Source: Ianthella basta
Lineage: Eukaryota > Porifera > Demospongiae > Verongiida > Ianthellidae
Length of the DNA stretch: 64,000 bases
Assembly: GCA_964019415.1 (NCBI GenBank)
Contig: OZ025871.1
Span: 7,560,213 to 7,624,212, forward strand
Reading direction: 5' to 3'
Position numbers and translations under genes: made by a program
Part shown: positions 1-64,000 of the stretch, piece by piece
Numbering within the stretch: position 1 is the stretch's first letter
How the letters are laid out: every line of letters starts with the position of its first letter
The notes under the pieces: model-generated
The model's input: only the letters and a program-made list of their open reading frames with translations
Databases searched by the model: none
What the model was told of the DNA's origin: nothing

Positions 1-79
1 CACTGAAATTCTACAAATACCCAACTCCCACAGCCATATCTTATAGGGTGACACTACCATTGTATTATTACCTTCATCT

Positions 80-430
80 CTTTTGCATGGGCACTCTTTG
101 TCTCCCAACAGTCCTTCACTGCATCACCTTTTGTCATGGAATGACTGTTTCTATCTCTCCATTAATTCAACCTCACTTAAACTCCTGCAGGTAGACCATC
201 TTCCTCACTTGTTCTTTACATCTCCCATTTCCACAGTACACTTGGTAGGCTCTCTACCAATTACCACAGATTTATCTTCACTCACTTTATACCAGTTAAC
301 CTGTGCTTCATCACTACTTCATAACCTTGCAACATTCCAGCTCAAATGGTCTTCTGCCTGTGTGACCAACACTGAGTGTGCCATTACCACCTGCACCAGG
401 CAGCTATCTAGTCTAACTCCTCCCTCATAG
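80..430 (-). mobile_element. Degenerate LINE reverse-transcriptase fragment
   Basis: Read on the minus strand, this stretch keeps blocks shared with the better LINE copy at 8.35-11.16 kb: SVLVTQAEDHLSWNVARL, QVNWYKSEDKS-like and IGREPTKC. They correspond to the part of the RT just after the catalytic YADD box and the thumb. Stops and frameshifts interrupt it, and the expected FADD is altered. It is a dead piece of the same APE-type non-LTR family. The remaining bases up to 792 show no feature I can support. Confidence 0.6.
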
Positions 431-792
431 CATGCCCTAAATCTTCTCCCACTATCATGTCAGGAATGATGCCAAAGAGCCTGTATATTGAAGGCTGCAT
501 GAGCCACTCCTACCTCAGACCCACAGTTGACAACAGATGACTTCATGTAATGCTAAGTGTTTTGTTGTTCAGCGTGGTCATGGTTTATACAATGTTCATC
601 ATTCCTCAGTCATTAGGTGTTTGCCAGAATGATCCTTCCATTTGTAGCATATTGTGTCTTTCATTGGCTTGCTGACTGTGATTCAGTTTGGATAGTGGAT
701 AGCTTTCTACAGGTCCTGTTACCTTACATACACTGTGTAGACTGCAGAGAGTGTGTGGGATGCTTACTAGATCTAATCTGGTCATTCTTTAG

Positions 793-2660
793 AGTGGAGT
801 AGCAGAGGATGGCCTTAAACTGGAGGAGCTTGAAGGAAAGCTGGCTGGACATGGGAGGCTGAAGAAGTTGAGATTTGACTTTTATGTAAGTTCCATCTCT
901 TCAGCAGTTGTACTGACATATTGACTCCAAATCACTCTGGTCCCTCAAAGGTACATAGCCAACATTGTACCAGTATTGGATTAGTGGGCCTCAGTTGCTT
1001 GTCAAGAGGTGCACTTTGTTGTAGCTGCTTCCCTGAAATGTCTGTCTTGTACAGTATGCACTGTCTGGTGCACTGGTAGTGTTATGTGTTCTATTGAGCA
1101 GAGCATAAGACATAACACTGGCAGTGTTATGTCTGTGCACTGCTCTTCCCCTCTTGCCCATGTAGTTGTATGGCTTGTTACTTATGCCACCAGTTATTGG
1201 TTAGCTGGTTGTATGAGGCACACAGATACTAGTCTTGAGCCCATCCCATGCACTTCCAGTTGCCATTTTTGAAACCATCCAACAGTGGGTCTGGTCCCTA
1301 ACATTTGATATTGTGTGTTGAATGCCATGTGATAGGTACATGACAGCTGACACCTCAGTGGCTGACCATGGCTACGTTTGCAATGGCAGATGAATGTATT
1401 GTTTGTGGGTTCTTAACATCAGTTTTGGTAGATGGATTAACAGAACAGAAATGTCACTACTTCACTAAATGGACAGTAACAACAACAACAATGTCATGTT
1501 TACCAGTTTTGCTCTATGATGAACAAACACTATTACTATGAAATATGTACATCTGAACAATGTCACATGACTTTTGAACAACCTGATTGGTCCTTTGTAT
1601 TTGCAGTACTATACGTAGCTTTGTCTCCACCCCTGTGTTAGCCATTGTAGAGGAAGTGGAGCTAGGAATGAGGCTACACAGACACATGCACATGCAGTTC
1701 TTATAGTTCAGGTATACTGTCTCCAACAGACTATTGTCAGGTAGTGACTGTGTACATCATGCACCAGTTAACCATCACATTCTACACTCTATCCACACTG
1801 CATTGATGGAGGTGGTCAAATGTATTATTTGAGATGACCTAAAGCACTCTGTGTACACTATAGTGATGTGACTCTGACAGGACTTGATGAGCTGTGTATC
1901 AGTGTAGTCCTCTGGCTGTGTCTGACCACATTACATTTCATTCCAACATGTTCAGCTCTAGACATGGTGTGGACTTGGCATGTGTGCTCATCTGCTTGCA
2001 TGGTATTGTCTCACAGGTGGCTCTCACTTTAGTTGCATTTAATGTGCAGCAGTTGACGTAGCTCCAAATGGAAGCCATCATTTGTTATTCATTTGTAGTT
2101 ATTTCAACCTGAGTAGACCATGCACAGTAATGTGTGCACACTCATTGCTGTCAGACAGAAAATGGAACAGTCTTGTTTCACACTCCATTCATGCAATGTG
2201 ACTTCATTGCAGTATGACATTGTGTTGTTGTTACTACTAATGGGCCATGTGTGGTGGGAAGTAATATACTTGATATTCTGACACTCTGTGGCTGTCCCAC
2301 TAAGTTGTTGTTACAGCATGGCTCATTTGTCTGTGCAGTGACAGTGACACATGCTCCAAATGTTTGTAACTTTTCACATTGTGTGCACACTTGTTATAGC
2401 ACAATAAGTTGTTGTGTTCTGTACTGTTTACTGTTCACAGTTCTCATCAGTACCACAAACACTTGTACACAAGTTTGGAGTGGCAGCTGTGAGAGGAGTT
2501 GTCAGGAACAAGAACATTACAGAGTTCCAACTGGAGCCTTGTAGAGCGGGCCAACAGGTAGTTGATGATATACTAGCACAACTCACAGCAGATGAGAGGA
2601 GGAAGTTCAAAGTTGGACAAGACAAGAATGGATGGCCCACCATTGAGCTCTGTCCAGTTG
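793..2660 (+). CDS. Gene 1 N-terminal exons (793-885 and 2441-2660), unrecognised domain
   Basis: Exon 793-885 (phase 0 in, 0 out) encodes a charged helical stretch, with EDGLKLEELEGKLAGHGRLK as a typical segment, and is followed by gtaagt. Exon 2441-2660 (phase 0 in, 1 out) follows a ctgttcacag acceptor and encodes about 73 residues, including VPQTLVHKFGVAAVRGVVR and ADERRKFKVGQDKNGWP, then gtgagt. Neither contains low-complexity sequence, and together they read like one compact globular domain of about 104 residues. I do not recognise the family. The PLP-aminotransferase resemblance of the first exon alone does not continue into the second. Confidence 0.55.
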
Positions 2661-5600
2661 GTGAGTGGTGCATAGTCAGTCTCCTCATGCAGTGTCTGTG
2701 CTGTGTCTGTCAAGTCCTCAGTCAGTTGTATCAGAGAAGCAGCACCTCATTCCCCAGCTGGCTGTGCTGGGTTGGGTGCACGTGGGGCTAGCTCTCTCTT
2801 GTGTGTGAACCCTGTATCACCTGTAGGTGGTGAAGTGAGCTTCTTGCTTGACTGCCTTGAACTGCAGTGCTGTCATTACTACATGAGTGGGCATGTGTAG
2901 CACCCAATGTACATGTATCAGGACCTACATTGCTGCCTGAATGCTGTAGTGCAGGCAGTTGAGGTGTAGTAGAGTGCAGATATGCTACTAGATATCTACT
3001 GGATATGGTGGTATTGTCTTAACACTTGAGCACTAGTTTATGGATCCAAATAAGAGATTTATCCCTCGTGTGTGTAAGGTATGTAAGTACATTACTGTGT
3101 GTGGTTAGACTTTGGAATACATTCCCATTGTGTGCAAGGAGACCTCCTTATTCATCCCAGTCACTCAAGCACACTACCTTCCCCTAGCTCTTGCCCTGTG
3201 TGTCTGTCTGTTCACATGCTGTGGTGTTTGGTCACCTCCTGTAGAGTGAGCCTCATGTAGTGAGATGTCCACTTTCTCTGTCCTTGTCTGTTTCACTCAC
3301 ACACAGGTGACACCTCATCAGGTGATGCTCCTCACTCAACAGGTTCCCAGCCAACTAATGAGGACACAGTGATGGAGCTGGACAGGACTGAGGTCAGTGA
3401 CATTTCAGAGAGCAGTCTACATTGTACCATTTCCAACACAATGCCACAGTTGTCCAGTAGAGCCTGCCCTGTTCTTTGCCCTCCTTGTCCTGTCCTGCAT
3501 GGTGTCTGCAATGTGACTGTTTACCTGTACATTGTCTAACTTGTCCTGTGAGTCCTTATACTGGACAGACTGGGACATACTCAGGACATCACTCATACAT
3601 ACATACACTTTAATCAGTTGCTAACTAGTTAAGCTGCAATTCTCAGTTGTCAGTTATCATTCATCAGCTACTGTACCTTTGTTTATGGTTCATAGTTTAG
3701 CACCAGTTGTCACTGGTTATGTAATGCCAGCCCTCACATGATCCTTCACATGGCAAGTAGGCTAACAAGATGGACAAAGAGATTGGTATTCTCTAAAACT
3801 CTTTTGTTAGTGATTTTACGTGTGTACTATGTTTTGTTTCACAAGATACTGCACATGTATAGTGATCACTGATCTTCCCAATGATTGGACCCATTCCCAT
3901 TCCAACTGTTCACTGACCAGCTGTCAGGTTTACTGCCAGTTATTACAGTACCAGTTACCAGTTATGGTCCACTGAGTTCACAGCTCTACATACTGTTTGT
4001 CTCCATTGGATGTGGGCATCCTCTGTGTGTCCCCTCGCAAGCATGTCCACCCGTAGTCCTGTCTCTGTCTGTCTAGACATTACTAAGACATGAGGTACTC
4101 TATGCATGGACTCTACTGGATCCTTCTCCTAGGTCAGGTGCTCTTTGACAGGTGTTTACAGTCCTTTTAGTACTCTTTCTCACTACTCTCCACACCTTTG
4201 ATGCCTCCGAATTCTCCCTTAGGTCCCATCTGATCAGTGCCTCCTGCATGCACATTGTGCTGCACTGCCTCTTTCATCTCTGCCGGTACTTTTAATATAT
4301 AATCCCTAACACTGCTAAACCACCTACCTGCTGGTGTAGTCTGCACTGGCCACTAGTCAAGGCAAATAGGAGTGTTGTGTGGTTCTTGTCAATGTGTGCC
4401 ACTCCATTGTATTAGCAGTGGTGTTGAGTGATAAGGTGCTGCAGTGACATCTGCAGACAACATGTTTGTGTTGATGTTGTGTGCTGAAGGGTGGATACAC
4501 CTATAGCCTCAGTGAGCATGCAGTGTTGCCTCCCTCCCCACCTTACATCACTACAGGACTCCTCTGGGAGACAGACCCCTTGCCAGCCAGTGAGGAACCA
4601 AGTGGGAGCCTTCCCCACTGGAGCTGCAGTGGGAGGTGATGGGGGAGCAGTAGACCCTCCCACACAAGGTACAATGGAGAGTGGGTAGACATGTGTGTTG
4701 AGACGCAGATAACCCTTTAAATTTACAGTGTGGGGTTGCACAGAATTGGGTTATTTTGTGCTTTCACTGTATATTAAGGAGTGTGTATTGTGCCCAGTGG
4801 CTTCTGCACTATTTTACATGATTGTCATGAACGTTTGTCCCCAGGTCTGGTTCTGGGGGTCATTCTAACAACAACAAAAACTGATGATAATAGGAACAGG
4901 GTTTACAAGTTGTCAATACTTCTATACTCTTACTACCATGTCTAGGAATATGTTAAAAAGCCACGGCAACATGGGGCAGCCCTGTCTCACTCCCTGCTTC
5001 ACCTCAATCCAATCTGACATCACACCATCTACCCTCACACACGCCACACTCGCCTGATGCATTGCCTTAATGGCTCTCAGTAGATGACCTGATACACCAT
5101 ATCTCTGCAAGCATTCCCACAGCTCCTCCCTACATACTTTTTTCTTCCTTGTTAGCCCTCTTATACTCTTCCTAATACTCCCTCGGATCCGTTTATTCAC
5201 TTAGGGCCTTCTTATACAGATCTTTCTTCCTTTTCACCACCTTTTTCACCTTATCACTCCACCACCTCGTCACCTTCTTCTGCCTTTTCTTTCTGCTTCT
5301 ACATGCCAACATATGTGCTGCCTCTTTCACATTATCTCTAAAACACAGCCATGCCTCTTTGACACCCTGTTCTACCTTACATCTCCTTTGTTTGAATCTG
5401 GCCCTTAGCTCCGACTGAAACTTTCTTCTCAGCTCCTTTTCCTCTATATTGCCTGCTTACTCTCAGTTTGGTTGGGTGACTTCTTCATGTGTTGGCTTTC
5501 TTACCTTCAAGTTCACCCTCATTAGCACTAGGTAATGGTCACTTCCTGCCTCAGCTCCTCTTATCACTTTCACATCAGCCACTCCTGGCCTCAAAACCTT

Positions 5601-8600
5601 CCTCATAATGAAGTAGTCTATGACAGATTTGAGGCCCCTCCCTTTACTCTCCCAAGTGAACTTGTGGATGTCCTTGTGTTGGTAGAAGGTGTTCAGAACT
5701 ACCAACTCATTCATGGCACATAACCTCAGCAACCTTTGGCCATTTCCATTCATTGCCGCCTCCCCATGCCTATCAATCACCTCTCCCCAAGTTGTTACAT
5801 CTCTCCCTACAGTCGCATGGAAGTCACCCATTAACACTAGGTGGTCGTGTTTTGCTACAAAAACTAACATCTCCTCTAGACTCTTATTGAAACTGTCCTT
5901 TATCTCATCCCTACTATCATCCGTGGGTGCATACACCTGTGCCAATGTGACCCATCTACCATCAATTCGCAACCTCACCATCAACCTTTCACTTTCGCAT
6001 ATCCACTCTTTCACACAGTCCCTCAACTTCTACAAATCATTATTGCCACACCGCCTTTTACTCTGCCCTCCAATACACCTGAAAACACCATCACTGTCTC
6101 GCCAACCTGCTTCTCACCAGGTGCGTTTCGCTAACACTTAAGATGTCTAATCGATACTCCTTCATTTCTTCTGCTAGCTCCTCCTCCTTATGTCTCATCA
6201 ATCTCATGTTCCATACTCCTATTCTAAGGTAATCTACAGCTAATCTTGGCTTTTTAGCTGGCGCCATCACTTTGGCAGGTTGCCAATAATGGCAGAATCC
6301 CCAGTGCAATGTTCATGTATCATGTATCAGCCATCACTTTTTACATGAACACAGTAGAAATATGAACAGGCTGTAGGCAAGAACAGATGCAGAGTAGTAG
6401 GAAGGAAGGACTTCCTTTCAACTCTGATACACTAGCCAACCTTGTTGTTAAACAGCTAGATATGTGTAATTGTACTGTACAATAATTATGGTACCACCCT
6501 TCTCTCTCTCCTGGCCTCTTTATAATCTCTCTGTGGATAGCAGCCGATAATGCTGGCGACGAGGAAGCCGACAAAGGTGATGCTACTACTGATAGCATGG
6601 ACTATGGTGAAGACCACAACCCCACTGCTCCTCAGCCAGGTATGTTGATAAGTATATAGTTTGTCAGACTGACTGGCTTTACCGGCAATGTCCCATTGTG
6701 GCTACACTGCCATGTACCATTGTTTAGACTCACTGCTAGTATATTTAGCATGCACACTTCTTCTGTTCTCCTTGGCCTTTGAGGATGTACAGAGTAGAGG
6801 TGAGTTGGTTAGATCTATACTCGATATATCCCTGGGCAGTATATATATATATAGCTGCTGGGTGCTGTGGATATTCGAAGGCTGCCACTGGTCATATTCA
6901 TCCATTAGGGCTACGTGATCTTTAATGGCTATTGATGGTTACTCATCCGACAGCTAGCCCAAAACAGGAGCCCATGGGCAACAGTAGTTATGTAGTTGTG
7001 GTGAGAGGCCATGTGTTGCAGCACAGTTTGTGTTTGCCCCAAACATGTATGGCATTTATGCTGACGATGAACAGCAACACTGACTCTAAACTAGCCTTGT
7101 GCATTGGAGGTTCCATTCATCAGCAGCAACTGCACCACTGCAGTGCACATTGCTTGATCCTGATATCCATTGCACTCTAGTGACCTCATGGCCTCCCATC
7201 TGCCATCTTGATGACTTCATGCACATGTACAGAGACAGACACTGTAGGAGTTTACACCAAATTGACTGTGGTAAAAGACATCTAACTTCTCAGGTCATAG
7301 GAAAGGAGGCGACAGGAGGAAAATTAGAAGCAACCCCTGAGCTCAAACTTGGGACTTACGCTCTATCACTCTATCTAATTTGCCGCCTGTCGCCTCCTTT
7401 CCTATGAGATGTAAAATTGGGCATCTTCACCACATAATACAGCCAGCAGGCAAACACTTACTAACATACATGGCGAGGTAGAGGACATTGCACTACTACC
7501 ATTCATCTCAGACTCATGGACACATGCAACATGCTAGTCCTCTGCTGAGCTTACCAGTATACAGTACAACCTTGAGGCATGGGTTTCAAGTGGTCGCAAC
7601 ATTGCATCCCATTCATAGCTGTTGCTTAAGGTGATTGGGGGCAAATTACCTTGGCTGGGATCGGCGGCTCGCATGACTGCAACACAGCGATAGAACATAA
7701 GTCCCAAGTTTGAGCTCAATGGTCGCAGCTAATTTTCCTCCTGTTGCCTCCTTACCTATTAGCTGTGAAGTTGGATATCTATGCCACATAATACATTCAA
7801 CTTGCAAACACTTACGCCAAGTTGAATATTCATGCCGCAACTCATTTTTCGAATTCGCCTCACACACATGCGTTATGTATATAGTTCAATCCGTTTTGCC
7901 TATGAAATCACATGCACACACGCACGCACGCATGCACACACCCACGCATGCATGCACACACCCACACATGCATGCACACACACACACACACACAATGCTG
8001 CTCTTGTACTAGCACATCTCTCTATCATTTTTGCTGAACATGATGCCTGTGCTATTACCAATGTACGCCACACTGTAAAACAGTGGTGGTTTCATGACAG
8101 AAGTTCATTCTTGTGTATGCGGCGTTTTCCTATGTACAGCTTGCCCGGCACTTCAGAACCAACTAGAATACTTTTATGTAGTCGGCAACAATCAATCAAA
8201 TCAAATCAATGCTCAGTGGACATCAAAATCCCCAGTAGCGGGGGTCATCCATTACAAGTAGGCCTAAGTGGTTCAAGGTAAGGAGTAATATATGTACTTG
8301 TGAAATTTAATATAGCTAGACATTGCACAGACACAGAGTTCACATAGTTTACATTTTAAAGTCTCAGAAGGGATCTCTCCATCTCTTCCTAGGGCATCCT
8401 CTTGGTCTCTTTCCAATTCCTTCTCCTGTCAGCACCTTTTTCATTACACTTCCTCTCCTGCTCTCCACCTTCTCCTTCCAGCATTCTCTCATCCTTTCCA
8501 CTTTCTTCAGTACTGGTTCTACTCTTAGCCTCTCCCTCACCATCTCATTCCTGATATGGTCCAACCTAGACACACCTGCAATCTTCCTCAGCACCCTCAT

Positions 8601-11600
8601 CTCTGCTGCCTGCAGCCTGGACTTTTCCCTCTCCCTTAAAACCCACGACTCGCACCCATATGTCAATGTTGGGACTGCCACTGCTTTGAACACTGCTACT
8701 TTTGCTTCCCATTTCTCTGCTCTCATACACCTTCTTCATTGCCCCTACTGCTTGCATTGTCATTCCAATTCTCCTTTCCACCTCGCTCTCCAGCTTCCCA
8801 TCTTCACTCAGCTTTATTCCCAGGTACACAGTCTCTTTAACATTCTGCACCCTTTCTCCCTCAATCTCTAAATTGCACTTTGTCGGAGCCCTACTAAAGA
8901 TCATTGTGTTTGACTTACTCCAATTCACTTGCAGTTTGTGTCTCTTCAATGCCTCATGCAACTTCTCTACATTCCACTTTAGATCCTCTTCACTCTCTGC
9001 CAGTAGTACAGTGTCATCTGCAAACATGGTCAGCTGAATCTGGCATGTGGTTAGGTTAGCTCCCCTTTTAAATAGGGGAAGAGCCTCCTTCACCACCATG
9101 TCCAGGTAGATGTTGAACAGCCATGGTGACATTGGACATCCCTGCCTTACTCCTCTCTGTACTTTGAACCATTCTGTAGTCTCCTCCCCAACTTTCACTG
9201 CAGCTTCACTGTCCTGGTACAGACCCTGTACTGCTCTCAATAGCCTACCTTGTACCCCATACTGCTTCAAGGCCTCCCACAGTCCTGCTCTCCATACTCT
9301 ATCATACGCTTTCTCTAGGTCCAGGAAGGCTGCGTACAATTTCTTTCCTCTCTCTAGCATCTTCTCACTAAGTTGGCGTATCACAAACATGTTTTCTGCA
9401 CAGCCTCTCCCTGGTCTGAACCCCACTTGCTCCTCCATTATCTTCCCTTCAGTTATGCTTCTCATTCTGTCATTCAAGATCGTTCCAAAAACCTTTCCAG
9501 GCACACTCAGCAGACTGATCCCTCTGTAGTTCTTACATACTCTCCTACTGCCTTTCTTGTGGATTGGGCAAATAATTGCTCTCCTCCAATCTTTTGGTGT
9601 CATCCCTGTCCTCCATGCTACATTAAAGATTGCTGTCAACCACTGTACTGTCACCTCTCCCCCTGCCTTCAACATCTCACCTCGGATATCACAAACTCCT
9701 CCAGCTTTGCCACTTCTTAGCTTTCCAATAGCCCTCCTGGTTTCTTCCATCAAGATCCTGTTGTCTATTCCATTGCTTGGTTCATCTCTCTCTATCACTT
9801 CTGCACAGATCTCCCCATCATTTTGAAACAATTCGGTGAAGTGTTCTCTCCATCTTCTCTGCACTTCTTTCTTTCCTGTTAGCAATTTACCATCTTTTGT
9901 ATCGATACTATCACTTATCTGACATGCCCGTTTTTCCTCTCCTTTCACTTTCTGCCAAAACCTCCTTCTATTGCCAAGGTAGTCCCTCTGCAGCATCTCC
10001 CCCTCTCTGATCAGATCTTTCTCTTTTGCCTCCCTCACTACCTGCTTTGCATTCTTTTTTGCTTCTTTATAGAGCTTCCATGACTCATCCGTCTTATCAT
10101 TTAGGGCCTTTCTGTACAGCAGCTTTTTCCTCTTCACTGCCTCCTTCACATCATTGCTCCACCAGCTTGTTGTTTTCCTCTGCCTGCCCGCTTTCTGTCT
10201 GCCCACTACCCTCTCTGTCACTGCCAAGATTGCCTCTTTGAATACCTTCCATACCTCTTCTGCATCATCAATTAGTCGGTTGCTAGCTTCCTCAAAAGCT
10301 TCTTTAGCTCAGTCTGGAACCTCATTCTAACCTCCCAATTCCTTAGCTTCCTCAGTCTCAGCCTATTTCCCTCATTCCTTACCTCCTTCTTTCCTCGAGT
10401 CCACCTTAAATCCACCTTCATAAGGACCAAGTAATGATCACTCCCTGCTTCAGCTCCTCGTATGACCTTTACATCTGCAACACTTTGTCTAAGGGCCTTC
10501 CTTACTGCAAAGTAGTCAATGATGGTACGCAAGCCTCGACCCCTACTCTCCCATGTGTACTTGTGAATATCTTTATGCTCAAAACACCCGTTCATGATTG
10601 TCAGGCCATTAGTAGCACAGGACCCAAGAAGTCTCCTACCATTGTCATTCTGTGTCTCCTCACCATGCCTCCCTATCACTTCTCCCCAGGTCTCCACATC
10701 TCTGCCCACTCTTCCATTCATATCCCCCATCAGTACTAACCTGTCATCCTTCTTCACTGTCGCCAACACACCCTCCAAGCTCGTGTAGAACCGGTCTTTC
10801 TCCTCTTCCTCACTGTCTTCCGCTGGCGCATACACTTGTATGAATGTGGTCCACTTCTTCTCAAAACAAATTCGCACCTTCACCAACCTTTCACTCAGCA
10901 CTGCCACTCTTTTAGACAGTCTCTCATTTCGCCCGTAATAATCACTGCTACTCCGCCTTTTGCTCTCCCTTCTGAAACCCCCGAATACACCATCACTGCG
11001 TCGCCAATCGCCTTCTCCCCGCATCCCTTCAAATGCGTTTCGCTCACCCCTAAGACGCTTAATCGGTACTTCTTCATCTCCTCGATCACCTCCTGTTCTT
11101 TATTCCTCAGCGTTCTAACGTTCCATATCCCTATCCCATATATATATATATCCATATCCCTACCCTAGTGTATTCTCTTCCTGCTCTGCTACTGCTGCTG
11201 GCCGTCGCCATCCTCTCGGTAGGCTGTCAATCACGACAAATCACCCGACGTGAAGATCATCTAGCCGCCATTTTTTCACGCAAACACCCAATTTTGGAAA
11301 GTCGGCAACAATACAGTATAATTTTAGATGTATGCATGAGAACAATAGCAGCTATAGAGCAATCACTCAGGAGTCTTTCTAATCATCCCCAAGAAGGACA
11401 TCACAAAACTGTTTATATCCAAAGCATACTAACAACATACGGTGTCATCTACCATTGCCTTTCCCTGGCTACAAGTCTATGATGTAAACAACGGCTTTGC
11501 AGGACATGTATATAACCTTCTCTCAGTGAGACCACCTTGCCTACTGGTCGCGCGGTAGCTTCATGCAAGCATCTGTGTAAGTTTGGGCAAAATTACGGCA

Positions 11601-14600
11601 TGTATTCTTTCCCAAGAACATGCGCAGTGTAGTGAATGGTGAAGGACGACTCTACTCCTCCTGTGATACTGCACCAAACAGTTCATCTACGTCACATTTC
11701 AAAGCTGGGAAAAGGCTTGGAAAGTAACTACTGTACATGCGATGCCTAGCACAGTGGAAGCACTCGCTCATCCAAAGAGTCTGGAATGGGTACAAATAGA
11801 CGGTCAAATGTCATGGAGTACATCACACTACACTGGGTTCCTTGTACATCATCGTTAAGATGAAGGAATGGCCTGAAAGTGTAAAAGCATAGTTCACCAA
11901 TTTCTTCGTATGCACAGCAATTTAGCTAAACTTGGGCACTGGGTGTGTGGTGCAAATTTTAGACTTGGGCCCTACTGGGTCAACTCTTCACCTGCTATGG
12001 TTATACTATTTGCTACCTGTGATTAATTTTCATGCAAATGCTGTGTTGATTGATGTTTGTGACAAGAACCATTTCGAAATAATTGCATTACTTTCTGGCA
12101 TTAATGTTGCTTTGCCTGCCTGCTGATTAGGTGGCAGTGGAGGCAGGGTACTGAGGTGGTAATTGACTAATTGCATATTAGAGACCAACATTCAACTGTT
12201 TAATGATTGCTGATTTGTTGGGGTGCCAAAGGTGCCCCTATATTGTTATCAGATTTAGGTATTCGTATGGCTTCATTCGTACTGTTCATCCTTTACACCA
12301 GCTCTCTGTAGTGGTAGGTTAGGATTGACACCTTCATGTTGTTTTTTGCTTGGATACAAGTCTAGCCATACTTGTGAATGACAAGCCACTGGGGAAAGTA
12401 CGTGAACTTGTGCATGCATTAACCAATAGTACTTCTAAGCTATGTATGCTATACTGTTGCTAAAGCATCAGAATGGGGAGAGTGTAGCTGGTTGTTCAAT
12501 AACTGAATACGTGGTTCATTGACCTCTGACATAAAGTACAAGGCAGCATTTTGGGTACTCCAGCTCCTTTTAGAGACTCCACTGGTCCCCAGAGACCATG
12601 CCTTATAGTGGGTACACACTGTGACATAAGGCTGAAAATTGGTGTGAAGAGTTAGTTTCTCAGCAACGTAGTTCACATAATTCACTGCAGGTTGTCTCCT
12701 CTTTTCCATTTGCTGTCTAGAAGCCAGGAATCTCACCACTTATGGCTTCCCAGACCTCTATTGGAGTGCCGTTGCCCCTCCCTCTCCTGCCCCGCCCATT
12801 GCTGTTGAGGCAGCCCCCACTCCACCCCATCATCCTTATGGACCAGACCAAATATCATGGAGGAGACCTCCTGGACCACTGACCAGTGAGCACTGCAGTT
12901 CTAAGAGGGTTAAAAGTGACAAATTGTGTCTGATTCTCTTCAACGTACACTGTATGAACTGATAGTGTTAATTGTTGTATTTGGTATTTGGTGTGTGTTG
13001 TCTAAGCAGAGTTTTGATTTGTCCATTTCTTCCTGACTGCATGGATTGCTTACTGATGTTCATTTCTCTTTCTTCCTCACTCAGTTCCCCCTCCTCTGAG
13101 ATGTGCTCCCCTCCCTCAACCACAGCCCTGTGCTCCAAGACAGATGTACACTGACCCGTCTGCTACAGGGTACCACCCACACAATGTGGGGCAACACCAA
13201 GGTGAGTTTGTAATATGTGATGTGCAGTGTGTGGGTACATGTGTGTGTGTGCGTGGGAGAGGTCATATAAGTTGTATATGTTGTATGGGACATGGTAAAG
13301 TACTATCATACAGTACACGTGTGTGTGGAGGGTCATGTACATAAGTTGCATATTCTATAAAGGATGTGGTAAAGGATTATCACATACAGTGAAACCTGGC
13401 TAAGACAGCCACCTGTGGGCCAGTTTGAACTGACCTGTGTAGAGAAGTGGCTGCTCTACAGAGGTAGATTGCAACGTTTTCAGTGCTATTTGTGGCAGGG
13501 ATGCTGGCTGTTTTAGAGAGGTATCTGCCTAACTCAGTGAACATCTTGGACAGGTTCCACTGTATTACTGCTCTGATAAAGCTTGAATTTGTACATCGTG
13601 CATTACATCAATGCAGTTTTCATTCTGAATTGCACGCCACATGCTATATTGGTGGCTGTCTGTAGCATATAGATTGAGATGTACGTATGTATAAAATAGA
13701 AGCACATTTGGTTTCATTCGGTTGAGGTGTCTTCCATCGCACTCCAGTGGAGTTAGTTTGATAAGCACATGGAGTGCATATTATGTATCGTGGTATGTAC
13801 TTACCTACCACTACAGAGAACTGGTGTTAAGCTGTGTAGGTGGAAGCCTGGTTCAGTTGACTGTGTTGTACTGTATGAGACATAGTGCCAACATGTCCAA
13901 GACACTGTATAGTGTGTGCTGTGTGGATGACTCTTCATACGAGTGCACCACAAGACTGTAGCCCTCTGATATATGTTATTGTTTAAATGACGGCTGAACA
14001 AAGTGCTCTCATCTGAATACTGCGTTGCATGGCTTCTGTTCTTGTGCTTGTCATGAACAAGTGACAAGATTGCCTAGTTAGCATTGTCTGTCAATCTCCC
14101 CATGCATATTCCATCTCACGCTACTGTATCTGCAGTGACCATCCTTCCAACTGCGGATGAACCAGGACCCTCAGGCTTGACATATGCTTCCAGCATGGTC
14201 TCTGGTGACTACAGAACACTTGGGAAGAGACAGGACAACCCAAATGCTGCAGAAGAACAACATGAAGGTGTCAATCCTAACCTACCACTACAGAGAGCTG
14301 GTGTAAAGGATGAACAGTATTTTGGTTCAACTTTGCCAAGTTTGTAGAAATATGTCTACAGTGGCCCAACCTAGATTTGTCTCTGCCCTGGATAGCCCAG
14401 AGTAGTGTGAATTGGTCAGAATATGTATGTCGTTGCAGTTGGGTTATCCATATGACTGGATAAGAGTTGTCTTTTGTGCTAGTATATCTTGACTGTTACA
14501 GTGCATTTCAGAACCATTGCATGCAATATAATCCACTGTTTATGACAAGGAGCAGAATCCACATGACCAGCTGACAAATGCTTGGAGTAGTGCATTAGCT

Positions 14601-17600
14601 TACGGAGTTTTATGGAAAACCCAACTGCCATAGGTTGTGACCATTTCACACTATTCCCAGGTCAAGTCTTTTGAGGGTATAATTAATCTCAATTATACTG
14701 CTTTAATTCTTGTGTGTGCATGTATCTATGCACCCATAAGTTGCCAAAATGTCTGACCCTTTTCATTATGAATATGACTTTACCTCGCAGAGTTGTTAAA
14801 ATTTCTTCCCTTTTTACTATGTCCATTCTCCAGGCAAGTATTTTGTTAAGGACCATGAAGAATTTATCTCCTTGTCTTGTTTTGTGGTGAGAAAGATCCA
14901 GTCTGTTTCAGTCACCTCTCAGATAAGCATTGTGACTCTTGGACCAGGAAAGGAACAATCAGCCAAGCTTGTCATACCCAATGGTGCTATTCCTCAAGGT
15001 CAGGAGCTGCAAGTCAGATATGCTATTCTCCTGGATGGGCCATTTTCCATTCCTGATAACTATGATATAGTCAGCCCAGTTCTGTATATTGACTATGATA
15101 CATCCCTGGTGACGAAACCGTTGATTCTTCATCTCAACCATTGGTATGCTGGAAAGGGTCGAGACCAGACTATGACCTTCCTCAAGGCACCACATATGGC
15201 AGACAATAAAGCAATGTTTCCCTTTGTGAAGTACAGTCATGGATCATTCTTAGACAATGAACAGTTTGCAGTTCTGGAATTGAGAGAAGATCTTTGCTGT
15301 GTTATTGTTGCTGTAGAGAACACCGGCCACCTCTTGTATCCAGTCAATTGCAGACTCCATCTTTTGAAGAAGGAACAAAATATAGAAGTTACATCCTTTC
15401 GCCTGTACATCACTTATGATCACAGTTCATGGAGTGAGGTATGTCCATTCATCAACATTATCATGCTGTTTATTTAGCTGGGTAGCTATTTACAGTATGT
15501 GGCAATGTAATGTTAATGATTCTTTCTGGTTTTTGTGCTGTTTCATTGAGCATTTTGTTGCGTGTTGACAAAAATTGTTGTCAGAATGCAGAATTCAGAT
15601 CATCTCAATGACACCAGTAACAAGTATTTCAAGTGAAAAAAAACTTGTGGGGCTACCACCCAAACTCGAAATACTTGCTCCCTTCGGTTGCTGCTGTGTT
15701 ATCAACATAATTTATAGTAGCTATTGCTACTAATGTTGTGTAATTCATTAGCACACTTGTGAACACACTTCATAGGCAAGAATGAATGCAAATGATCAAA
15801 GTGGACATGAATAGAGTCAAAATATTTTGACACACATGTTCATAACGGCACAGTACATTAACTTACGTACCTTATACACAGTTTGCACGTTCTCAGAGCT
15901 GCCAAAAACCCAATCTGTAGTACACGCACACACACACACACAAACACACACACACATGGAAACACGCATGTAGCTAAATACACACATACAATACAACATA
16001 CGTACATGCTCTCTAAAATACATGGGTGAGAGGAGAAGGAAATGGATGGAGGGCACACAGACAGCTGCAAGTGCTTTACAGCACACCCGTAGTCATTGCA
16101 GCGGCTAGGGTTCTGTTGTGGCACACGGCAGTTCACTTGACCACACCTGTACCATCTGGAGTAAATTTCCAAGGGTAACTGTGCATGCTTAAGCTTTAAA
16201 TGCTATAGACCGTTAGCAAATATTTGCATACAGGATTCGTGTGGCTCACCAAGTTTTACATTGTTCCTGTCCCTTCTCTGAGACAGGGAACTGATGGGTT
16301 AGAGCTGAACTGGCTAAATTGACTATTGGACAGTTATATAATTCTGCTGGGTATCTGAAAAAAGGGACAATTGTGCCCAATGCCATCTTCCCCTGGATCC
16401 ACCCCCTGCCAACCATTAAGCCTAGCATGGCAGACCTACATTCTACTCACCATTTTCTATAATGTATTGATATCACTGTGGTTTAGAACCGCTGCTTAAT
16501 ATTTTGTTGCAGTAATATCTGTGCAGTGGACATCATCTGATTGTATTAAACAGTTTGTTTTAAATGTAGGTGTTACATTGTATATACATTCTCAATGCAA
16601 TTGGGACTTTCTTGATATGGACAGTACCTACTTATCTCCTTGCTCAGGTAATGGAAACATGTATTGAGTCCAAAGGTTGGCAGAAAGAGGGATTTGCACC
16701 TTCACAAGTTGTCACATTGAATGACCGTGAAGATGGTGTTAGAGCACGATTTGTACCTAGCAGTGGAGATGGCTGGAAATTGGAATGTCAAGGAAAATCT
16801 TTTGTAGGTTTCCAACATTGCAAAACATTATTCTATCAGTTAATTCTGTGTACAAAGCAGAGCGAGATTTCATTAAGTGTAATGGTTTTCTGCATGTGTG
16901 TGTTTCTGCTGGCTTTCACTTGTGCAGGTTCTGCTGTATGAGGTCCATGATCCAGTGCACAAGGAATACCATAGACTGTCTTCAGTATTCAATAAGGTTC
17001 TATCTTGGTTGCCATGGGAACAGCGACAGTGTAACTTAAAAGAAATGATTGATCGTGAGGAGTATCCTCCTTGTATTCACAGTGACTTGAGGTACAACGA
17101 TCCATCCATGAAACAAGATGTGCACTCATCACTGAATATTTCCATGTGTCGCTCCTCCACTGATTTTATGTCTTTCACAGTGAAGATTCCAAGTGAGCAT
17201 CTCAATGAGCACTGGGTGTGATTGTACTAGATACATGACTTGTAGCTTGACTACTTTTGGGAGTAGTTAGGTCCAAATGAAATGTTATGAATTTGGAATT
17301 GCTTACAGCTAGGACTACGCATGTGGGACATGTCTGATTTGTTTACACAAGGAAATCTGACACCTCAAAGGTGTGAATTTCTGTGTTGCTATGGCTACGC
17401 GAGCATTGTCACGTGTTATCTGCGTGATTTGACAGGAAGTTCTGGAAGAAATCGCCTTAAAACATAGTTTATGACTGCTGCGTACGTGCTTAAAGACGGG
17501 GGTAAGCAAAAACGTAGAGCTTTGATGGAATCGTTCGCGCGGAACAGCTGAATGGCAAGAAGTAACACAACATTGTCAGCCATTTTCGGAAATGTCACAA

Positions 17601-20600
17601 GAATAGGGTAAAGCGGGGGAATTCGGGATATAATTTCATCGTGGTAACTAAGATATTACATTTTACGAAAACTACAAAGGGTACCAGAACGAATTTCTTT
17701 AAGAAGTCGGAGAAGACGTGGCTCTTTCATATTGTGCACCAATCATCTCAAACCGGCTATGACAGGGAATGCACGGTAGCCTGATTCATTTTCTTAGAAA
17801 TTTTACAGCAAAATGGCCGACGAGGTAATTTGAAATACAATGTGTTGGGAACGGCCGAAGTGAAATTGAACCACTACAGTGCATTGAAACTGCAGTCAAA
17901 GATGTGTGAATGCTGGTTCTAGACATTGGAGAACTATTGGACAATGTCACACCTTCGAATTGGAGGATTTGCTTCAAAGGAATGAAATATTTGCGATACT
18001 GTGCGTTTCGCTTGGCACATGTCTGCCAGCGTGCATCATCGACAGACCTCTGGCTTCCAGACCCTTGTACTCCATCTCCTAAGCTCAGCTTTGTATTTCG
18101 TGATAGTTTGAAAGTCATTCCTTGGCAGAAATACCTGCATTTAACGAATGATGTCGATGGACCCCATAATTCTTCGCCACGCAGACCTCTAACCCAGATT
18201 AAAAAGTTGTTTGTTCCATGGGGGGTAAAATGCCTGAATTATCAGAAGAGGCATCATTCTACTATCAGGAAATAGTCTATCTTGTTCTATACTATAAATA
18301 AATACCTTCTGCTGTTAGCTGTAGAGACATGAATACTATGGCTTGTGGGTAGCTAATAATCACTTTCTAGTTAAACCAATACATCACTATGGGTCTTAAA
18401 CCATAATGGGTTCATTTCATCTGACCAGTGGATGTGTCTGGTGTGGTTACTCAAGGTAAACACAGTGTACATTGTGATGAATCAATTGTTGCAGGTGACA
18501 GGCCAGCTACACTACCTACTTCTGTGGAGGAAAGTAGAAGGATGGGTAAGCGCAGTTTGTATTGTATACAGCGAAACAATATTTTTTTCACTCAGTGACA
18601 TGTAAACTTTTAAGCAGATTATATGTTACTACACTGTCACAGTTGTGATGTTGGTAGTATCACAAACACTTACATGACTACGATATACTATTTCATGAGC
18701 CACAGACTAGTACACACAGCACATGGTCAGTCCATAGGGAGTTAGTAATACCCTATGGACTAGCCACATCATCCACTGTTGTCTGTTGTTATACTGAAGC
18801 TGAACCAAAACTGTTTGGCATTGTATTGAACTATTGTTGCGGTTATTCAATTGTATATATTCCCTACATGCTTCTTTACCTTATATATCACTAGCTGAAT
18901 ACCTGCCCTTTGGGCAGATTTCCAACCTATTGCAAGCCAGCGAGTCGGTTCCTTGCCAGCTTTGAACTATCTGCACAGGTAGCAACGTAGGCTGGCTGCT
19001 ATAACAACAGTAGAGTTTTATTCAAATGTTTGCCAACAATGAATATGGCCTCCCATAGCTGAAAGTCCTAGAAACTGATAATTATAAATGGTATCTTGGC
19101 CCGCGGATAAAAAAGAAGCGCTCTCTTCGGCTGCAGGGCAGCTAAGCTCATGTCCCTCCACTCCCTTAACTGGTATGTTGCATATCAAGTCCGCCAATGA
19201 CCGGTAGTGGATAGGTTAATAATTTTGAAAATGGCGTGTCGGCCCGCGGACAACGGATGAAGGAATTTCGCTCTTCGGCCGCAAGGCAGCTAGGTGAACG
19301 ACATCCCTTTAAGAACAAGTCCGCCCAGTCCCTCAACTGGCATGGAGTGTTTCGAGCCAATTCCCTGCAATGTGGCAATTTTTTGAAGGAACTAACACAC
19401 AAACTGAGATCCAGTGCATTATAGTCAGATTATCTATTTTGATCTGATCATGAAATTGGGATTTTTACATTAACATGTGGAATGGCTCTTAAGCTAGCTG
19501 TGTACCATGTGGTAGAGCTGAATTCATCTCCACAAAGGAGATATAGCCTGTAGAAGATCATTACATGGCATGATATTCAACGTTTTGAATATTAATGAGG
19601 GCAAAAAAATGGCCACCTGAGAAGACGACCAGTGTGTATTTTGTCAGATTTCAAACATTTGCTCCACTGCATCCACAGTTACAATGCTGTTCCATTCCTT
19701 CTGTGCCTTATCCGTCTGTTGCTGAGCTTCCTGAGCTTGATATACTTCTTTCCAGCTTGAGCCATAGGCCATAAGCCGATCTTGACTTCCCTGCAAAGAA
19801 ATTCTTCAATCAGTGACATTTTCTTCCTTGTGGTGATCTTGACACCGAGTCAATGAGGTCCTGTGTTGTATGAATGACCATTTCAGTAGCACAAGGAGTG
19901 CTGCAGACAGCTTTTGAAGCCATAAACTCACTGATATGCGCCGACTCTTCTGATATCCCTGCAAATGTGAAGCTTGTTGTCCGTGGTGCAAGCTTGTATA
20001 CTACTTTCAAATAAGCGCTGAAAGATAGCCATAAGAGTGCCAAACACTTTTGCATCAGCCACTCATAAGCGCGGCCCACCGTTCCTTCTGCATTAGATCA
20101 TGAATGTTTTGGTGCCATTTCTGAAAACTTACGCATTGCGTAAGTTTGGATTTCTATTCTCGACTGCCACATGCGACGTCATCACTGGTAGCTGTTTAAT
20201 ACATTGAAAAGACAGGCAAAAAGGTGTTGCAGCGGCAGCCTCAAGTGCTTCATGCCAAATGTCTTCATTTAGATGGCTCGACTGAATGGTTGACATGAAT
20301 ATGCACCTGACGGTCATTGATTGCAGTTGCTAAGGTATACAGTTGCATTTTAGTGTGAAACTACTGCTTATTGTTATTGTTCAGCATGTTAGTTTCTATA
20401 GGCAGCCTTGTGGAATAACACCTCTGTATCAAAGATCAGAGACAACAGCATCAGCCTGCACACTGTCAATGAATTGTTTCCGAAACTCTTTACGAACTTC
20501 TTCAGCTGCAGGGAAAGGGATTAGTGTGAAAAGCCTTCCACAAGACTACCTAGAGAAACTAACACGTTGAACAATAACAATAAGCAGTAGTTTCAAAATT

Positions 20601-23600
20601 GCCAATGATGGAATAACATCTCTGTAACAAAGATCAGAGATGACAGCATCAGCCTGCTCACTGTCAATGAATTCTTTCTGAAACTCTTTAAGAACTTCTT
20701 CAGCTGTTTCCGCATACACTGGATAGTGGTGTTGTATTTCTGTAGTTGGTGTGTTGTCTGAACAGATTTGTATAAGTCTTTGTTCTGTGCATTTCTTCCT
20801 GACTGGACTGCTCACTGATGTCCATCTATATTTTTCCTCGTTCAGATTACCCTCCACTGAGATATGGTTTCCTATCTCAACCACCGCCCTGTGCTCCAAG
20901 GCAGATGTACACTGACCCGTCTGCTACAGAGTACCACCTACACAATGTGGGACAACACCAAGGTGAGTTTGTGATAGGCGATGTGTGGTGTGTGGGTACA
21001 TGTGTGTGTGTGTGGAGGGATCATGTATAAGTTGCATACCATATGGGCTTAAATTGAGCTACTTGCTTGACTGCCTTGAACTGCAGTGCTGTCATTACTA
21101 CATGAGTGGGCATGTGTAGCACCCAATGTACATGTATCAGGACCTACATTGCTGCTTGAACGCTGTAGTGCAGTCAGTTGAGGTGTAGTAGAGTGCAGAT
21201 ATGTTACTAGATATCTACTAGATATTGTAGTATTGTCCTAACACTTGAGCCCTAGTGTATGGATCCAAATAAGAGATTTATCCCTCGTGTGTGTAAGGTA
21301 TGTAAGTACATTACTGTGTGTGGTTAGACTTTGGAATACATTCCCATTGTGTGCAAGGAGATCTCCTTATTCATCCCAGTCACTCAAGCACACCACCTTC
21401 CCCTATTGTCCTGTGTGTCTGTCTGTTCACATGCTGTGGTGTTTGGTCACCTCCTGTAGAGTGAGCCTCATGTACGTAGTGAGATGTCCACTTTCTCTGT
21501 CCTTGTCTGTTTCACTCACACACAGATGACACCTCATCAGGTGATGCTTCTCACTCAACAGGTTCCCAGCCAACTAATGAGGACACAGTGATGGACCTGG
21601 ACATGACTGAGGTCAGTGACATTTCAGAGAGCAGTCTACATTGTACCATTTCCAACACAATGCCACAGTTGTACAGTAGAGTCTGCCCTGTCCTTTACCC
21701 TTCTTGTCCTGTCCTGCATGGTGTCTGCAATGTGACTGTTTACCTGTACATTGTCTAACTTGTCCTGTGCGTCCCTATACTGGACAGACTGGGACATACT
21801 CAGGGCATCACTCATACATACATACACTTTAATCAGTTGCCAACTAGTTAAACTGAAATTCTCAGTTCTCAGTTATTATTCTTCAGCTACTGTACCTTTG
21901 TTTATGGTTCATACTTTAGCACCAGTTGTCACTGGTTATGTAATGCCAGCCCTCACATGATCCTTCACATGGCAAGTAGGCTAACAAGATGGACAAAGAG
22001 TTTGGTACTCTCTCAAACTGTTTGGTAGTGATGCTATGTGCATGCTATGTTTTGTTTCATGAGATACTGCACATGTATAGTGCCCAATGATCGGACCCAT
22101 TCCCATCGAAACTGTTCATTGACCAGCTTTCAGGTTTACTGTCAGTTATTACAGAACCTAGAGTTCACTACTCTACGCACTGTTTATCTCCATTGAATGT
22201 GGACATTCTCTGTGTGTCCCCTCACAAGCACGTCCACCCGTAGTCCTGTCTCTGTCTGTCTAGAAGACATGTGGTACTCAATGCATGTACTCTACTGGAT
22301 CCTTCTCCTAGTTTGGGTGCTCTTTGACAGGTGTTGGCAGTCATTTCGAAACACCTTCTTGCCATCAGAAAGGGTTGGTTCTCCAATACCAGCTTCACAA
22401 CACACGCACACTTTCATATTGCAATGGGAATAATCAAATGTTGAAAATTGGAGAACAAAGAGATGAGGTAAATGAGGAACTTCCTAAACATATCCTAATA
22501 GATAAGCAAAATTGAAGCCTAAGTCAAACATGAAGCATATTGATAAAATAGATGAATAAAATTAATGGAATAATGAAATAACAGTAATTATGTAAATTGA
22601 TAATAGAATGTATGATAAAATTGAATATGAAACATAATGATGAATCAACTATAAGTTACAGAAATAAAAATAATTTAGATAATACATTTAATAATACTGG
22701 CGACTACATCTAGGAATCTACTCACCCTAACAAGCAAGTCAAAGGCAGAGGAACTCTTTGCAGGGCTCTTGCTCGGTTGTGTCCTGGATGGCCAAGGCGT
22801 TCCCATGCTGGACTGTGACCGACACACGCTGCAGCATGTACCGGTGAGCCAAGATCTCCATTGTGGCTCCACGGACTCTACCTGCCAGATCCCTGTGGAA
22901 AGTGTGAGAGTCTGAACCGATCACACCTAGAGTCTCTACTGCCACAGGTGCAAAGAAGTAGCCGGAATTGAGGATTGCATACTTTGGCGCTTCTTGCGCC
23001 TTTCAACTTCGGCTGCCACTCCCCCAGCTTCCCTAGTGGAGATCTGTTGGTAGGAGTGGGCCAGGGTATCTGGACAGGTCGCATCCCAGGCTAGTGCTTT
23101 CCCCCCTTTCCAAGGCACAACCAAAGCACCATCTGGGCACTTCCCATCTGACAGGTAAAGGCCGGTGAGCTCCAGGTGAGATGGAATTTGTGCCGCATCC
23201 AAAGACCTCTTAATCACATCATTGATGCCTGCATGACGAGGGTGCCGGCCCTTACTGAATTGGCAGCTCAATCGGCGTGTGCTAAGCCCATCCACTAGGG
23301 ATCCACAATGCACACACTGGTGTGGTCGGAAGAGAGGCAGGCCCAGGCAAAGTCCCACCGCGATGCGGACTGCCTCATCATCCAAACGGAGACCAAGGGA
23401 GGCCACTGGGAGAGCACTGAGCCATATGCTGGTCTCCCTACACTTGACAGCCAGGAGGCAAGCACTGGTCTGGCTGTCGGTGGCCGAATCAAGAAGGGAC
23501 CTGTAGGTGGCCTCCACCCTTAGTGTGTCCCAGACCTTCTGTTAGTGTGAGGTTGGTGGAAGTGGATGGGGTGCTTGTGGCCCTCACTCCAAGATTAGAT

Positions 23601-26600
23601 GGCTGTCTTGACACGTGGATCAAAAAGGCTCTGCAGCCTGGAAGGGAGAATCGCCTGGACCAATTAAACGCAGCCAGCAACAGAGACCAAAAAGACAAAT
23701 GGTGCAAGCTGAACTGAAGCTTCTGATCCCGATCCCTCCAAACCTGACTGGAAGCGAGGCCTGAACCCAGGAGGAATCAATGTCCAAACGGGTGTTGATA
23801 AAATCACTGAGGATGCTCCTCAGCAATCCATTGAAGGAGCTGAGCTGATAGTATCTCATCCCTTGTCAATGTCTCATCACAAATCAGCTTCGACTTATGG
23901 CAGTTGAGCATCAAACCCAACGTCGCTGCTTCCTCTTCTATCAAACTGAGATCCCGCAGGACTTCATTCACCTGTCCACCCAAAGTCTCATCCTGTAACG
24001 TATGATGACGGGTGTTGTCAGACGGTCTCCTAGTAATCTTGAAACCCACACCCCTCCTGTGCTGATGCCAATTGTGTGACCTGTTGTATCTTGTAAGTAT
24101 CATACAGTAGCAATTAAAAATACTTAGCCAGACAACACGCATGTGAATTGAGCTTAAAATTGTACCTGTGAGAGTGGAAATCTCACTCGTACAAATAAAA
24201 GTGACTGACCTGTTAAACATAGGCGTTAATGAACGACTACTCTTGAGCAAAAATCATACATCGGGAGTGATCTTAGAGAGCGATGTGCCATTTAGCAGAA
24301 GAAAGAAGACATGTGTACCCTCTATCCGGTTAATTATGGCAGTGAAGTGTTAGTTTGTGGAAGCAAGGACAGAGTATCTTGCGCATCACCAGGATTCTCC
24401 CCGCAGAGAGAAGAAACAGAAATCAGGAACCGGCCACAAAGTGTCTTTCTCTTGAGGAAGGCAAGAGCAGAGGAGGAAAGTGAGGAGTCGTATGGAAGAC
24501 ATTTTAGCTAGAACATTATTATGCCATGCACGTTGCATAAAGGGGATTATTTGGGAATACGAGCTAACATTCTCTGCCATCTTCCACTTTGTTGGCTCTT
24601 AGGAGGGTCATAGCCTAGCAAACCAGCCAAGAGGAAATAGGTGTAGTGAGGTGCCTGCATGGTACTGTCAGTTCACGCATCAGCTTTATTCATAAATTAA
24701 TAGTGTCAGGTGTGCTAAATGGACGTACACAGCTTTATGTACCTATCTTTCTACTGTCTTCTGTTAAATAGGTCAACAGTCTAGTCCCATCTACTCCCTC
24801 TACTGCCAACTTAAGCACTGGACAGTTGTCGATGACATTTCCAAGCCAAGGCAGACTAGGACACCACAACCCGCACCATCACCCCAAGGTGGTGTGGGGA
24901 CAGCAGCAGTTAGCATCCATACAGTATCAACAGCAACAGCAGATGTCTTCCAGTGAAGTGGGGCTTCAATGGTTGAGGCAGATGAAGCAGACGGCACAGC
25001 AGCCCACCACTCTTGAGGTGGGTGTGGTGCAGCAGGCAATGGTGCACCAGACACCTCCCCACCTCACGTCACTACAGGACTCCTCTGTGAGACAGACCCC
25101 CTGCCAGTCAGTGAGGAGCCAATTGTCTGCAGGGGACCCTCCCTTACAAGGTGCAGTGCAGTGGTTGGGCATATGTGTTGAGGCTTTGAACTACTGAGGG
25201 CACCACTGAAGTAAAGTGAATGCAAGCCCAGCGGAAGGAAATTTGAGATGGTCAGGTCAAGCAAAAAAATGTTTGCTCGCTTCGCTCGCAATTTCTCTTC
25301 ACATGCACTTGAAACACTACCACTGTTGAACAGTTCCTTCAGTCATCATTTCCCATAATTTTGTTCAGAGAAAACAATAAAATATATTATTATCACAATT
25401 TCAGTAGCTGAATAAAGTTGGTATCATATTAATCTCCATCGCTATACTTGCTGGGCCGAGAACCTAATATTTGACAATACCCTTAGTAGGCACTGCCTGT
25501 TATCCTTCTGATCAGCATGCTCCTTGGATAGCATATCACCCACATCCAGGCAATATGCTGGCAGAACCACAACCAATTGCAAAGCCATTTTGTGGCAAGC
25601 AGAATCTTTGTGCTTGTTCACTCCAATAGTGCCATCTTTCCAATTACTCAACCTTGTATTTGTGAAGGCTGGGTCTCCTCTTTTTATATCCATCGTCTTT
25701 GATTCTAGAGCTGTCATACACACGTGGCAGAACAAAATATCTTCTTTCTCGCTTTAGTGAAGTCATTTCCATTTGTCAAACCGTGCAGACTGGCAAGAAC
25801 GCTGCACTACTTGCTTCTTTCCAAACTTACACTTTGGGAACTTAAAATTGGAAGGGGGTGATAAGGATGATCCAGAAAATTGGGCAAGGGAGTAGTCGCT
25901 GCAAGTTTTGAGAAAGCCATCTTTGAACATGATCTAATAACGTCGCCAACGTACTCAGAACAAGTCATCGATGTTTACTTTTACAGATCATCTAGAGTAG
26001 GGCCCGCCATTTCTCGCTTCCGCTGAAAATGGCCGTCGCGTTGCATACACAGCCTTCATTTCTGCATTGCCGCAGGGTGATTCTAAGTCATGTCTGACCT
26101 GGTCACCAAGATTAGGAGCACATTAATTTTGGTAGGATAATTGTATCCATCATTTAAAACCATATTCAGAAGATCAACTTTTCAGGTAAGTCTGGGGAAT
26201 TAGTTGGACACTTTACCTAATTCCTCTAAAGTTATTTCCAGTTCTTCCTGAAAAGTTGCTCCGGCCATGGCCTGAGCAAACGGACCGGCTCCGCCGGGCC
26301 TGGAATGTCTATGTGGACACTGCTTCGGTGACACTGTCACTAACACACCAACCAGTTACACATACAACACCACAGGACAGTCTTTGTACAGCAACAAAAT
26401 GTGCTCATTAGAATGATGTGTTTACAGTATGATCTTCTCCAAACTGACCAACAGGTGTTCTCACTGTTGTGCCACAATGTCGTGTTGATATAGTGAACTG
26501 CATGCCGGGTACAACTACTATAGACTGGACAGGCAGTAGTGGAGCAGTTTGTCTAACCATGAGCCCTCTGTACTTGGATGTGACTGACATATTTGCTCAT

Positions 26601-27071
26601 CAATGGATGGTCTGCCGTGGTGATACCCAGTTTCCAGAAAGTTCACATAGTTTGTCAAAATGTACTGTACATAGTAACCTGCTGTGTTACTGCTGTCAGT
26701 GGCCAACAGCTACATTTTAATGGTAACATTCAAAATGTTTTTGGTATATGCTGTACGTGTGTATAGTGTTGTATGCTGTAATGGTGTCAAATATTTTTGT
26801 GAATTATGTGCAATTTTGCAATGTTTACATCGGAACTGTCTGCAGACTCTGATGGATCAGGTCCCTCTGTTGGTGGACCTCCATCGTCAAAGAAAAGCAA
26901 AGGAGACAAAACAGGGCAAGGTATGCTTCCCTCCACTCCTGATATTATATGACATGATAAGTTGTATGTTATATGACATAACGAGTTCACCAGCCCTCTT
27001 TTTAATGTGCCATAAATTGAGTATGCTAAATGTTATGGTTAGCCAATAGTGTGTGTGTGTGTGCGTGTGTA

Positions 27072-27150
<79 letters not shown>

Positions 27151-27688
27151 ATGTGTGTGGGGATATGAAAAATGACTTAGAAATGATTAGCTGAAAAGCA
27201 TAGTAATGAGCAATAGCAACTCAACATTTTGACTCACCTCACTTCTGTGGATTTCACTCAGCATAACCAAATCCTTTGTTCACTAGCTATATATATCCCG
27301 TGAATCTTTGCATGCTCATAGTACAAGATGCAGCTATTTTCTGGTCGATAAGGTAACCTTTTACCTATAGCTCTTTTGTCTGTCTTGTGGTTCAGCCTCC
27401 TTTGTGCAGATTATGCGTAATCGGGAGAATGCCAAGGCATTCCAAGAAAACATGAATGCTGCAGGAATTGTAGATAGCCTAGAATTGATAGGATGCATTG
27501 CAGAAAGGGTTGCAACTGAAATCCTTCGGTCCAAGGACAGGAAAGAAGCCAATAACCACCTCTTGCAGTATATGAAGAATGATGCAGATGGGCAGACAGT
27601 GAAGGCTATTTTCCAAGAAGCTTCTGAACAGACAGACTTCAAGAATATGCAGATTTATGCTGCTGACATGCTAACTAGACTGCAATAA
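793..27688 (+). CDS. Gene 1: ZU5 / UPA-like / CARD-like multi-exon protein (5' end beyond the window)
   Basis: Seventeen exons join with consistent phases: 793-885, 2441-2660, 3307-3392, 4557-4668, 6541-6639, 12721-12885, 13085-13201, 14136-14267, 14834-15438, 16648-16803, 16928-17192, 18495-18545, 20846-20962, 21526-21611, 25078-25150, 26846-26920 and 27396-27688 (stop). Their summed length is 2745 nt, exactly 915 codons with the stop. Each exon has an AG acceptor and a GT donor, mostly gtgagt/gtaagt-like. Domain order is an unrecognised N-terminal domain, a long low-complexity region, ZU5, a UPA-like region, short linkers and a death-fold (CARD-like) end. ZU5-UPA-death-fold proteins (UNC5, PIDD, ankyrin relatives) act in cytosolic signalling and cell-death pathways. 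No transmembrane segment is visible in this portion. The true start lies upstream of 793. Joining across the 17.2-26.8 kb intron is inferred from phase only. Confidence 0.65.
2790..4145 (+). repeat. Segmental duplication, copy A
   Basis: About 1.3 kb of intron-exon-intron sequence here recurs at 21045-22335 with high similarity. Shared landmarks are the gcacccaatgtacatgtatc block, the exon at 3307, and the block ending near actggatccttctcctag. Similarity breaks near 4145, before the next exon. Confidence 0.85.
3307..4668 (+). CDS. Gene 1 Ser/Thr/Pro linker exons (3307-3392 and 4557-4668)
   Basis: Exon 3307-3392 (phase 1 to 0) encodes a polar stretch that includes SQPTNEDTVMELDRTE. Exon 4557-4668 (phase 0 to 1) encodes a Gly/Pro-rich stretch beginning DSSGRQTPCQPVRNQ. 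Both have near-identical second copies at 21526-21611 and 25078-25150, which supports them being real exons that were duplicated with their introns. They are low-complexity linkers, probably disordered. The 4557 acceptor (actacag) could be replaced by an upstream one, because the frame stays open for some distance to the left. Confidence 0.6.
4922..6309 (-). mobile_element. APE-type LINE fragment with an internally deleted RT
   Basis: On the minus strand, 6309-6091 holds the start of an AP-endonuclease (IGVWNMRLM, then LDILSVSETHL). 6026-5463 holds most of the rest (TLAQVYAPTDDS, LVLMGDFHATVGRD, VIDYFIMRK and the catalytic GSDHYLVL). 5200-4922 has a short RT piece (VKQGVRQGCPMLPWLFNIFL) ending just before the YADD box. 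Between the endonuclease and the RT piece most of the fingers/palm is missing. The family is the same as the longer copy at 8.35 kb. It is dead and sits in an intron of gene 1 in antisense orientation. Confidence 0.85.
6541..6639 (+). CDS. Gene 1 acidic linker exon
   Basis: The acceptor ggatag precedes a 99 nt exon (phase 1 in and out) that is open only in the frame predicted by its neighbours. It encodes an Asp/Glu-rich peptide containing GDEEADKGDATTDSMDYGED, followed by the donor gtatgt. It lies just beyond the LINE fragment at 4.9-6.3 kb, so that LINE sits in the preceding intron. It is a probable disordered linker. Confidence 0.55.
7295..7407. repeat. Short hairpin element with ~30 bp inverted arms
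   Basis: Left arm 7295-7325 (ataggaaaggaggcgacagg and on) is the inverse of 7377-7407. A related partial copy, without a complete hairpin, lies at about 7690-7820 and shares the following ccacataatac...gcaaacacttac block. It is a MITE-like repeat. Confidence 0.7.
7690..7820. repeat. Partial second copy of the 7.3 kb hairpin repeat
   Basis: It shares the CCCAAGTTTGAGCTC block, the cctcctgttgcctcctt arm and the downstream ccacataatac block with 7330-7460, but has lost the left arm. Confidence 0.6.
7915..7996. repeat. CA-rich microsatellite with GCATGCACACAC units
   Basis: Tandem units of gcatgcacacaccc pass into a pure (ca)n tract. Confidence 0.9.
8350..11160 (-). mobile_element. Near full-length APE-type LINE (endonuclease plus RT), frameshifted
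   Basis: In minus-strand order: AP-endonuclease start (11155-10895, IGIWNVRTL and SVLGVSETHL); endonuclease body (11024-10272, TFIQVYAPAEDS, LVLMGDMNGRVGRD, IIDYFAVRK, GSDHYLVL); a linker; RT (10227-8566) with AAFLDLEKAYDRVW, VQRGVRQGCPMSPWLFNIYL and the catalytic MFADDTVLLAES; and a C-terminal region (8726-8364) with PTLTYGCESWVL and RPRGCPRKRWRD. The C-terminus resembles RTE/BovB-like and related elements. Three frame breaks separate otherwise well kept segments: about 10910, about 10280 and about 8715. No ORF1 is visible. It lies antisense in a gene 1 intron. Confidence 0.9.
8566..10227 (-). pseudogene. LINE reverse transcriptase ORF, 3' end frameshifted
   Basis: The 553-residue frame holds the RT fingers, palm and thumb. 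Around residue 150-200 are KLRSGKAGG and PKDWRRAIICPIHKKGS, then DRMRSITEGKIMEEQVGFRP, LDLEKAYDRVW, GVRQGCPMSPWLFNIYL and FADDTVLL. After AVGAMKKVYESR the frame is wrong by one base. The true continuation, YGCESWVLREREKSRLQ, lies in the frame spanning 8726-8364. This protein would copy element RNA at nicked target DNA. The other two frameshifts upstream mean this copy is not active. Confidence 0.85.
11800..11985 (+). repeat. Dispersed repeat, copy 1
   Basis: The blocks gtcatggagtacatcacactacac and caaattttagacttgggccct recur at 55600-55715 with the same order and similar spacing. No coding content is seen. Confidence 0.6.
12218..12247. repeat. Palindrome of the GGGGTGCC/GGCACCCC type
   Basis: ggggtgccaaaggtgcccc forms a hairpin and is followed by tatattgtt and, further on, tatggcttcat. 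The same order of motifs follows the palindrome at 49020. Confidence 0.5.
12721..13201 (+). CDS. Gene 1 proline-rich linker exons (12721-12885 and 13085-13201)
   Basis: Exon 12721-12885 (tgtctag acceptor, gtgagc donor, phase 1 to 1) encodes a Pro/Ala-rich segment with SAVAPPSPAPPIAVEAAP and ends in an Arg/Pro cluster. Exon 13085-13201 (phase 1 to 1) continues with Pro/Gln and the motif CAPRQMYTDPSATGYHPHNV, followed by gtgagt. The second exon has a paralogous copy at 20846-20962 with mostly conservative changes and the same splice sites. That pattern supports coding function or recent duplication. No domain is recognised. Confidence 0.6.
14136..14267 (+). CDS. Gene 1 linker exon preceding the ZU5 exon
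   Basis: The acceptor tctgcag and donor gtgtca bound a 132 nt exon, phase 1 in and out. It encodes a polar segment with TADEPGPSGLTYASSMVSGD and a Gln/Glu-rich end. Its phase fits both the proline-rich exon at 13085 and the ZU5 exon at 14834. The EPGP tetrapeptide is not a 2A motif. Confidence 0.5.
14834..15438 (+). CDS. Gene 1 ZU5 domain exon
   Basis: A single 605 nt exon (ttctccag acceptor, gtatgt donor, phase 1 to 0) encodes about 201 residues. The first half matches the ZU5 fold pattern: a beta strand, then GPGKEQSAKLVIPNGAIPQG, a later YAILLDG and IVSPVLYIDYDTSLVTKPLI, and LILHLNHW. These fit the conserved IP.GA, SP...P and L.L.HW features of ZU5 domains in UNC5, ZO-1, ankyrin and PIDD. 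The remainder carries strands that may begin a linked domain. ZU5 domains are protein-interaction modules and often sit beside UPA and death domains. Homologous sponge genes are a plausible source, but this is inference. Confidence 0.8.
15619..15697. repeat. Hairpin repeat, AAGTATTTCGAGTT family, copy 1
   Basis: The arms caagtatttcaagtg and aactcgaaatacttg flank a core with ggggctaccaccc. The element, including its flank ctcccttcggttgctgctgt, is the reverse complement of the copy at 50265-50342. It sits in the intron after the ZU5 exon. Confidence 0.75.
15926..15957. repeat. CA microsatellite
   Basis: A short imperfect (ca)n run with a single interruption. Confidence 0.85.
16648..17221 (+). 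CDS. Gene 1 UPA-like region exons, with an in-frame stop if the last donor is not used
   Basis: Exon 16648-16803 (phase 0 to 0) and exon 16928-17192 or 17221 follow the ZU5 exon in frame. They include WKLECQGKSF and VLLYEVHDPVHKEYHRLSSV, then a tryptophan-containing SWLPWEQRQCNLKEMID. The arrangement after ZU5 is what a UPA-type domain would give, but the match is by position and composition only. A donor at 17193 (CCAA/gtgagc) gives phase 1 and joins to downstream exons. If it is ignored, the frame ends at TGA 17219-17221, giving a shorter protein without the CARD-like end. Confidence 0.6.
18495..18545 (+). CDS. Gene 1 micro-linker exon
   Basis: A 51 nt exon between gttgcag and gtaagc, phase 1 in and out. 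It encodes a short polar peptide with PATLPTSVEESRRMG. The acceptor has only a weak pyrimidine tract. It is included because size and phase fit the repeated pattern of small phase-1 linker exons on both sides. Confidence 0.4.
18727..18762. repeat. Small perfect hairpin
   Basis: agtccatagggagt and ataccctatggact pair as arms around a short loop. No other copy was noticed in the window. Confidence 0.5.
19097..19365 (+). repeat. Two diverged direct repeats
   Basis: The order ggcccgcgga, cgctct-cttcggc-gca-ggcagcta and then ctcaactggcatg occurs once from about 19097 and again from about 19240. The spacing is about 145 bp. Confidence 0.55.
19651..19798 (-). CDS. Coding-like minus-strand terminal exon, unrecognised
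   Basis: On the minus strand an acceptor-like tttctttgcag at about 19799 is followed by an open frame. It includes LMAYGSSWKEVYQAQEAQQQ and KEWNSIVTVDAVEQMFEI and ends in TGA near 19651. Its Gln/Lys/Glu-rich helical composition is protein-like. Upstream minus-strand frames at 19810-20317 are less convincing. It may be the end of a transposon or retrocopied gene. No function is assigned. Confidence 0.3.
20355..20600. mobile_element. MITE-like element carrying a copied fragment of adjacent sequence
   Basis: The terminal inverted repeat gaaactactgcttattgtta at 20357 has its inverse at about 20573-20593, and the match extends inwards through gttagtttct. Inside, 20412-20513 is a direct copy of the neighbouring 20612-20707 (ggaataacacctctgta..., atcagcctg, actgtcaatgaatt). 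Confidence 0.6.
20612..20750 (-). pseudogene. Minus-strand protein-like fragment, source of the copied segment
   Basis: Read on the minus strand it gives AETAEEVLKEFQKEFIDSEQ followed by ADAVISDLCYRDVIPSLA, an open helical stretch. The copy inside the adjacent element carries frameshifts. Identity is unknown, and a transposase or host-gene fragment are both possible. Confidence 0.35.
20846..21611 (+). CDS. Gene 1 duplicated linker exons (20846-20962 and 21526-21611)
   Basis: These are second copies of the exons at 13085-13201 and 3307-3392. Lengths (117 and 86 nt), phases and donors are the same as in the first copies. The reading frames stay open: PPPCAPRQMYTDPSATEY in the first, SSGDASHSTGSQPTNEDT in the second. 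Intron sequence around 21526 is also nearly identical to that around 3307, which shows a segmental duplication. Whether transcripts use both copies cannot be told here. Confidence 0.5.
21045..22335 (+). repeat. Segmental duplication, copy B
   Basis: This is the direct-orientation copy of 2790-4145. Differences are scattered substitutions and short indels, so the event is fairly recent. On the right, copy B is followed by about 2.4 kb that is absent from copy A and includes a LINE remnant. The next duplicated exon then resumes at 25078. Confidence 0.85.
22739..24110 (-). mobile_element. 5'-truncated, frameshifted LINE fragment of a second family
   Basis: In minus-strand order: late RT (24000-23810, DETLGGQVNEVLRDLSLIEE and LGLMLNCHKSKLIC); thumb (23850-23700, WVQASLPVRFGGIGIRS); a C-terminal domain (23517-22936) with a Cys/His cluster CVHCGSLVDG...LSC...GRHPRHAGIND, then SDGKCPDGALVVPWKGGK and LAWDATCPDTLAHSY; and a tail (22945-22739, VAVETLGVIGSDSH). 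At least three frame changes are needed. It is not the family found at 4.9 and 8.4 kb. It lies in the insertion that separates the duplicated linker exons. Confidence 0.8.
24772..25150 (+). CDS. Gene 1 Gln/His/Ser-rich exon (minimal form 25078-25150)
   Basis: The 3' part, 25078-25150, is a copy of exon 4557-4668 (DSSVRQTPCQSVRSQ, donor gtgcag, phase 0 to 1). The same frame stays open leftwards to an acceptor-like aaatag at 24771. It then reads as a Gln-rich segment with HHNPHHHPKVVWGQQQ and a QYQQQQQ run, like a disordered interaction region. A second frame is also open over 24772-24950, so the extended exon is less sure than the short one. Confidence 0.45.
26846..26920 (+). CDS. Gene 1 Ser/Gly/Lys linker exon
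   Basis: Acceptor gtctgcag and donor gtatgc bound a 75 nt exon, phase 1 to 1. The peptide includes DSDGSGPSVGGPPSSKKSKG. It directly precedes the CARD-like exon in matching phase and acts as the hinge between the body of the protein and the terminal helical domain. Confidence 0.6.
27048..27162. repeat. GT microsatellite
   Basis: A long (gt)n run with a few interruptions, in the last intron of gene 1. Confidence 0.95.
27396..27688 (+). CDS. Gene 1 C-terminal CARD-like helical domain exon with stop
   Basis: After acceptor tggttcag the frame (phase 1 in) runs about 97 residues to TAA at 27686-27688. It is strongly helical. The segments AFQENMNAAGIVDSLELIG, ATEILRSKDRKEANNHLLQY and GQTVKAIFQEASEQ fit a CARD pattern of helix 1, helix 2, 'a..I....+.EA...LL..m' and helix 5. 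CARDs are death-fold modules that recruit caspases or signalling partners by homotypic contact. A death-effector or other death-fold domain is an alternative; structure prediction would settle it. Confidence 0.6.
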
Positions 27689-27974
27689 GGTTTGTATGGG
27701 TGTGCACGTACATTACATACCTATCTTTGTTGTGAAACTCCCTAAATGTAAGTGTGAATGCATTGATACACCTCTAACTCTATGGACTAAGTAGTGACGG
27801 TATAATAGACATCTATACTTATAGTTCCTGAGTCAGTGTCAGTATTTCAACATGTTAAGTGCACCCATCATGGTAGTCTTATGGAATAGTATTAGTGAAG
27901 ATGTGCATGTACTCATGATTGAAACCTCACAACACTTCAGTTAGGTGAAATGTATCAATTGTCATTAGTGCAGT

Positions 27975-28060
27975 GTATTCCTTTCCCCTCTCCCCTCTCT
28001 GACCTCTCCTCCCTCCTTCCCTCCCTCCTTCCCACTCCCATCTCCCACCTGGTATCCTTT
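27975..28060 (+). repeat. Polypyrimidine tract
   Basis: A C/T-only-rich run with cctccttccctccctccttc units lies in the probable 3' UTR of gene 1. Confidence 0.8.
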
Positions 28061-28604
28061 CCTCTCTCCATCTCTATCTCATGTGCACATCTCATTACAG
28101 TGGACTACGTACATACATGAACTCCTACTTACTATGCATCTGTAACCAGGTTCATGAATGTGTACACACAAAGCTTTACGTTTTGACTCCCCTGAACATA
28201 TTTCTAGTATCTGCCATAAAATTGTATGTTTTCTACGCTTTGTATAATTTATAGTGCACTGTATATTTGTACTCTGGTCCCTTGGCTGTAATTTAGGAGT
28301 TCATTATTCAACCTCATCATCTGACTGTCGTTGTGGATGCAACTGAACTGGGTGATCGATGGCTGTGCCCCCTTCTGCCATTAGCATGCCCTGGGCCATG
28401 GGAGACAAGTAATACATAATTATTGCAGCGTTGGCCATGGCTTACAGGGATTGGCTTTCTTGGCCTTTTTCATGATAGCTCATGATCAATTATACAGTCA
28501 TACACACCCAGCCTGCATGCATGCATGTATGCATGGGATAGTCCATCATAGAAACACGCCTGCCCACAAATGTACGCCACTCCTGTATAAGAGCCATCTT
28601 ACCT

Positions 28605-28610
28605 AATAAA
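28605..28610 (+). other. Candidate polyadenylation signal for gene 1
   Basis: AATAAA lies about 0.9 kb after the stop of gene 1 and is the first canonical hexamer I see downstream. It is a position-based suggestion only. Confidence 0.3.
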
Positions 28611-29470
28611 TACACAATTTGGTTTTGTAATATTATACTGCATGCCGGATGGATTAAATTACCTTTGTATTTAATTACGTATAATGGTATAGCTAACTGA
28701 AGGAGGATACATTTCTATGGTTACTATTAATATTCATACATATTAATGTTACATGAATGAAGAGGGAGGAACTCTAGATCTGGGTATCCAATTGTAATAC
28801 AGAATGATGTAATAATATAACTGGCCACACTCCCTGGAGGTGTGACCAGGAAATAAAGTGAGTTGGGGGCATGTTCAGACTGCCATTATGGATAAGTCCC
28901 ATTTATAAGCATGCCAAAGTCAAAATGATGTAACAATTTGAAGTCACAGCCAGTCATGATCATGATATCATTTATCGGTTGCATGCAAGATATGTCTGAC
29001 AAAGCACAAAGAATGGGTAATATAAGTGGCATTAGCATGCAGCTGGCTACATTTGATGGCTGCTGATACTCTATGCAGCTGGAGGTTTCTCTACTAGCTA
29101 TAGTCTCTCTTATTTCTTCACTTTACTGTAGCTAATTTTGTAGCTAGCTAGTCCTTTGACATATTCATAAATTGCTAGTCATAAGCTGTACAGCTAGCTA
29201 TATATTATTTACCCAACCATGCATGCACTTGAGCTGCTAGGCCTTTAGATCTCTGGTATATAAGTTCATCACGGGATGAACATGCTTGGATTGTGCCTTG
29301 AGTGTGCTAATTAAGACATGCCAGTTCATGATCAGCTGTCTATATAGTGAAAGTTCATGTCAATGAGCACCGTTCTACCGTGGGTTGGTTTAGCGGGATA
29401 GCCTGCTAGATGGAGCACAAGTAATGGAGCATGCAGTGGGTGAGGTGTGCACACTCTGCAGTGGACTACC
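28611..29470. other. Gene-free spacer
   Basis: AT-rich spacer. I see no open frame with protein-like composition and no repeat beyond scattered gcatgcatg runs. Confidence 0.5.
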
Positions 29471-29480
29471 TGACTGATGT

Positions 29481-29498
29481 GGGGGGGGGGGGGGGGGG
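29481..29498 (+). repeat. Poly-G run
   Basis: Eighteen consecutive G residues. The length may be unreliable in sequencing. Confidence 0.9.
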
Positions 29499-29739
29499 AC
29501 GACAGGGGAGTGGTCCGTGGAGAAGGGACATGGGGCCAGAGGTGGAAGGAGGTATCCCTATTGTACTGAGAGGAGTACTGCAGGCATTGATGTGTTTTGT
29601 GTGTTTGCACCTCCTGGAGATTGGTAGTGGGCAGATGGAGCCTATAAATAAAGGAAGAGAGATTGTCCAATACTAGCATTAATGAAAGAGTTGAGTGGAT
29701 GCCACAAGGAGACAAAGAGGGTTGTCTAGAAGGTGATCT

Positions 29740-29762
29740 GTGTGTGTGTGTGTGGTGTGTGT

Positions 29763-29838
<76 letters not shown>
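29740..29838. repeat. GT microsatellite
   Basis: (gt)n, broken by two ggtgtgt steps at the left end. Confidence 0.95.
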
Positions 29839-29839
<1 letters not shown>

Positions 29840-31350
29840 ATGTGCCACTTTCCTGCAAGCCAATAGCTGTAGGGACATCATACACCACATCTGTGCTGTG
29901 TGGCATTTGTAGGTGTGTGTGGTGTCCATATTGCATGGCTACTGGTTATCTGCTTGAGTTGGCATAAACAACTGACTGCATTGATCCCATGTTTCATGTA
30001 ACTTATATAAATCATGAAGTCTAGATCTGCTTCTTCAAATTCATTATATAATGCAATGCAATATATACAGTTATATGCATGGTGAACACACAGACAACAC
30101 GGAATGTCAGAGACAATCACACTCTTGACACAAACCATTATATTGTTTTTGTACAAATGTATAGCTATACACAGGCAAATAGAACATGACATCCAGTAGC
30201 ATGCCATATGCATGCCATGTTAGCATGCTCACTCCAGCAGAACACGTACAGGCACAGTCATATTTATGCACACAATATTACACAAGACACTATCTTATGC
30301 AACACTTACAATGCAAGCACTTGGCATGGTTAAATATACATGCACACACACACAAGTGCACACGTGCACTGGCTGTATACATGCCTATCTCCTCTATCCC
30401 AGTCTGATGAAATTCGAAGGAGCCATCAAGCCATGGTATGGCCTCCAGATGAGAAACTTATAAATATAATTGTGGATTTAGTTGGCCAAGGCTGTAATAC
30501 AAATACAGCACAGATATGCAGTAACTAACATGAGACATTTACTATACTGTATATTATCTTGTACACTTGAATAGGACTCTAAGCCACAAATGTGTGAGCG
30601 ACAATAAATCTTATTGCTGTTGAGAACTATGAAATGGTAACTGGTGTGTATACATACGTACATGTAGGATGAAAGCATACTGGTCACCAGTGGCAATGGA
30701 TTAGTGTGTCACGTTTTACAGGTACTAAGCACAGTTCATAACAGAATGACAAGAATTAATGGTATTATAAGTAAACTTACTGTACGATTGCCTGTGTGAT
30801 TGCAAACATGATTGTCATAACAGGTTATAGTTCTATTGCTATCAGGTTTGCTATTTGGAAGGTACATGAATATTCTATACCCTCCAGCTATTATTTATGA
30901 GCACAATGTATATAGAATATGACTGTAATATAGATAATATATATAAGTCTGAATGGGACATTGGGTCTCAGTTTCTTTCCATTCCAGCTGTCACCTCTCC
31001 TATGTATACATAATATAAATTATAATACTTATTTATATGTAGTCGAAGCTGCAAAACCAGTTTGTGGATCCCAGAGCTGGTGTCATGTCAATACAGCCTC
31101 AGTGTCACAGGAAATCTGACACCCACTCATGGAGTATCCCCTTGTCTATCTAATTAGACTATCAGGTCTGTTGCCATTGGCAACCGACTTGTTCACAAGC
31201 AGCCGAGAACAGTGTAGTAACCTCCAGTACATGCAGCCACAGGGAGAGGAAAGAAGGGGGTAACTATATCCACACAGCTGGGAATTAGTTCCTGGATTTC
31301 CACTCTGCTACTGATAGAAAAGAAGGGCTAATGATTGCTGCCTATGGATT
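29840..31350. other. Gene-free spacer
   Basis: No coding sequence, RNA gene or strong repeat could be supported here. The short open frames have Cys/His/Tyr-rich composition typical of AT-rich non-coding DNA. Confidence 0.5.
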
Positions 31351-31460
31351 GATGAATAGCTTGGTGGTTGAAACTCTGTGAAAGAGTGTAGGCCCCGGGT
31401 TTGATTCCTGGCTGTGTGGCTAATTTCTCTTTCCTTTCTCACCCTGAGGTGTATTTGTGA
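31350..31460 (+). mobile_element. tRNA-derived SINE-like head
   Basis: A box TAGCTTGGTGG (31358-31368) and B box GGTTTGATTCC (31398-31408) lie 30 bp apart, the pol III promoter layout. They are followed by a ttctctttcctttctcac tail. The sequence cannot fold as an intact tRNA from what I see. A related copy is at 41.46 kb. Confidence 0.55.
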
Positions 31461-32081
31461 GTATGCAATTGCAAATGCAACATGCATTATACATTAGCAG
31501 ACTGATGGTCATGAGCTGCTGGAAGACTTGCTGTATACACAGTATAATTACAGCCCATATTAATGTGCAGGCTGTACAGACAATACATAATATGTGGTGC
31601 AATATATGACTGAAGTTTTGCTTGCATAAATGCAAATGTCTGCTTCTAGAAGCTATTCAATGAAATGTGCCCACCACATTTTCTGTTATTCATGGGGCAG
31701 TTGTGCATGTGGTGTGGGCCAGGCCGGGGCTGGTGAATCACTAACAAGATCACAGTGTGTGCACAGTGTGTACACAGTCATCATATGACTCACCTCCCTG
31801 TATGCATGCTTGCATGTCATGCACCAATTAACTCACTCACTTCAGTTTCCCTAACCACATTTGGCATTGTGTAATATGTTTTTTAAATATTGTTAGTCCC
31901 TTATTGATCTTACCACATGCAAAGGGGAATGCATTCTATACGAAATGACACACCCTTGTAGGCTGAACAATGTGTGTCCATCTCATGCTGTGCTGTTCAA
32001 GGGTCAGGTACACACGTGGCATTGTACCTGGGGAGCTATATAGGAGATGCAAGGGGGTGGCCCATTACTAAACGAACACTA

Positions 32082-32090
32082 TATATAAGG
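32082..32090 (+). promoter_or_regulatory. Candidate TATA box for gene 2
   Basis: tatataagg lies 180 bp before the proposed start codon of gene 2. A probable acceptor, cactgcag at 32239, may close a short 5' UTR intron or be chance. Confidence 0.3.
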
Positions 32091-32269
32091 GAATGTACAA
32101 GGCACGTGATTTGACACATTACCTCATGGATTGCCTGGGTGTAGTATTATAGGGTACCTGTGTAGAATGTGTGGCACTTGTGAAATAAAGAGTTGATCAG
32201 ATATCTTTCCACTCCTGTGCTTGCTCCACTTCACTGCAGCTGAAACCCGTTCCCTGTTCACCTGTTGAG

Positions 32270-35200
32270 ATGAAACTGTTTACTCTCATTGAGATCTTTG
32301 CCACTACTGTTGTTGGTAAGCATGCACGCAATTAATGACACTAACTTAACATCCGTAGTTGCTTAATTATGCAATATACTGTATATATAGCACTGATTGT
32401 CTCTAAAAGGTTTAGACACAACCACTATAGGAACTGTATACTCTGGTGAGGCTGACCCAATATGTAGGCACCTCCAGCCCATTAGGAAGGCAATCCTGGC
32501 TAGTGCTTATATTATGTGAATTATGTGTGAGTAAATTTAGGAGTACATTTCTGGCATTATATGCATGTCTATATATATCCCTCTACACATACACATGCTG
32601 CTCACAAAAACACGATCACTGATGAATGAATTGAAGGCGCCTCTTGGTCTGCCACACAGCAGCCTATTTACAGCTGGACTCTTGTATGCCAATTACTTTC
32701 ACATTTGGGACTGTCCTATCACCACCTACATCACCTCTATTATAGTGCATCACTCTCTCTCCCTATCAATAGATACACGGTGTCCATGCTGCACTCCATT
32801 GTTGCACATATCCATGGACATGAGAGAAGACTAATCAACATCACAGCAGTGGAAGCAACTTTCAATTGATCAGAATTTATAATTATCATTACTATGATTA
32901 ATGTTTATGTTATTATAGCAATTATTTTACTAAAATTACATTTTAAAGTATTCTAAAGCTATGTAATGCATTGTTCATTGTAGCTTATAGTGTCAATTGC
33001 ATGCTGACATAACTTAGGCCTTAAGTTATTGCCGAGCAGAGAGCATAAGTGAGCGAAGTGAGGTCATTGATAGCTGTCTATTGCATGAGCTTTGTTGATA
33101 TATGTATATAATAAATGCGTCACCAGTATATGTGCCAGTGATATATACAAGGACAACACCCACCAGTGCAGCCACCACCACCACCTCCACCACCAGCTAG
33201 CACCACTACCACCACCATTCTTGCACCCCCATAGAGTCCAGCTGGTTACAATCGTTGTAGCCAGTATATGCGGCCGAACATACTAGAAAACAAGTATTTC
33301 GAGTTAAAAACTCCTGGGGTACCTGGGGTTTTCAGCGGAAAAGTGTTTATGCTGTAGTCTCTTGGAGAGGTTGTCCGCATGCTTTAGGATTCTCTCCCCA
33401 AGCACAACTCCAAACACATAATCAAATTTCTGCATTTGGGTCTTCACTCCAATTATTCTAGCTCTGACTTCAGGCTGCAAACGAGACTTGATCCAGGCAT
33501 TCTTCCCATTCCACTTGTAGAACACTGCAATTATTTAAAATGCTTAATAGGCTTTCAGCTCTCACTGTCCACTGTGTTGAACAAAGTACTCGGACCCCAG
33601 GAGAGTCTGGAGCAAGCTCTCTTTTAATATCTTGAAACAGCCTTTCTCTCTTTGGAGAAAATTTGATCAATTTACATATCTCATAAGTGGTGTCAAGGGT
33701 ATCAGACATTACCTTGCATCCTTTAATAGCATCAGAGGCTGCAAGATTCAAACTGTGACCATAGCAGTGGGAAAATATTGCTCAGTTTTCTTCATTTTGT
33801 ATTGCTTTGGCTACACCACTTTTTGCTCCAGCCATGTTACTGGCACCATCGTAGCACTGCCCCTACATCTAGCCAGGCTTAAGTTCATTCTCACAAATAT
33901 GTCTTTAATGGCAGCCTGCAGAGCATCAGATGTTATATTTGGCACTTGGTAGAGGCAAAAAGTCCTCGTGGACATCTAGACTTGTATCTACCCATCGAAA
34001 ACATAAAACAAGCTGCTCCCTGTTTGATGCATCTACAGTAGAACCTCCCTTATCTGGTCTCTTAGTTACAGGTACCTCCCTCTACCAGGCAAGCAAAAGA
34101 AGAGAAAGAAATAGGAATGAAGCATTCCAAAGCTAGAACATCTGTGCCAGTCTATGCAAGCGCCCTATGGGTGTAGTTAGCACTAATTATGCGCATTCTC
34201 TACAGGTCTCCACCAACATACCCTTCCCTCACCCAGCTGTGCCATCTATGATGGGATCCAGTACACCTCTGTGTTTGGCCAGGCTAACATCACAGATCCC
34301 TTCAGCTCATATCAGCTGATTCTACCATTGCCACTCAAGACTGCGATATCAGTAACAACATTTACTCTTTCTCGACTGCAGTTGGACAAAACTTCCTGAA
34401 CCATAACCTACTGCTCTGGTGTATTGCAGTATTCCATCCTTGCTCGGGCTCAGCATGGTGTGGCTCCTCAAAGGAGGAGCTCCAGAGCACTGTTGTCAAT
34501 GCTTGCAACTGCAGCAGTGCAGATTCTTGCATCATTAATGGGTTCAATGTTCCAGTTATCACTGCCCAAAACATAATTGACTACTATGAAGGAAACACTA
34601 CCACCACTGGAGATGTTTGTGACAGTGGTGTCACTTGCCAGGAGGTGACTATTGGTAAAGATGCATCATGCAGATATGCACACAGTTGTTGCACTGTACA
34701 TATGACCTTATATACCTTAGCTCTCCCATGAACTGAGCACATGTTTCTTGTCTGAATGGTCAATACTTTAGTTTCACTAAGTTATACACTAGTACTAATA
34801 AATTCAAAATTCAGACTAGACAGCTGATTAAAACTGGTAGATATGCATTGCCTTAATTGCAAGGAGAGAATCTACCATACACATGTATTTATTGCTTACC
34901 TAGGGCACTATATACAACCCTTGACATAGTCTAGTCATTCATGAATTTTGGGGTATATTACTGCACTGCTCTAAGGGGAGGTTTCTTGTAGTATAATGCA
35001 AGAACTCGAGGCCAGGTTGAAAGACATGCAATGAATCACTGCATGGGTATACATACTATGTCTACTGCTTGCTACACGTACTAGTATTGGTGACAAAGGA
35101 AGGTTCGATGACCAATTAAAGCCCAATATCTACAGATGACAACCATGCAATGATTGCCTCCCCCATTATATACTTATCTGCCAAAGATGGAGCCACTGAT

Positions 35201-38200
35201 AGGTGTCATTGTATATAATTATAATAATTATTATAATTGGGGCTCACCAGTGTGGACTACTGGTGGTGATTGCAAGGTTGCAGGATAAAACACTTGTATA
35301 CCCCTCACCCATGAAACACTCATGGTTCAATGAAAGCAGATGAAGGGACAAATGCAGACAAACAGAAAATGGAGATTCAGGACCCCGGCTTTGCTGAGAC
35401 ATGCACTGATACTATGTAACAGGCTGGTAGGCATATAAAGCAGCCAGTGATTCGGTATGTACTTCCTTTCAGTTTGTATGTATTGCTTATAAGCTCTGTA
35501 TATTATACAAATCAATGTGCTTCAGATTTCAAGACTTGGGCCAAAACCCATTCCTCATGTCAAACAGAACTATTCATGGTAACCTTGGTTTGCAAAATAG
35601 CTGCCTTGAACAACAGTTGCCCTCTGTACCTTGACCTCACCTGGTGCTGTAAGCTGGTGAATTATAATTCAGGCAATATTACATGGCTGTATAAAGCTTG
35701 TATTCATATATGCTTTGCATTGTCACAAGCAATGAAGTGCAACAAGAGCTAGAGAGCAAAAGTAGCTGAGTCAATGCTACGTCTTATGAACTCACTCCCT
35801 GCATATATCATTGATCAATTTCCCTCTATATTATCTACAGTGCTCTCAACACTGAATGAATTCTAAAGGAGTTGTTTCTCCAAGGTTAGTATACTAACCC
35901 TACTGCAGTCCGATTTTACACAGCAGTAATGGATCATGAGCTATATGTGTTGTGCTGGTATTCTGTACATACATACCGTACGTATATTATGTCTCCTCTA
36001 ATGTACGCTTCCTTCCACCCAGCTGCACAATCTACAGTGGTAGCCAGTGCACCTCTTTGTTTGGTCAGGCAAACATCATTGATCTCTCCAGCTTATCAGC
36101 TGATTCTAGTGTTGCTTTTAAGATGTCAATGTCAGTGACACCATTAACTTGTTCCCTGCCATGTTGAGCCTTGCCAGACCTGCATAAACCACCTTCTCAC
36201 AACCTTGTGTACTTCAGTATTCTTTCCTGCTTTGGCTTGGCATGGTGCAGCCCATCAAAAGATGCTCTGAAGAGTGTTCTTGCCAGTGCTTGCATGTGTG
36301 ACAATGCTGATTCATGCATCATTGGTGGGCACAACATTTCTGATTTCAGTGACTCCCAACCTAACTACTATGAAGGAAACTCCACCACTGGAGCTGTTGG
36401 TAACATTCTCATGTGGTGTCACTTGCCAGGAGGTGACTGTTGGTAAGAGATACGTACACTATATCAGCTGTGTAAAGTACTTGTGTATGGTGATTATGTA
36501 TGATACATTGCAACATGCACAACACCAATATATATCAAATATACATAATGTAACAGGAAACAGACACACATGCACATTTCCACAAGTTGATCAAGGAACA
36601 GAATGAGCACAGCTGCTACAAATGACTTGTATGAATTCAAACATGATCGAATAGTAATTATTATAATATTTAGACTACTCTCTATAGTTTGTAGCAAGCT
36701 AGCTCATGCCATCTTATATTAATTTTGTTACTCAAACCATGCACTATGTAATAATAATGGTAGTATATAGTTTCAATCCACTAGTGATGCATGGATTGTA
36801 TAGGGTAAAGAGCAGTTGAGTACAGGCAAACAGAGGTTGAACCTACCATTAAATTTTGAACTGAATAAACCACCACAGGTGGATACAGCTCAACCACTAC
36901 CATATTTACAGTGTAGATAGATATGTGCACATGTTGTACTGTACATTAATTCATGACATTGTGTAGAAATCAACAATTACAGTTTTTGCCATATTTCACA
37001 TGCAGGCATTACTGTGAGAGTTCTGCTGGCAACATGAAGAAATCCTTGATGGGTGTTAACATTGCACTGGTAATTTTTATCTCCATTTCTCTGCTGCCAT
37101 AGACAACCATCCTGTACATGAGTGGCTGAGAACAATACTAGAGCAGTATACATAAAAAAATACATAATTATGTGTATAGGATATCATGTAGTGTAGTGTG
37201 TATTCTGGTAGACCTATATAGCTCTCTAAAGCTGCATTCTGCACTGCGCATGTACACCAAATGTTTCTAATTATAAGCTTGTTGGTGATTCAATTTTCAG
37301 AACTGGTAGACCTAGCTTGGGGTAACACAGGTGCAGGTTAGAGTGCATGAATGGTCCCTTGGACACGCCCACTAAACACTATACATTTGTGTGTGTAGTT
37401 TGGTTTAATTATAATATTATAGTCACTTGGACTGCAGGTTCACTGTGCGCATCACACAGCTTACCTGTACTTCTTGCACTGGACATTATGTAGGGACAAC
37501 AGAGAGATAATGTACTGTATGCTAAACAAGCACAACACCTGAGCCCTGTAGAGGTTCATTACTGTGTTTACAGCGCCAGGGAAGTTTAGTGAGCTTCAAG
37601 CTTACGCACAGTGTTCTCTTCAAACGGGTACAAGACGTTTCAATCCGTAGATCTTCATCATTTCAGCTGTAATACAAAATTTAGGGAGTGTGACGTTAAA
37701 GAACAACACCAACCAACTAGCATTGTCCATGCACACATAAGTTACACAAGCACAGCCTATATATGTATGCTCCACTTCATTCTCATATATAATTGCTAAC
37801 ATTGTTCCTTCTATATTATAGTTCTGCCAGTGCTAGCTCCTCAGAGAGACAAGCTCTATGGGACCACACCACATTACACACCCTCCAAAGCATCAGCTAG
37901 TTCCTCCACAACTGACTTGACCCACCCAGCTCCAGTACGTATGGAACCACCTTCAGTGTGGCACTTTCTGCAACAGCAGTTGAAAGTGTGTTGCCATGTC
38001 AGCTTGAAGTACTACTATGTCAGCATTCCCTCTTACCAGTCTGCATAGTATGTTTACACCAAACAGTTGGTGTCAACCCATTGCATGCAAGATGTGTTTA
38101 ACTATGGATGACCCAGAGGGTCCCAAACTCAGCCGGTCCCACTTTGACACAAACCTGCATGGAGGTAGATGTGGATGGGAGTGGGGACTTGTGTGCTGTG

Positions 38201-41200
38201 ATCTTTTAATTAGGAAAGACCTCTTTGCACTCTGCCAAAAACAATTTCCTGTTTAGCAGCAGATTCAACACAGCTAGCTACAAAATTTCTAAGTATTCAG
38301 CGAGTGGAACACATGTCTTTACCGATCGATGTATTCAATTTTTGCTAATCTGGCACTCTACACAATACCACCAAACTCAATCAGGATTACTTGAACAATT
38401 TCTGTCATTATACCTGTCAATCATGAATTGACCAGCAATTCTGAGGATGTAATACATAGTGTACAGGAGTTGTGTTGATTTGTGTGGACCAATCATTTAC
38501 TTGGTGTGCCTTCTGGCTAACAGGCATTGGCAAATGTAGAGTGCTTCTTAGAATTCACCAGCAATGAAGGGGAGAAGCAACTGCTAACTGGGGATGATAG
38601 TGTGGTGTTCTATGAGTGAGTCTTAGTGGTTAAAAGTACAAGTTAGTAGACATGTCCTTGCAATGTATCTGATGTGTAAAACTGCTCCACACTTCTTCCT
38701 TAACTGTTGATCAATCAGTCTCTGTTGATTATGCAATGTTAAATATTGTCTGCCACACGGCATTGACATGTGATTAAGACAGCTTAAATTTAGTGAGGCC
38801 TCCGCACTAGAGTGTGCCAACTTGCTCTGCCTGATGTTAGCTAGCTAGCAAGCTAGTTAGCTAGGCCATCACCTGTGGGCAGCCCCTTGATGCTGCATGA
38901 GCTTGCTACCTCAACTGAAAGCTGTTTCAAATGTCCATGTAGCTATATACAGTACTCTAAAAAGGTGACAAATTCATTCATACTTTCAGCTTAGTCTCGC
39001 TCGCCAGACCCCCATGCGGATCGCGGAAGTGGGGTCTGGCGCGCGAGTCCAGCAAAATCATGAAAGCCATAGTCTGGCTCGCTAGACCGTCCCATCTAAA
39101 CGCCGGGCACTTAGTGCGCATAGGGACGGTCTAGCACGCCAGACTATGAAAACCATGGAGCAGTAATTGTGACGTCATATCCGCCATTGTACGGAATTCC
39201 CCTTCTCTGGGTCGCAGGTAACTGTGAACGCGATCGGTGTCTTTGGATCCTTCCCCAGGATCTCTGTTGTCACTGAGGACGCCAGGAAGGTGCGATAACT
39301 TGTACTATTGGTCCTTCATGGAATTTACAACTTTCGCTGATAGGCTACTGGTAAGGTGAGTTTTTACCAACTCAACGCCTGAGAATCGTAGTTTCATCCA
39401 TCAAACGTCGCCCTTTACTGAAGAGTGGCGAATCTAATATCGCTTGCTTTCTCTGTTAATCATTGTTTTGTCATGTCTCTTCTCTCTGTATACGCTATGT
39501 TACCTGTTGTTTCGTGCCACCTTCTTTACACGTGTATTTAGCTACGCTATGTGTTAGATAGCAGTTAGCTACAGCCTAGGTAGATGTACTGGTTTACATG
39601 CATTAGTATGAGCGATAATGTCTCTATCATGCTCCCTCATTCTGTCCTGCTGTAGACCATGAGACCTGATCGGTGTAGAGTGTATACTGCACCTGTCCGC
39701 CGCCTCCCTCATACACCCTACATCCTGGTCTACTTCAATGATGCCACACTGAGACGTATTGGAGAACAGATGAAGCTCCTTCTGCTAACACAGATTATTG
39801 TTGTCTTCATTCTGTATCTACTCCTTTTACTAACACTGACAGTTGTTCTCAGTCTGTATTTTCTATATCTGTTGGCTGTGGAAGAGCTCAGCACATCTAC
39901 AACACCATTGATATCAAATGGTGGAGTGTTAGTGTCAGGTACGTGCAATTAGTGTTGTATGTACAAGAGTTAGTGGAGGGAGGAATGGGGTAGACCTGAG
40001 GATTGTATAATTATGTGACCATACTGCTGTTGAGATACCTCACTGACTTCATACACTTTGTAATCTAGTTGCTGCTATTGGTACTAGACATAATAAAAAT
40101 TTTCTACAAAAATTGTAAGAATGTAGGGATGGCATAAAAGTACAGAAACAAGTACAGGCTGTTACACAGTAGAGCATTAACCATAGTCCCTACATGCAAG
40201 AGTGTCGCACCGTATAGTCTTACACCCTTGAATGTAGGGATGATGGTTAATGCTCCACTGTGCAACAGCCTTTACTTGTTTCTGTCTTTTTATGTCATCC
40301 CTACATTTTTACAATTTTTTGTATAAAATTTTTATTATGTCTAGTTTCTGCACTTTTTATGGAGCATGAGCTAAGATGCATGATATAGCTAGCTATTGAA
40401 ACTTCTTGTGTAGCTCCTGATAGAATTAGCTGCAATTTGCATTTGAGAATTTGTATTGGCATTGTAAATAATTCATCACTAAAGCTAAATTCCATGCTAA
40501 GTCGTAGAGCAAGGCAAAGAGTTCCACTGTGGTGCAAAACAACGGAAGAAGGAGCCTCCAGAAGCTGTACACAGCTGCTCGCAATGGCACCAGTCACGCC
40601 AGTTTCATCCGGTTGAATTATGTATTTTGAAAATGGCATCCGCTCGCTTGGCTATGCGATACGGCGGGAGCTGTGGCATGCGTCGTCTTTCGCACTAAAT
40701 TGCGCCACCTTCTCACCTACAAAGGAATGCAGCCAGCCAAAAATGGTGCAATATGGTGCAAGAAGTATTCTCCATGTCCCTTTGGTTCATTCGCTCATGG
40801 GAAGCTTTGTTTGCCGGTTTTTGGTCCTATTCAGGAGTAGCGTGACTTTTCGGTTGTATTACAGTATACAAATAACCACTGTCATCTCTACATAGAGAGC
40901 ACTACCGTTCTGTCTGATATTATATGGTATGACCTCATCTAGGGTAATGAACGTTGATTGCATCACTTCCTTTGTGGGTGGATGAAATGCGAGCAGTTAA
41001 TGTTATTCACTCTTTCTGAACTACCACTCTCAGTTGTGCAGACATTTTATGGAGCTTGTATTGGAACTGGTGACTTTGAACCACTGCCAAACATGATATG
41101 GATATGTGATAAGGTGAGGAAGAGTGGCCAATTTGCTGTTGTGTGGACATGTCAATATGTTGTATGCTGCAGTTAATGTATGACTCCATTATTGTAATGT

Positions 41201-43453
41201 GTGGTCAAGAGTAAACTGACTTAGCATAGGCAATCACAGAATGCAGGACATTTTTTCTAATAATCTTAGTCAGCTGTATACGTACAAGCTGATTTGCTAA
41301 TAATTATAGCGTCAAGAAAGCCATTAGTTTCCACTAACGTGGCGGGTGAATTGCTCACTGCAGCCACTGAATAACTCGCATAGTGCAAGGTCTGCTCTTA
41401 TGTTAGTGGAACCTTATCATCATTCTGTGCTGGCCTTGATGGTGTAGTCTTTGGCTGCTGTATGTTGGCTAAGTGGTTATAGGGTGATACGGGCGAATTG
41501 TCAGTGCCAGGTTAGGTTGGCTAGCTGGCTGAACCTCTACTGTAGAGTGTAAGTCAGTGTTTGATACCGGCCAAGTGATGGCTTTTCTTTCTCTCAACTA
41601 TCCTTTCAACCATGACGCATGTATTGGATTGGTCATTAGTAATTATAATCATTCAATCTTCATCAAAACCTTCATCTCTGTTGCTTACATGTACATGTAT
41701 ATACCCTGGAGTGTCTCCCTCATTCAGGACCCAAGACTATATTCATGATTACGCGTGATACAATTAAATAGTTCTACCATGTGTACAATTTTGCTAGTAT
41801 TGTGTACGTACAGTGGTCACAAAATTCTGCATCCACCAACTAGCCTAAGACGCTGGTCACCATATAATGGAAGTGATGGTGACGGTAGCAGGGATATTCG
41901 TAATGATGTTACAGAATGTGAGCATTTGGTCACATGACTGAAAAATGTGAAAATGGCTAGTGTCGTGCTTCCTGTAGTTAGCTTGCAGTATTTCCAGTCA
42001 CTTCAAGGATCCTTTGTGTCCTCCAGTGAGTTGTTTCATGTCAAGAGCATCTGCATAGGAGTGCAGGATTGCAATCCAAGGTGTTTTCTGTGGCTACAAA
42101 CTAGTTAGAAATTGGCTCAAACACCTGACAGTTTCCTTCATCATCACCCCTGTACTCTGTGCTGTGTTGTCCCCCCCATGGCACCATTGTTTGCACACAT
42201 GCATTTCACTCTCTTCTAGTTTCTACCTGTTATCAACAAACTGTAATCGTAGAAATTTTTGTGGGGCAAAAGTTTTGTGTGTCAAATTTTTGTGGGGCAT
42301 ACATTTTGTGGCCTGGGCTACCCATGAAATTTAAACCCCGCAAAATGTAACTGTGTACATTGTTAAACACAGCAGAATACAGAGTACTACACTTTGCCAA
42401 GTGAAGATCTATATCTTTCCTCATTCTCCAACGTAGGCATTCCTGACCGAACATGCTGTAGTCTCGTTGAACCAATGATTCAGTTCCCTGGAAAAGAAGA
42501 AGCTCGTTGCTACAACCATGCCGTGACGCAAGCAGAGCTCTTGTCTATTTTTGGTCTAAACCTAGGGCTAGCGGCGGCGCTGTAGTGCTGATAAGGGCGG
42601 CGCTACCCCATTGCACTCCGTGCAGCGCGCGCCTTCATGTTCGCTTTTGTGATGGCTGCGAAGGAAGTATAGCAAATGCTAGTGAGCTGCATGAATCTGG
42701 AAGTCCTTATTAATAACTTCTTTCCGCTGTAGGCACCTCAGAAGAGCCATTCTTCACAGCTCCTACAAACACAAGTGCCTCGCGAGTTCAGTATGTATCG
42801 CCTTAATATATATACACTTTATATTAGTTAATACTGTATTCTTTGTACATAAATTTTTGTGGGCATAATTTTCGTGAATGGAGGCAACCACGAAAATTTC
42901 CACACAACGAAATTTTCAACGATTACGGTAACTGTGGCTGTCATTGTCACCATGATGGTAGATAACATGTAGCGTGACTTACAAAATGTGACTGTACTGT
43001 CGTCACCATTTTTACTGTAGTATTACTGCTGCCTAAGGTAGCCTACCTCCCCTAACCTCCTAATATTACCAACACAGTACAGGGTACCTTCTTAGATTGA
43101 ATGGCAATGTTAGTGGTAGTAACATGCTGAAGTAGACCATTATAATTGTACTTTGTTAGGGTTTTGTGGAACAGTCATGAACAGACTATTACTAACTGTA
43201 ATGTACTGTTTCTTGTAGGTGTACATGATTTCTGAAAAAGTGGACAGCCTATCACTTCACTTGCTAGGCAGGAAATGTTGCAAGACATTTAAATTGGTTC
43301 TGAAACAGATGGCTGCACCAGTCGCCAAGTCCCTTCAGCAAGCTGTGGCAGCTGGTCTGTTCATCTGCCAAGTCATTTCATCACTTCTATCGATGGCTGC
43401 TCACTCTTGTTCAGCTGAGAGCAAGAGAAGTCACAGTGCAGCTGCATCAGCAG
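32270..43453 (+). CDS. Gene 2: secreted or membrane protein with a Cys-rich exon (3' end unresolved)
   Basis: Phase-compatible exons are 32270-32315 (ATG; MKLFTLIEIFATTVV, a signal-peptide-like start), 34206-34654 (Cys-rich), 37822-37934 (Ser/Thr/Pro linker), 38524-38615, 39259-39289, 39656-39938 (long hydrophobic segment), 41034-41113 and 43219-43453. All junctions agree except inside 34206-34654, which has a 2-nt frame break. The start ATG has a purine at -3. Predicted topology is signal peptide, ectodomain, then one or two membrane passes, then a tail. I do not recognise the family. The Cys spacing loosely recalls an extracellular CRD, but not enough to name it. Confidence 0.5.
33290..33320. 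repeat. Half copy of the AAGTATTTCGAGTT hairpin repeat
   Basis: caagtatttcgagttaaaaactcctgggg matches one arm and the loop edge of the element at 50265. It lies directly next to the hAT remnant. Confidence 0.6.
33305..34030 (-). mobile_element. hAT-type (ZMYM1-like) transposase remnant
   Basis: On the minus strand, blocks from 34030 to 33305 include GQCYDGASNMAGAKSGVAKA, SHCYGHSLNLAASDAIKGC, ICKLIKFSPKRERLFQDIKR, VRVLCSTQWTVRAESLLSIL, RARIIGVKTQMQKFDYVFGV and LGERILKHADNLSKRLQ. These fit the central and C-terminal catalytic region of hAT transposases and host ZMYM1-like proteins (YDGA, CxxHxLNLA, RW/QWTVR). Stops and frameshifts make it inactive. It lies in a gene 2 intron in antisense. Confidence 0.8.
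34206..34654 (+). CDS. Gene 2 Cys-rich ectodomain exon, copy 1, with a 2-nt frameshift
   Basis: After acceptor ctctacag (phase 1), the exon reads CAIYDGIQYTSVFGQANITD, then breaks at about 34307-34309. There 'ca' is inserted relative to the second copy at 36.0 kb. In the shifted frame it continues with DCDISNNIYSFSTAVGQN, WCIAVFHPCSGSAWCGSS, NACNCSSADSCIINGF, YYEGNTTTTGDVCDSGVTC and EVTIG, then gtaaag in phase 1. About ten Cys and several N-glycosylation sites (NIT, NCS, NTT) point to an extracellular domain. The break means either a pseudogene allele or a sequencing error. Confidence 0.6.
34655..36004. other. Intron between the two Cys-rich copies
   Basis: Mostly featureless. A Cys-containing open stretch at 35526-35740 (FKTWAKTHSSCQTELF...) has a phase-1 acceptor-like tcag but no convincing donor, so I do not call an exon. 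Confidence 0.4.
36005..36442 (+). pseudogene. Decayed second copy of the Cys-rich exon
   Basis: It is similar to 34206-34654 throughout: SLFGQANIIDLSSLSADSS, then LSCFGLAWCSPSKDALKS, ACMCDNADSCIIGGHN, YYEGNSTTG, GVTCQEVTV and gtaaga. The acceptor AG present in copy 1 is changed here (ttatgtctcc in place of ctacaggtctcc). At least three frameshifts interrupt it, near 36120, 36175 and 36400. Where copy 1 has the 2-nt insertion, this copy keeps the frame. It is a tandem duplicate turned pseudo-exon. Confidence 0.7.
37822..37934 (+). CDS. Gene 2 Ser/Thr/Pro linker exon
   Basis: tattatag acceptor, gtacgt donor, phase 1 to 0. It encodes VLPVLAPQRDKLYGTTPHYT and a Ser/Thr-rich run, a likely O-glycosylated stalk. 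Confidence 0.5.
38524..39289 (+). CDS. Gene 2 exons 38524-38615 and 39259-39289
   Basis: The first (aacag acceptor, phase 0 to 2, donor gtgagt) encodes VECFLEFTSNEGEKQLLTGD. The second (ttccccag acceptor, phase 2 to 0, donor gtgcga) encodes ISVVTEDARK. The junction keeps one continuous beta-rich frame. Two nested hairpins occupy the intron between them (38993-39148). Confidence 0.45.
38993..39148. repeat. Two adjacent CpG-rich hairpins
   Basis: Hairpin 1: ctcgctcgccagaccccc against ggggtctggcgcgcgag. Hairpin 2: catagtctggctcgctagac against gtctagcacgccagactatg. They share the 'gctcg-nn-aga-cc' theme and are probably one nested palindromic element. Confidence 0.75.
39656..39938 (+). CDS. Gene 2 membrane-segment exon
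   Basis: ctgtag acceptor, gtacgt donor, phase 0 to 1. Residues early in the exon (APVRRLPHTPYILVYFNDAT) are soluble. A stretch of about 35 hydrophobic residues follows, containing IIVVFILYLLLLLTLTVVLS, and is long enough for one long or two short transmembrane helices. The end is Ser/Thr-rich. Confidence 0.55.
40082..40346. mobile_element. Foldback MITE, ~265 bp
   Basis: Nearly the whole element is an inverted repeat. The left arm, tactagacataataaaaatt and continuing through aatgtagggatggcat and agagcattaaccat, is mirrored on the right and ends attttattatgtctagt. No coding capacity. Confidence 0.85.
41034..43453 (+). CDS. Gene 2 exons 41034-41113 and 43219-43453
   Basis: The first (phase 1 to 0, donor gtgagg) encodes VQTFYGACIGTGDFEPLPNM. 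The second (cttgtag acceptor, phase 0 to 1, donor gtacag) encodes a helical segment with VYMISEKVDSLSLHLLGRKC and LKQMAAPVAKSLQQAVAAGL, ending Ser/Ala-rich. I do not recognise a domain. No phase-1 exon that would extend the gene is clear before 47.7 kb. Confidence 0.45.
41440..41620 (+). mobile_element. tRNA-derived SINE-like copy 2
   Basis: A box TGGCTAAGTGG (41466-41476) and a B-box-like GTTTGATACC (near 41559) are followed by a cttttctttctctc tail like that at 31.4 kb. The distance between the boxes is enlarged by about 45 bp of insertion. Confidence 0.45.
42240..42930. repeat. Two related AAATTTTTGTGGG repeats
   Basis: gtaatcgtagaaatttttgt (about 42244-42355) and the inverted counterpart ending cgaaattttcaacgattacgg (42848-42927) share motifs in opposite order. 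The second contains its own small hairpin, attttcgtg...cacgaaaat. Confidence 0.5.
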
Positions 43454-44039
43454 GTACAGTGAATGGTATGCCAGCAACTGATCTTCCTATACATTACATA
43501 TGTGAAACATTTTGCACTTGTGGTTCTTGTTACTGTCAATTGTAGGGTCAAGCTGCCGACATTGGAAGAACTGCATTTCCAAATACATCTTTGCTCTTAC
43601 TCCTTTGAGTATAGTCATTGCATGCATTTCAGTTAGGAAGAGGTCAGTTCTCATGGCAATTATATGTCATGTTAACCGTCATCATTGTAAGTTGTTTCAT
43701 GCATTATGTGATGCACAAGGACTGTCACAGGTATGGATCGGCCAGAGCATTGTTTCATTGCCCTAATGGGTAACTCCTACTGCCTGTACTGGGTTAGAAG
43801 ACCACAAATGTGTTGAATAGCATTTCAACTGTTGACACAAACGATTGGTTGCATTACCCCTTCCTCGTTCTCACAATGTAGAGTAAACACATCTGTAAGC
43901 TTGTACAATATATATTGCAATAAAGACAATGTCATACATGTCCAGTGTAGGCAGAGCAATTCACGGTTTGTCAGAGAAGTCCATAGTAACTCTGACAATC
44001 CATGGCAAAGCCAGGACTGTCACCACTTCTCACTATTGT

Positions 44040-44640
44040 AGTATCCCTGATAGTCAGAGATACCCTGATAATCCTTGGACTACGTATTACGGATCATCAC
44101 CTTTGTGCACCCCATTACCCCCTAGTCTGAGTATCCTTGGCCGTCAGTGATACTGTGTAATCTTCACCCCCTTGTCAGAGAATCCCTGACAGTCAGAGAT
44201 ACTCTGACAGTCCCCGGACAACCATGGATGGTCAGCCAGGTGTACTCTTTACCCCCCTTGTCAGAGTATCCCTGACAGTCAGAGATACTCTGACAATCCC
44301 TGGACAACCACGGATGGTCAGCCATGTGTACTCTTTACCCCCTTGTCAGAGTATCTCTGACAGTCAGAGATACTCTGACAGTCCCTGGACAACCACGGAT
44401 GGTCAGCCAGGTATACTCTTTACCCCCTTGTCAGAGTATCCCTGATCGTCTGAGATCAATACTCTGACAGTCCCTGGACAACCACGGATGGTCAGCCATG
44501 TGTAATCTTTACCTCCCCCCCCCCCCCTTGTCAGAGTATCCCTGATGGTCAGAGATACTCTGACAGACCCCAGAAACCATGAATGGTCAGATACGCTTAT
44601 TCCTGACAGTCAGAGTGAGTCTGGCAATCCCTTCACTATA
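44040..44640 (+). repeat. Left-arm ~85 bp minisatellite
   Basis: About six to seven units with ttgtcagagtatccctgaca, gtcagagatactctgacagt, ggacaaccacggatggtcag and tactctttacccc. Each unit holds an internal hairpin, gtcagagtatc/gatactctgac. Confidence 0.9.
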
Positions 44641-44989
44641 TGCCGCAGATTGTCAGCCTTGTATTCAAAACTCAGCTGGATGTCATCAATTACCAACACC
44701 AGTCTAAAGTACTCTGTGATTAAGTAAGGGTCTAATCATAGGTTAGTATGCTAGGCAGACTCATTAGGGATGTGATACAATCTGGTGCAGAATGTGCCTA
44801 TTGTGAAGATCGCAATTATAAAGTATTCAGAAAAAGAAATGGTCCTCGTTCATGTGCCATGTCATTCGAGAGTAACATAGCAGCCATGAAAATGTCTGCT
44901 CGCATATTTTTATGTCCACCTACAAGGATACAAGAAAAGAAAGACAATATAGCTTGACATGTGGTGGTGGTCATGAGCTTTGCGCACAT

Positions 44990-45201
44990 TATCTAGAGTG
45001 GAACATTTATATGGATCACACTTCTCCTTGCACCAGCCATCTGTGTGCCTTTGAAATGCATTTTATCAACAACGATCTAGAAATTTGCATCTGCCGAGAT
45101 GTACTGCTTTGTGATTGCCATTTAGGATGCTCAGCAAATCTTTTGAGGTGGCAACCATCATCATAGCATACGCACTCGTTAGAAGTTATATAGATATGCA
45201 A
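44990..45201 (-). pseudogene. Transposase remnant inside the foldback element, KDZ-like
   Basis: On the minus strand: ECVCYDDGCHLKRFAEHP, then a diverged stretch, then KMHFKG and, after a frame change, TDGWCKEKCDPYKCSTL. The order YDxxCHL...KMHFKGH...WC...CDP is like the Kyakuja-Dileera-Zisupton (KDZ) transposase core. The family call is from memory of that motif order and is tentative. Confidence 0.4.
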
Positions 45202-45679
45202 TCAATTGCTACTGTTTGGTTCAACTACTACATATTATAAATAAGATAGTATTACGTAGTGCAGTGAGGGCAGCGTCATTTCCACTCAAGAAAGCATCCG
45301 TATACCTGACGTTTTGACTCTGCAATGCTCACTTAGCAGAGTCGCCACACTACAAGGCCACACCATCAGAAACAGTTATGCCACCGCGGAAGTCACCCAG
45401 GCTCAACCTCACAGAAGAAATATCTCTTGCTGCGCCTGTTGGTGATGAGTGATGCCTAAGAACGTCATCGATTAAGCTTTCCTTTGTTGATTAGTCCACT
45501 GCTATTCTTGCTGCTTTATCATCCTAATAGCCTATTCTTAAATTAGTCTCCTTCCAAAGCTCAGTTTTGTGTCTAGCAACGATGACCATCACTAAACGAA
45601 TGCACGACAGCAGCCATTTTGATGTCAAATTCTTCATTTCAAGAAATTTTGGATATTAAGTACATAGCGTATGATCTGT

Positions 45680-46395
45680 TGTTATCCAGGGACTGTCAGA
45701 GTATCTCTGACGGTCAGGGATACTCTGACAAGGTGGTAAAGAGCATACATGGCTGACCATCCGCGGTTGCCCGGGGACTGTCAGAGTATCTCTGACTGTC
45801 AGGGATACTCTGACAAGGGGGTAAAGAGTACACAGGGCTGACCATCCGCGGTTGCCCGGGGACTGTCAGAGTATCTCTGACTGTCAGGGATACTCTGACA
45901 AGGGAGTAAAGAGTACACATGGCTGACCATCCGTGGTTGTCTGGGGACTGTCAGAGTATCTCTGACTGTCAGAGATACTCTGACAAGGTGGTAAAGAGCA
46001 TACATGGCTGACCATCCGTGGTTGTCCAGGGACTATCAGAGTATCTCTGTCTGTCAGGGATACTCTGACAAGGGGGGGTAAAGAGGACACATGGCTGACC
46101 ATCCGTGGTTGTCCGGGGACTGTCGGAGTATCTCTGACTGTCAGGGATACTCTGACAAGGGGGTAAAGAGCATACATGGCTGACCATCCGTGGTTGTCCG
46201 GGGACTGTCAGAGTATCTCTGACTGTCAGGGATACTCTGACAAGGGGGTAAAGAGTATACATGGCTGACCATTCGCGGTTGTCCGGGGACTGTCAGAGTA
46301 TCTCTGACTGTCAGGGATACTCTGACAAGGGGGTAAAGAGTGTACATGGCTGACCATCCATGGCAGTCTAGGGATTGTCAGAGTAACCCTGACAG
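45680..46395 (-). repeat. Right-arm ~85 bp minisatellite (inverted)
   Basis: About eight units, the reverse complement of the left array: gactgtcagagtatctctga, gggatactctgacaaggggg and gctgaccatccgtggttgtc. Unit-to-unit identity is high, more than between the arms. Confidence 0.9.
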
Positions 46396-46703
46396 TTGTG
46401 GCATACTAGGGACAGGACGCGCCTACACTGGACATCCCTCGACAATGTGAAGCTTATGAGTAGGGGCTCTGGTGGTGAATGTAATTGTTCCTATCAGTAT
46501 TAATGATATTAATGCCTGATTCACATTTGGCTAGTGTGAAATGCATACTCATGATGTCTTGTGCTGTTATTTTGCAGTGTAATTTCTGCTTGTAACACAC
46601 TTGTATACTTTGTACTTTTTGTATAGTGACAGCTTGTTCTCTTTCTTGAGAGGTCAGTTCATTGCATTTGGCCACTGCAATGGACAGGCCAAGGTTGCAA
46701 AAG

Positions 46704-46975
46704 AGGTAATCAGTGGGTTTTACACTAACCAGACTTCTACACTGTAATGTCCCTGGAGGCTGAGGGGCCAGAGCCCTATTGATGCCACCTAGTGATCGTC
46801 CCACCTCACTAGACATCGTATATACAAAGATGTAAGCCACAGACACCTGTTTTGCCCAGGGAGAGGGTGTTCACTGGTTGCCATCAATAGTGCTCTGGTC
46901 CCCCAGCCTCCTGAGACACTACGATGTAGAAGGCTGGTTGGCATAGAGTGTAAAGCCAGTGATTATCTCTTTCAT
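46704..46975. mobile_element. MITE with ~75 bp inverted arms, copy 1
   Basis: The left arm, taatcagtgggttttacact...cttctacactgtaatgtccc...gaggggccagagccctattgatg, is mirrored by catcaatagtgctctggtcc...gatgtagaaggctggttggc...gtgtaaagccagtgatta. A second family member is at 62440-62945. Confidence 0.8.
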
Positions 46976-47500
46976 AGTTCTCTTTTATTGGTCCTGGGAC
47001 CACTTCTTTATGCAGTTAACTATTGCTCATGCATTTAGCTTTTTTCCACTGTCATCTGTGAGGCACACTCTAGCACAAGTATAATTGAACCATTCCATCT
47101 CAACCTTCAGTTTCATCTTCAAACTTCATTTTCCCACACATTGCAAGCTGAATCTCGTGCATGTCTTCCAGGGAGAATGCCAACACGCTCTTGCACTGAC
47201 TTATGTATGTATATCCCTTATACTTGAACAGATCACATACAATTTTCAATGCTACCCCTGAACAGAGTGACTATGTAGGGGAGGATGTGCATGCACACAC
47301 ACAGCTGCATCCTGCACTTCAGTAGCGAAGATTAAGCTGACTGGTGTGGGTGATACGTATGTACAATGTTAATGAATTGCCTCGTGCCATGAAATTGCTT
47401 GTTGAAGTAGAATGGTCTGGTCTGATGAAGACTTGTGACTAATTGTGTACTGGATATGTAACCTCAGTGCTAGCAGATTTCACTGTTTCTATTTTCGTAG

Positions 47501-47583
47501 CTGCCGAATGGACCAGATCATTACTAATGTGTTAACTGGTGGGCTAGCTCCACAAGTGCAAACAGCCAAGAAGAGTGCCAGAA
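47501..47583 (+). CDS. Possible alternative first exon of gene 3 (no 2A)
   Basis: Bounded by ttttcgtag and gtaagt. It contains ATG at 47508 and reads MDQIITNVLTGGLAPQVQTA to a phase-1 donor. That phase joins in frame to exon 51565-51639 of gene 3. Joined instead to the 2A exon, it would put that exon in the wrong frame and later hit a stop. It could also belong to the end of gene 2. Confidence 0.35.
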
Positions 47584-47719
47584 GTAAGTGTGGTTGTTCA
47601 TCAAAGTCATTCTCTATTCAGTGGACCTATGAGATACCAGTGAGTACAAGGACACTGCAGCTGCAGCTAGCACAGTGTCATGTTTGTGTCCATAGTCATT
47701 TCCATCACTCCTTGTTACG

Positions 47720-47852
47720 ATGCTCTCCTCACAGGTCCTACCATTGTCGGCCCAAGCTGTATCTGTTGCATTTCTCAGCCTCCTGTTGATCTTGGCTGGA
47801 GATGTAGAGGTCAACCCTGGCCCTGGAAAAGGGAAGGAAAGAGCACCAGCAG
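47720..47852 (+). CDS. Gene 3 exon 1: hydrophobic leader ending in a 2A-like peptide
   Basis: ATG at 47720 opens a frame of 44 codons to a GTTTGT donor (phase 1). Residues 11-26 are hydrophobic (AQAVSVAFLSLLLILA). Residues 27-35 are GDVEVNPGP, a full D-V/I-E-x-N-P-G-P motif with the usual upstream LLxLAG context. In such motifs the ribosome skips the Gly34-Pro35 bond, so the leader would be released and the receptor would begin with Pro35. 2A-like leaders are known from sea-urchin NLR-type proteins and some LINEs. A splice acceptor (ctcctcacag) at 47734 could also make this an internal exon, in the same frame. Confidence 0.75.
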
Positions 47853-49751
47853 GTTTGTAGCTGTTCTGTTATGTGCTGTTATGCTTGCATGTACCTTGTC
47901 TTGAGTAATGTATCATCTACTCTATTATTTCAACCTTTTTTCACCACCTGCAATATGTGAATTGATTTGAGAAAATGGACCAATTCGCGCAAGGTGTCAC
48001 TACGGGCAAAAACATGCAAACCAGTCATGTTTCTGGTGAAGTCAGAAAATTGCATCATGCATACCTGTGGTATAGTCCCAACATCATGGCCGGGTTTGAA
48101 ACCCGTAGTCCTTTCCTGCTCTTCAAATCATGAAGAATGGTTACGCCGTCGCTACGTTTATGGATATAATAATGGAAGGGTTACGGGTCGTTTTCTCATA
48201 ATTGACATATGTTCGTACTTTGCAATTGAGCGGCGTATCTTGGGAATGGGAGCAGCTATTGAAGCGCAACAAAGGGCAACAAAGAGCTCATCTACTGTGC
48301 TTCTACCCAGTGCCACTAACTCAAAATCGACGATTTGTGCGAATTGGTCCCTTTTCTCAAGTCTGTTCAAATATCCATGGCTGTTGGCCTCATATTGATA
48401 ACAAAGAATGACATGTTGAAATTCATTGTTGTGTCTTCTACTGAGATATCGTGAGCATTCTGCAGTCTTTGGTATCTTTCATTGACATCAGGAAGTGTTC
48501 TACGCTCAGCTCCTCTTTGGTTCTACCACATGAACAGCTTACTGCCCCAAGTGTATTAGAGTACATACTGTAATAGTCCAACTGGACCAATTGGTCAGCC
48601 TTTTTAGGATTGGCATGCCAAATTATTTTAATCCATCCAATTCAGGTCCTTCCTCTTTTTGACAATGTATGTAATGACAATGGGATCTATATATATTGGA
48701 AGAGGTGTATATACGTATGTGTTGTGTGTTTGTCATAATTACTTGCACATATCAATTAGCATCAGTTATGCAAACATCATGTGAACAAACCACAGTGCAA
48801 TCACATGTAGGAGCAGCTATGTGTGGTAAATCTCCTTGACGTGGGAATGATAATTTGCACAGGCAGGGATAGTTGCCAACTCGAGAGATTAGCTATAAAC
48901 ACAAGTCCAATGTCAATGCTGATTCACCGGCAATGCAATCCTCTCTCTGTACAAAACTAACCATGGCAGATCATATTATACTTTTGTGTACCACACATCC
49001 AGGAATTTCATGATATTTTTAGGGGCTGCCGCAGGCAGCCCCTATATTGTTTTCAAATTGACGTTTTCATATGGCTTCATGTTACGGATATATATATATA
49101 TATATATAATACGCCAACCTACGGTTGTACGTCAATGCTTACATTTATATTGAATGTATTGGGCGAAGTATTGGGTATAGGGAATTTATATTGTCGGCCA
49201 TTTTATTCGGCCGGAAGTGGACCGTGTGCGAGGCCAAGGGACTTTGAAAACCGGCTTCCAAACGACGTTATAGCGAACTTTGGACGTTCTCTTCCGCCTC
49301 TGATCCTGGAACAGACTCCTACAGCACTTCTGATCGACGGGCAAAGACACAGCTTCGAGACAGCGCCCAACAGGTCATCGACTTCGCCCCGCGCCTTCTT
49401 CGATAATGGCCGCGCCGCCTCGGAGGACTTCACTCCGCCGCCTGGAACACATGACAGGAGTAACGTAGAAACTGGTGAACGCCGTGATATGTACACGCTA
49501 ACGTTCTTCAACCGTTTCTAGCGTTGAAAAGCTTAACTCGCACGGTTGCCCTTCTAAATGCTCTTCAGAACCTGGCCCACGCGTATTGCGCTGTAGCAAA
49601 CGTACGTAGCTTTTGCCACCACAGACCACTAGCTACTCTGTCGACTGTGGGTTCCTTGGTACATTATGTTTCTGTAATTACTCACTGTAAATGCACGTGC
49701 TATAAGCAGTCATGTGTCTGTCTGCTGGACATTTCTCTGCATGTGTTGTGG

Positions 49752-49831
<80 letters not shown>

Positions 49832-49863
49832 TGTGTGTGTGTGTGGTGTGTGTGTGTGTATGT

Positions 49864-49899
<36 letters not shown>

Positions 49900-50135
49900 G
49901 TGTGTATGTGTGTGTGTGTGTGTATGTGGTGTGTGTGTGGTGTGTGTGTGCATGTGGTGTGTGTGTGGTGTGTGTGTGCATGTGGTGTGTGTGTGGTGTG
50001 TGTGTGCATGTGGTGTGTGTGGTGTGTGTGTGTGTGTGTGTGTGTGCATGTGTATGTGTGCGCGTGTGTGTGTGTGTGCATGTGTATATGTGCGCGCGCG
50101 TGTGTGTGTGTGTCTCTCATGTGTCTGGTGATAGT

Positions 50136-50216
<81 letters not shown>

Positions 50217-51447
50217 AAGTTACTGAGGTATTGTGACATGATGTCATGTTTACCTATTGTAAGTGACAGAGCAGCGACCGAAGGGAGCAAGTATTTCGAG
50301 TTGGGGCGGCAGCCCCACGAGTTTTTAACTCGAAATACTTGTTTAACTTCATATCAGCTGCTGCTACATCCCCTTATCTCTGATTAATTCTATGACTGAG
50401 TCTTGTATTCTCGGTTCACCTAATACCAACTGTTTTTGCATCCAATGGGACTCCCTGTCAGACAAGTGTCCAAGCCAGAGTAGTTGATGTTTCATTAGTA
50501 GTTTGGCCATTGTTACCGATTCTCAAAGTCTGCCGGTAGCTGCCTTGACGAGGAGTGTTCCTTTGCTGCTGCTGCTTGGTGACTTCTATTATGGTTACAG
50601 TACAGTGTCACTCTTCATCGTCTTGTAAATTGATTTAGCAGGACACAGATAATTATTATTATCTCCCTTGCTGGTGATGTACTGACGTGGACAGTGTGTA
50701 CTCAGTTGTTGGGCAGTTAGTGTAACCTGTCAATTATTGGCCAGTACCAATTATTGGCCAGAGAGAATATGATGAGTATCCAGGGGTGGAACCAGCAATA
50801 TAAGGTTCTGTATGATAGAGGAAGGCAGATGGACTGAGAAAACTGGCATGCAAGTAGTCTTGTGCTGGCCATTTTGAAGTAGCACCATGCTAGAAACAAT
50901 TTAAAGTGTAGGCCTTGACCTGAGCTATGCGTAGGCCAGGACACACACAATTACCTTCTGGTAGATTGTGTACTGTCATTACTTCTTAATGCTGAATTGT
51001 GTCACTTGCACATATACAATTTACTAGCAGGTGCCTGCATTTGTTGAGCTTGCTACTATGGCGTTTCACACACCAGCACATCCAGCACGAATACTGTAGC
51101 TATGGTGATGTGGAACTTCATTATGACTGTTGGACTTACAGTGAATGAAACGGGCCTATAACCGGATAAGAGGAACAACAATTAAACATAGTTTGGCTGT
51201 GTAGGAAAAACAAAAATTAAGAGTAAAGAATGCAAATCGAAGGATAACTCTAGAATAGAGACCTTCTTTATCAAGGAGGATTTTTCTGTATGATCCTCCA
51301 TCTCTCAATCTGAAATTGTTAACTCAACCTTATACGTACTTACAGATATGGTTGAGTTATTTCCAGTACTTTAGGAGACAGCTAACAAATAAGCAAGCAC
51401 TGCTAAATTTACACATATAAACAATGTTTTAATTGGAACTATTATGA

Positions 51448-51520
<73 letters not shown>

Positions 51521-54500
51521 ATATCCTATTCAACCTTTCTCACCACACTGTACTGTACATACAGGAGAGCACTCCACAACTGGTAGACGAGAAGCTGCTA
51601 GGGACAGTTTTGTCTTCTCACAGAACGTGCTGTCAGTAGGTGAGTTCAGTTTATGTTGTTGATGTCTTTGACTGTGTCTCCTTTGAGGCATTCTTCCTGT
51701 CTTCTCAGTGTTTCCTAACTAATACCTTACCTTGGTACCTTCATTATTGCTACATATCATTTATGTATATCTCCCCTGCTCAACTTGAGAGTGCCTGGCC
51801 ATGCTGCTATATGTATGCCAGGACTCCCTAACCCTGATAGTTTTTGTGTGCAATAAATGCTCACTTTGTGAAGGGACCATGTTACCTACATCCATGCACT
51901 GGAACCATACTGTTGAAAGTGTTGCCCTCAAACAGGTGTGACCTCTGCACCATGGCACTTTGACTTCTGACCTTTGTACTTCCCCCTATCAACCCTTTCA
52001 CATGGACCGCTTAATCCGGAATCGTGATCCGGATTGAATCCGGGTTCGACACGGATTAGCGTTCACACGGCGACCTCACGATTGGGTACCAAACCCGAGT
52101 TTTAAAACAATGGCGGACAATCACCACGTTTTTGATAACATTTTTCTCGCTGCGCTGGAGGACCTATGCCCGACCAAGCTAGAAGACGACTGACAGCAGT
52201 AGCGCAATGCGTACGAAGCACAATCCGCGGGTTCTAAGTGGGCATCCAACCTACGCGTGAGTCGCCCGGCTCACCCTCGATCTTACCGAAAAGGATATCA
52301 TCTCCATACGGTCCCAGTAGCTCTGCGCAGATGGTTGCGTCCGACTATCTGCCCAAAAGAGCCTTGACCATTCGTCTGCCACGTCTACGCGCACGCCGCC
52401 ATTTTTAACCCGGATAAATGTGGGTCGAACCCACCTCGCAAGCAGGGCTAGAACCCGGATTACAACCCGGATTTATCCGGGTTCGACCCGGATTCGACCC
52501 GGATTTGACCCCAAATGTGAACGCGCTAACCCGGGTTAAGCGGTCCGTGTGAAAAGGGTGTATGTGTTGGCTAGTCTACCTTCAAGGTCACACCCAGGGA
52601 GATGCATCCCTCTTCACAACCCCCAGGTGGAGAGATGCTCTAACTAATTATCTTTTTGCCATTGCTTGGTGGTTGCTATGTTTATTGGGTGCTTGTATAA
52701 CTGTTACTTGTTGTGCAAGGCGGTTTTATCTAACTTTTTTGATGTATATAATTATTTGATTGTTGTTGCATGCCTTGTTCTGTTTTCCAATGCATGAATG
52801 AACACACTTTCATTATCTATGGCAGTGTGAACATTTGGCAGCATGAATTGAGCATGAAACGTACTTTGTGAACTATTTTTCTAATTACAGTGTTCTATTT
52901 ATTTATTTATTTATGGTTCTATTTTAGCATGTAACTATAATTTCTTTTTGTATACATGTTTGTCTTGCTGGGTGCCTTTACAGTAGCCTCTGGCTATTGG
53001 CTTTTCCCAGATTAAATAAGATTTCTGATACTGATACTGAAACACATCTTGTCACCTCTGTCATATAACGTGCAGGGATTGGGTTGCATGTGGCATACGT
53101 GATGCTAAATGTCATAGATACTCCATATACTACCTAACCATTTAATATGTTTCAGGTTGGGTTTAGAGAATCTATGGTACTGCTGTAGTTTGAGCCATGG
53201 AAAAGTGTGCAAAAGCTTCATCCTATTGGAGGCACTTAGAAATATTGCTTACTACTGTTCTATCATATTACTGCAGCAACATACTGCAGCTGTTTAAAAC
53301 TTGTGCACCAAAGGTGACTGATTCTTCCACATGAGAAGCTAGCAAGATGACCAATAGATTTCCAGGTAGCTACATAGCTACCGAATGAACAGAGAGACTC
53401 AGATCACAGATAACTCTACCACAGCTGATTACTGATCCATCGTGCTGTCCCACCGTCAGATTCCTCTGTGCGAACTTGGCTTCCTCCGCTTTCAATTCTG
53501 CTGGGTGCATCTTCTGCTGATTTGCCGGCCAAGTCAAGAGATGGGCAAGATATCTCATTTGTAGAGGAACAAGTTTTCAGAGATGTCATATATGGAGGTT
53601 TCTGCTTCAGTTGGTTTGCTGGGCTTCGGGTTAGCCCTCCTAAAGAATATTTATGCTGCATAGATTCACCCTTATTTTCCCTAGTGCTTTTCTTGTATGG
53701 CAAAATCAATAATCATTTGCCCATTCTTCCCTTATGATTATGGTAAATAAATCACTTATGACACCCCCACTCGGGATGTGGCTAATTTATAAGCGCTAAC
53801 TTACTCATGCTAATTTATAAGCTACATCCATATGCCCATGCTGATATGTTTGTGGAACCTCATAATAACCTCAAGTGATGTGTTATTTGAATTCCAAATA
53901 TAGATTGCTACGCTTCTTGATGGAAGCAATGTGTTCATGGCAGACAGTCTATAGAGCTTCCTTATACCTGGTCCACTTGATATGATCTGTGTGACCATAT
54001 TCGAAAGTATTGACCAATTACAGTAACTTGTTGTACCTCCATCCAGTACCAATCTCAGTTCCATTTTTAGCTAGGTTGTAGACCACCCCACACACTGTAT
54101 GAAGTCATGTACCTTTACTTGTTTTGTGTTTAGTAACTAAATTTAATAGTCTTGTCCTCAGACCATTCTGCCGGGGAGAGGAATGGTGTGGAGACTGCAT
54201 GTGGACAGGATGCTTTGGCACAACAGAATGTAATTAAAGTTCATAACATAATCCTGCACTAATTAGCGGCAAGTATACTTGCACGCAGTGCGGATTTCAC
54301 CCCATGGCCACATTGCATCCTGTCTCTGGAACTCACAACCTCCGTTGTGAGTTCCTATTGTCAATGTAAGGAAGATGTCCTTGCGTGGAATATTGAAAAC
54401 AGTGTGCAGTGCAGCTTAGAAAGCGACTTTCTGCTGCTCGTCCATCGGAAGACTGACCAAGACATCTTTGCCAAGTGGATGTATTCCGTCACTTCATTGT

Positions 54501-57500
54501 ACTGAATGTCCTTCAGTGTTATCCAGCCTTATATGTAGTTGTTCTGGATACTGCTTCACTCAGTGCTTTGAGTCTGAATCTCCTAGTGTGCGTACTTGAC
54601 ATGCTTAAGGTTGCAAGCAATAATATGTGACTTTGCAATCTGATTCGTGCTGCCAACATTTTGGCAGCAATTAATAGAACTTGTCTGCTTTCATCAGACC
54701 CTTCCTCCGTGTGTGTGCACTTTAGAAGAGTCTGGGGATGAGACTAGTAACTAAACATCTCTTAATATTGCTACACTGGGACCCTACACTGTAAGTAATA
54801 CTATGTATGTTTTCACTTGTGAAATGTGTGCAATTATCTGACATATCAATTCTTTCTTGGATTATTTGCTAATGTTCAATATTTTGCTTTTACAGGTCAC
54901 CAGAAGTGTGACATTCTATTTAGGACATTTATCAGTAAATGTGCTGCTGGGAAGGGGCGGTCAATCCTTGAGGGAGTCGGCCTTTCAGCTGAAGCAAGGG
55001 ACATGTGCTACAATAACCATCCATTGAATGAGGAGGAGGCTGTCCAGTCAGGACTGATTAAATGGAGAAATGGAGGTGGAAACAGTCCCACATGGACTGT
55101 GCTTCTGGGGTCAATGGAGTATGCAGAGATAGCAGTGCAGCACATTAACAAACTGAAGGAGGAACTCATCAAAGGTGCAGTCTACATAGCTGTGTTAGTG
55201 AGATTCTAAGGGTCATACACTGTGTGCTGGACATTGCTCTTAATATGATGATCATTGGCTCATACTACAGATATGCTGCTGGGAAGTAAGTTTTGTACGC
55301 TTCTTTGTCAAAGGTGTATTTTAGTTATTCAGCCTCCTTAATCTTTAATGCATGTGAAGTAACTGCTTTTGTTCAAGCGAATTTACACCATGCCTTTCTC
55401 ATCCATTATTGAAACCCAAGAATGTGTGCAGTTTAATGATTTGGTGAAGGACAGACTCCATCTTCTGGTGATACTGAGTAAAAGGGTTCATCTCCGTAAT
55501 CATCTTTCAGGGCCAGCCGAGAATAGGCTTGGATAGTAACAACGTGTGATGTCTTGTTCAGTAAAACTATGCACTGACACAATGTCTCCAATTAGACTGT
55601 CAAACATCATGGAGTACATTGCACTACACTACCTTCCTATTATGGTGTAGTTTGGGCATGAAATAGCCTGAAAAATTGAAAACATTGTGTGCAAATTTAG
55701 ACTTGGGCCCTTTATATAATAACAATAAGAACATTTAACTTGTGTGATTACCGTACTAAAGTGTGTACACAGACCAAAACTGTTGTCTTTATATTTCTGG
55801 ACCCTGTTCCGTAAATTTGTGGTAACATTGTGTTTGTCCGAACATAGTTGCACAACCTTTATTCCAATCCAATTTAATTATTTTGGTACTTGCTAAGGTC
55901 TACTTATACCGTAGCCGCAAAATTATGTTTCCATTTGAAGTTTTTCTTCGTGAACTTCGCCCGCACTTCGTATGAAGTTCGCCTGAAGTGAGATCGATGT
56001 TCGTATGAAGTAAGCCCTAAGTTCGTTTGAAGTGGGCCTGAAGTTCGCTCAAAGTTGCCCCGATATTAGTTCAAAGTTCATTCGAAGCTGGCCCAAATTT
56101 TGTACGAATTTCGCCTCGAATTTCGTTTGAAGTTTGAGGCAACTTCGAACGAAACTATCATTAGCACCAATGTTATTAGGGAGTGAACGTGCTAGCTATT
56201 CGTGCACAAGTAGTTTTGGAAGTGAGGAGTTGGCCTCCATATTGCTGGCTATGACTTCATTACAGTGAGTATTAAGGGTCAGTCTTCAATTCATCTTCAT
56301 TGCCTATTTCAAGAGTGGCAGGTAAGAGTCCAGTTCACTTTTTGCCTTTGATCCATTATGGTTGTGATGGCTCTACAGCCCTGGGGAAGCCTTGACAATC
56401 GAGGTCTACCCTTCTTACCTACATATGTCGCAGGAATAAGTTGCAGTGTTAAGTACAGGCAGCTGGAGTAGATACTTCGGTACAGTACAGCTTACAGTAA
56501 TTTCGACAGTCTTTACCTTTCATCCAAATAGAATTTTCCAGTTGCAACGTCACCCATAATTTAAGTTCATACAAAGCTGGTCCTAAGTTTGTCCGAAGTT
56601 CGAACGAAGTTGGCCCGAAGTTTTAGTGAAGTTGGCTCGAAGTTGATCTGAAGTTCGAGCTAAGTTGGTCCAAAGTTTGTACGAAGTCAACCCAAAGTTC
56701 ATACAGTGCTCCAATACTAAAGATTCCATTTTTGTTTTGAGGAAAACGAGGCAATGTGCCTCTGTGATGATTAGTAACAATTCGTGATACATATTTGTGA
56801 GTCAAGTTTGACCAAAGTCTTGTGTGTAGGCGGGAGGATAGGTCCCATGACACATGCTATGAATATATTTTATTTGATTTGACATTTGACATTTTTATTT
56901 AATTTGACATTTGACATTTCACCTTATTATTACTTATGCTGTGTGTATTGCCCCATGCTTTACTGAAAAATAAAATACTTACTTATTTAATTGAAATTAT
57001 TTTTTTTAGATATTATTTCTAGAGGGAGTTATAGTTAAGATCCAATATCTTTATGGAAACATCTTTGGTACATCTTCTAACATTCCCAATCATTCCCCTT
57101 GTTACAAACTTTAGAAGCAAAGTTTTTTGCCAAAAAGTGATTTTAGCACCTAAAACGTGTTTAGATAGGATCTTACCAGTGAATATGAGTTAAGGTCCCA
57201 TAGTCTCTTAAAGGATGCCTAGATAGTTGCACAATAACATGCCGTATATACTTCAGGTCTCTACTATATGGTTTGCCTAATGCACCAATGATTATGCAAT
57301 TGACATAAAAAAATTTTGATTTCACAGAATTTAAGGCTGGCATTCTTAAGTATGTTTTTTCTGGAAATTCTCATTCACAAGCTATTTTGGGTTTCAATTG
57401 CACAGTAAAAGAAGATTCTTTCATTAGGTAGGATGTTTGTGTAAGAATTCATCGCGTAGTAATAGCTATGCTATCTCATTGTGGTGGAACCTTTAGGATT

Positions 57501-60500
57501 TGAGCACTGTACGAAACTGGCCTGAAGCTAGTGCGGAGTTCACACGAAGTTTTCGAGCGAAGTTCACTTTGAAATAGTACCAATTTGGCGCCTACCTTCT
57601 GTGAACAAGTGACAATGTGGTATAAATGACCAGATTCATGGTTTTCTGTAGACAACAGATTCATGTACATTATTTGCCTTCACATTAATTGAAATGCATG
57701 TAAGTATAGTAACAGTGTTATTTTAATTCTGTTGACAGTTGATTGTTCTCTAAACTATTGTGCACTGCAGCTGAGGGCCAAGGAGGAGTTGATGAAGGAG
57801 TGATGTCCACTAGCTTTAGTGATGAGAAAATGGTAAGCTTGGCTGAAGATTTAGATAGTTTGGAAGTATATGCACTTGCTTCTACACTTCTATGTGTGTT
57901 CAACAGTCTTCGATTGTCTCATAGAATACATACTGACTGTGTGTAGCAATAATACCAATATCAATGAATCTACTCTGTTATGAAACTTGGATATCATGCC
58001 TTGCTAGTCCATCAGTCAACACTGCCTACATCTTGTCATGTCTCATCTGTACAGTCACTATATTACATGGCGGAGAAGTAGTGCAATGATTGGTATTATA
58101 GAATGGTGTCATGCTCATTGCAATGTCTCTCAAATTTCTAGAAGCCTTCATTTCATTTCCTGACTTTCTTGCTGAATTGTCTAACCTACAATGAAATACT
58201 GACAGTCAAAAGGGATATGATTGTTGGTTTGTAGGCTGCATATAGCTGTCAGAGAAGAATACATCTGTTAACTTTTTACGCTCGAAATTCAAACTTTCCC
58301 GCGAGAATTAGATGTTACGAAATATAAAATGGCCGAGACAGTAAACACAGGCGAAACACAATTTCGCCCTCGCAGTCCAATGAACGAATTTGCACCAGTC
58401 ATAAATTGGTACGGATAATAAGAGAAGGCCAGGTGCTTGACATACAACAGGTTTTGGACGAATTCAGGCCTTTCCTGCTTTCGTTAAGCGACTTTCACGG
58501 GTGCGCATGTGCAATAGCTGAAAGGTGCGCATTTTCAGGTTACTCAGCACTGCTAATGGATCACTGGAAGCATTTGCATCTCATTTCATTGACAGACTGC
58601 CCATGAGCATGAAAACTGCCTTCTGTTCCACGGTGGATTCGAAATATCGTGTACGGTCGCAGAGTGGGGAAGCGGTGCGATTTTGGCAAACTGTAAAGTG
58701 ACTGAGTCTTCAGTTCTGCTTGTACATTGTAAATAAACCATTGGTAAGTAATCGAAGTCGGTAAAAGAACGGCGCTGGCCTTCTAGTTTGCAGTGAAGCT
58801 CGCGAAGCGAACCCTATCAGCCATGACCGTTAAAGCTGTCATTCGTAGTTAAGTGATGCAATCATCAAGTCTGACATCAAGGTCTCCCAAGAACACCACA
58901 GCGAATAAGCCTGCCACCAGACTGAATGCCTCTACTGGTCATCCTGAAAGTTTGGGAGCCTCTGGAAGCTTTGAGCTGGCCAAGAAGAAGGTTGAACCTC
59001 TTTCATCCAAGTGCAAACCAGCTGTGCCCAAGGAGCTGGCCCAAGCCTAAGCACGAAGCTGCCACGAAGCATAAACTTACTGACATGAAGTCTCTTGCAA
59101 AGGACACAGAATTCAGAAACAGCTGTGAAGCCAAAGAAAGTGCCAGCATCAAACCTGCTGCAGGACTCACAACACATGAGCACACGATTGCTGCAAAGTG
59201 AAGAAGGTGCCTGCTGTGAAGAAGCCCACAAAGTAACTCTGTCTATCCATACACAGTTTTATGTACTAGACACTACTACATTTCTACCTGCATGTCTTGA
59301 TTCTCTCAAGCAATTGCTTGAGCTGGCATTGTGGACGTAAGAGGCGCTTAAGGCTGATTGTTCGCTAAGCCATCTTTATGCTGTTTGCACTGCATATTCA
59401 TATTCATATTCATACAATTTCACTCAAAGTAAAAATATATTTGAGTTGGGTACACAGGAGGCATTGCCTATATATGTGCTTCCCAGCTCTAAAGATGATG
59501 TGATACAGTAACATGTTACATGTGATATAAATAGGTCTAATAATAAATAAGAAGGGAAATCAATAAAGTTATCAGTATGACATAACTTTAAGAGTGACAT
59601 GTAATTATATAATTATATACAGAGATGGTTGGAAAATTTATTTAGCTGGATTGATTTGTGGATAGGTGAGTGTATAAGGCATGCTTAAATGTTGTAAAGG
59701 AGACAGTACTGGTGATATCAGTTGGTAAATCATTCCACAAAAAAGGTACATTTACAAAATAGGAGTATCTAAAGGAATTAATTCGTGAAGGGTGACACAG
59801 TAGTCGGTGGTTGCGGCGGGTACTTGGTTGGATATGGGGTGATAGTACTGGGTACAGATTGTGTAAGAGTCTGAAGGTCAGGCAATTGGTGTTAAATAAT
59901 CTGTAGTTGGCTAGAGAAAGCCACTTTAGGGAGGATAGGGAGTCAGTGTATGTGACATTCCATTTCCTTTCATGTACTAGCCATTTTGCATCAATCCATC
60001 GGGCTGCACGTTTCTGTACCCTTTCAACTAGCTCATCTGCCCTGCGGGTTGATGGTCTCCATACTGGCTCCCCATATGTCAGTGCAGGTTTAACTATGGC
60101 GTCATATGCCCTTATCTTACTATCTCTGGTGCAGCCAAACGTGGTTCTTCGTAATAGGGATAGGGTTCCATTTGCCTGTGCTACGGTGGCTTTAACATGA
60201 TGGTTCCATTTCAGTTTGTTATCCACAATTCCGCCAAGGTATCTGTAGGTTTCCACTTCATCTATGGCAGCAGCATCTATATAGTAATGACAAGGGATGG
60301 TATTTCTTTTGTTTGTCACATTCATAGCTTTGCATTTGGATGGATTCAGTCTAAGTTGCCATTTTGCGCACCAGCTTTGGACATTATTTAGGTCTTCTTG
60401 CAGCCCTTGACAATCACTTGCACTCCTAATAGCTTTGAATAGGACACAGTCATCTGCAAATAATCTAATGGATGAATAATGTTGGATAGCACTAGCCAAA

Positions 60501-63500
60501 TCATTAATATATATAAAAATTGTAGCGGTCCAAGAACAGTACCCTGAGGCACTCTGGAAGTGACCTTGGCCCAAGAAGATGACTGGATGTAGAGCAGCAA
60601 CCTGCACTTTGCTGTTTGTGTGACCATATCGTATTATAGTTAATTATGTTATTTGATGCTAAGATATTGTATAATTTCTAATATAGGTGCCTCTTAAAAC
60701 TAACTCCAGCACTGAAAGGTGCTTCTTATTAGAATGACAAAAATTATGCAATGACCAAGGGGCACTTCAATTAGAATGGCACCTAGCACGTGTGTCAGAG
60801 TGGAATAGTTGTAGAGCCCGCACGTATAGGTTAGCTATCATTTTTTTTCTGGACAATTTTCTGGTTGCCTTTCATTATTTGCTGTTTCTTGGGTTCTCGT
60901 TTAGCAATGCTCTGTTCGAAGCCATTGTCACAAAAGTTCTTCAGTCACCACTGGATGTTCTTTTGCGGAATACTGAACTTCTTTTCAGAAGGACAAACTC
61001 CATGGTGTCTAGCATGCAGAACAACATGCTGCTTTTGTTTCGCAGTGTATGGACTTGGCTCTTGTGGGCTCCTCACCATTAGCAAGTACAGTTGCCACCT
61101 GGACATCTTCTTTGACAGCCTGCACTTCATTCAGTTCATGAGGGTGCTTACTTGGTCTCCCCACAGGTTGCTTGACCTGCTTAACCGTCTTCTCTTGCGT
61201 TTTGTGCATGTGAATGAAACAGGATGTAGTCTCTGTGCTGACATGGTTAAAGTAGTCCATTAGGGTCGCAGTTTTGTTGTCTCAAGCTCAGCACGTGATT
61301 GTGCAAAATAATTCATATTCCTCTCCAATAATTTAGGTGCCGCCTAGTATTATTTTAATGCTCAAGGGCGCTTACAATTGGAACGCAAAAATATGATATG
61401 CCCTAAGAGGTGCTTTATTAGGAGCGGCGCCTGTTAGAAACTATACTGTTACGGTAGTTTGTTTGATGAGCCAATCACGAAGTACTTTAACGACAAAGAT
61501 TCCCAAATTATGTTAGTAACCATGTACGTAGTATAAATGCTTGCTGTCATCATCATCATCAACATCATCATTTGAGACCATTTATCTTTAGACTGGGGTT
61601 GCTATATAACTATACAGGTAAAGTGTTAATACTACTATTAAAGCTAGTCAGTGAAAACTAAATCAAATTTCATCTCTCCGTCACTTCCTAGGTCTCCCTC
61701 TGGGCCTTCTTCATGACATCCACTCTACGCAGCTGTAGGTGTGCTCAAGTTTGGTGTATCAGTGCTTGCGTGGCAGCAGCTGCTTTGGCATATTCTCTGT
61801 CTTTCACTACCTGATGAATCATATGATTCCATTGAGTATCTCATGCCTATTGTAGAGCTTATTCTAACTCTAGCATATAACAAGTGGCTTGAGCCTTCTG
61901 CTCAGTGTAAGCTTCATGTGCAGGCACATTTGGGGCACGTCCAATTTTGTGATCAGAGATGGTAATGACACCTGAAGGCTTTCTGTGTTGCCATGGCTAT
62001 TAGTCCGAGTGCTGTATTGTGACATGCAAATGGCAGGATTCTGAGGATAAGATTGTCTTCAATTGTGGCATTGCATCTGGCAGCTACATATGTACTAGAT
62101 GATGAAGGCTAGCCAGCCTAACTGTAAGTGTCTGATTGCATAGTTTAAGCACAACAACTAAATTGCATGATTTAATACAATATCATTTGGAAAGTGTAAT
62201 GAGGATATTATCACATCTTAGTGGTTGAGTCATAGTTGTTGGGACTGTTTTGGTCGACACAAGATTGAAATGGTTAGTAATGTGGATTATCTATTTACCA
62301 AATGTGATACTGTTATGCAATATTCCAATCTCGTTATTTGACCTGATATTTTAATGCCAATGAAGAGTCGTATTCTTCTTATGATGAAAGGTCAGATCAT
62401 TGTAGTTGGCCTATGTAACATACAGACCAGGATAGGTTGAAAATAGAGGTTACTCACTGGATTTACGCCACTTAGCCTTCTATATGCAAAAGTATTAGTG
62501 CCTCAGAAGCCTGAGGGGCCAGACCCCATATTGATGACAATGCTGGTAGAGGGCTGGTTGGCATACAATCCAGTGATTATCTCTTTATTCAACCTAGCCT
62601 GGCCTGTCCGTTACCCATAGCCCTTTGTAATGCACTAAACTAGCTCATGCCAATGAATCACAATTATAACTTGTACCCTTCCCCCTCATCAGCTCTTGTT
62701 GAAACCACAAGTGTGTAAGTGAGTAGCTAGCTATTCTGCTATCCATCAGTACACCACACTGAGGAGCCCTTATCATGGTGAAACAGGCGTTGTATCTTTG
62801 TAGAATGACCAGCTGGGGAAGGTGATCACTGCATGGTTGACATCAATAAGAATCCACCCCCTGTCTCCTGAGACACTAATACTTCAATACTTGTGTAGAG
62901 GCTGGTCGTCATGAAAACCAGTATTTATGTACCTATTTACTTTTAGGTGGTATAATTGTAGGCACTAAGCAACAGTACGCAATTTCTTTTTTGCATAGGT
63001 GCGTTTTGGATGGACTGTAGACACAGTACCACAGTTTTAATGTAATGGTACTTGAGTCTTAGTGTGCAGCGTGCCTTTCATGTTAAATTTTCATTTGCAT
63101 CTTCTGTAGATGATACTACAGTTTGCAAAGAATGTAGAAGCCTGCAATGATGACATGCAACTTGTACAAGACAATTTCTGCAAGGATCAGACAATGAAGT
63201 TTGTTAAGCTTGCAATGGCTCCATTCAAGTTGGACTTTGAGAATCAGCAGAAGAGATTTGTTGAAGCAGTGTGCGATCCAGAAGGTGTGGACAAGGTGTT
63301 AACACTTGTCAAAGGCAAAGTGAAGTATGATGATCTTCCTCACATGATTAGACAATACAAGCTCTTAGTTCTAAGTGGTGCTCCTGGTGTTGGAAAGAGC
63401 ACACTAGCACGGAAGTTATGTCAAGATATATCTAAGAAGTGTAAGCAACATGACTATCAATTGGTGCTTCTGTTGGAGCTTCGCAACCTTATTGATTATG

Positions 63501-64000
63501 TTGGTAGACCTGAGGAGTTTCAAACCAAACACTTGCTGGAGCACTTCAGTGGCCTAATGTGTGAAGGATGCACACCAGAGATGATGGCTAGGGCAATTGA
63601 AAAGGACCTTGGTAGAGGAGTACTCCTCATCCTAGACGGCTATGATGAGTTGTCTGCCCCACTGCGCCAGTGTCCGTATTTCCATCTCCTTCTGACACAC
63701 TCCCTTCAGTCTCCTCTTTCCAGCTGTGACATTGTGCTAACATCCAGGTCAATAGTCACCAGTGAGATATATCAGCATATCAGTAAATCTACGGCTGCTA
63801 GACATTTTGTGAATGTGGAGGTGCTTGGATTTGGAAAGACTGAAATAAGGAATTTTGCTCGGCAGTACTTTGAGGAGCGTAACCGACCTGACCTGCTGGA
63901 CTCATTTCTGGACAGGTTGGAGCAGTTTCCCCAAATGAAGAGCCTGCTCTCTAACCCTGTGGTGCTGTCCATAATTTGTGTTGTTTATTTAGCCCAGGAA
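47720..64000 (+). CDS. Gene 3: 2A-leader / Death / NACHT NLR-like receptor (3' end beyond the window)
   Basis: Exons are 47720-47852, 51565-51639, 54896-55174, 57771-57832 and 63110->64000. Phases are 1, 1, 1 and 0, and the first four sum to 549 nt (183 codons) with no stop. Model residues: leader with 2A 1-35, linker 36-70, Death about 72-158, linker 159-183, NACHT from about 263. Death plus NACHT is a typical NLR layout in sponges and other invertebrates, where a C-terminal LRR or other sensor usually follows; that part is outside the window. Such proteins are cytosolic ATP-dependent immune sensors. The ATG has A at -3. Exon joining is by splice consensus and phase and needs RNA support. 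Confidence 0.7.
49020..49051. repeat. Palindrome of the GGGGCTGCC/GGCAGCCCC type
   Basis: ggggctgccgcaggcagcccc is a near-perfect hairpin followed by tatattgtt and tatggcttcat, like the one at 12218. Confidence 0.6.
49135..49521 (+). other. CpG-rich open stretch, unassigned
   Basis: Unlike its AT-rich surroundings, about 49190-49510 is GC- and CpG-rich and open on both strands. The plus frame has PRDFENRLPNDVIANFGRS; the minus frame has SSEAARPLSKKARGEVDDLL. It could be a first exon plus promoter, or the body of a GC-rich transposon. It lies in intron 1 of gene 3. Confidence 0.35.
49755..50215. repeat. Long compound GT microsatellite
   Basis: About 460 bp of (gt)n interrupted by repeating ggtgtgtgtgtgcatgt blocks, themselves in tandem near 49920-50030. 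Short cgcgcg runs (alternating purine-pyrimidine) occur near 50060 and 50090. Confidence 0.95.
50265..50342. repeat. Hairpin repeat, AAGTATTTCGAGTT family, copy 2
   Basis: The perfect arms aagtatttcgagtt (50289-50302) and aactcgaaatactt (50327-50340) flank a smaller hairpin, ggggcggcagcccc. The left flank agcgaccgaagggag is shared, inverted, with the copy at 15.6 kb. Confidence 0.8.
51448..51519. repeat. GT microsatellite
   Basis: A pure (gt)n of about 70 bp ending 46 bp before exon 2 of gene 3. Confidence 0.95.
51565..51639 (+). CDS. Gene 3 exon 2: linker
   Basis: tacatacag acceptor, gtgagt donor, 75 nt, phase 1 to 1. It encodes EHSTTGRREAARDSFVFSQN and NVLSV. It lies just after a (gt)n microsatellite. 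The frame is the only one consistent with both neighbours. Confidence 0.55.
   Translation, partial: ESTPQLVDEKLLGTVLSSHRTCCQ
51993..52558. mobile_element. GC-rich non-autonomous DNA element with TIRs
   Basis: The ends ccctttcacatggaccgcttaa and ttaagcggtccgtgtgaaaaggg are inverted repeats. Internal subterminal repeats of 'gacccggatt' and 'aacccggat' type occur mostly at the right. CpG-rich, with no transposase. No clear target-site duplication was found by eye. Confidence 0.8.
52560..54890. other. Gene 3 intron sequence without a firm feature
   Basis: A possible exon at 54164-54231 (DHSAGERNGVETACGQDALA) has an acceptor, but its outgoing phase does not fit the Death exon. Both strands are open at 53416-53709 without splice support. 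Confidence 0.3.
54896..55174 (+). CDS. Gene 3 exon 3: Death domain
   Basis: ttttacag acceptor, donor gtgcag, phase 1 to 1, 93 residues. Helix 1, CDILFRTFISKCAAGKGRSI, leads into VGLSAEARDMC, then HPLNEEEAVQSGLIKWRNGG, the hallmark NSPTWTVLLGSMEYAEIA and a last helix. The spacing LGL...I/C....EEA...L..W....G..PTW..L is diagnostic of Death domains, which make homotypic contacts with adaptors. The domain is complete in one exon. Confidence 0.85.
55590..55725 (+). repeat. Dispersed repeat, copy 2
   Basis: The catggagtacattgcactacac and caaatttagacttgggccct blocks match 11800-11985, with an internal deletion. Confidence 0.6.
55930..56160. repeat. Degenerate GAAGTTCG-type short tandem repeats, main block
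   Basis: Many copies of a unit of about 20-24 bp, roughly 'cgaagttcgcccgaagttng', occur with strong decay. Further blocks are at 56570-56710 and 57505-57575, in the same intron of gene 3. Confidence 0.7.
56570..56710. repeat. GAAGTTCG-type repeats, second block
   Basis: ttcgaacgaagttggcccga and variants are repeated about eight times. This is the best preserved block. Confidence 0.7.
57505..57575. repeat. GAAGTTCG-type repeats, third block
   Basis: A few units (acgaaactggcctgaagcta, ttcacacgaagtt, cgagcgaagttca) flank exon 4 of gene 3 upstream. Confidence 0.5.
57771..57832 (+). CDS. Gene 3 exon 4: short linker between Death and NACHT
   Basis: cactgcag acceptor, gtaagc donor, 62 nt, phase 1 to 0. 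It encodes EGQGGVDEGVMSTSFSDEKM. Its outgoing phase 0 matches the start of the NACHT exon, and no other candidate between 55.2 and 63.1 kb does so as cleanly. Confidence 0.55.
58900..59236 (+). pseudogene. Histone H1-like processed pseudogene, 3' part
   Basis: The stretch GASGSFELAKKKVEPLSSKC in one frame matches the end of an H1 globular domain (GASGSFKL) and the start of the Lys/Pro/Ala tail. After a frame change come PKPKHEAATKHKL, then TAVKPKKVPAS, KPAAGL and the terminal VKKVPAVKKPTK with a stop at 59236. Frames shift at least three times and there are no introns, so it is a dead copy, probably retroposed. Confidence 0.6.
59642..60627 (-). mobile_element. 5'-truncated LINE (CR1/L2/Jockey-like RT)
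   Basis: Minus-strand frame 60540-59642 gives INDLASAIQHYSSIRLFADD (catalytic FADD), LNNVQSWCAKWQLRLNPSKC, VETYRYLGGIVDNKLKWNHH, KPALTYGEPVWRPSTRRADE and a C-terminus with FLWNDLPTDI, the usual end of this group. Just upstream, RVPQGTVLGPLQF is in another frame, so one frameshift lies near 60540. Everything 5' of that is missing. It sits antisense in the last intron of gene 3 and belongs to a third LINE family in the window. Confidence 0.85.
60685..61440 (-). mobile_element. Pogo-like DNA transposon remnant
   Basis: The ends share 'ggtgcctctta...attagaa' type inverted repeats (left from about 60685, right to about 61440). Between them, minus-strand pieces give PVGRPSKHPHEL (AT-hook-like), PYTAKQKQHVVLHARHHGVC, EKKFSIPQKNIQ and WLKNFCDNGFEQ, a helix-turn-helix start of the kind found in pogo/Tigger transposases. 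No DDE region is seen, and frameshifts are present. Confidence 0.5.
61445..62435. other. Gene 3 intron, little content
   Basis: A (cat)n-like run at 61548-61575 and a Leu-rich open frame at 61741-61965 (LPIVELILTLAYNKW-like) without splice support. No feature is claimed. Confidence 0.4.
62440..62945. mobile_element. MITE with inverted arms, copy 2, enlarged by insertion
   Basis: Arms tactcactggatttacgcca...gcctgaggggccagacccca and tgacatcaataagaatccac...tgtctcctgagacactaata...aaaccagtatttatgtacc correspond to the arms of the element at 46704-46975. The centre is about 200 bp longer and includes a second, partial arm-like block, gagggctggttggcatacaatccagtgatta. Confidence 0.7.
63110..64000 (+). 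CDS. Gene 3 exon 5: NACHT NTPase (runs off the right edge)
   Basis: After acceptor tctgtag the frame is open to the window end (297 codons). Exon residues 90-98 are Walker A, GAPGVGKST. 172-181 are LLILDGYDEL, an NLR-type Walker B with the second acidic pair. About 208-213 are VLTSRS (sensor 1 Arg). Near the end, FPQMKSLLSNPVVLSIICVV is the helical winged region where NLRs carry a conserved Pro. All catalytic elements are intact, so ATP binding and hydrolysis are expected. The first 80 residues are helical and may be a pre-NACHT region. The LRR or other C-terminal part would lie past 64000. Confidence 0.95.
   Translation, partial: MILQFAKNVEACNDDMQLVQDNFCKDQTMKFVKLAMAPFKLDFENQQKRFVEAVCDPEGVDKVLTLVKGKVKYDDLPHMIRQYKLLVLSGAPGVGKSTLARKLCQDISKKCKQHDYQLVLLLELRNLIDYVGRPEEFQTKHLLEHFSGLMCEGCTPEMMARAIEKDLGRGVLLILDGYDELSAPLRQCPYFHLLLTHSLQSPLSSCDIVLTSRSIVTSEIYQHISKSTAARHFVNVEVLGFGKTEIRNFARQYFEERNRPDLLDSFLDRLEQFPQMKSLLSNPVVLSIICVVYLAQE

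Follow-up and report, generated by a model that had tools for sequence, protein, structure and literature searches.

The window, that is, the whole stretch of 64,000 nucleotides analysed here (C4 positions 7560213-7624212 of the Ianthella basta assembly, G000), carries on its plus strand the candidate exons of an NLR-type gene together with a complete 2A core (Table 1), and it was compared with 209 Mb of genome in 96 contigs. Further elements are scattered around these exons. The minus strand holds pieces of a non-LTR retrotransposon, namely a reverse transcriptase (E=3.6e-40) and an endonuclease (8569-10308, 10275-11099), as well as a reverse transcriptase fragment (59645-60643, E=3e-9) inside the predicted intron ahead of the NACHT exon. 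ORF-like peptides that are repeated, made up of SDSP.TT.DGQPG units, occur at 44161-44445 and 45884-46292 and are probably a minisatellite. A plus-strand ORF at 14800-15474 encodes a ZU5 domain (E=8.6e-5), which is often found with Death domains, and a CARD-like stretch on the minus strand (20405-20524; 47.5% over 40 residues, E=1.5e-5) is similar to the CARD-like exons of the 2A genes and is perhaps the remnant of another receptor gene.

Table 1. Exons and 2A elements of the predicted receptor gene in the window.
Feature	Position	Strand	Remarks
Upstream leader exon	47501..47639	+	phase-2 acceptor, phase-0 donor; MDQIITNVLTGGLAPQVQTAKKSARSKCGCSSKSFSIQWTYEIP from ATG 47508
Short intron	47640..47734	+	95 bases in the window copy; contains ATG 47720
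2A exon	47735..47852	+	phase 0 in, phase 1 out; VLPLSAQAVSVAFLSLLLILAGDVEVNPGPGKGKERAPA+G
Leucine-rich context LLLILA	47780..47797	+	abuts the 2A core on its upstream side
2A core GDVEVNPGP	47798..47824	+	bond predicted to be skipped: Gly (47819-47821) to Pro (47822-47824)
Linker exon, predicted	51565..51639	+	phase 1 to 1; splice signals and open frame
Death-like domain exon	54896..55174	+	phase 1 to 1; family profile and predicted fold
Short exon, predicted	57771..57832	+	phase 1 to 0; splice signals and open frame
NACHT exon	63110..64000	+	extends 774 bases beyond the window to its stop; PF05729, E=4.2e-19

Translation of 47720-47852 gives MLSSQVLPLSAQAVSVAFLSLLLILAGDVEVNPGPGKGKERAPA, in which all invariant 2A positions are found. 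Its DVEVNPGP (47801-47824) agrees with the StopGo/2A consensus (D/G/C/N)(V/I)ExNPGP, and the hydropathy just upstream reaches KD 2.14 over 19 residues, as a hydropathy measure alone. Compared by eye with the upstream contexts given in the available part of PMC12846837, LLILAG falls into the L-rich class ending in (A/S/C)G, and LLLILA is similar to the LLLLSG-like class with (A/S/C)G before D. Across the genome the strict pattern GDVExNPGP, in any codons, is matched 302 times and its reversal not once. The complete 2A that the first-pass annotation had described at 47720-47852 is therefore upheld, and on these patterns we take the peptide to be real and not a chance resemblance.

The start of the gene had to be revised. 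The first-pass annotation began the protein at ATG 47720, with a short signal-like leader at the N-terminus. In an alignment of 15 leader copies selected by motif (the window and L030-L043), this ATG lies in ATGCTCTCCTCACAG, the acceptor tract of an intron (47640-47734) that measures 94-111 bases across the copies, with length differences that are not multiples of three, and that is flanked by exons which stay in frame. The intron donor gtgag[tc]ac at 47640 and acceptor cag at 47734 are present in 15/15 copies, as is the donor GTTTGT (GGTTTGT) following 47852 at the end of the 2A exon. The ATG itself is absent from five of the 14 other copies (L031, L034, L038, L042 and L043), losses that are not all independent since L031 and L043 are alike. 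Exon 47501-47639 shows neither a stop nor a frameshift in the copies, with a single in-frame 6-base deletion in L040 and partial coverage of L042, and its acceptor ends in tag in each of the 12 copies inspected for it. A donor at 47583 (GTAAGT), good in the window alone, was rejected and 47639 taken instead, because nearly all other copies have no GT there. In these motif-chosen copies pN/pS amounts to 0.67 over exon 47501-47639, which indicates weak constraint, 0.21 over the 2A exon and 0.08 over LLLILAGDVEVNPGP; within the core codons none of the 18 first and second positions varies, and three of the nine third positions do.

A search for the start codon did not find it; ATG 47508 is not universal (missing in L032, L033 and L034, three of the 13 other copies covering that site), and ATG 47720 is intronic by paralogue comparison. 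Since exon 47501-47639 has its own acceptor, the protein may start farther upstream; a first exon like that of the type-1 relatives (ATGAG/gtgagt) was not found within the up to 170 bases before it. The same layout recurs in the type-1 loci L021, L024 and L026-L028 and partly in L025 and L048, with a candidate start ATGAG just upstream in L021, L024 and L028 (the donor being GC in L028) and AAGAG in its place in L026 and L027. Ahead of the window's hydrophobic stretch lie at least 44 net-basic residues (5 K/R, 2 D/E), and, with ATG 47720 intronic, the stretch would be internal. A gene start at ATG 47720 is thus probably wrong, and the 2A probably stands inside the protein, in the order net-basic segment, hydrophobic stretch, 2A and receptor. 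We regard it as improbable that transcripts starting in or before the short intron yield a short N-terminal signal peptide with 2A, 35 residues long from ATG 47720: this ATG is kept in nine of the 14 other copies and the peptide resembles the 26-residue sea-urchin leaders (available part of PMC4981915), but 2A and splice sites persist in the five copies that lack it, its place in a short intron with a conserved acceptor makes it non-coding, and type-1 relatives possess a long coding-like segment upstream.

Downstream of the leader, predicted exons of compatible phase reach the Death-like and NACHT exons, as the first-pass annotation had proposed, and the resulting gene model is open throughout; an exon at 54162-54229 was tried and dropped, as it broke the frame. 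NACHT is matched by profile (PF05729, 69.4 bits against a cut-off of 26.7). For the window's Death exon no Pfam match was obtained even at E=10; among 21 copies of its family, six give a Pfam Death match with E no higher than 1 (best 1.4e-4), and the family profile finds the Death domains of CRADD (4.4e-4, 1.4e-3) and FADD (0.22-0.55). The predicted model has six helices with a mean pLDDT of 82.6, two of the five models being near 50, and its fold is nearest in Foldseek to the Death domains of FADD, RAIDD and TNFR1 (probability 1.00, ten best TM 0.68-0.85), at a best E of 0.013 and with no match at E 0.001. By profile and predicted fold, the exon family is Death-like, the fold expected of an NLR-type receptor. 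LRRs were not found in the 737-residue model up to E 0.1, and we therefore write 'NLR-type' and not bona fide NLR; the exon's stop is at 64774, and further exons beyond it may be joined by splicing. Of the leader of an immune receptor claimed in the first pass, the Death/NACHT gene, the conserved 2A and the hydrophobic stretch upstream stand, whereas the short form beginning at ATG 47720 gives way to one in which paralogues put the net-basic exon 47501-47639 ahead.

Conservation of the motif was assessed by DNA and protein similarity searches, which avoid the bias of motif-chosen copies. The window exon gave 34 DNA matches, of which 30, the window included, are exon copies on C4 with 89-100% identity; the motif is intact in 30/30, although these were found by similarity rather than by motif. 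The remaining four are partial or 74-92% identical, and at least two carry the motif among the matches listed. A protein search with a 144-residue type-2 leader returned 109 matches (150 of 151 candidates scored), and on C1, C2 and C4 below 8.14 Mb the motif is present in 58 of the 59 copies that reach the 2A columns, the sole exception being C4:4313774-4314175. In-frame stops interrupt four of the 59. In L045, a type-3 copy, a stop in frame directly precedes the motif; L070 has none there. In a large protein set, which may be largely of the same species and is thus no cross-species test, 62 of 72 leader homologues keep the motif and 10 have it broken or variant. With the query counted, the fixed positions except V/I are held in 67-72 of the 72, while the free x is T in only 44; that the fixed core is held while x varies most is the signature of 2A.

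When I or M was also admitted at the second core position, the genome held 355 matches (81, 87 and 187 by last-codon class), positions in the class of 187 being those of the first 100, up to C4 8.13 Mb. The 2A leader exons form tandem arrays at C4 3.66-8.2 Mb and at C2 1.10-2.16 and 3.61-3.90 Mb. Those on C2 contain 53 strict motif matches, all on the minus strand, and those on C4 interleave three leader types on the plus strand, with 30 window-type and 34 GDIETNPGP-type motif matches on that contig. By these copies the gene belongs to large tandem families in the genome.

Two kinds of locus carry the motif. At nine LINE-type loci (L012-L019 and L029) it sits in ORFs, some of them shortened, in which the 2A is followed by sequence that by eye looks zinc-finger-like or endonuclease-like; L015, too short to judge, was put with them through its upstream similarity to L017. 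NACHT was found at none of the nine. At short-exon loci (L020-L022 and L024-L028, with L023 like L022) a splice donor follows soon after NPGP. It is very improbable, in our estimate, that the leaders are leftover LINE sequence exonised into genes and kept through recent duplication instead of selection. The genome does have LINE-type ORFs with 2A in similar context, but the motif is held, with x free, in families at about 52-65% protein identity, the pN/pS of 0.08 among motif-chosen copies points to constraint, and a Pfam LINE domain is absent from two leader models.

Fourteen short-exon loci were read over several kb (the window, L020-L028, L070-L072 and L074), and in 13 of them the same strand carries NACHT, Death or CARD farther downstream. 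NACHT is present in seven (the window, L021, L022, L025, L026, L027 and L028), accompanied by a clear Death domain in L022 (3.9e-6) and a weak CARD in L028 (0.035), and was not found in the stretch read at the other seven. Among the latter, L023 has Death, L024 CARD (E=0.0036), L070 Death (0.0072), L072 CARD (0.032) and L071 both Death and CARD-like exons; L074, itself a window-exon copy, has CARD (0.0013) 5.9 kb downstream, and about 9 kb of the type-3 locus L020 revealed no receptor exon. All CARD scores and the L070 Death score fall below the Pfam cut-off. Moreover, two CARD-like matches (41.7% identity, E=2.3e-17 each) share a strand with the 2A of L029, a LINE-type locus, so that proximity to CARD alone is not specific; L029 may lie inside a receptor cluster.

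The linkage was also approached from the Death exons, with 150 of 409 candidates scored, of which the 66 located on C1-C3 or on C4 up to 8.13 Mb were used. A same-strand 2A occurs within 12 kb upstream of 20 of the 22 Death exons that share 71% identity or more with that of the window, and of none of the 44 more distant ones. For the 22, neither the 12 kb downstream nor the other strand gave a 2A, and random positions gave 2.2%; as many copies lie in tandem arrays, they are not independent events. For the two exceptions, a search of L085 and L086 brought up no leader, which says little for L086, since it holds a retroelement-like ORF. The 2A module, its conservation, its linkage to Death, CARD and NACHT and the corrected local exon structure are thus observed features of this genome.

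We consider it likely that the window encodes a StopGo/2A module towards the 5' end of the coding part of an NLR-type gene, and that the leader would be released, leaving a cytosolic receptor, with unsplit chains anchored. That the module is spliced to the receptor exons, that skipping occurs and what becomes of the two products are inferred from the sequence. The mRNA would encode the net-basic segment, a hydrophobic helix, the 2A core and then Death (or CARD) and NACHT. The ribosome, on reaching NPG/P, would usually fail to make the Gly-Pro bond; the leader would be freed, ending in a hydrophobic tail, and a cytosolic receptor with N-terminal Pro would be made from the same mRNA, while unsplit chains would retain an internal membrane anchor. 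In seven leaders the 19-residue hydropathy peak, which reaches 1.5-2.45, stops 10-13 residues short of the last Pro and is preceded by a net-basic flank. As some 30-40 residues fit into the exit tunnel, the hydrophobic stretch should still be inside it when NPG/P is decoded, and the decision would precede membrane targeting. By analogy with one sea-urchin NLR leader, which was estimated to be about 80% active in vitro and whose inactive mutant sent a reporter mainly to the Golgi (PMC4981915, in the part available), partial skipping could yield two receptor forms; some upstream sequences are described, in the accessible part of De Felipe et al. 2010 (PMC2978324), as blocking the 2A reaction upon ER translocation.

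It is also conceivable, though we would not expect it, that the 2A is a complete separator, the leader being a protein of its own (basic helix and hydrophobic tail) and membrane targeting of the receptor not the point. Type-2 leaders are indeed conserved beyond the 2A (W15 57/57, R26 55/57 and V29 57/59, query counted), and four upstream motifs tested, one of them L-rich, were all StopGo-active at 92.7% to almost 100% (available part of PMC12846837); yet the type-2 leader gave no confident fold model (mean pLDDT 52.5), and the upstream exon of the window type is weakly constrained. Release of the leader with a fraction of anchored receptor is the reading that we prefer.

Some gene regions contain more than one 2A exon. 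In L071, one strand carries within 7.5 kb a type-2 leader, a full Death exon (70% identical to that of L022), a CARD-like exon, a half-Death exon with 2A and another CARD-like exon. Its first 2A reads GDMETNPGP, with M replacing V/I, its second GDVETNPGP with a hydrophobic stretch, and both 2A exons are phase 1 in and out. Reading around each motif, we found type 2 followed by half-Death in L076-L075 and L081-L082, by three half-Death exons in L080, L079, L078 and L077, and by type 2 again in L083-L084; by motif positions alone, four motif-bearing exons fall within 13 kb of each other in one part of C4. L071-like loci lie at C4 8.59-8.60 and 8.92-8.93 Mb. Recombinant exons, which join the first part of Death to the hydrophobic/2A end of a leader, comprise L071, L075, L077-L079, L082, L049 and 13 homologues without the MPIS start (P0181-P0193, most with a half-Death front part); the motif is kept in all 13 and intact in the others where read.

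Such neighbourhoods might mean that some genes are immune polyproteins, in which serial 2A sites would divide the product of one mRNA into several Death-fold pieces, separate or differently anchored, and a receptor; we judge this rather unlikely. That promoter choice or splicing selects among neighbouring leaders as alternative first exons, one per mRNA, is plausible, if somewhat short of an even chance. On C4 all nine type-3 GDVELNPGP matches listed have a type-2 GDIETNPGP 6.6-25 kb downstream on the same strand, and the phases are compatible. The second 2A exon of L071 fits this less well: it has no MPIS start and is located after Death and CARD-like exons, and is therefore not a like-for-like first exon.

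Well over 100 conserved 2A leader exons in an animal that is not an echinoderm, with Death, CARD or NACHT exons following at 13 of the 14 loci read, would make the recoding device either an ancient part of animal innate immunity or one that was taken up more than once. The leaders furthermore provide a natural library for asking whether incomplete skipping leaves some receptor at the membrane and some in the cytosol, and whether effector domains can be freed individually.

Several known systems share parts of this design, 2A skipping being familiar chiefly from viruses and from the NLRs of sea urchins. Cellular use of 2A is called rare in the available part of Li et al. 2026 (PMC12846837), and NLRs are named as the cellular case in that of Luke et al. 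2024 (PMC11512398). For animals other than sea urchins we found no title or abstract on 2A in NLRs among the search results of an open-access library, and the term '2A-like' is absent from the main text, as available, of a paper on NLRs of the sponge Dysidea avara (PMC12909245). Among viral StopGo/2A sequences, L-rich contexts form one upstream class, whose motif 6 is active in vitro (Li et al. 2026, available part). The window shares with them (D)(V/I)ExNPGP and an L-rich hexapeptide ending in (A/S/C)G before D, but lies in an exon of a host gene and not in a viral polyprotein. The host genome offers another comparison. APE-type non-LTR retrotransposons reportedly contain 2A (Odon et al. 2013). 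Core and leucine-rich context are the same in these elements. Such ORFs occur here in L013, L014, L017 and L029, with zinc-finger-like and endonuclease-like sequence by eye; unlike the short spliced exons of the window, these are element ORFs, with no NACHT downstream at the nine read.

The closest parallel is the sea urchin Strongylocentrotus purpuratus, in which 2A signal sequences and dual targeting of NLRs were reported (Roulston et al. 2016, PMC4981915), about 35% of the NLR paralogues (85/241) having 2A according to the accessible part of that study. Both systems place a 2A core behind a hydrophobic leucine-rich stretch and before Death and NACHT, in many paralogues. The sea-urchin leader has 26 residues, is at or near the N-terminus and in most cases is a predicted signal sequence, one having been tested in cells (PMC4981915, same part). 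Here, by paralogue comparison, the coding-like exon 47501-47639 precedes the 2A, which would consequently not sit in a short leader at the extreme N-terminus: measured from the likely start, the sponge leaders are 74-140 residues long or longer, span several exons, have a net-basic front and are of predicted activity, and their genes include CARD besides Death versions and neighbouring 2A exons. As read from the genome, the greater length of the leaders, the phase-1 exons and the occurrence of neighbouring 2A exons within a single gene region go beyond the published sea-urchin case.
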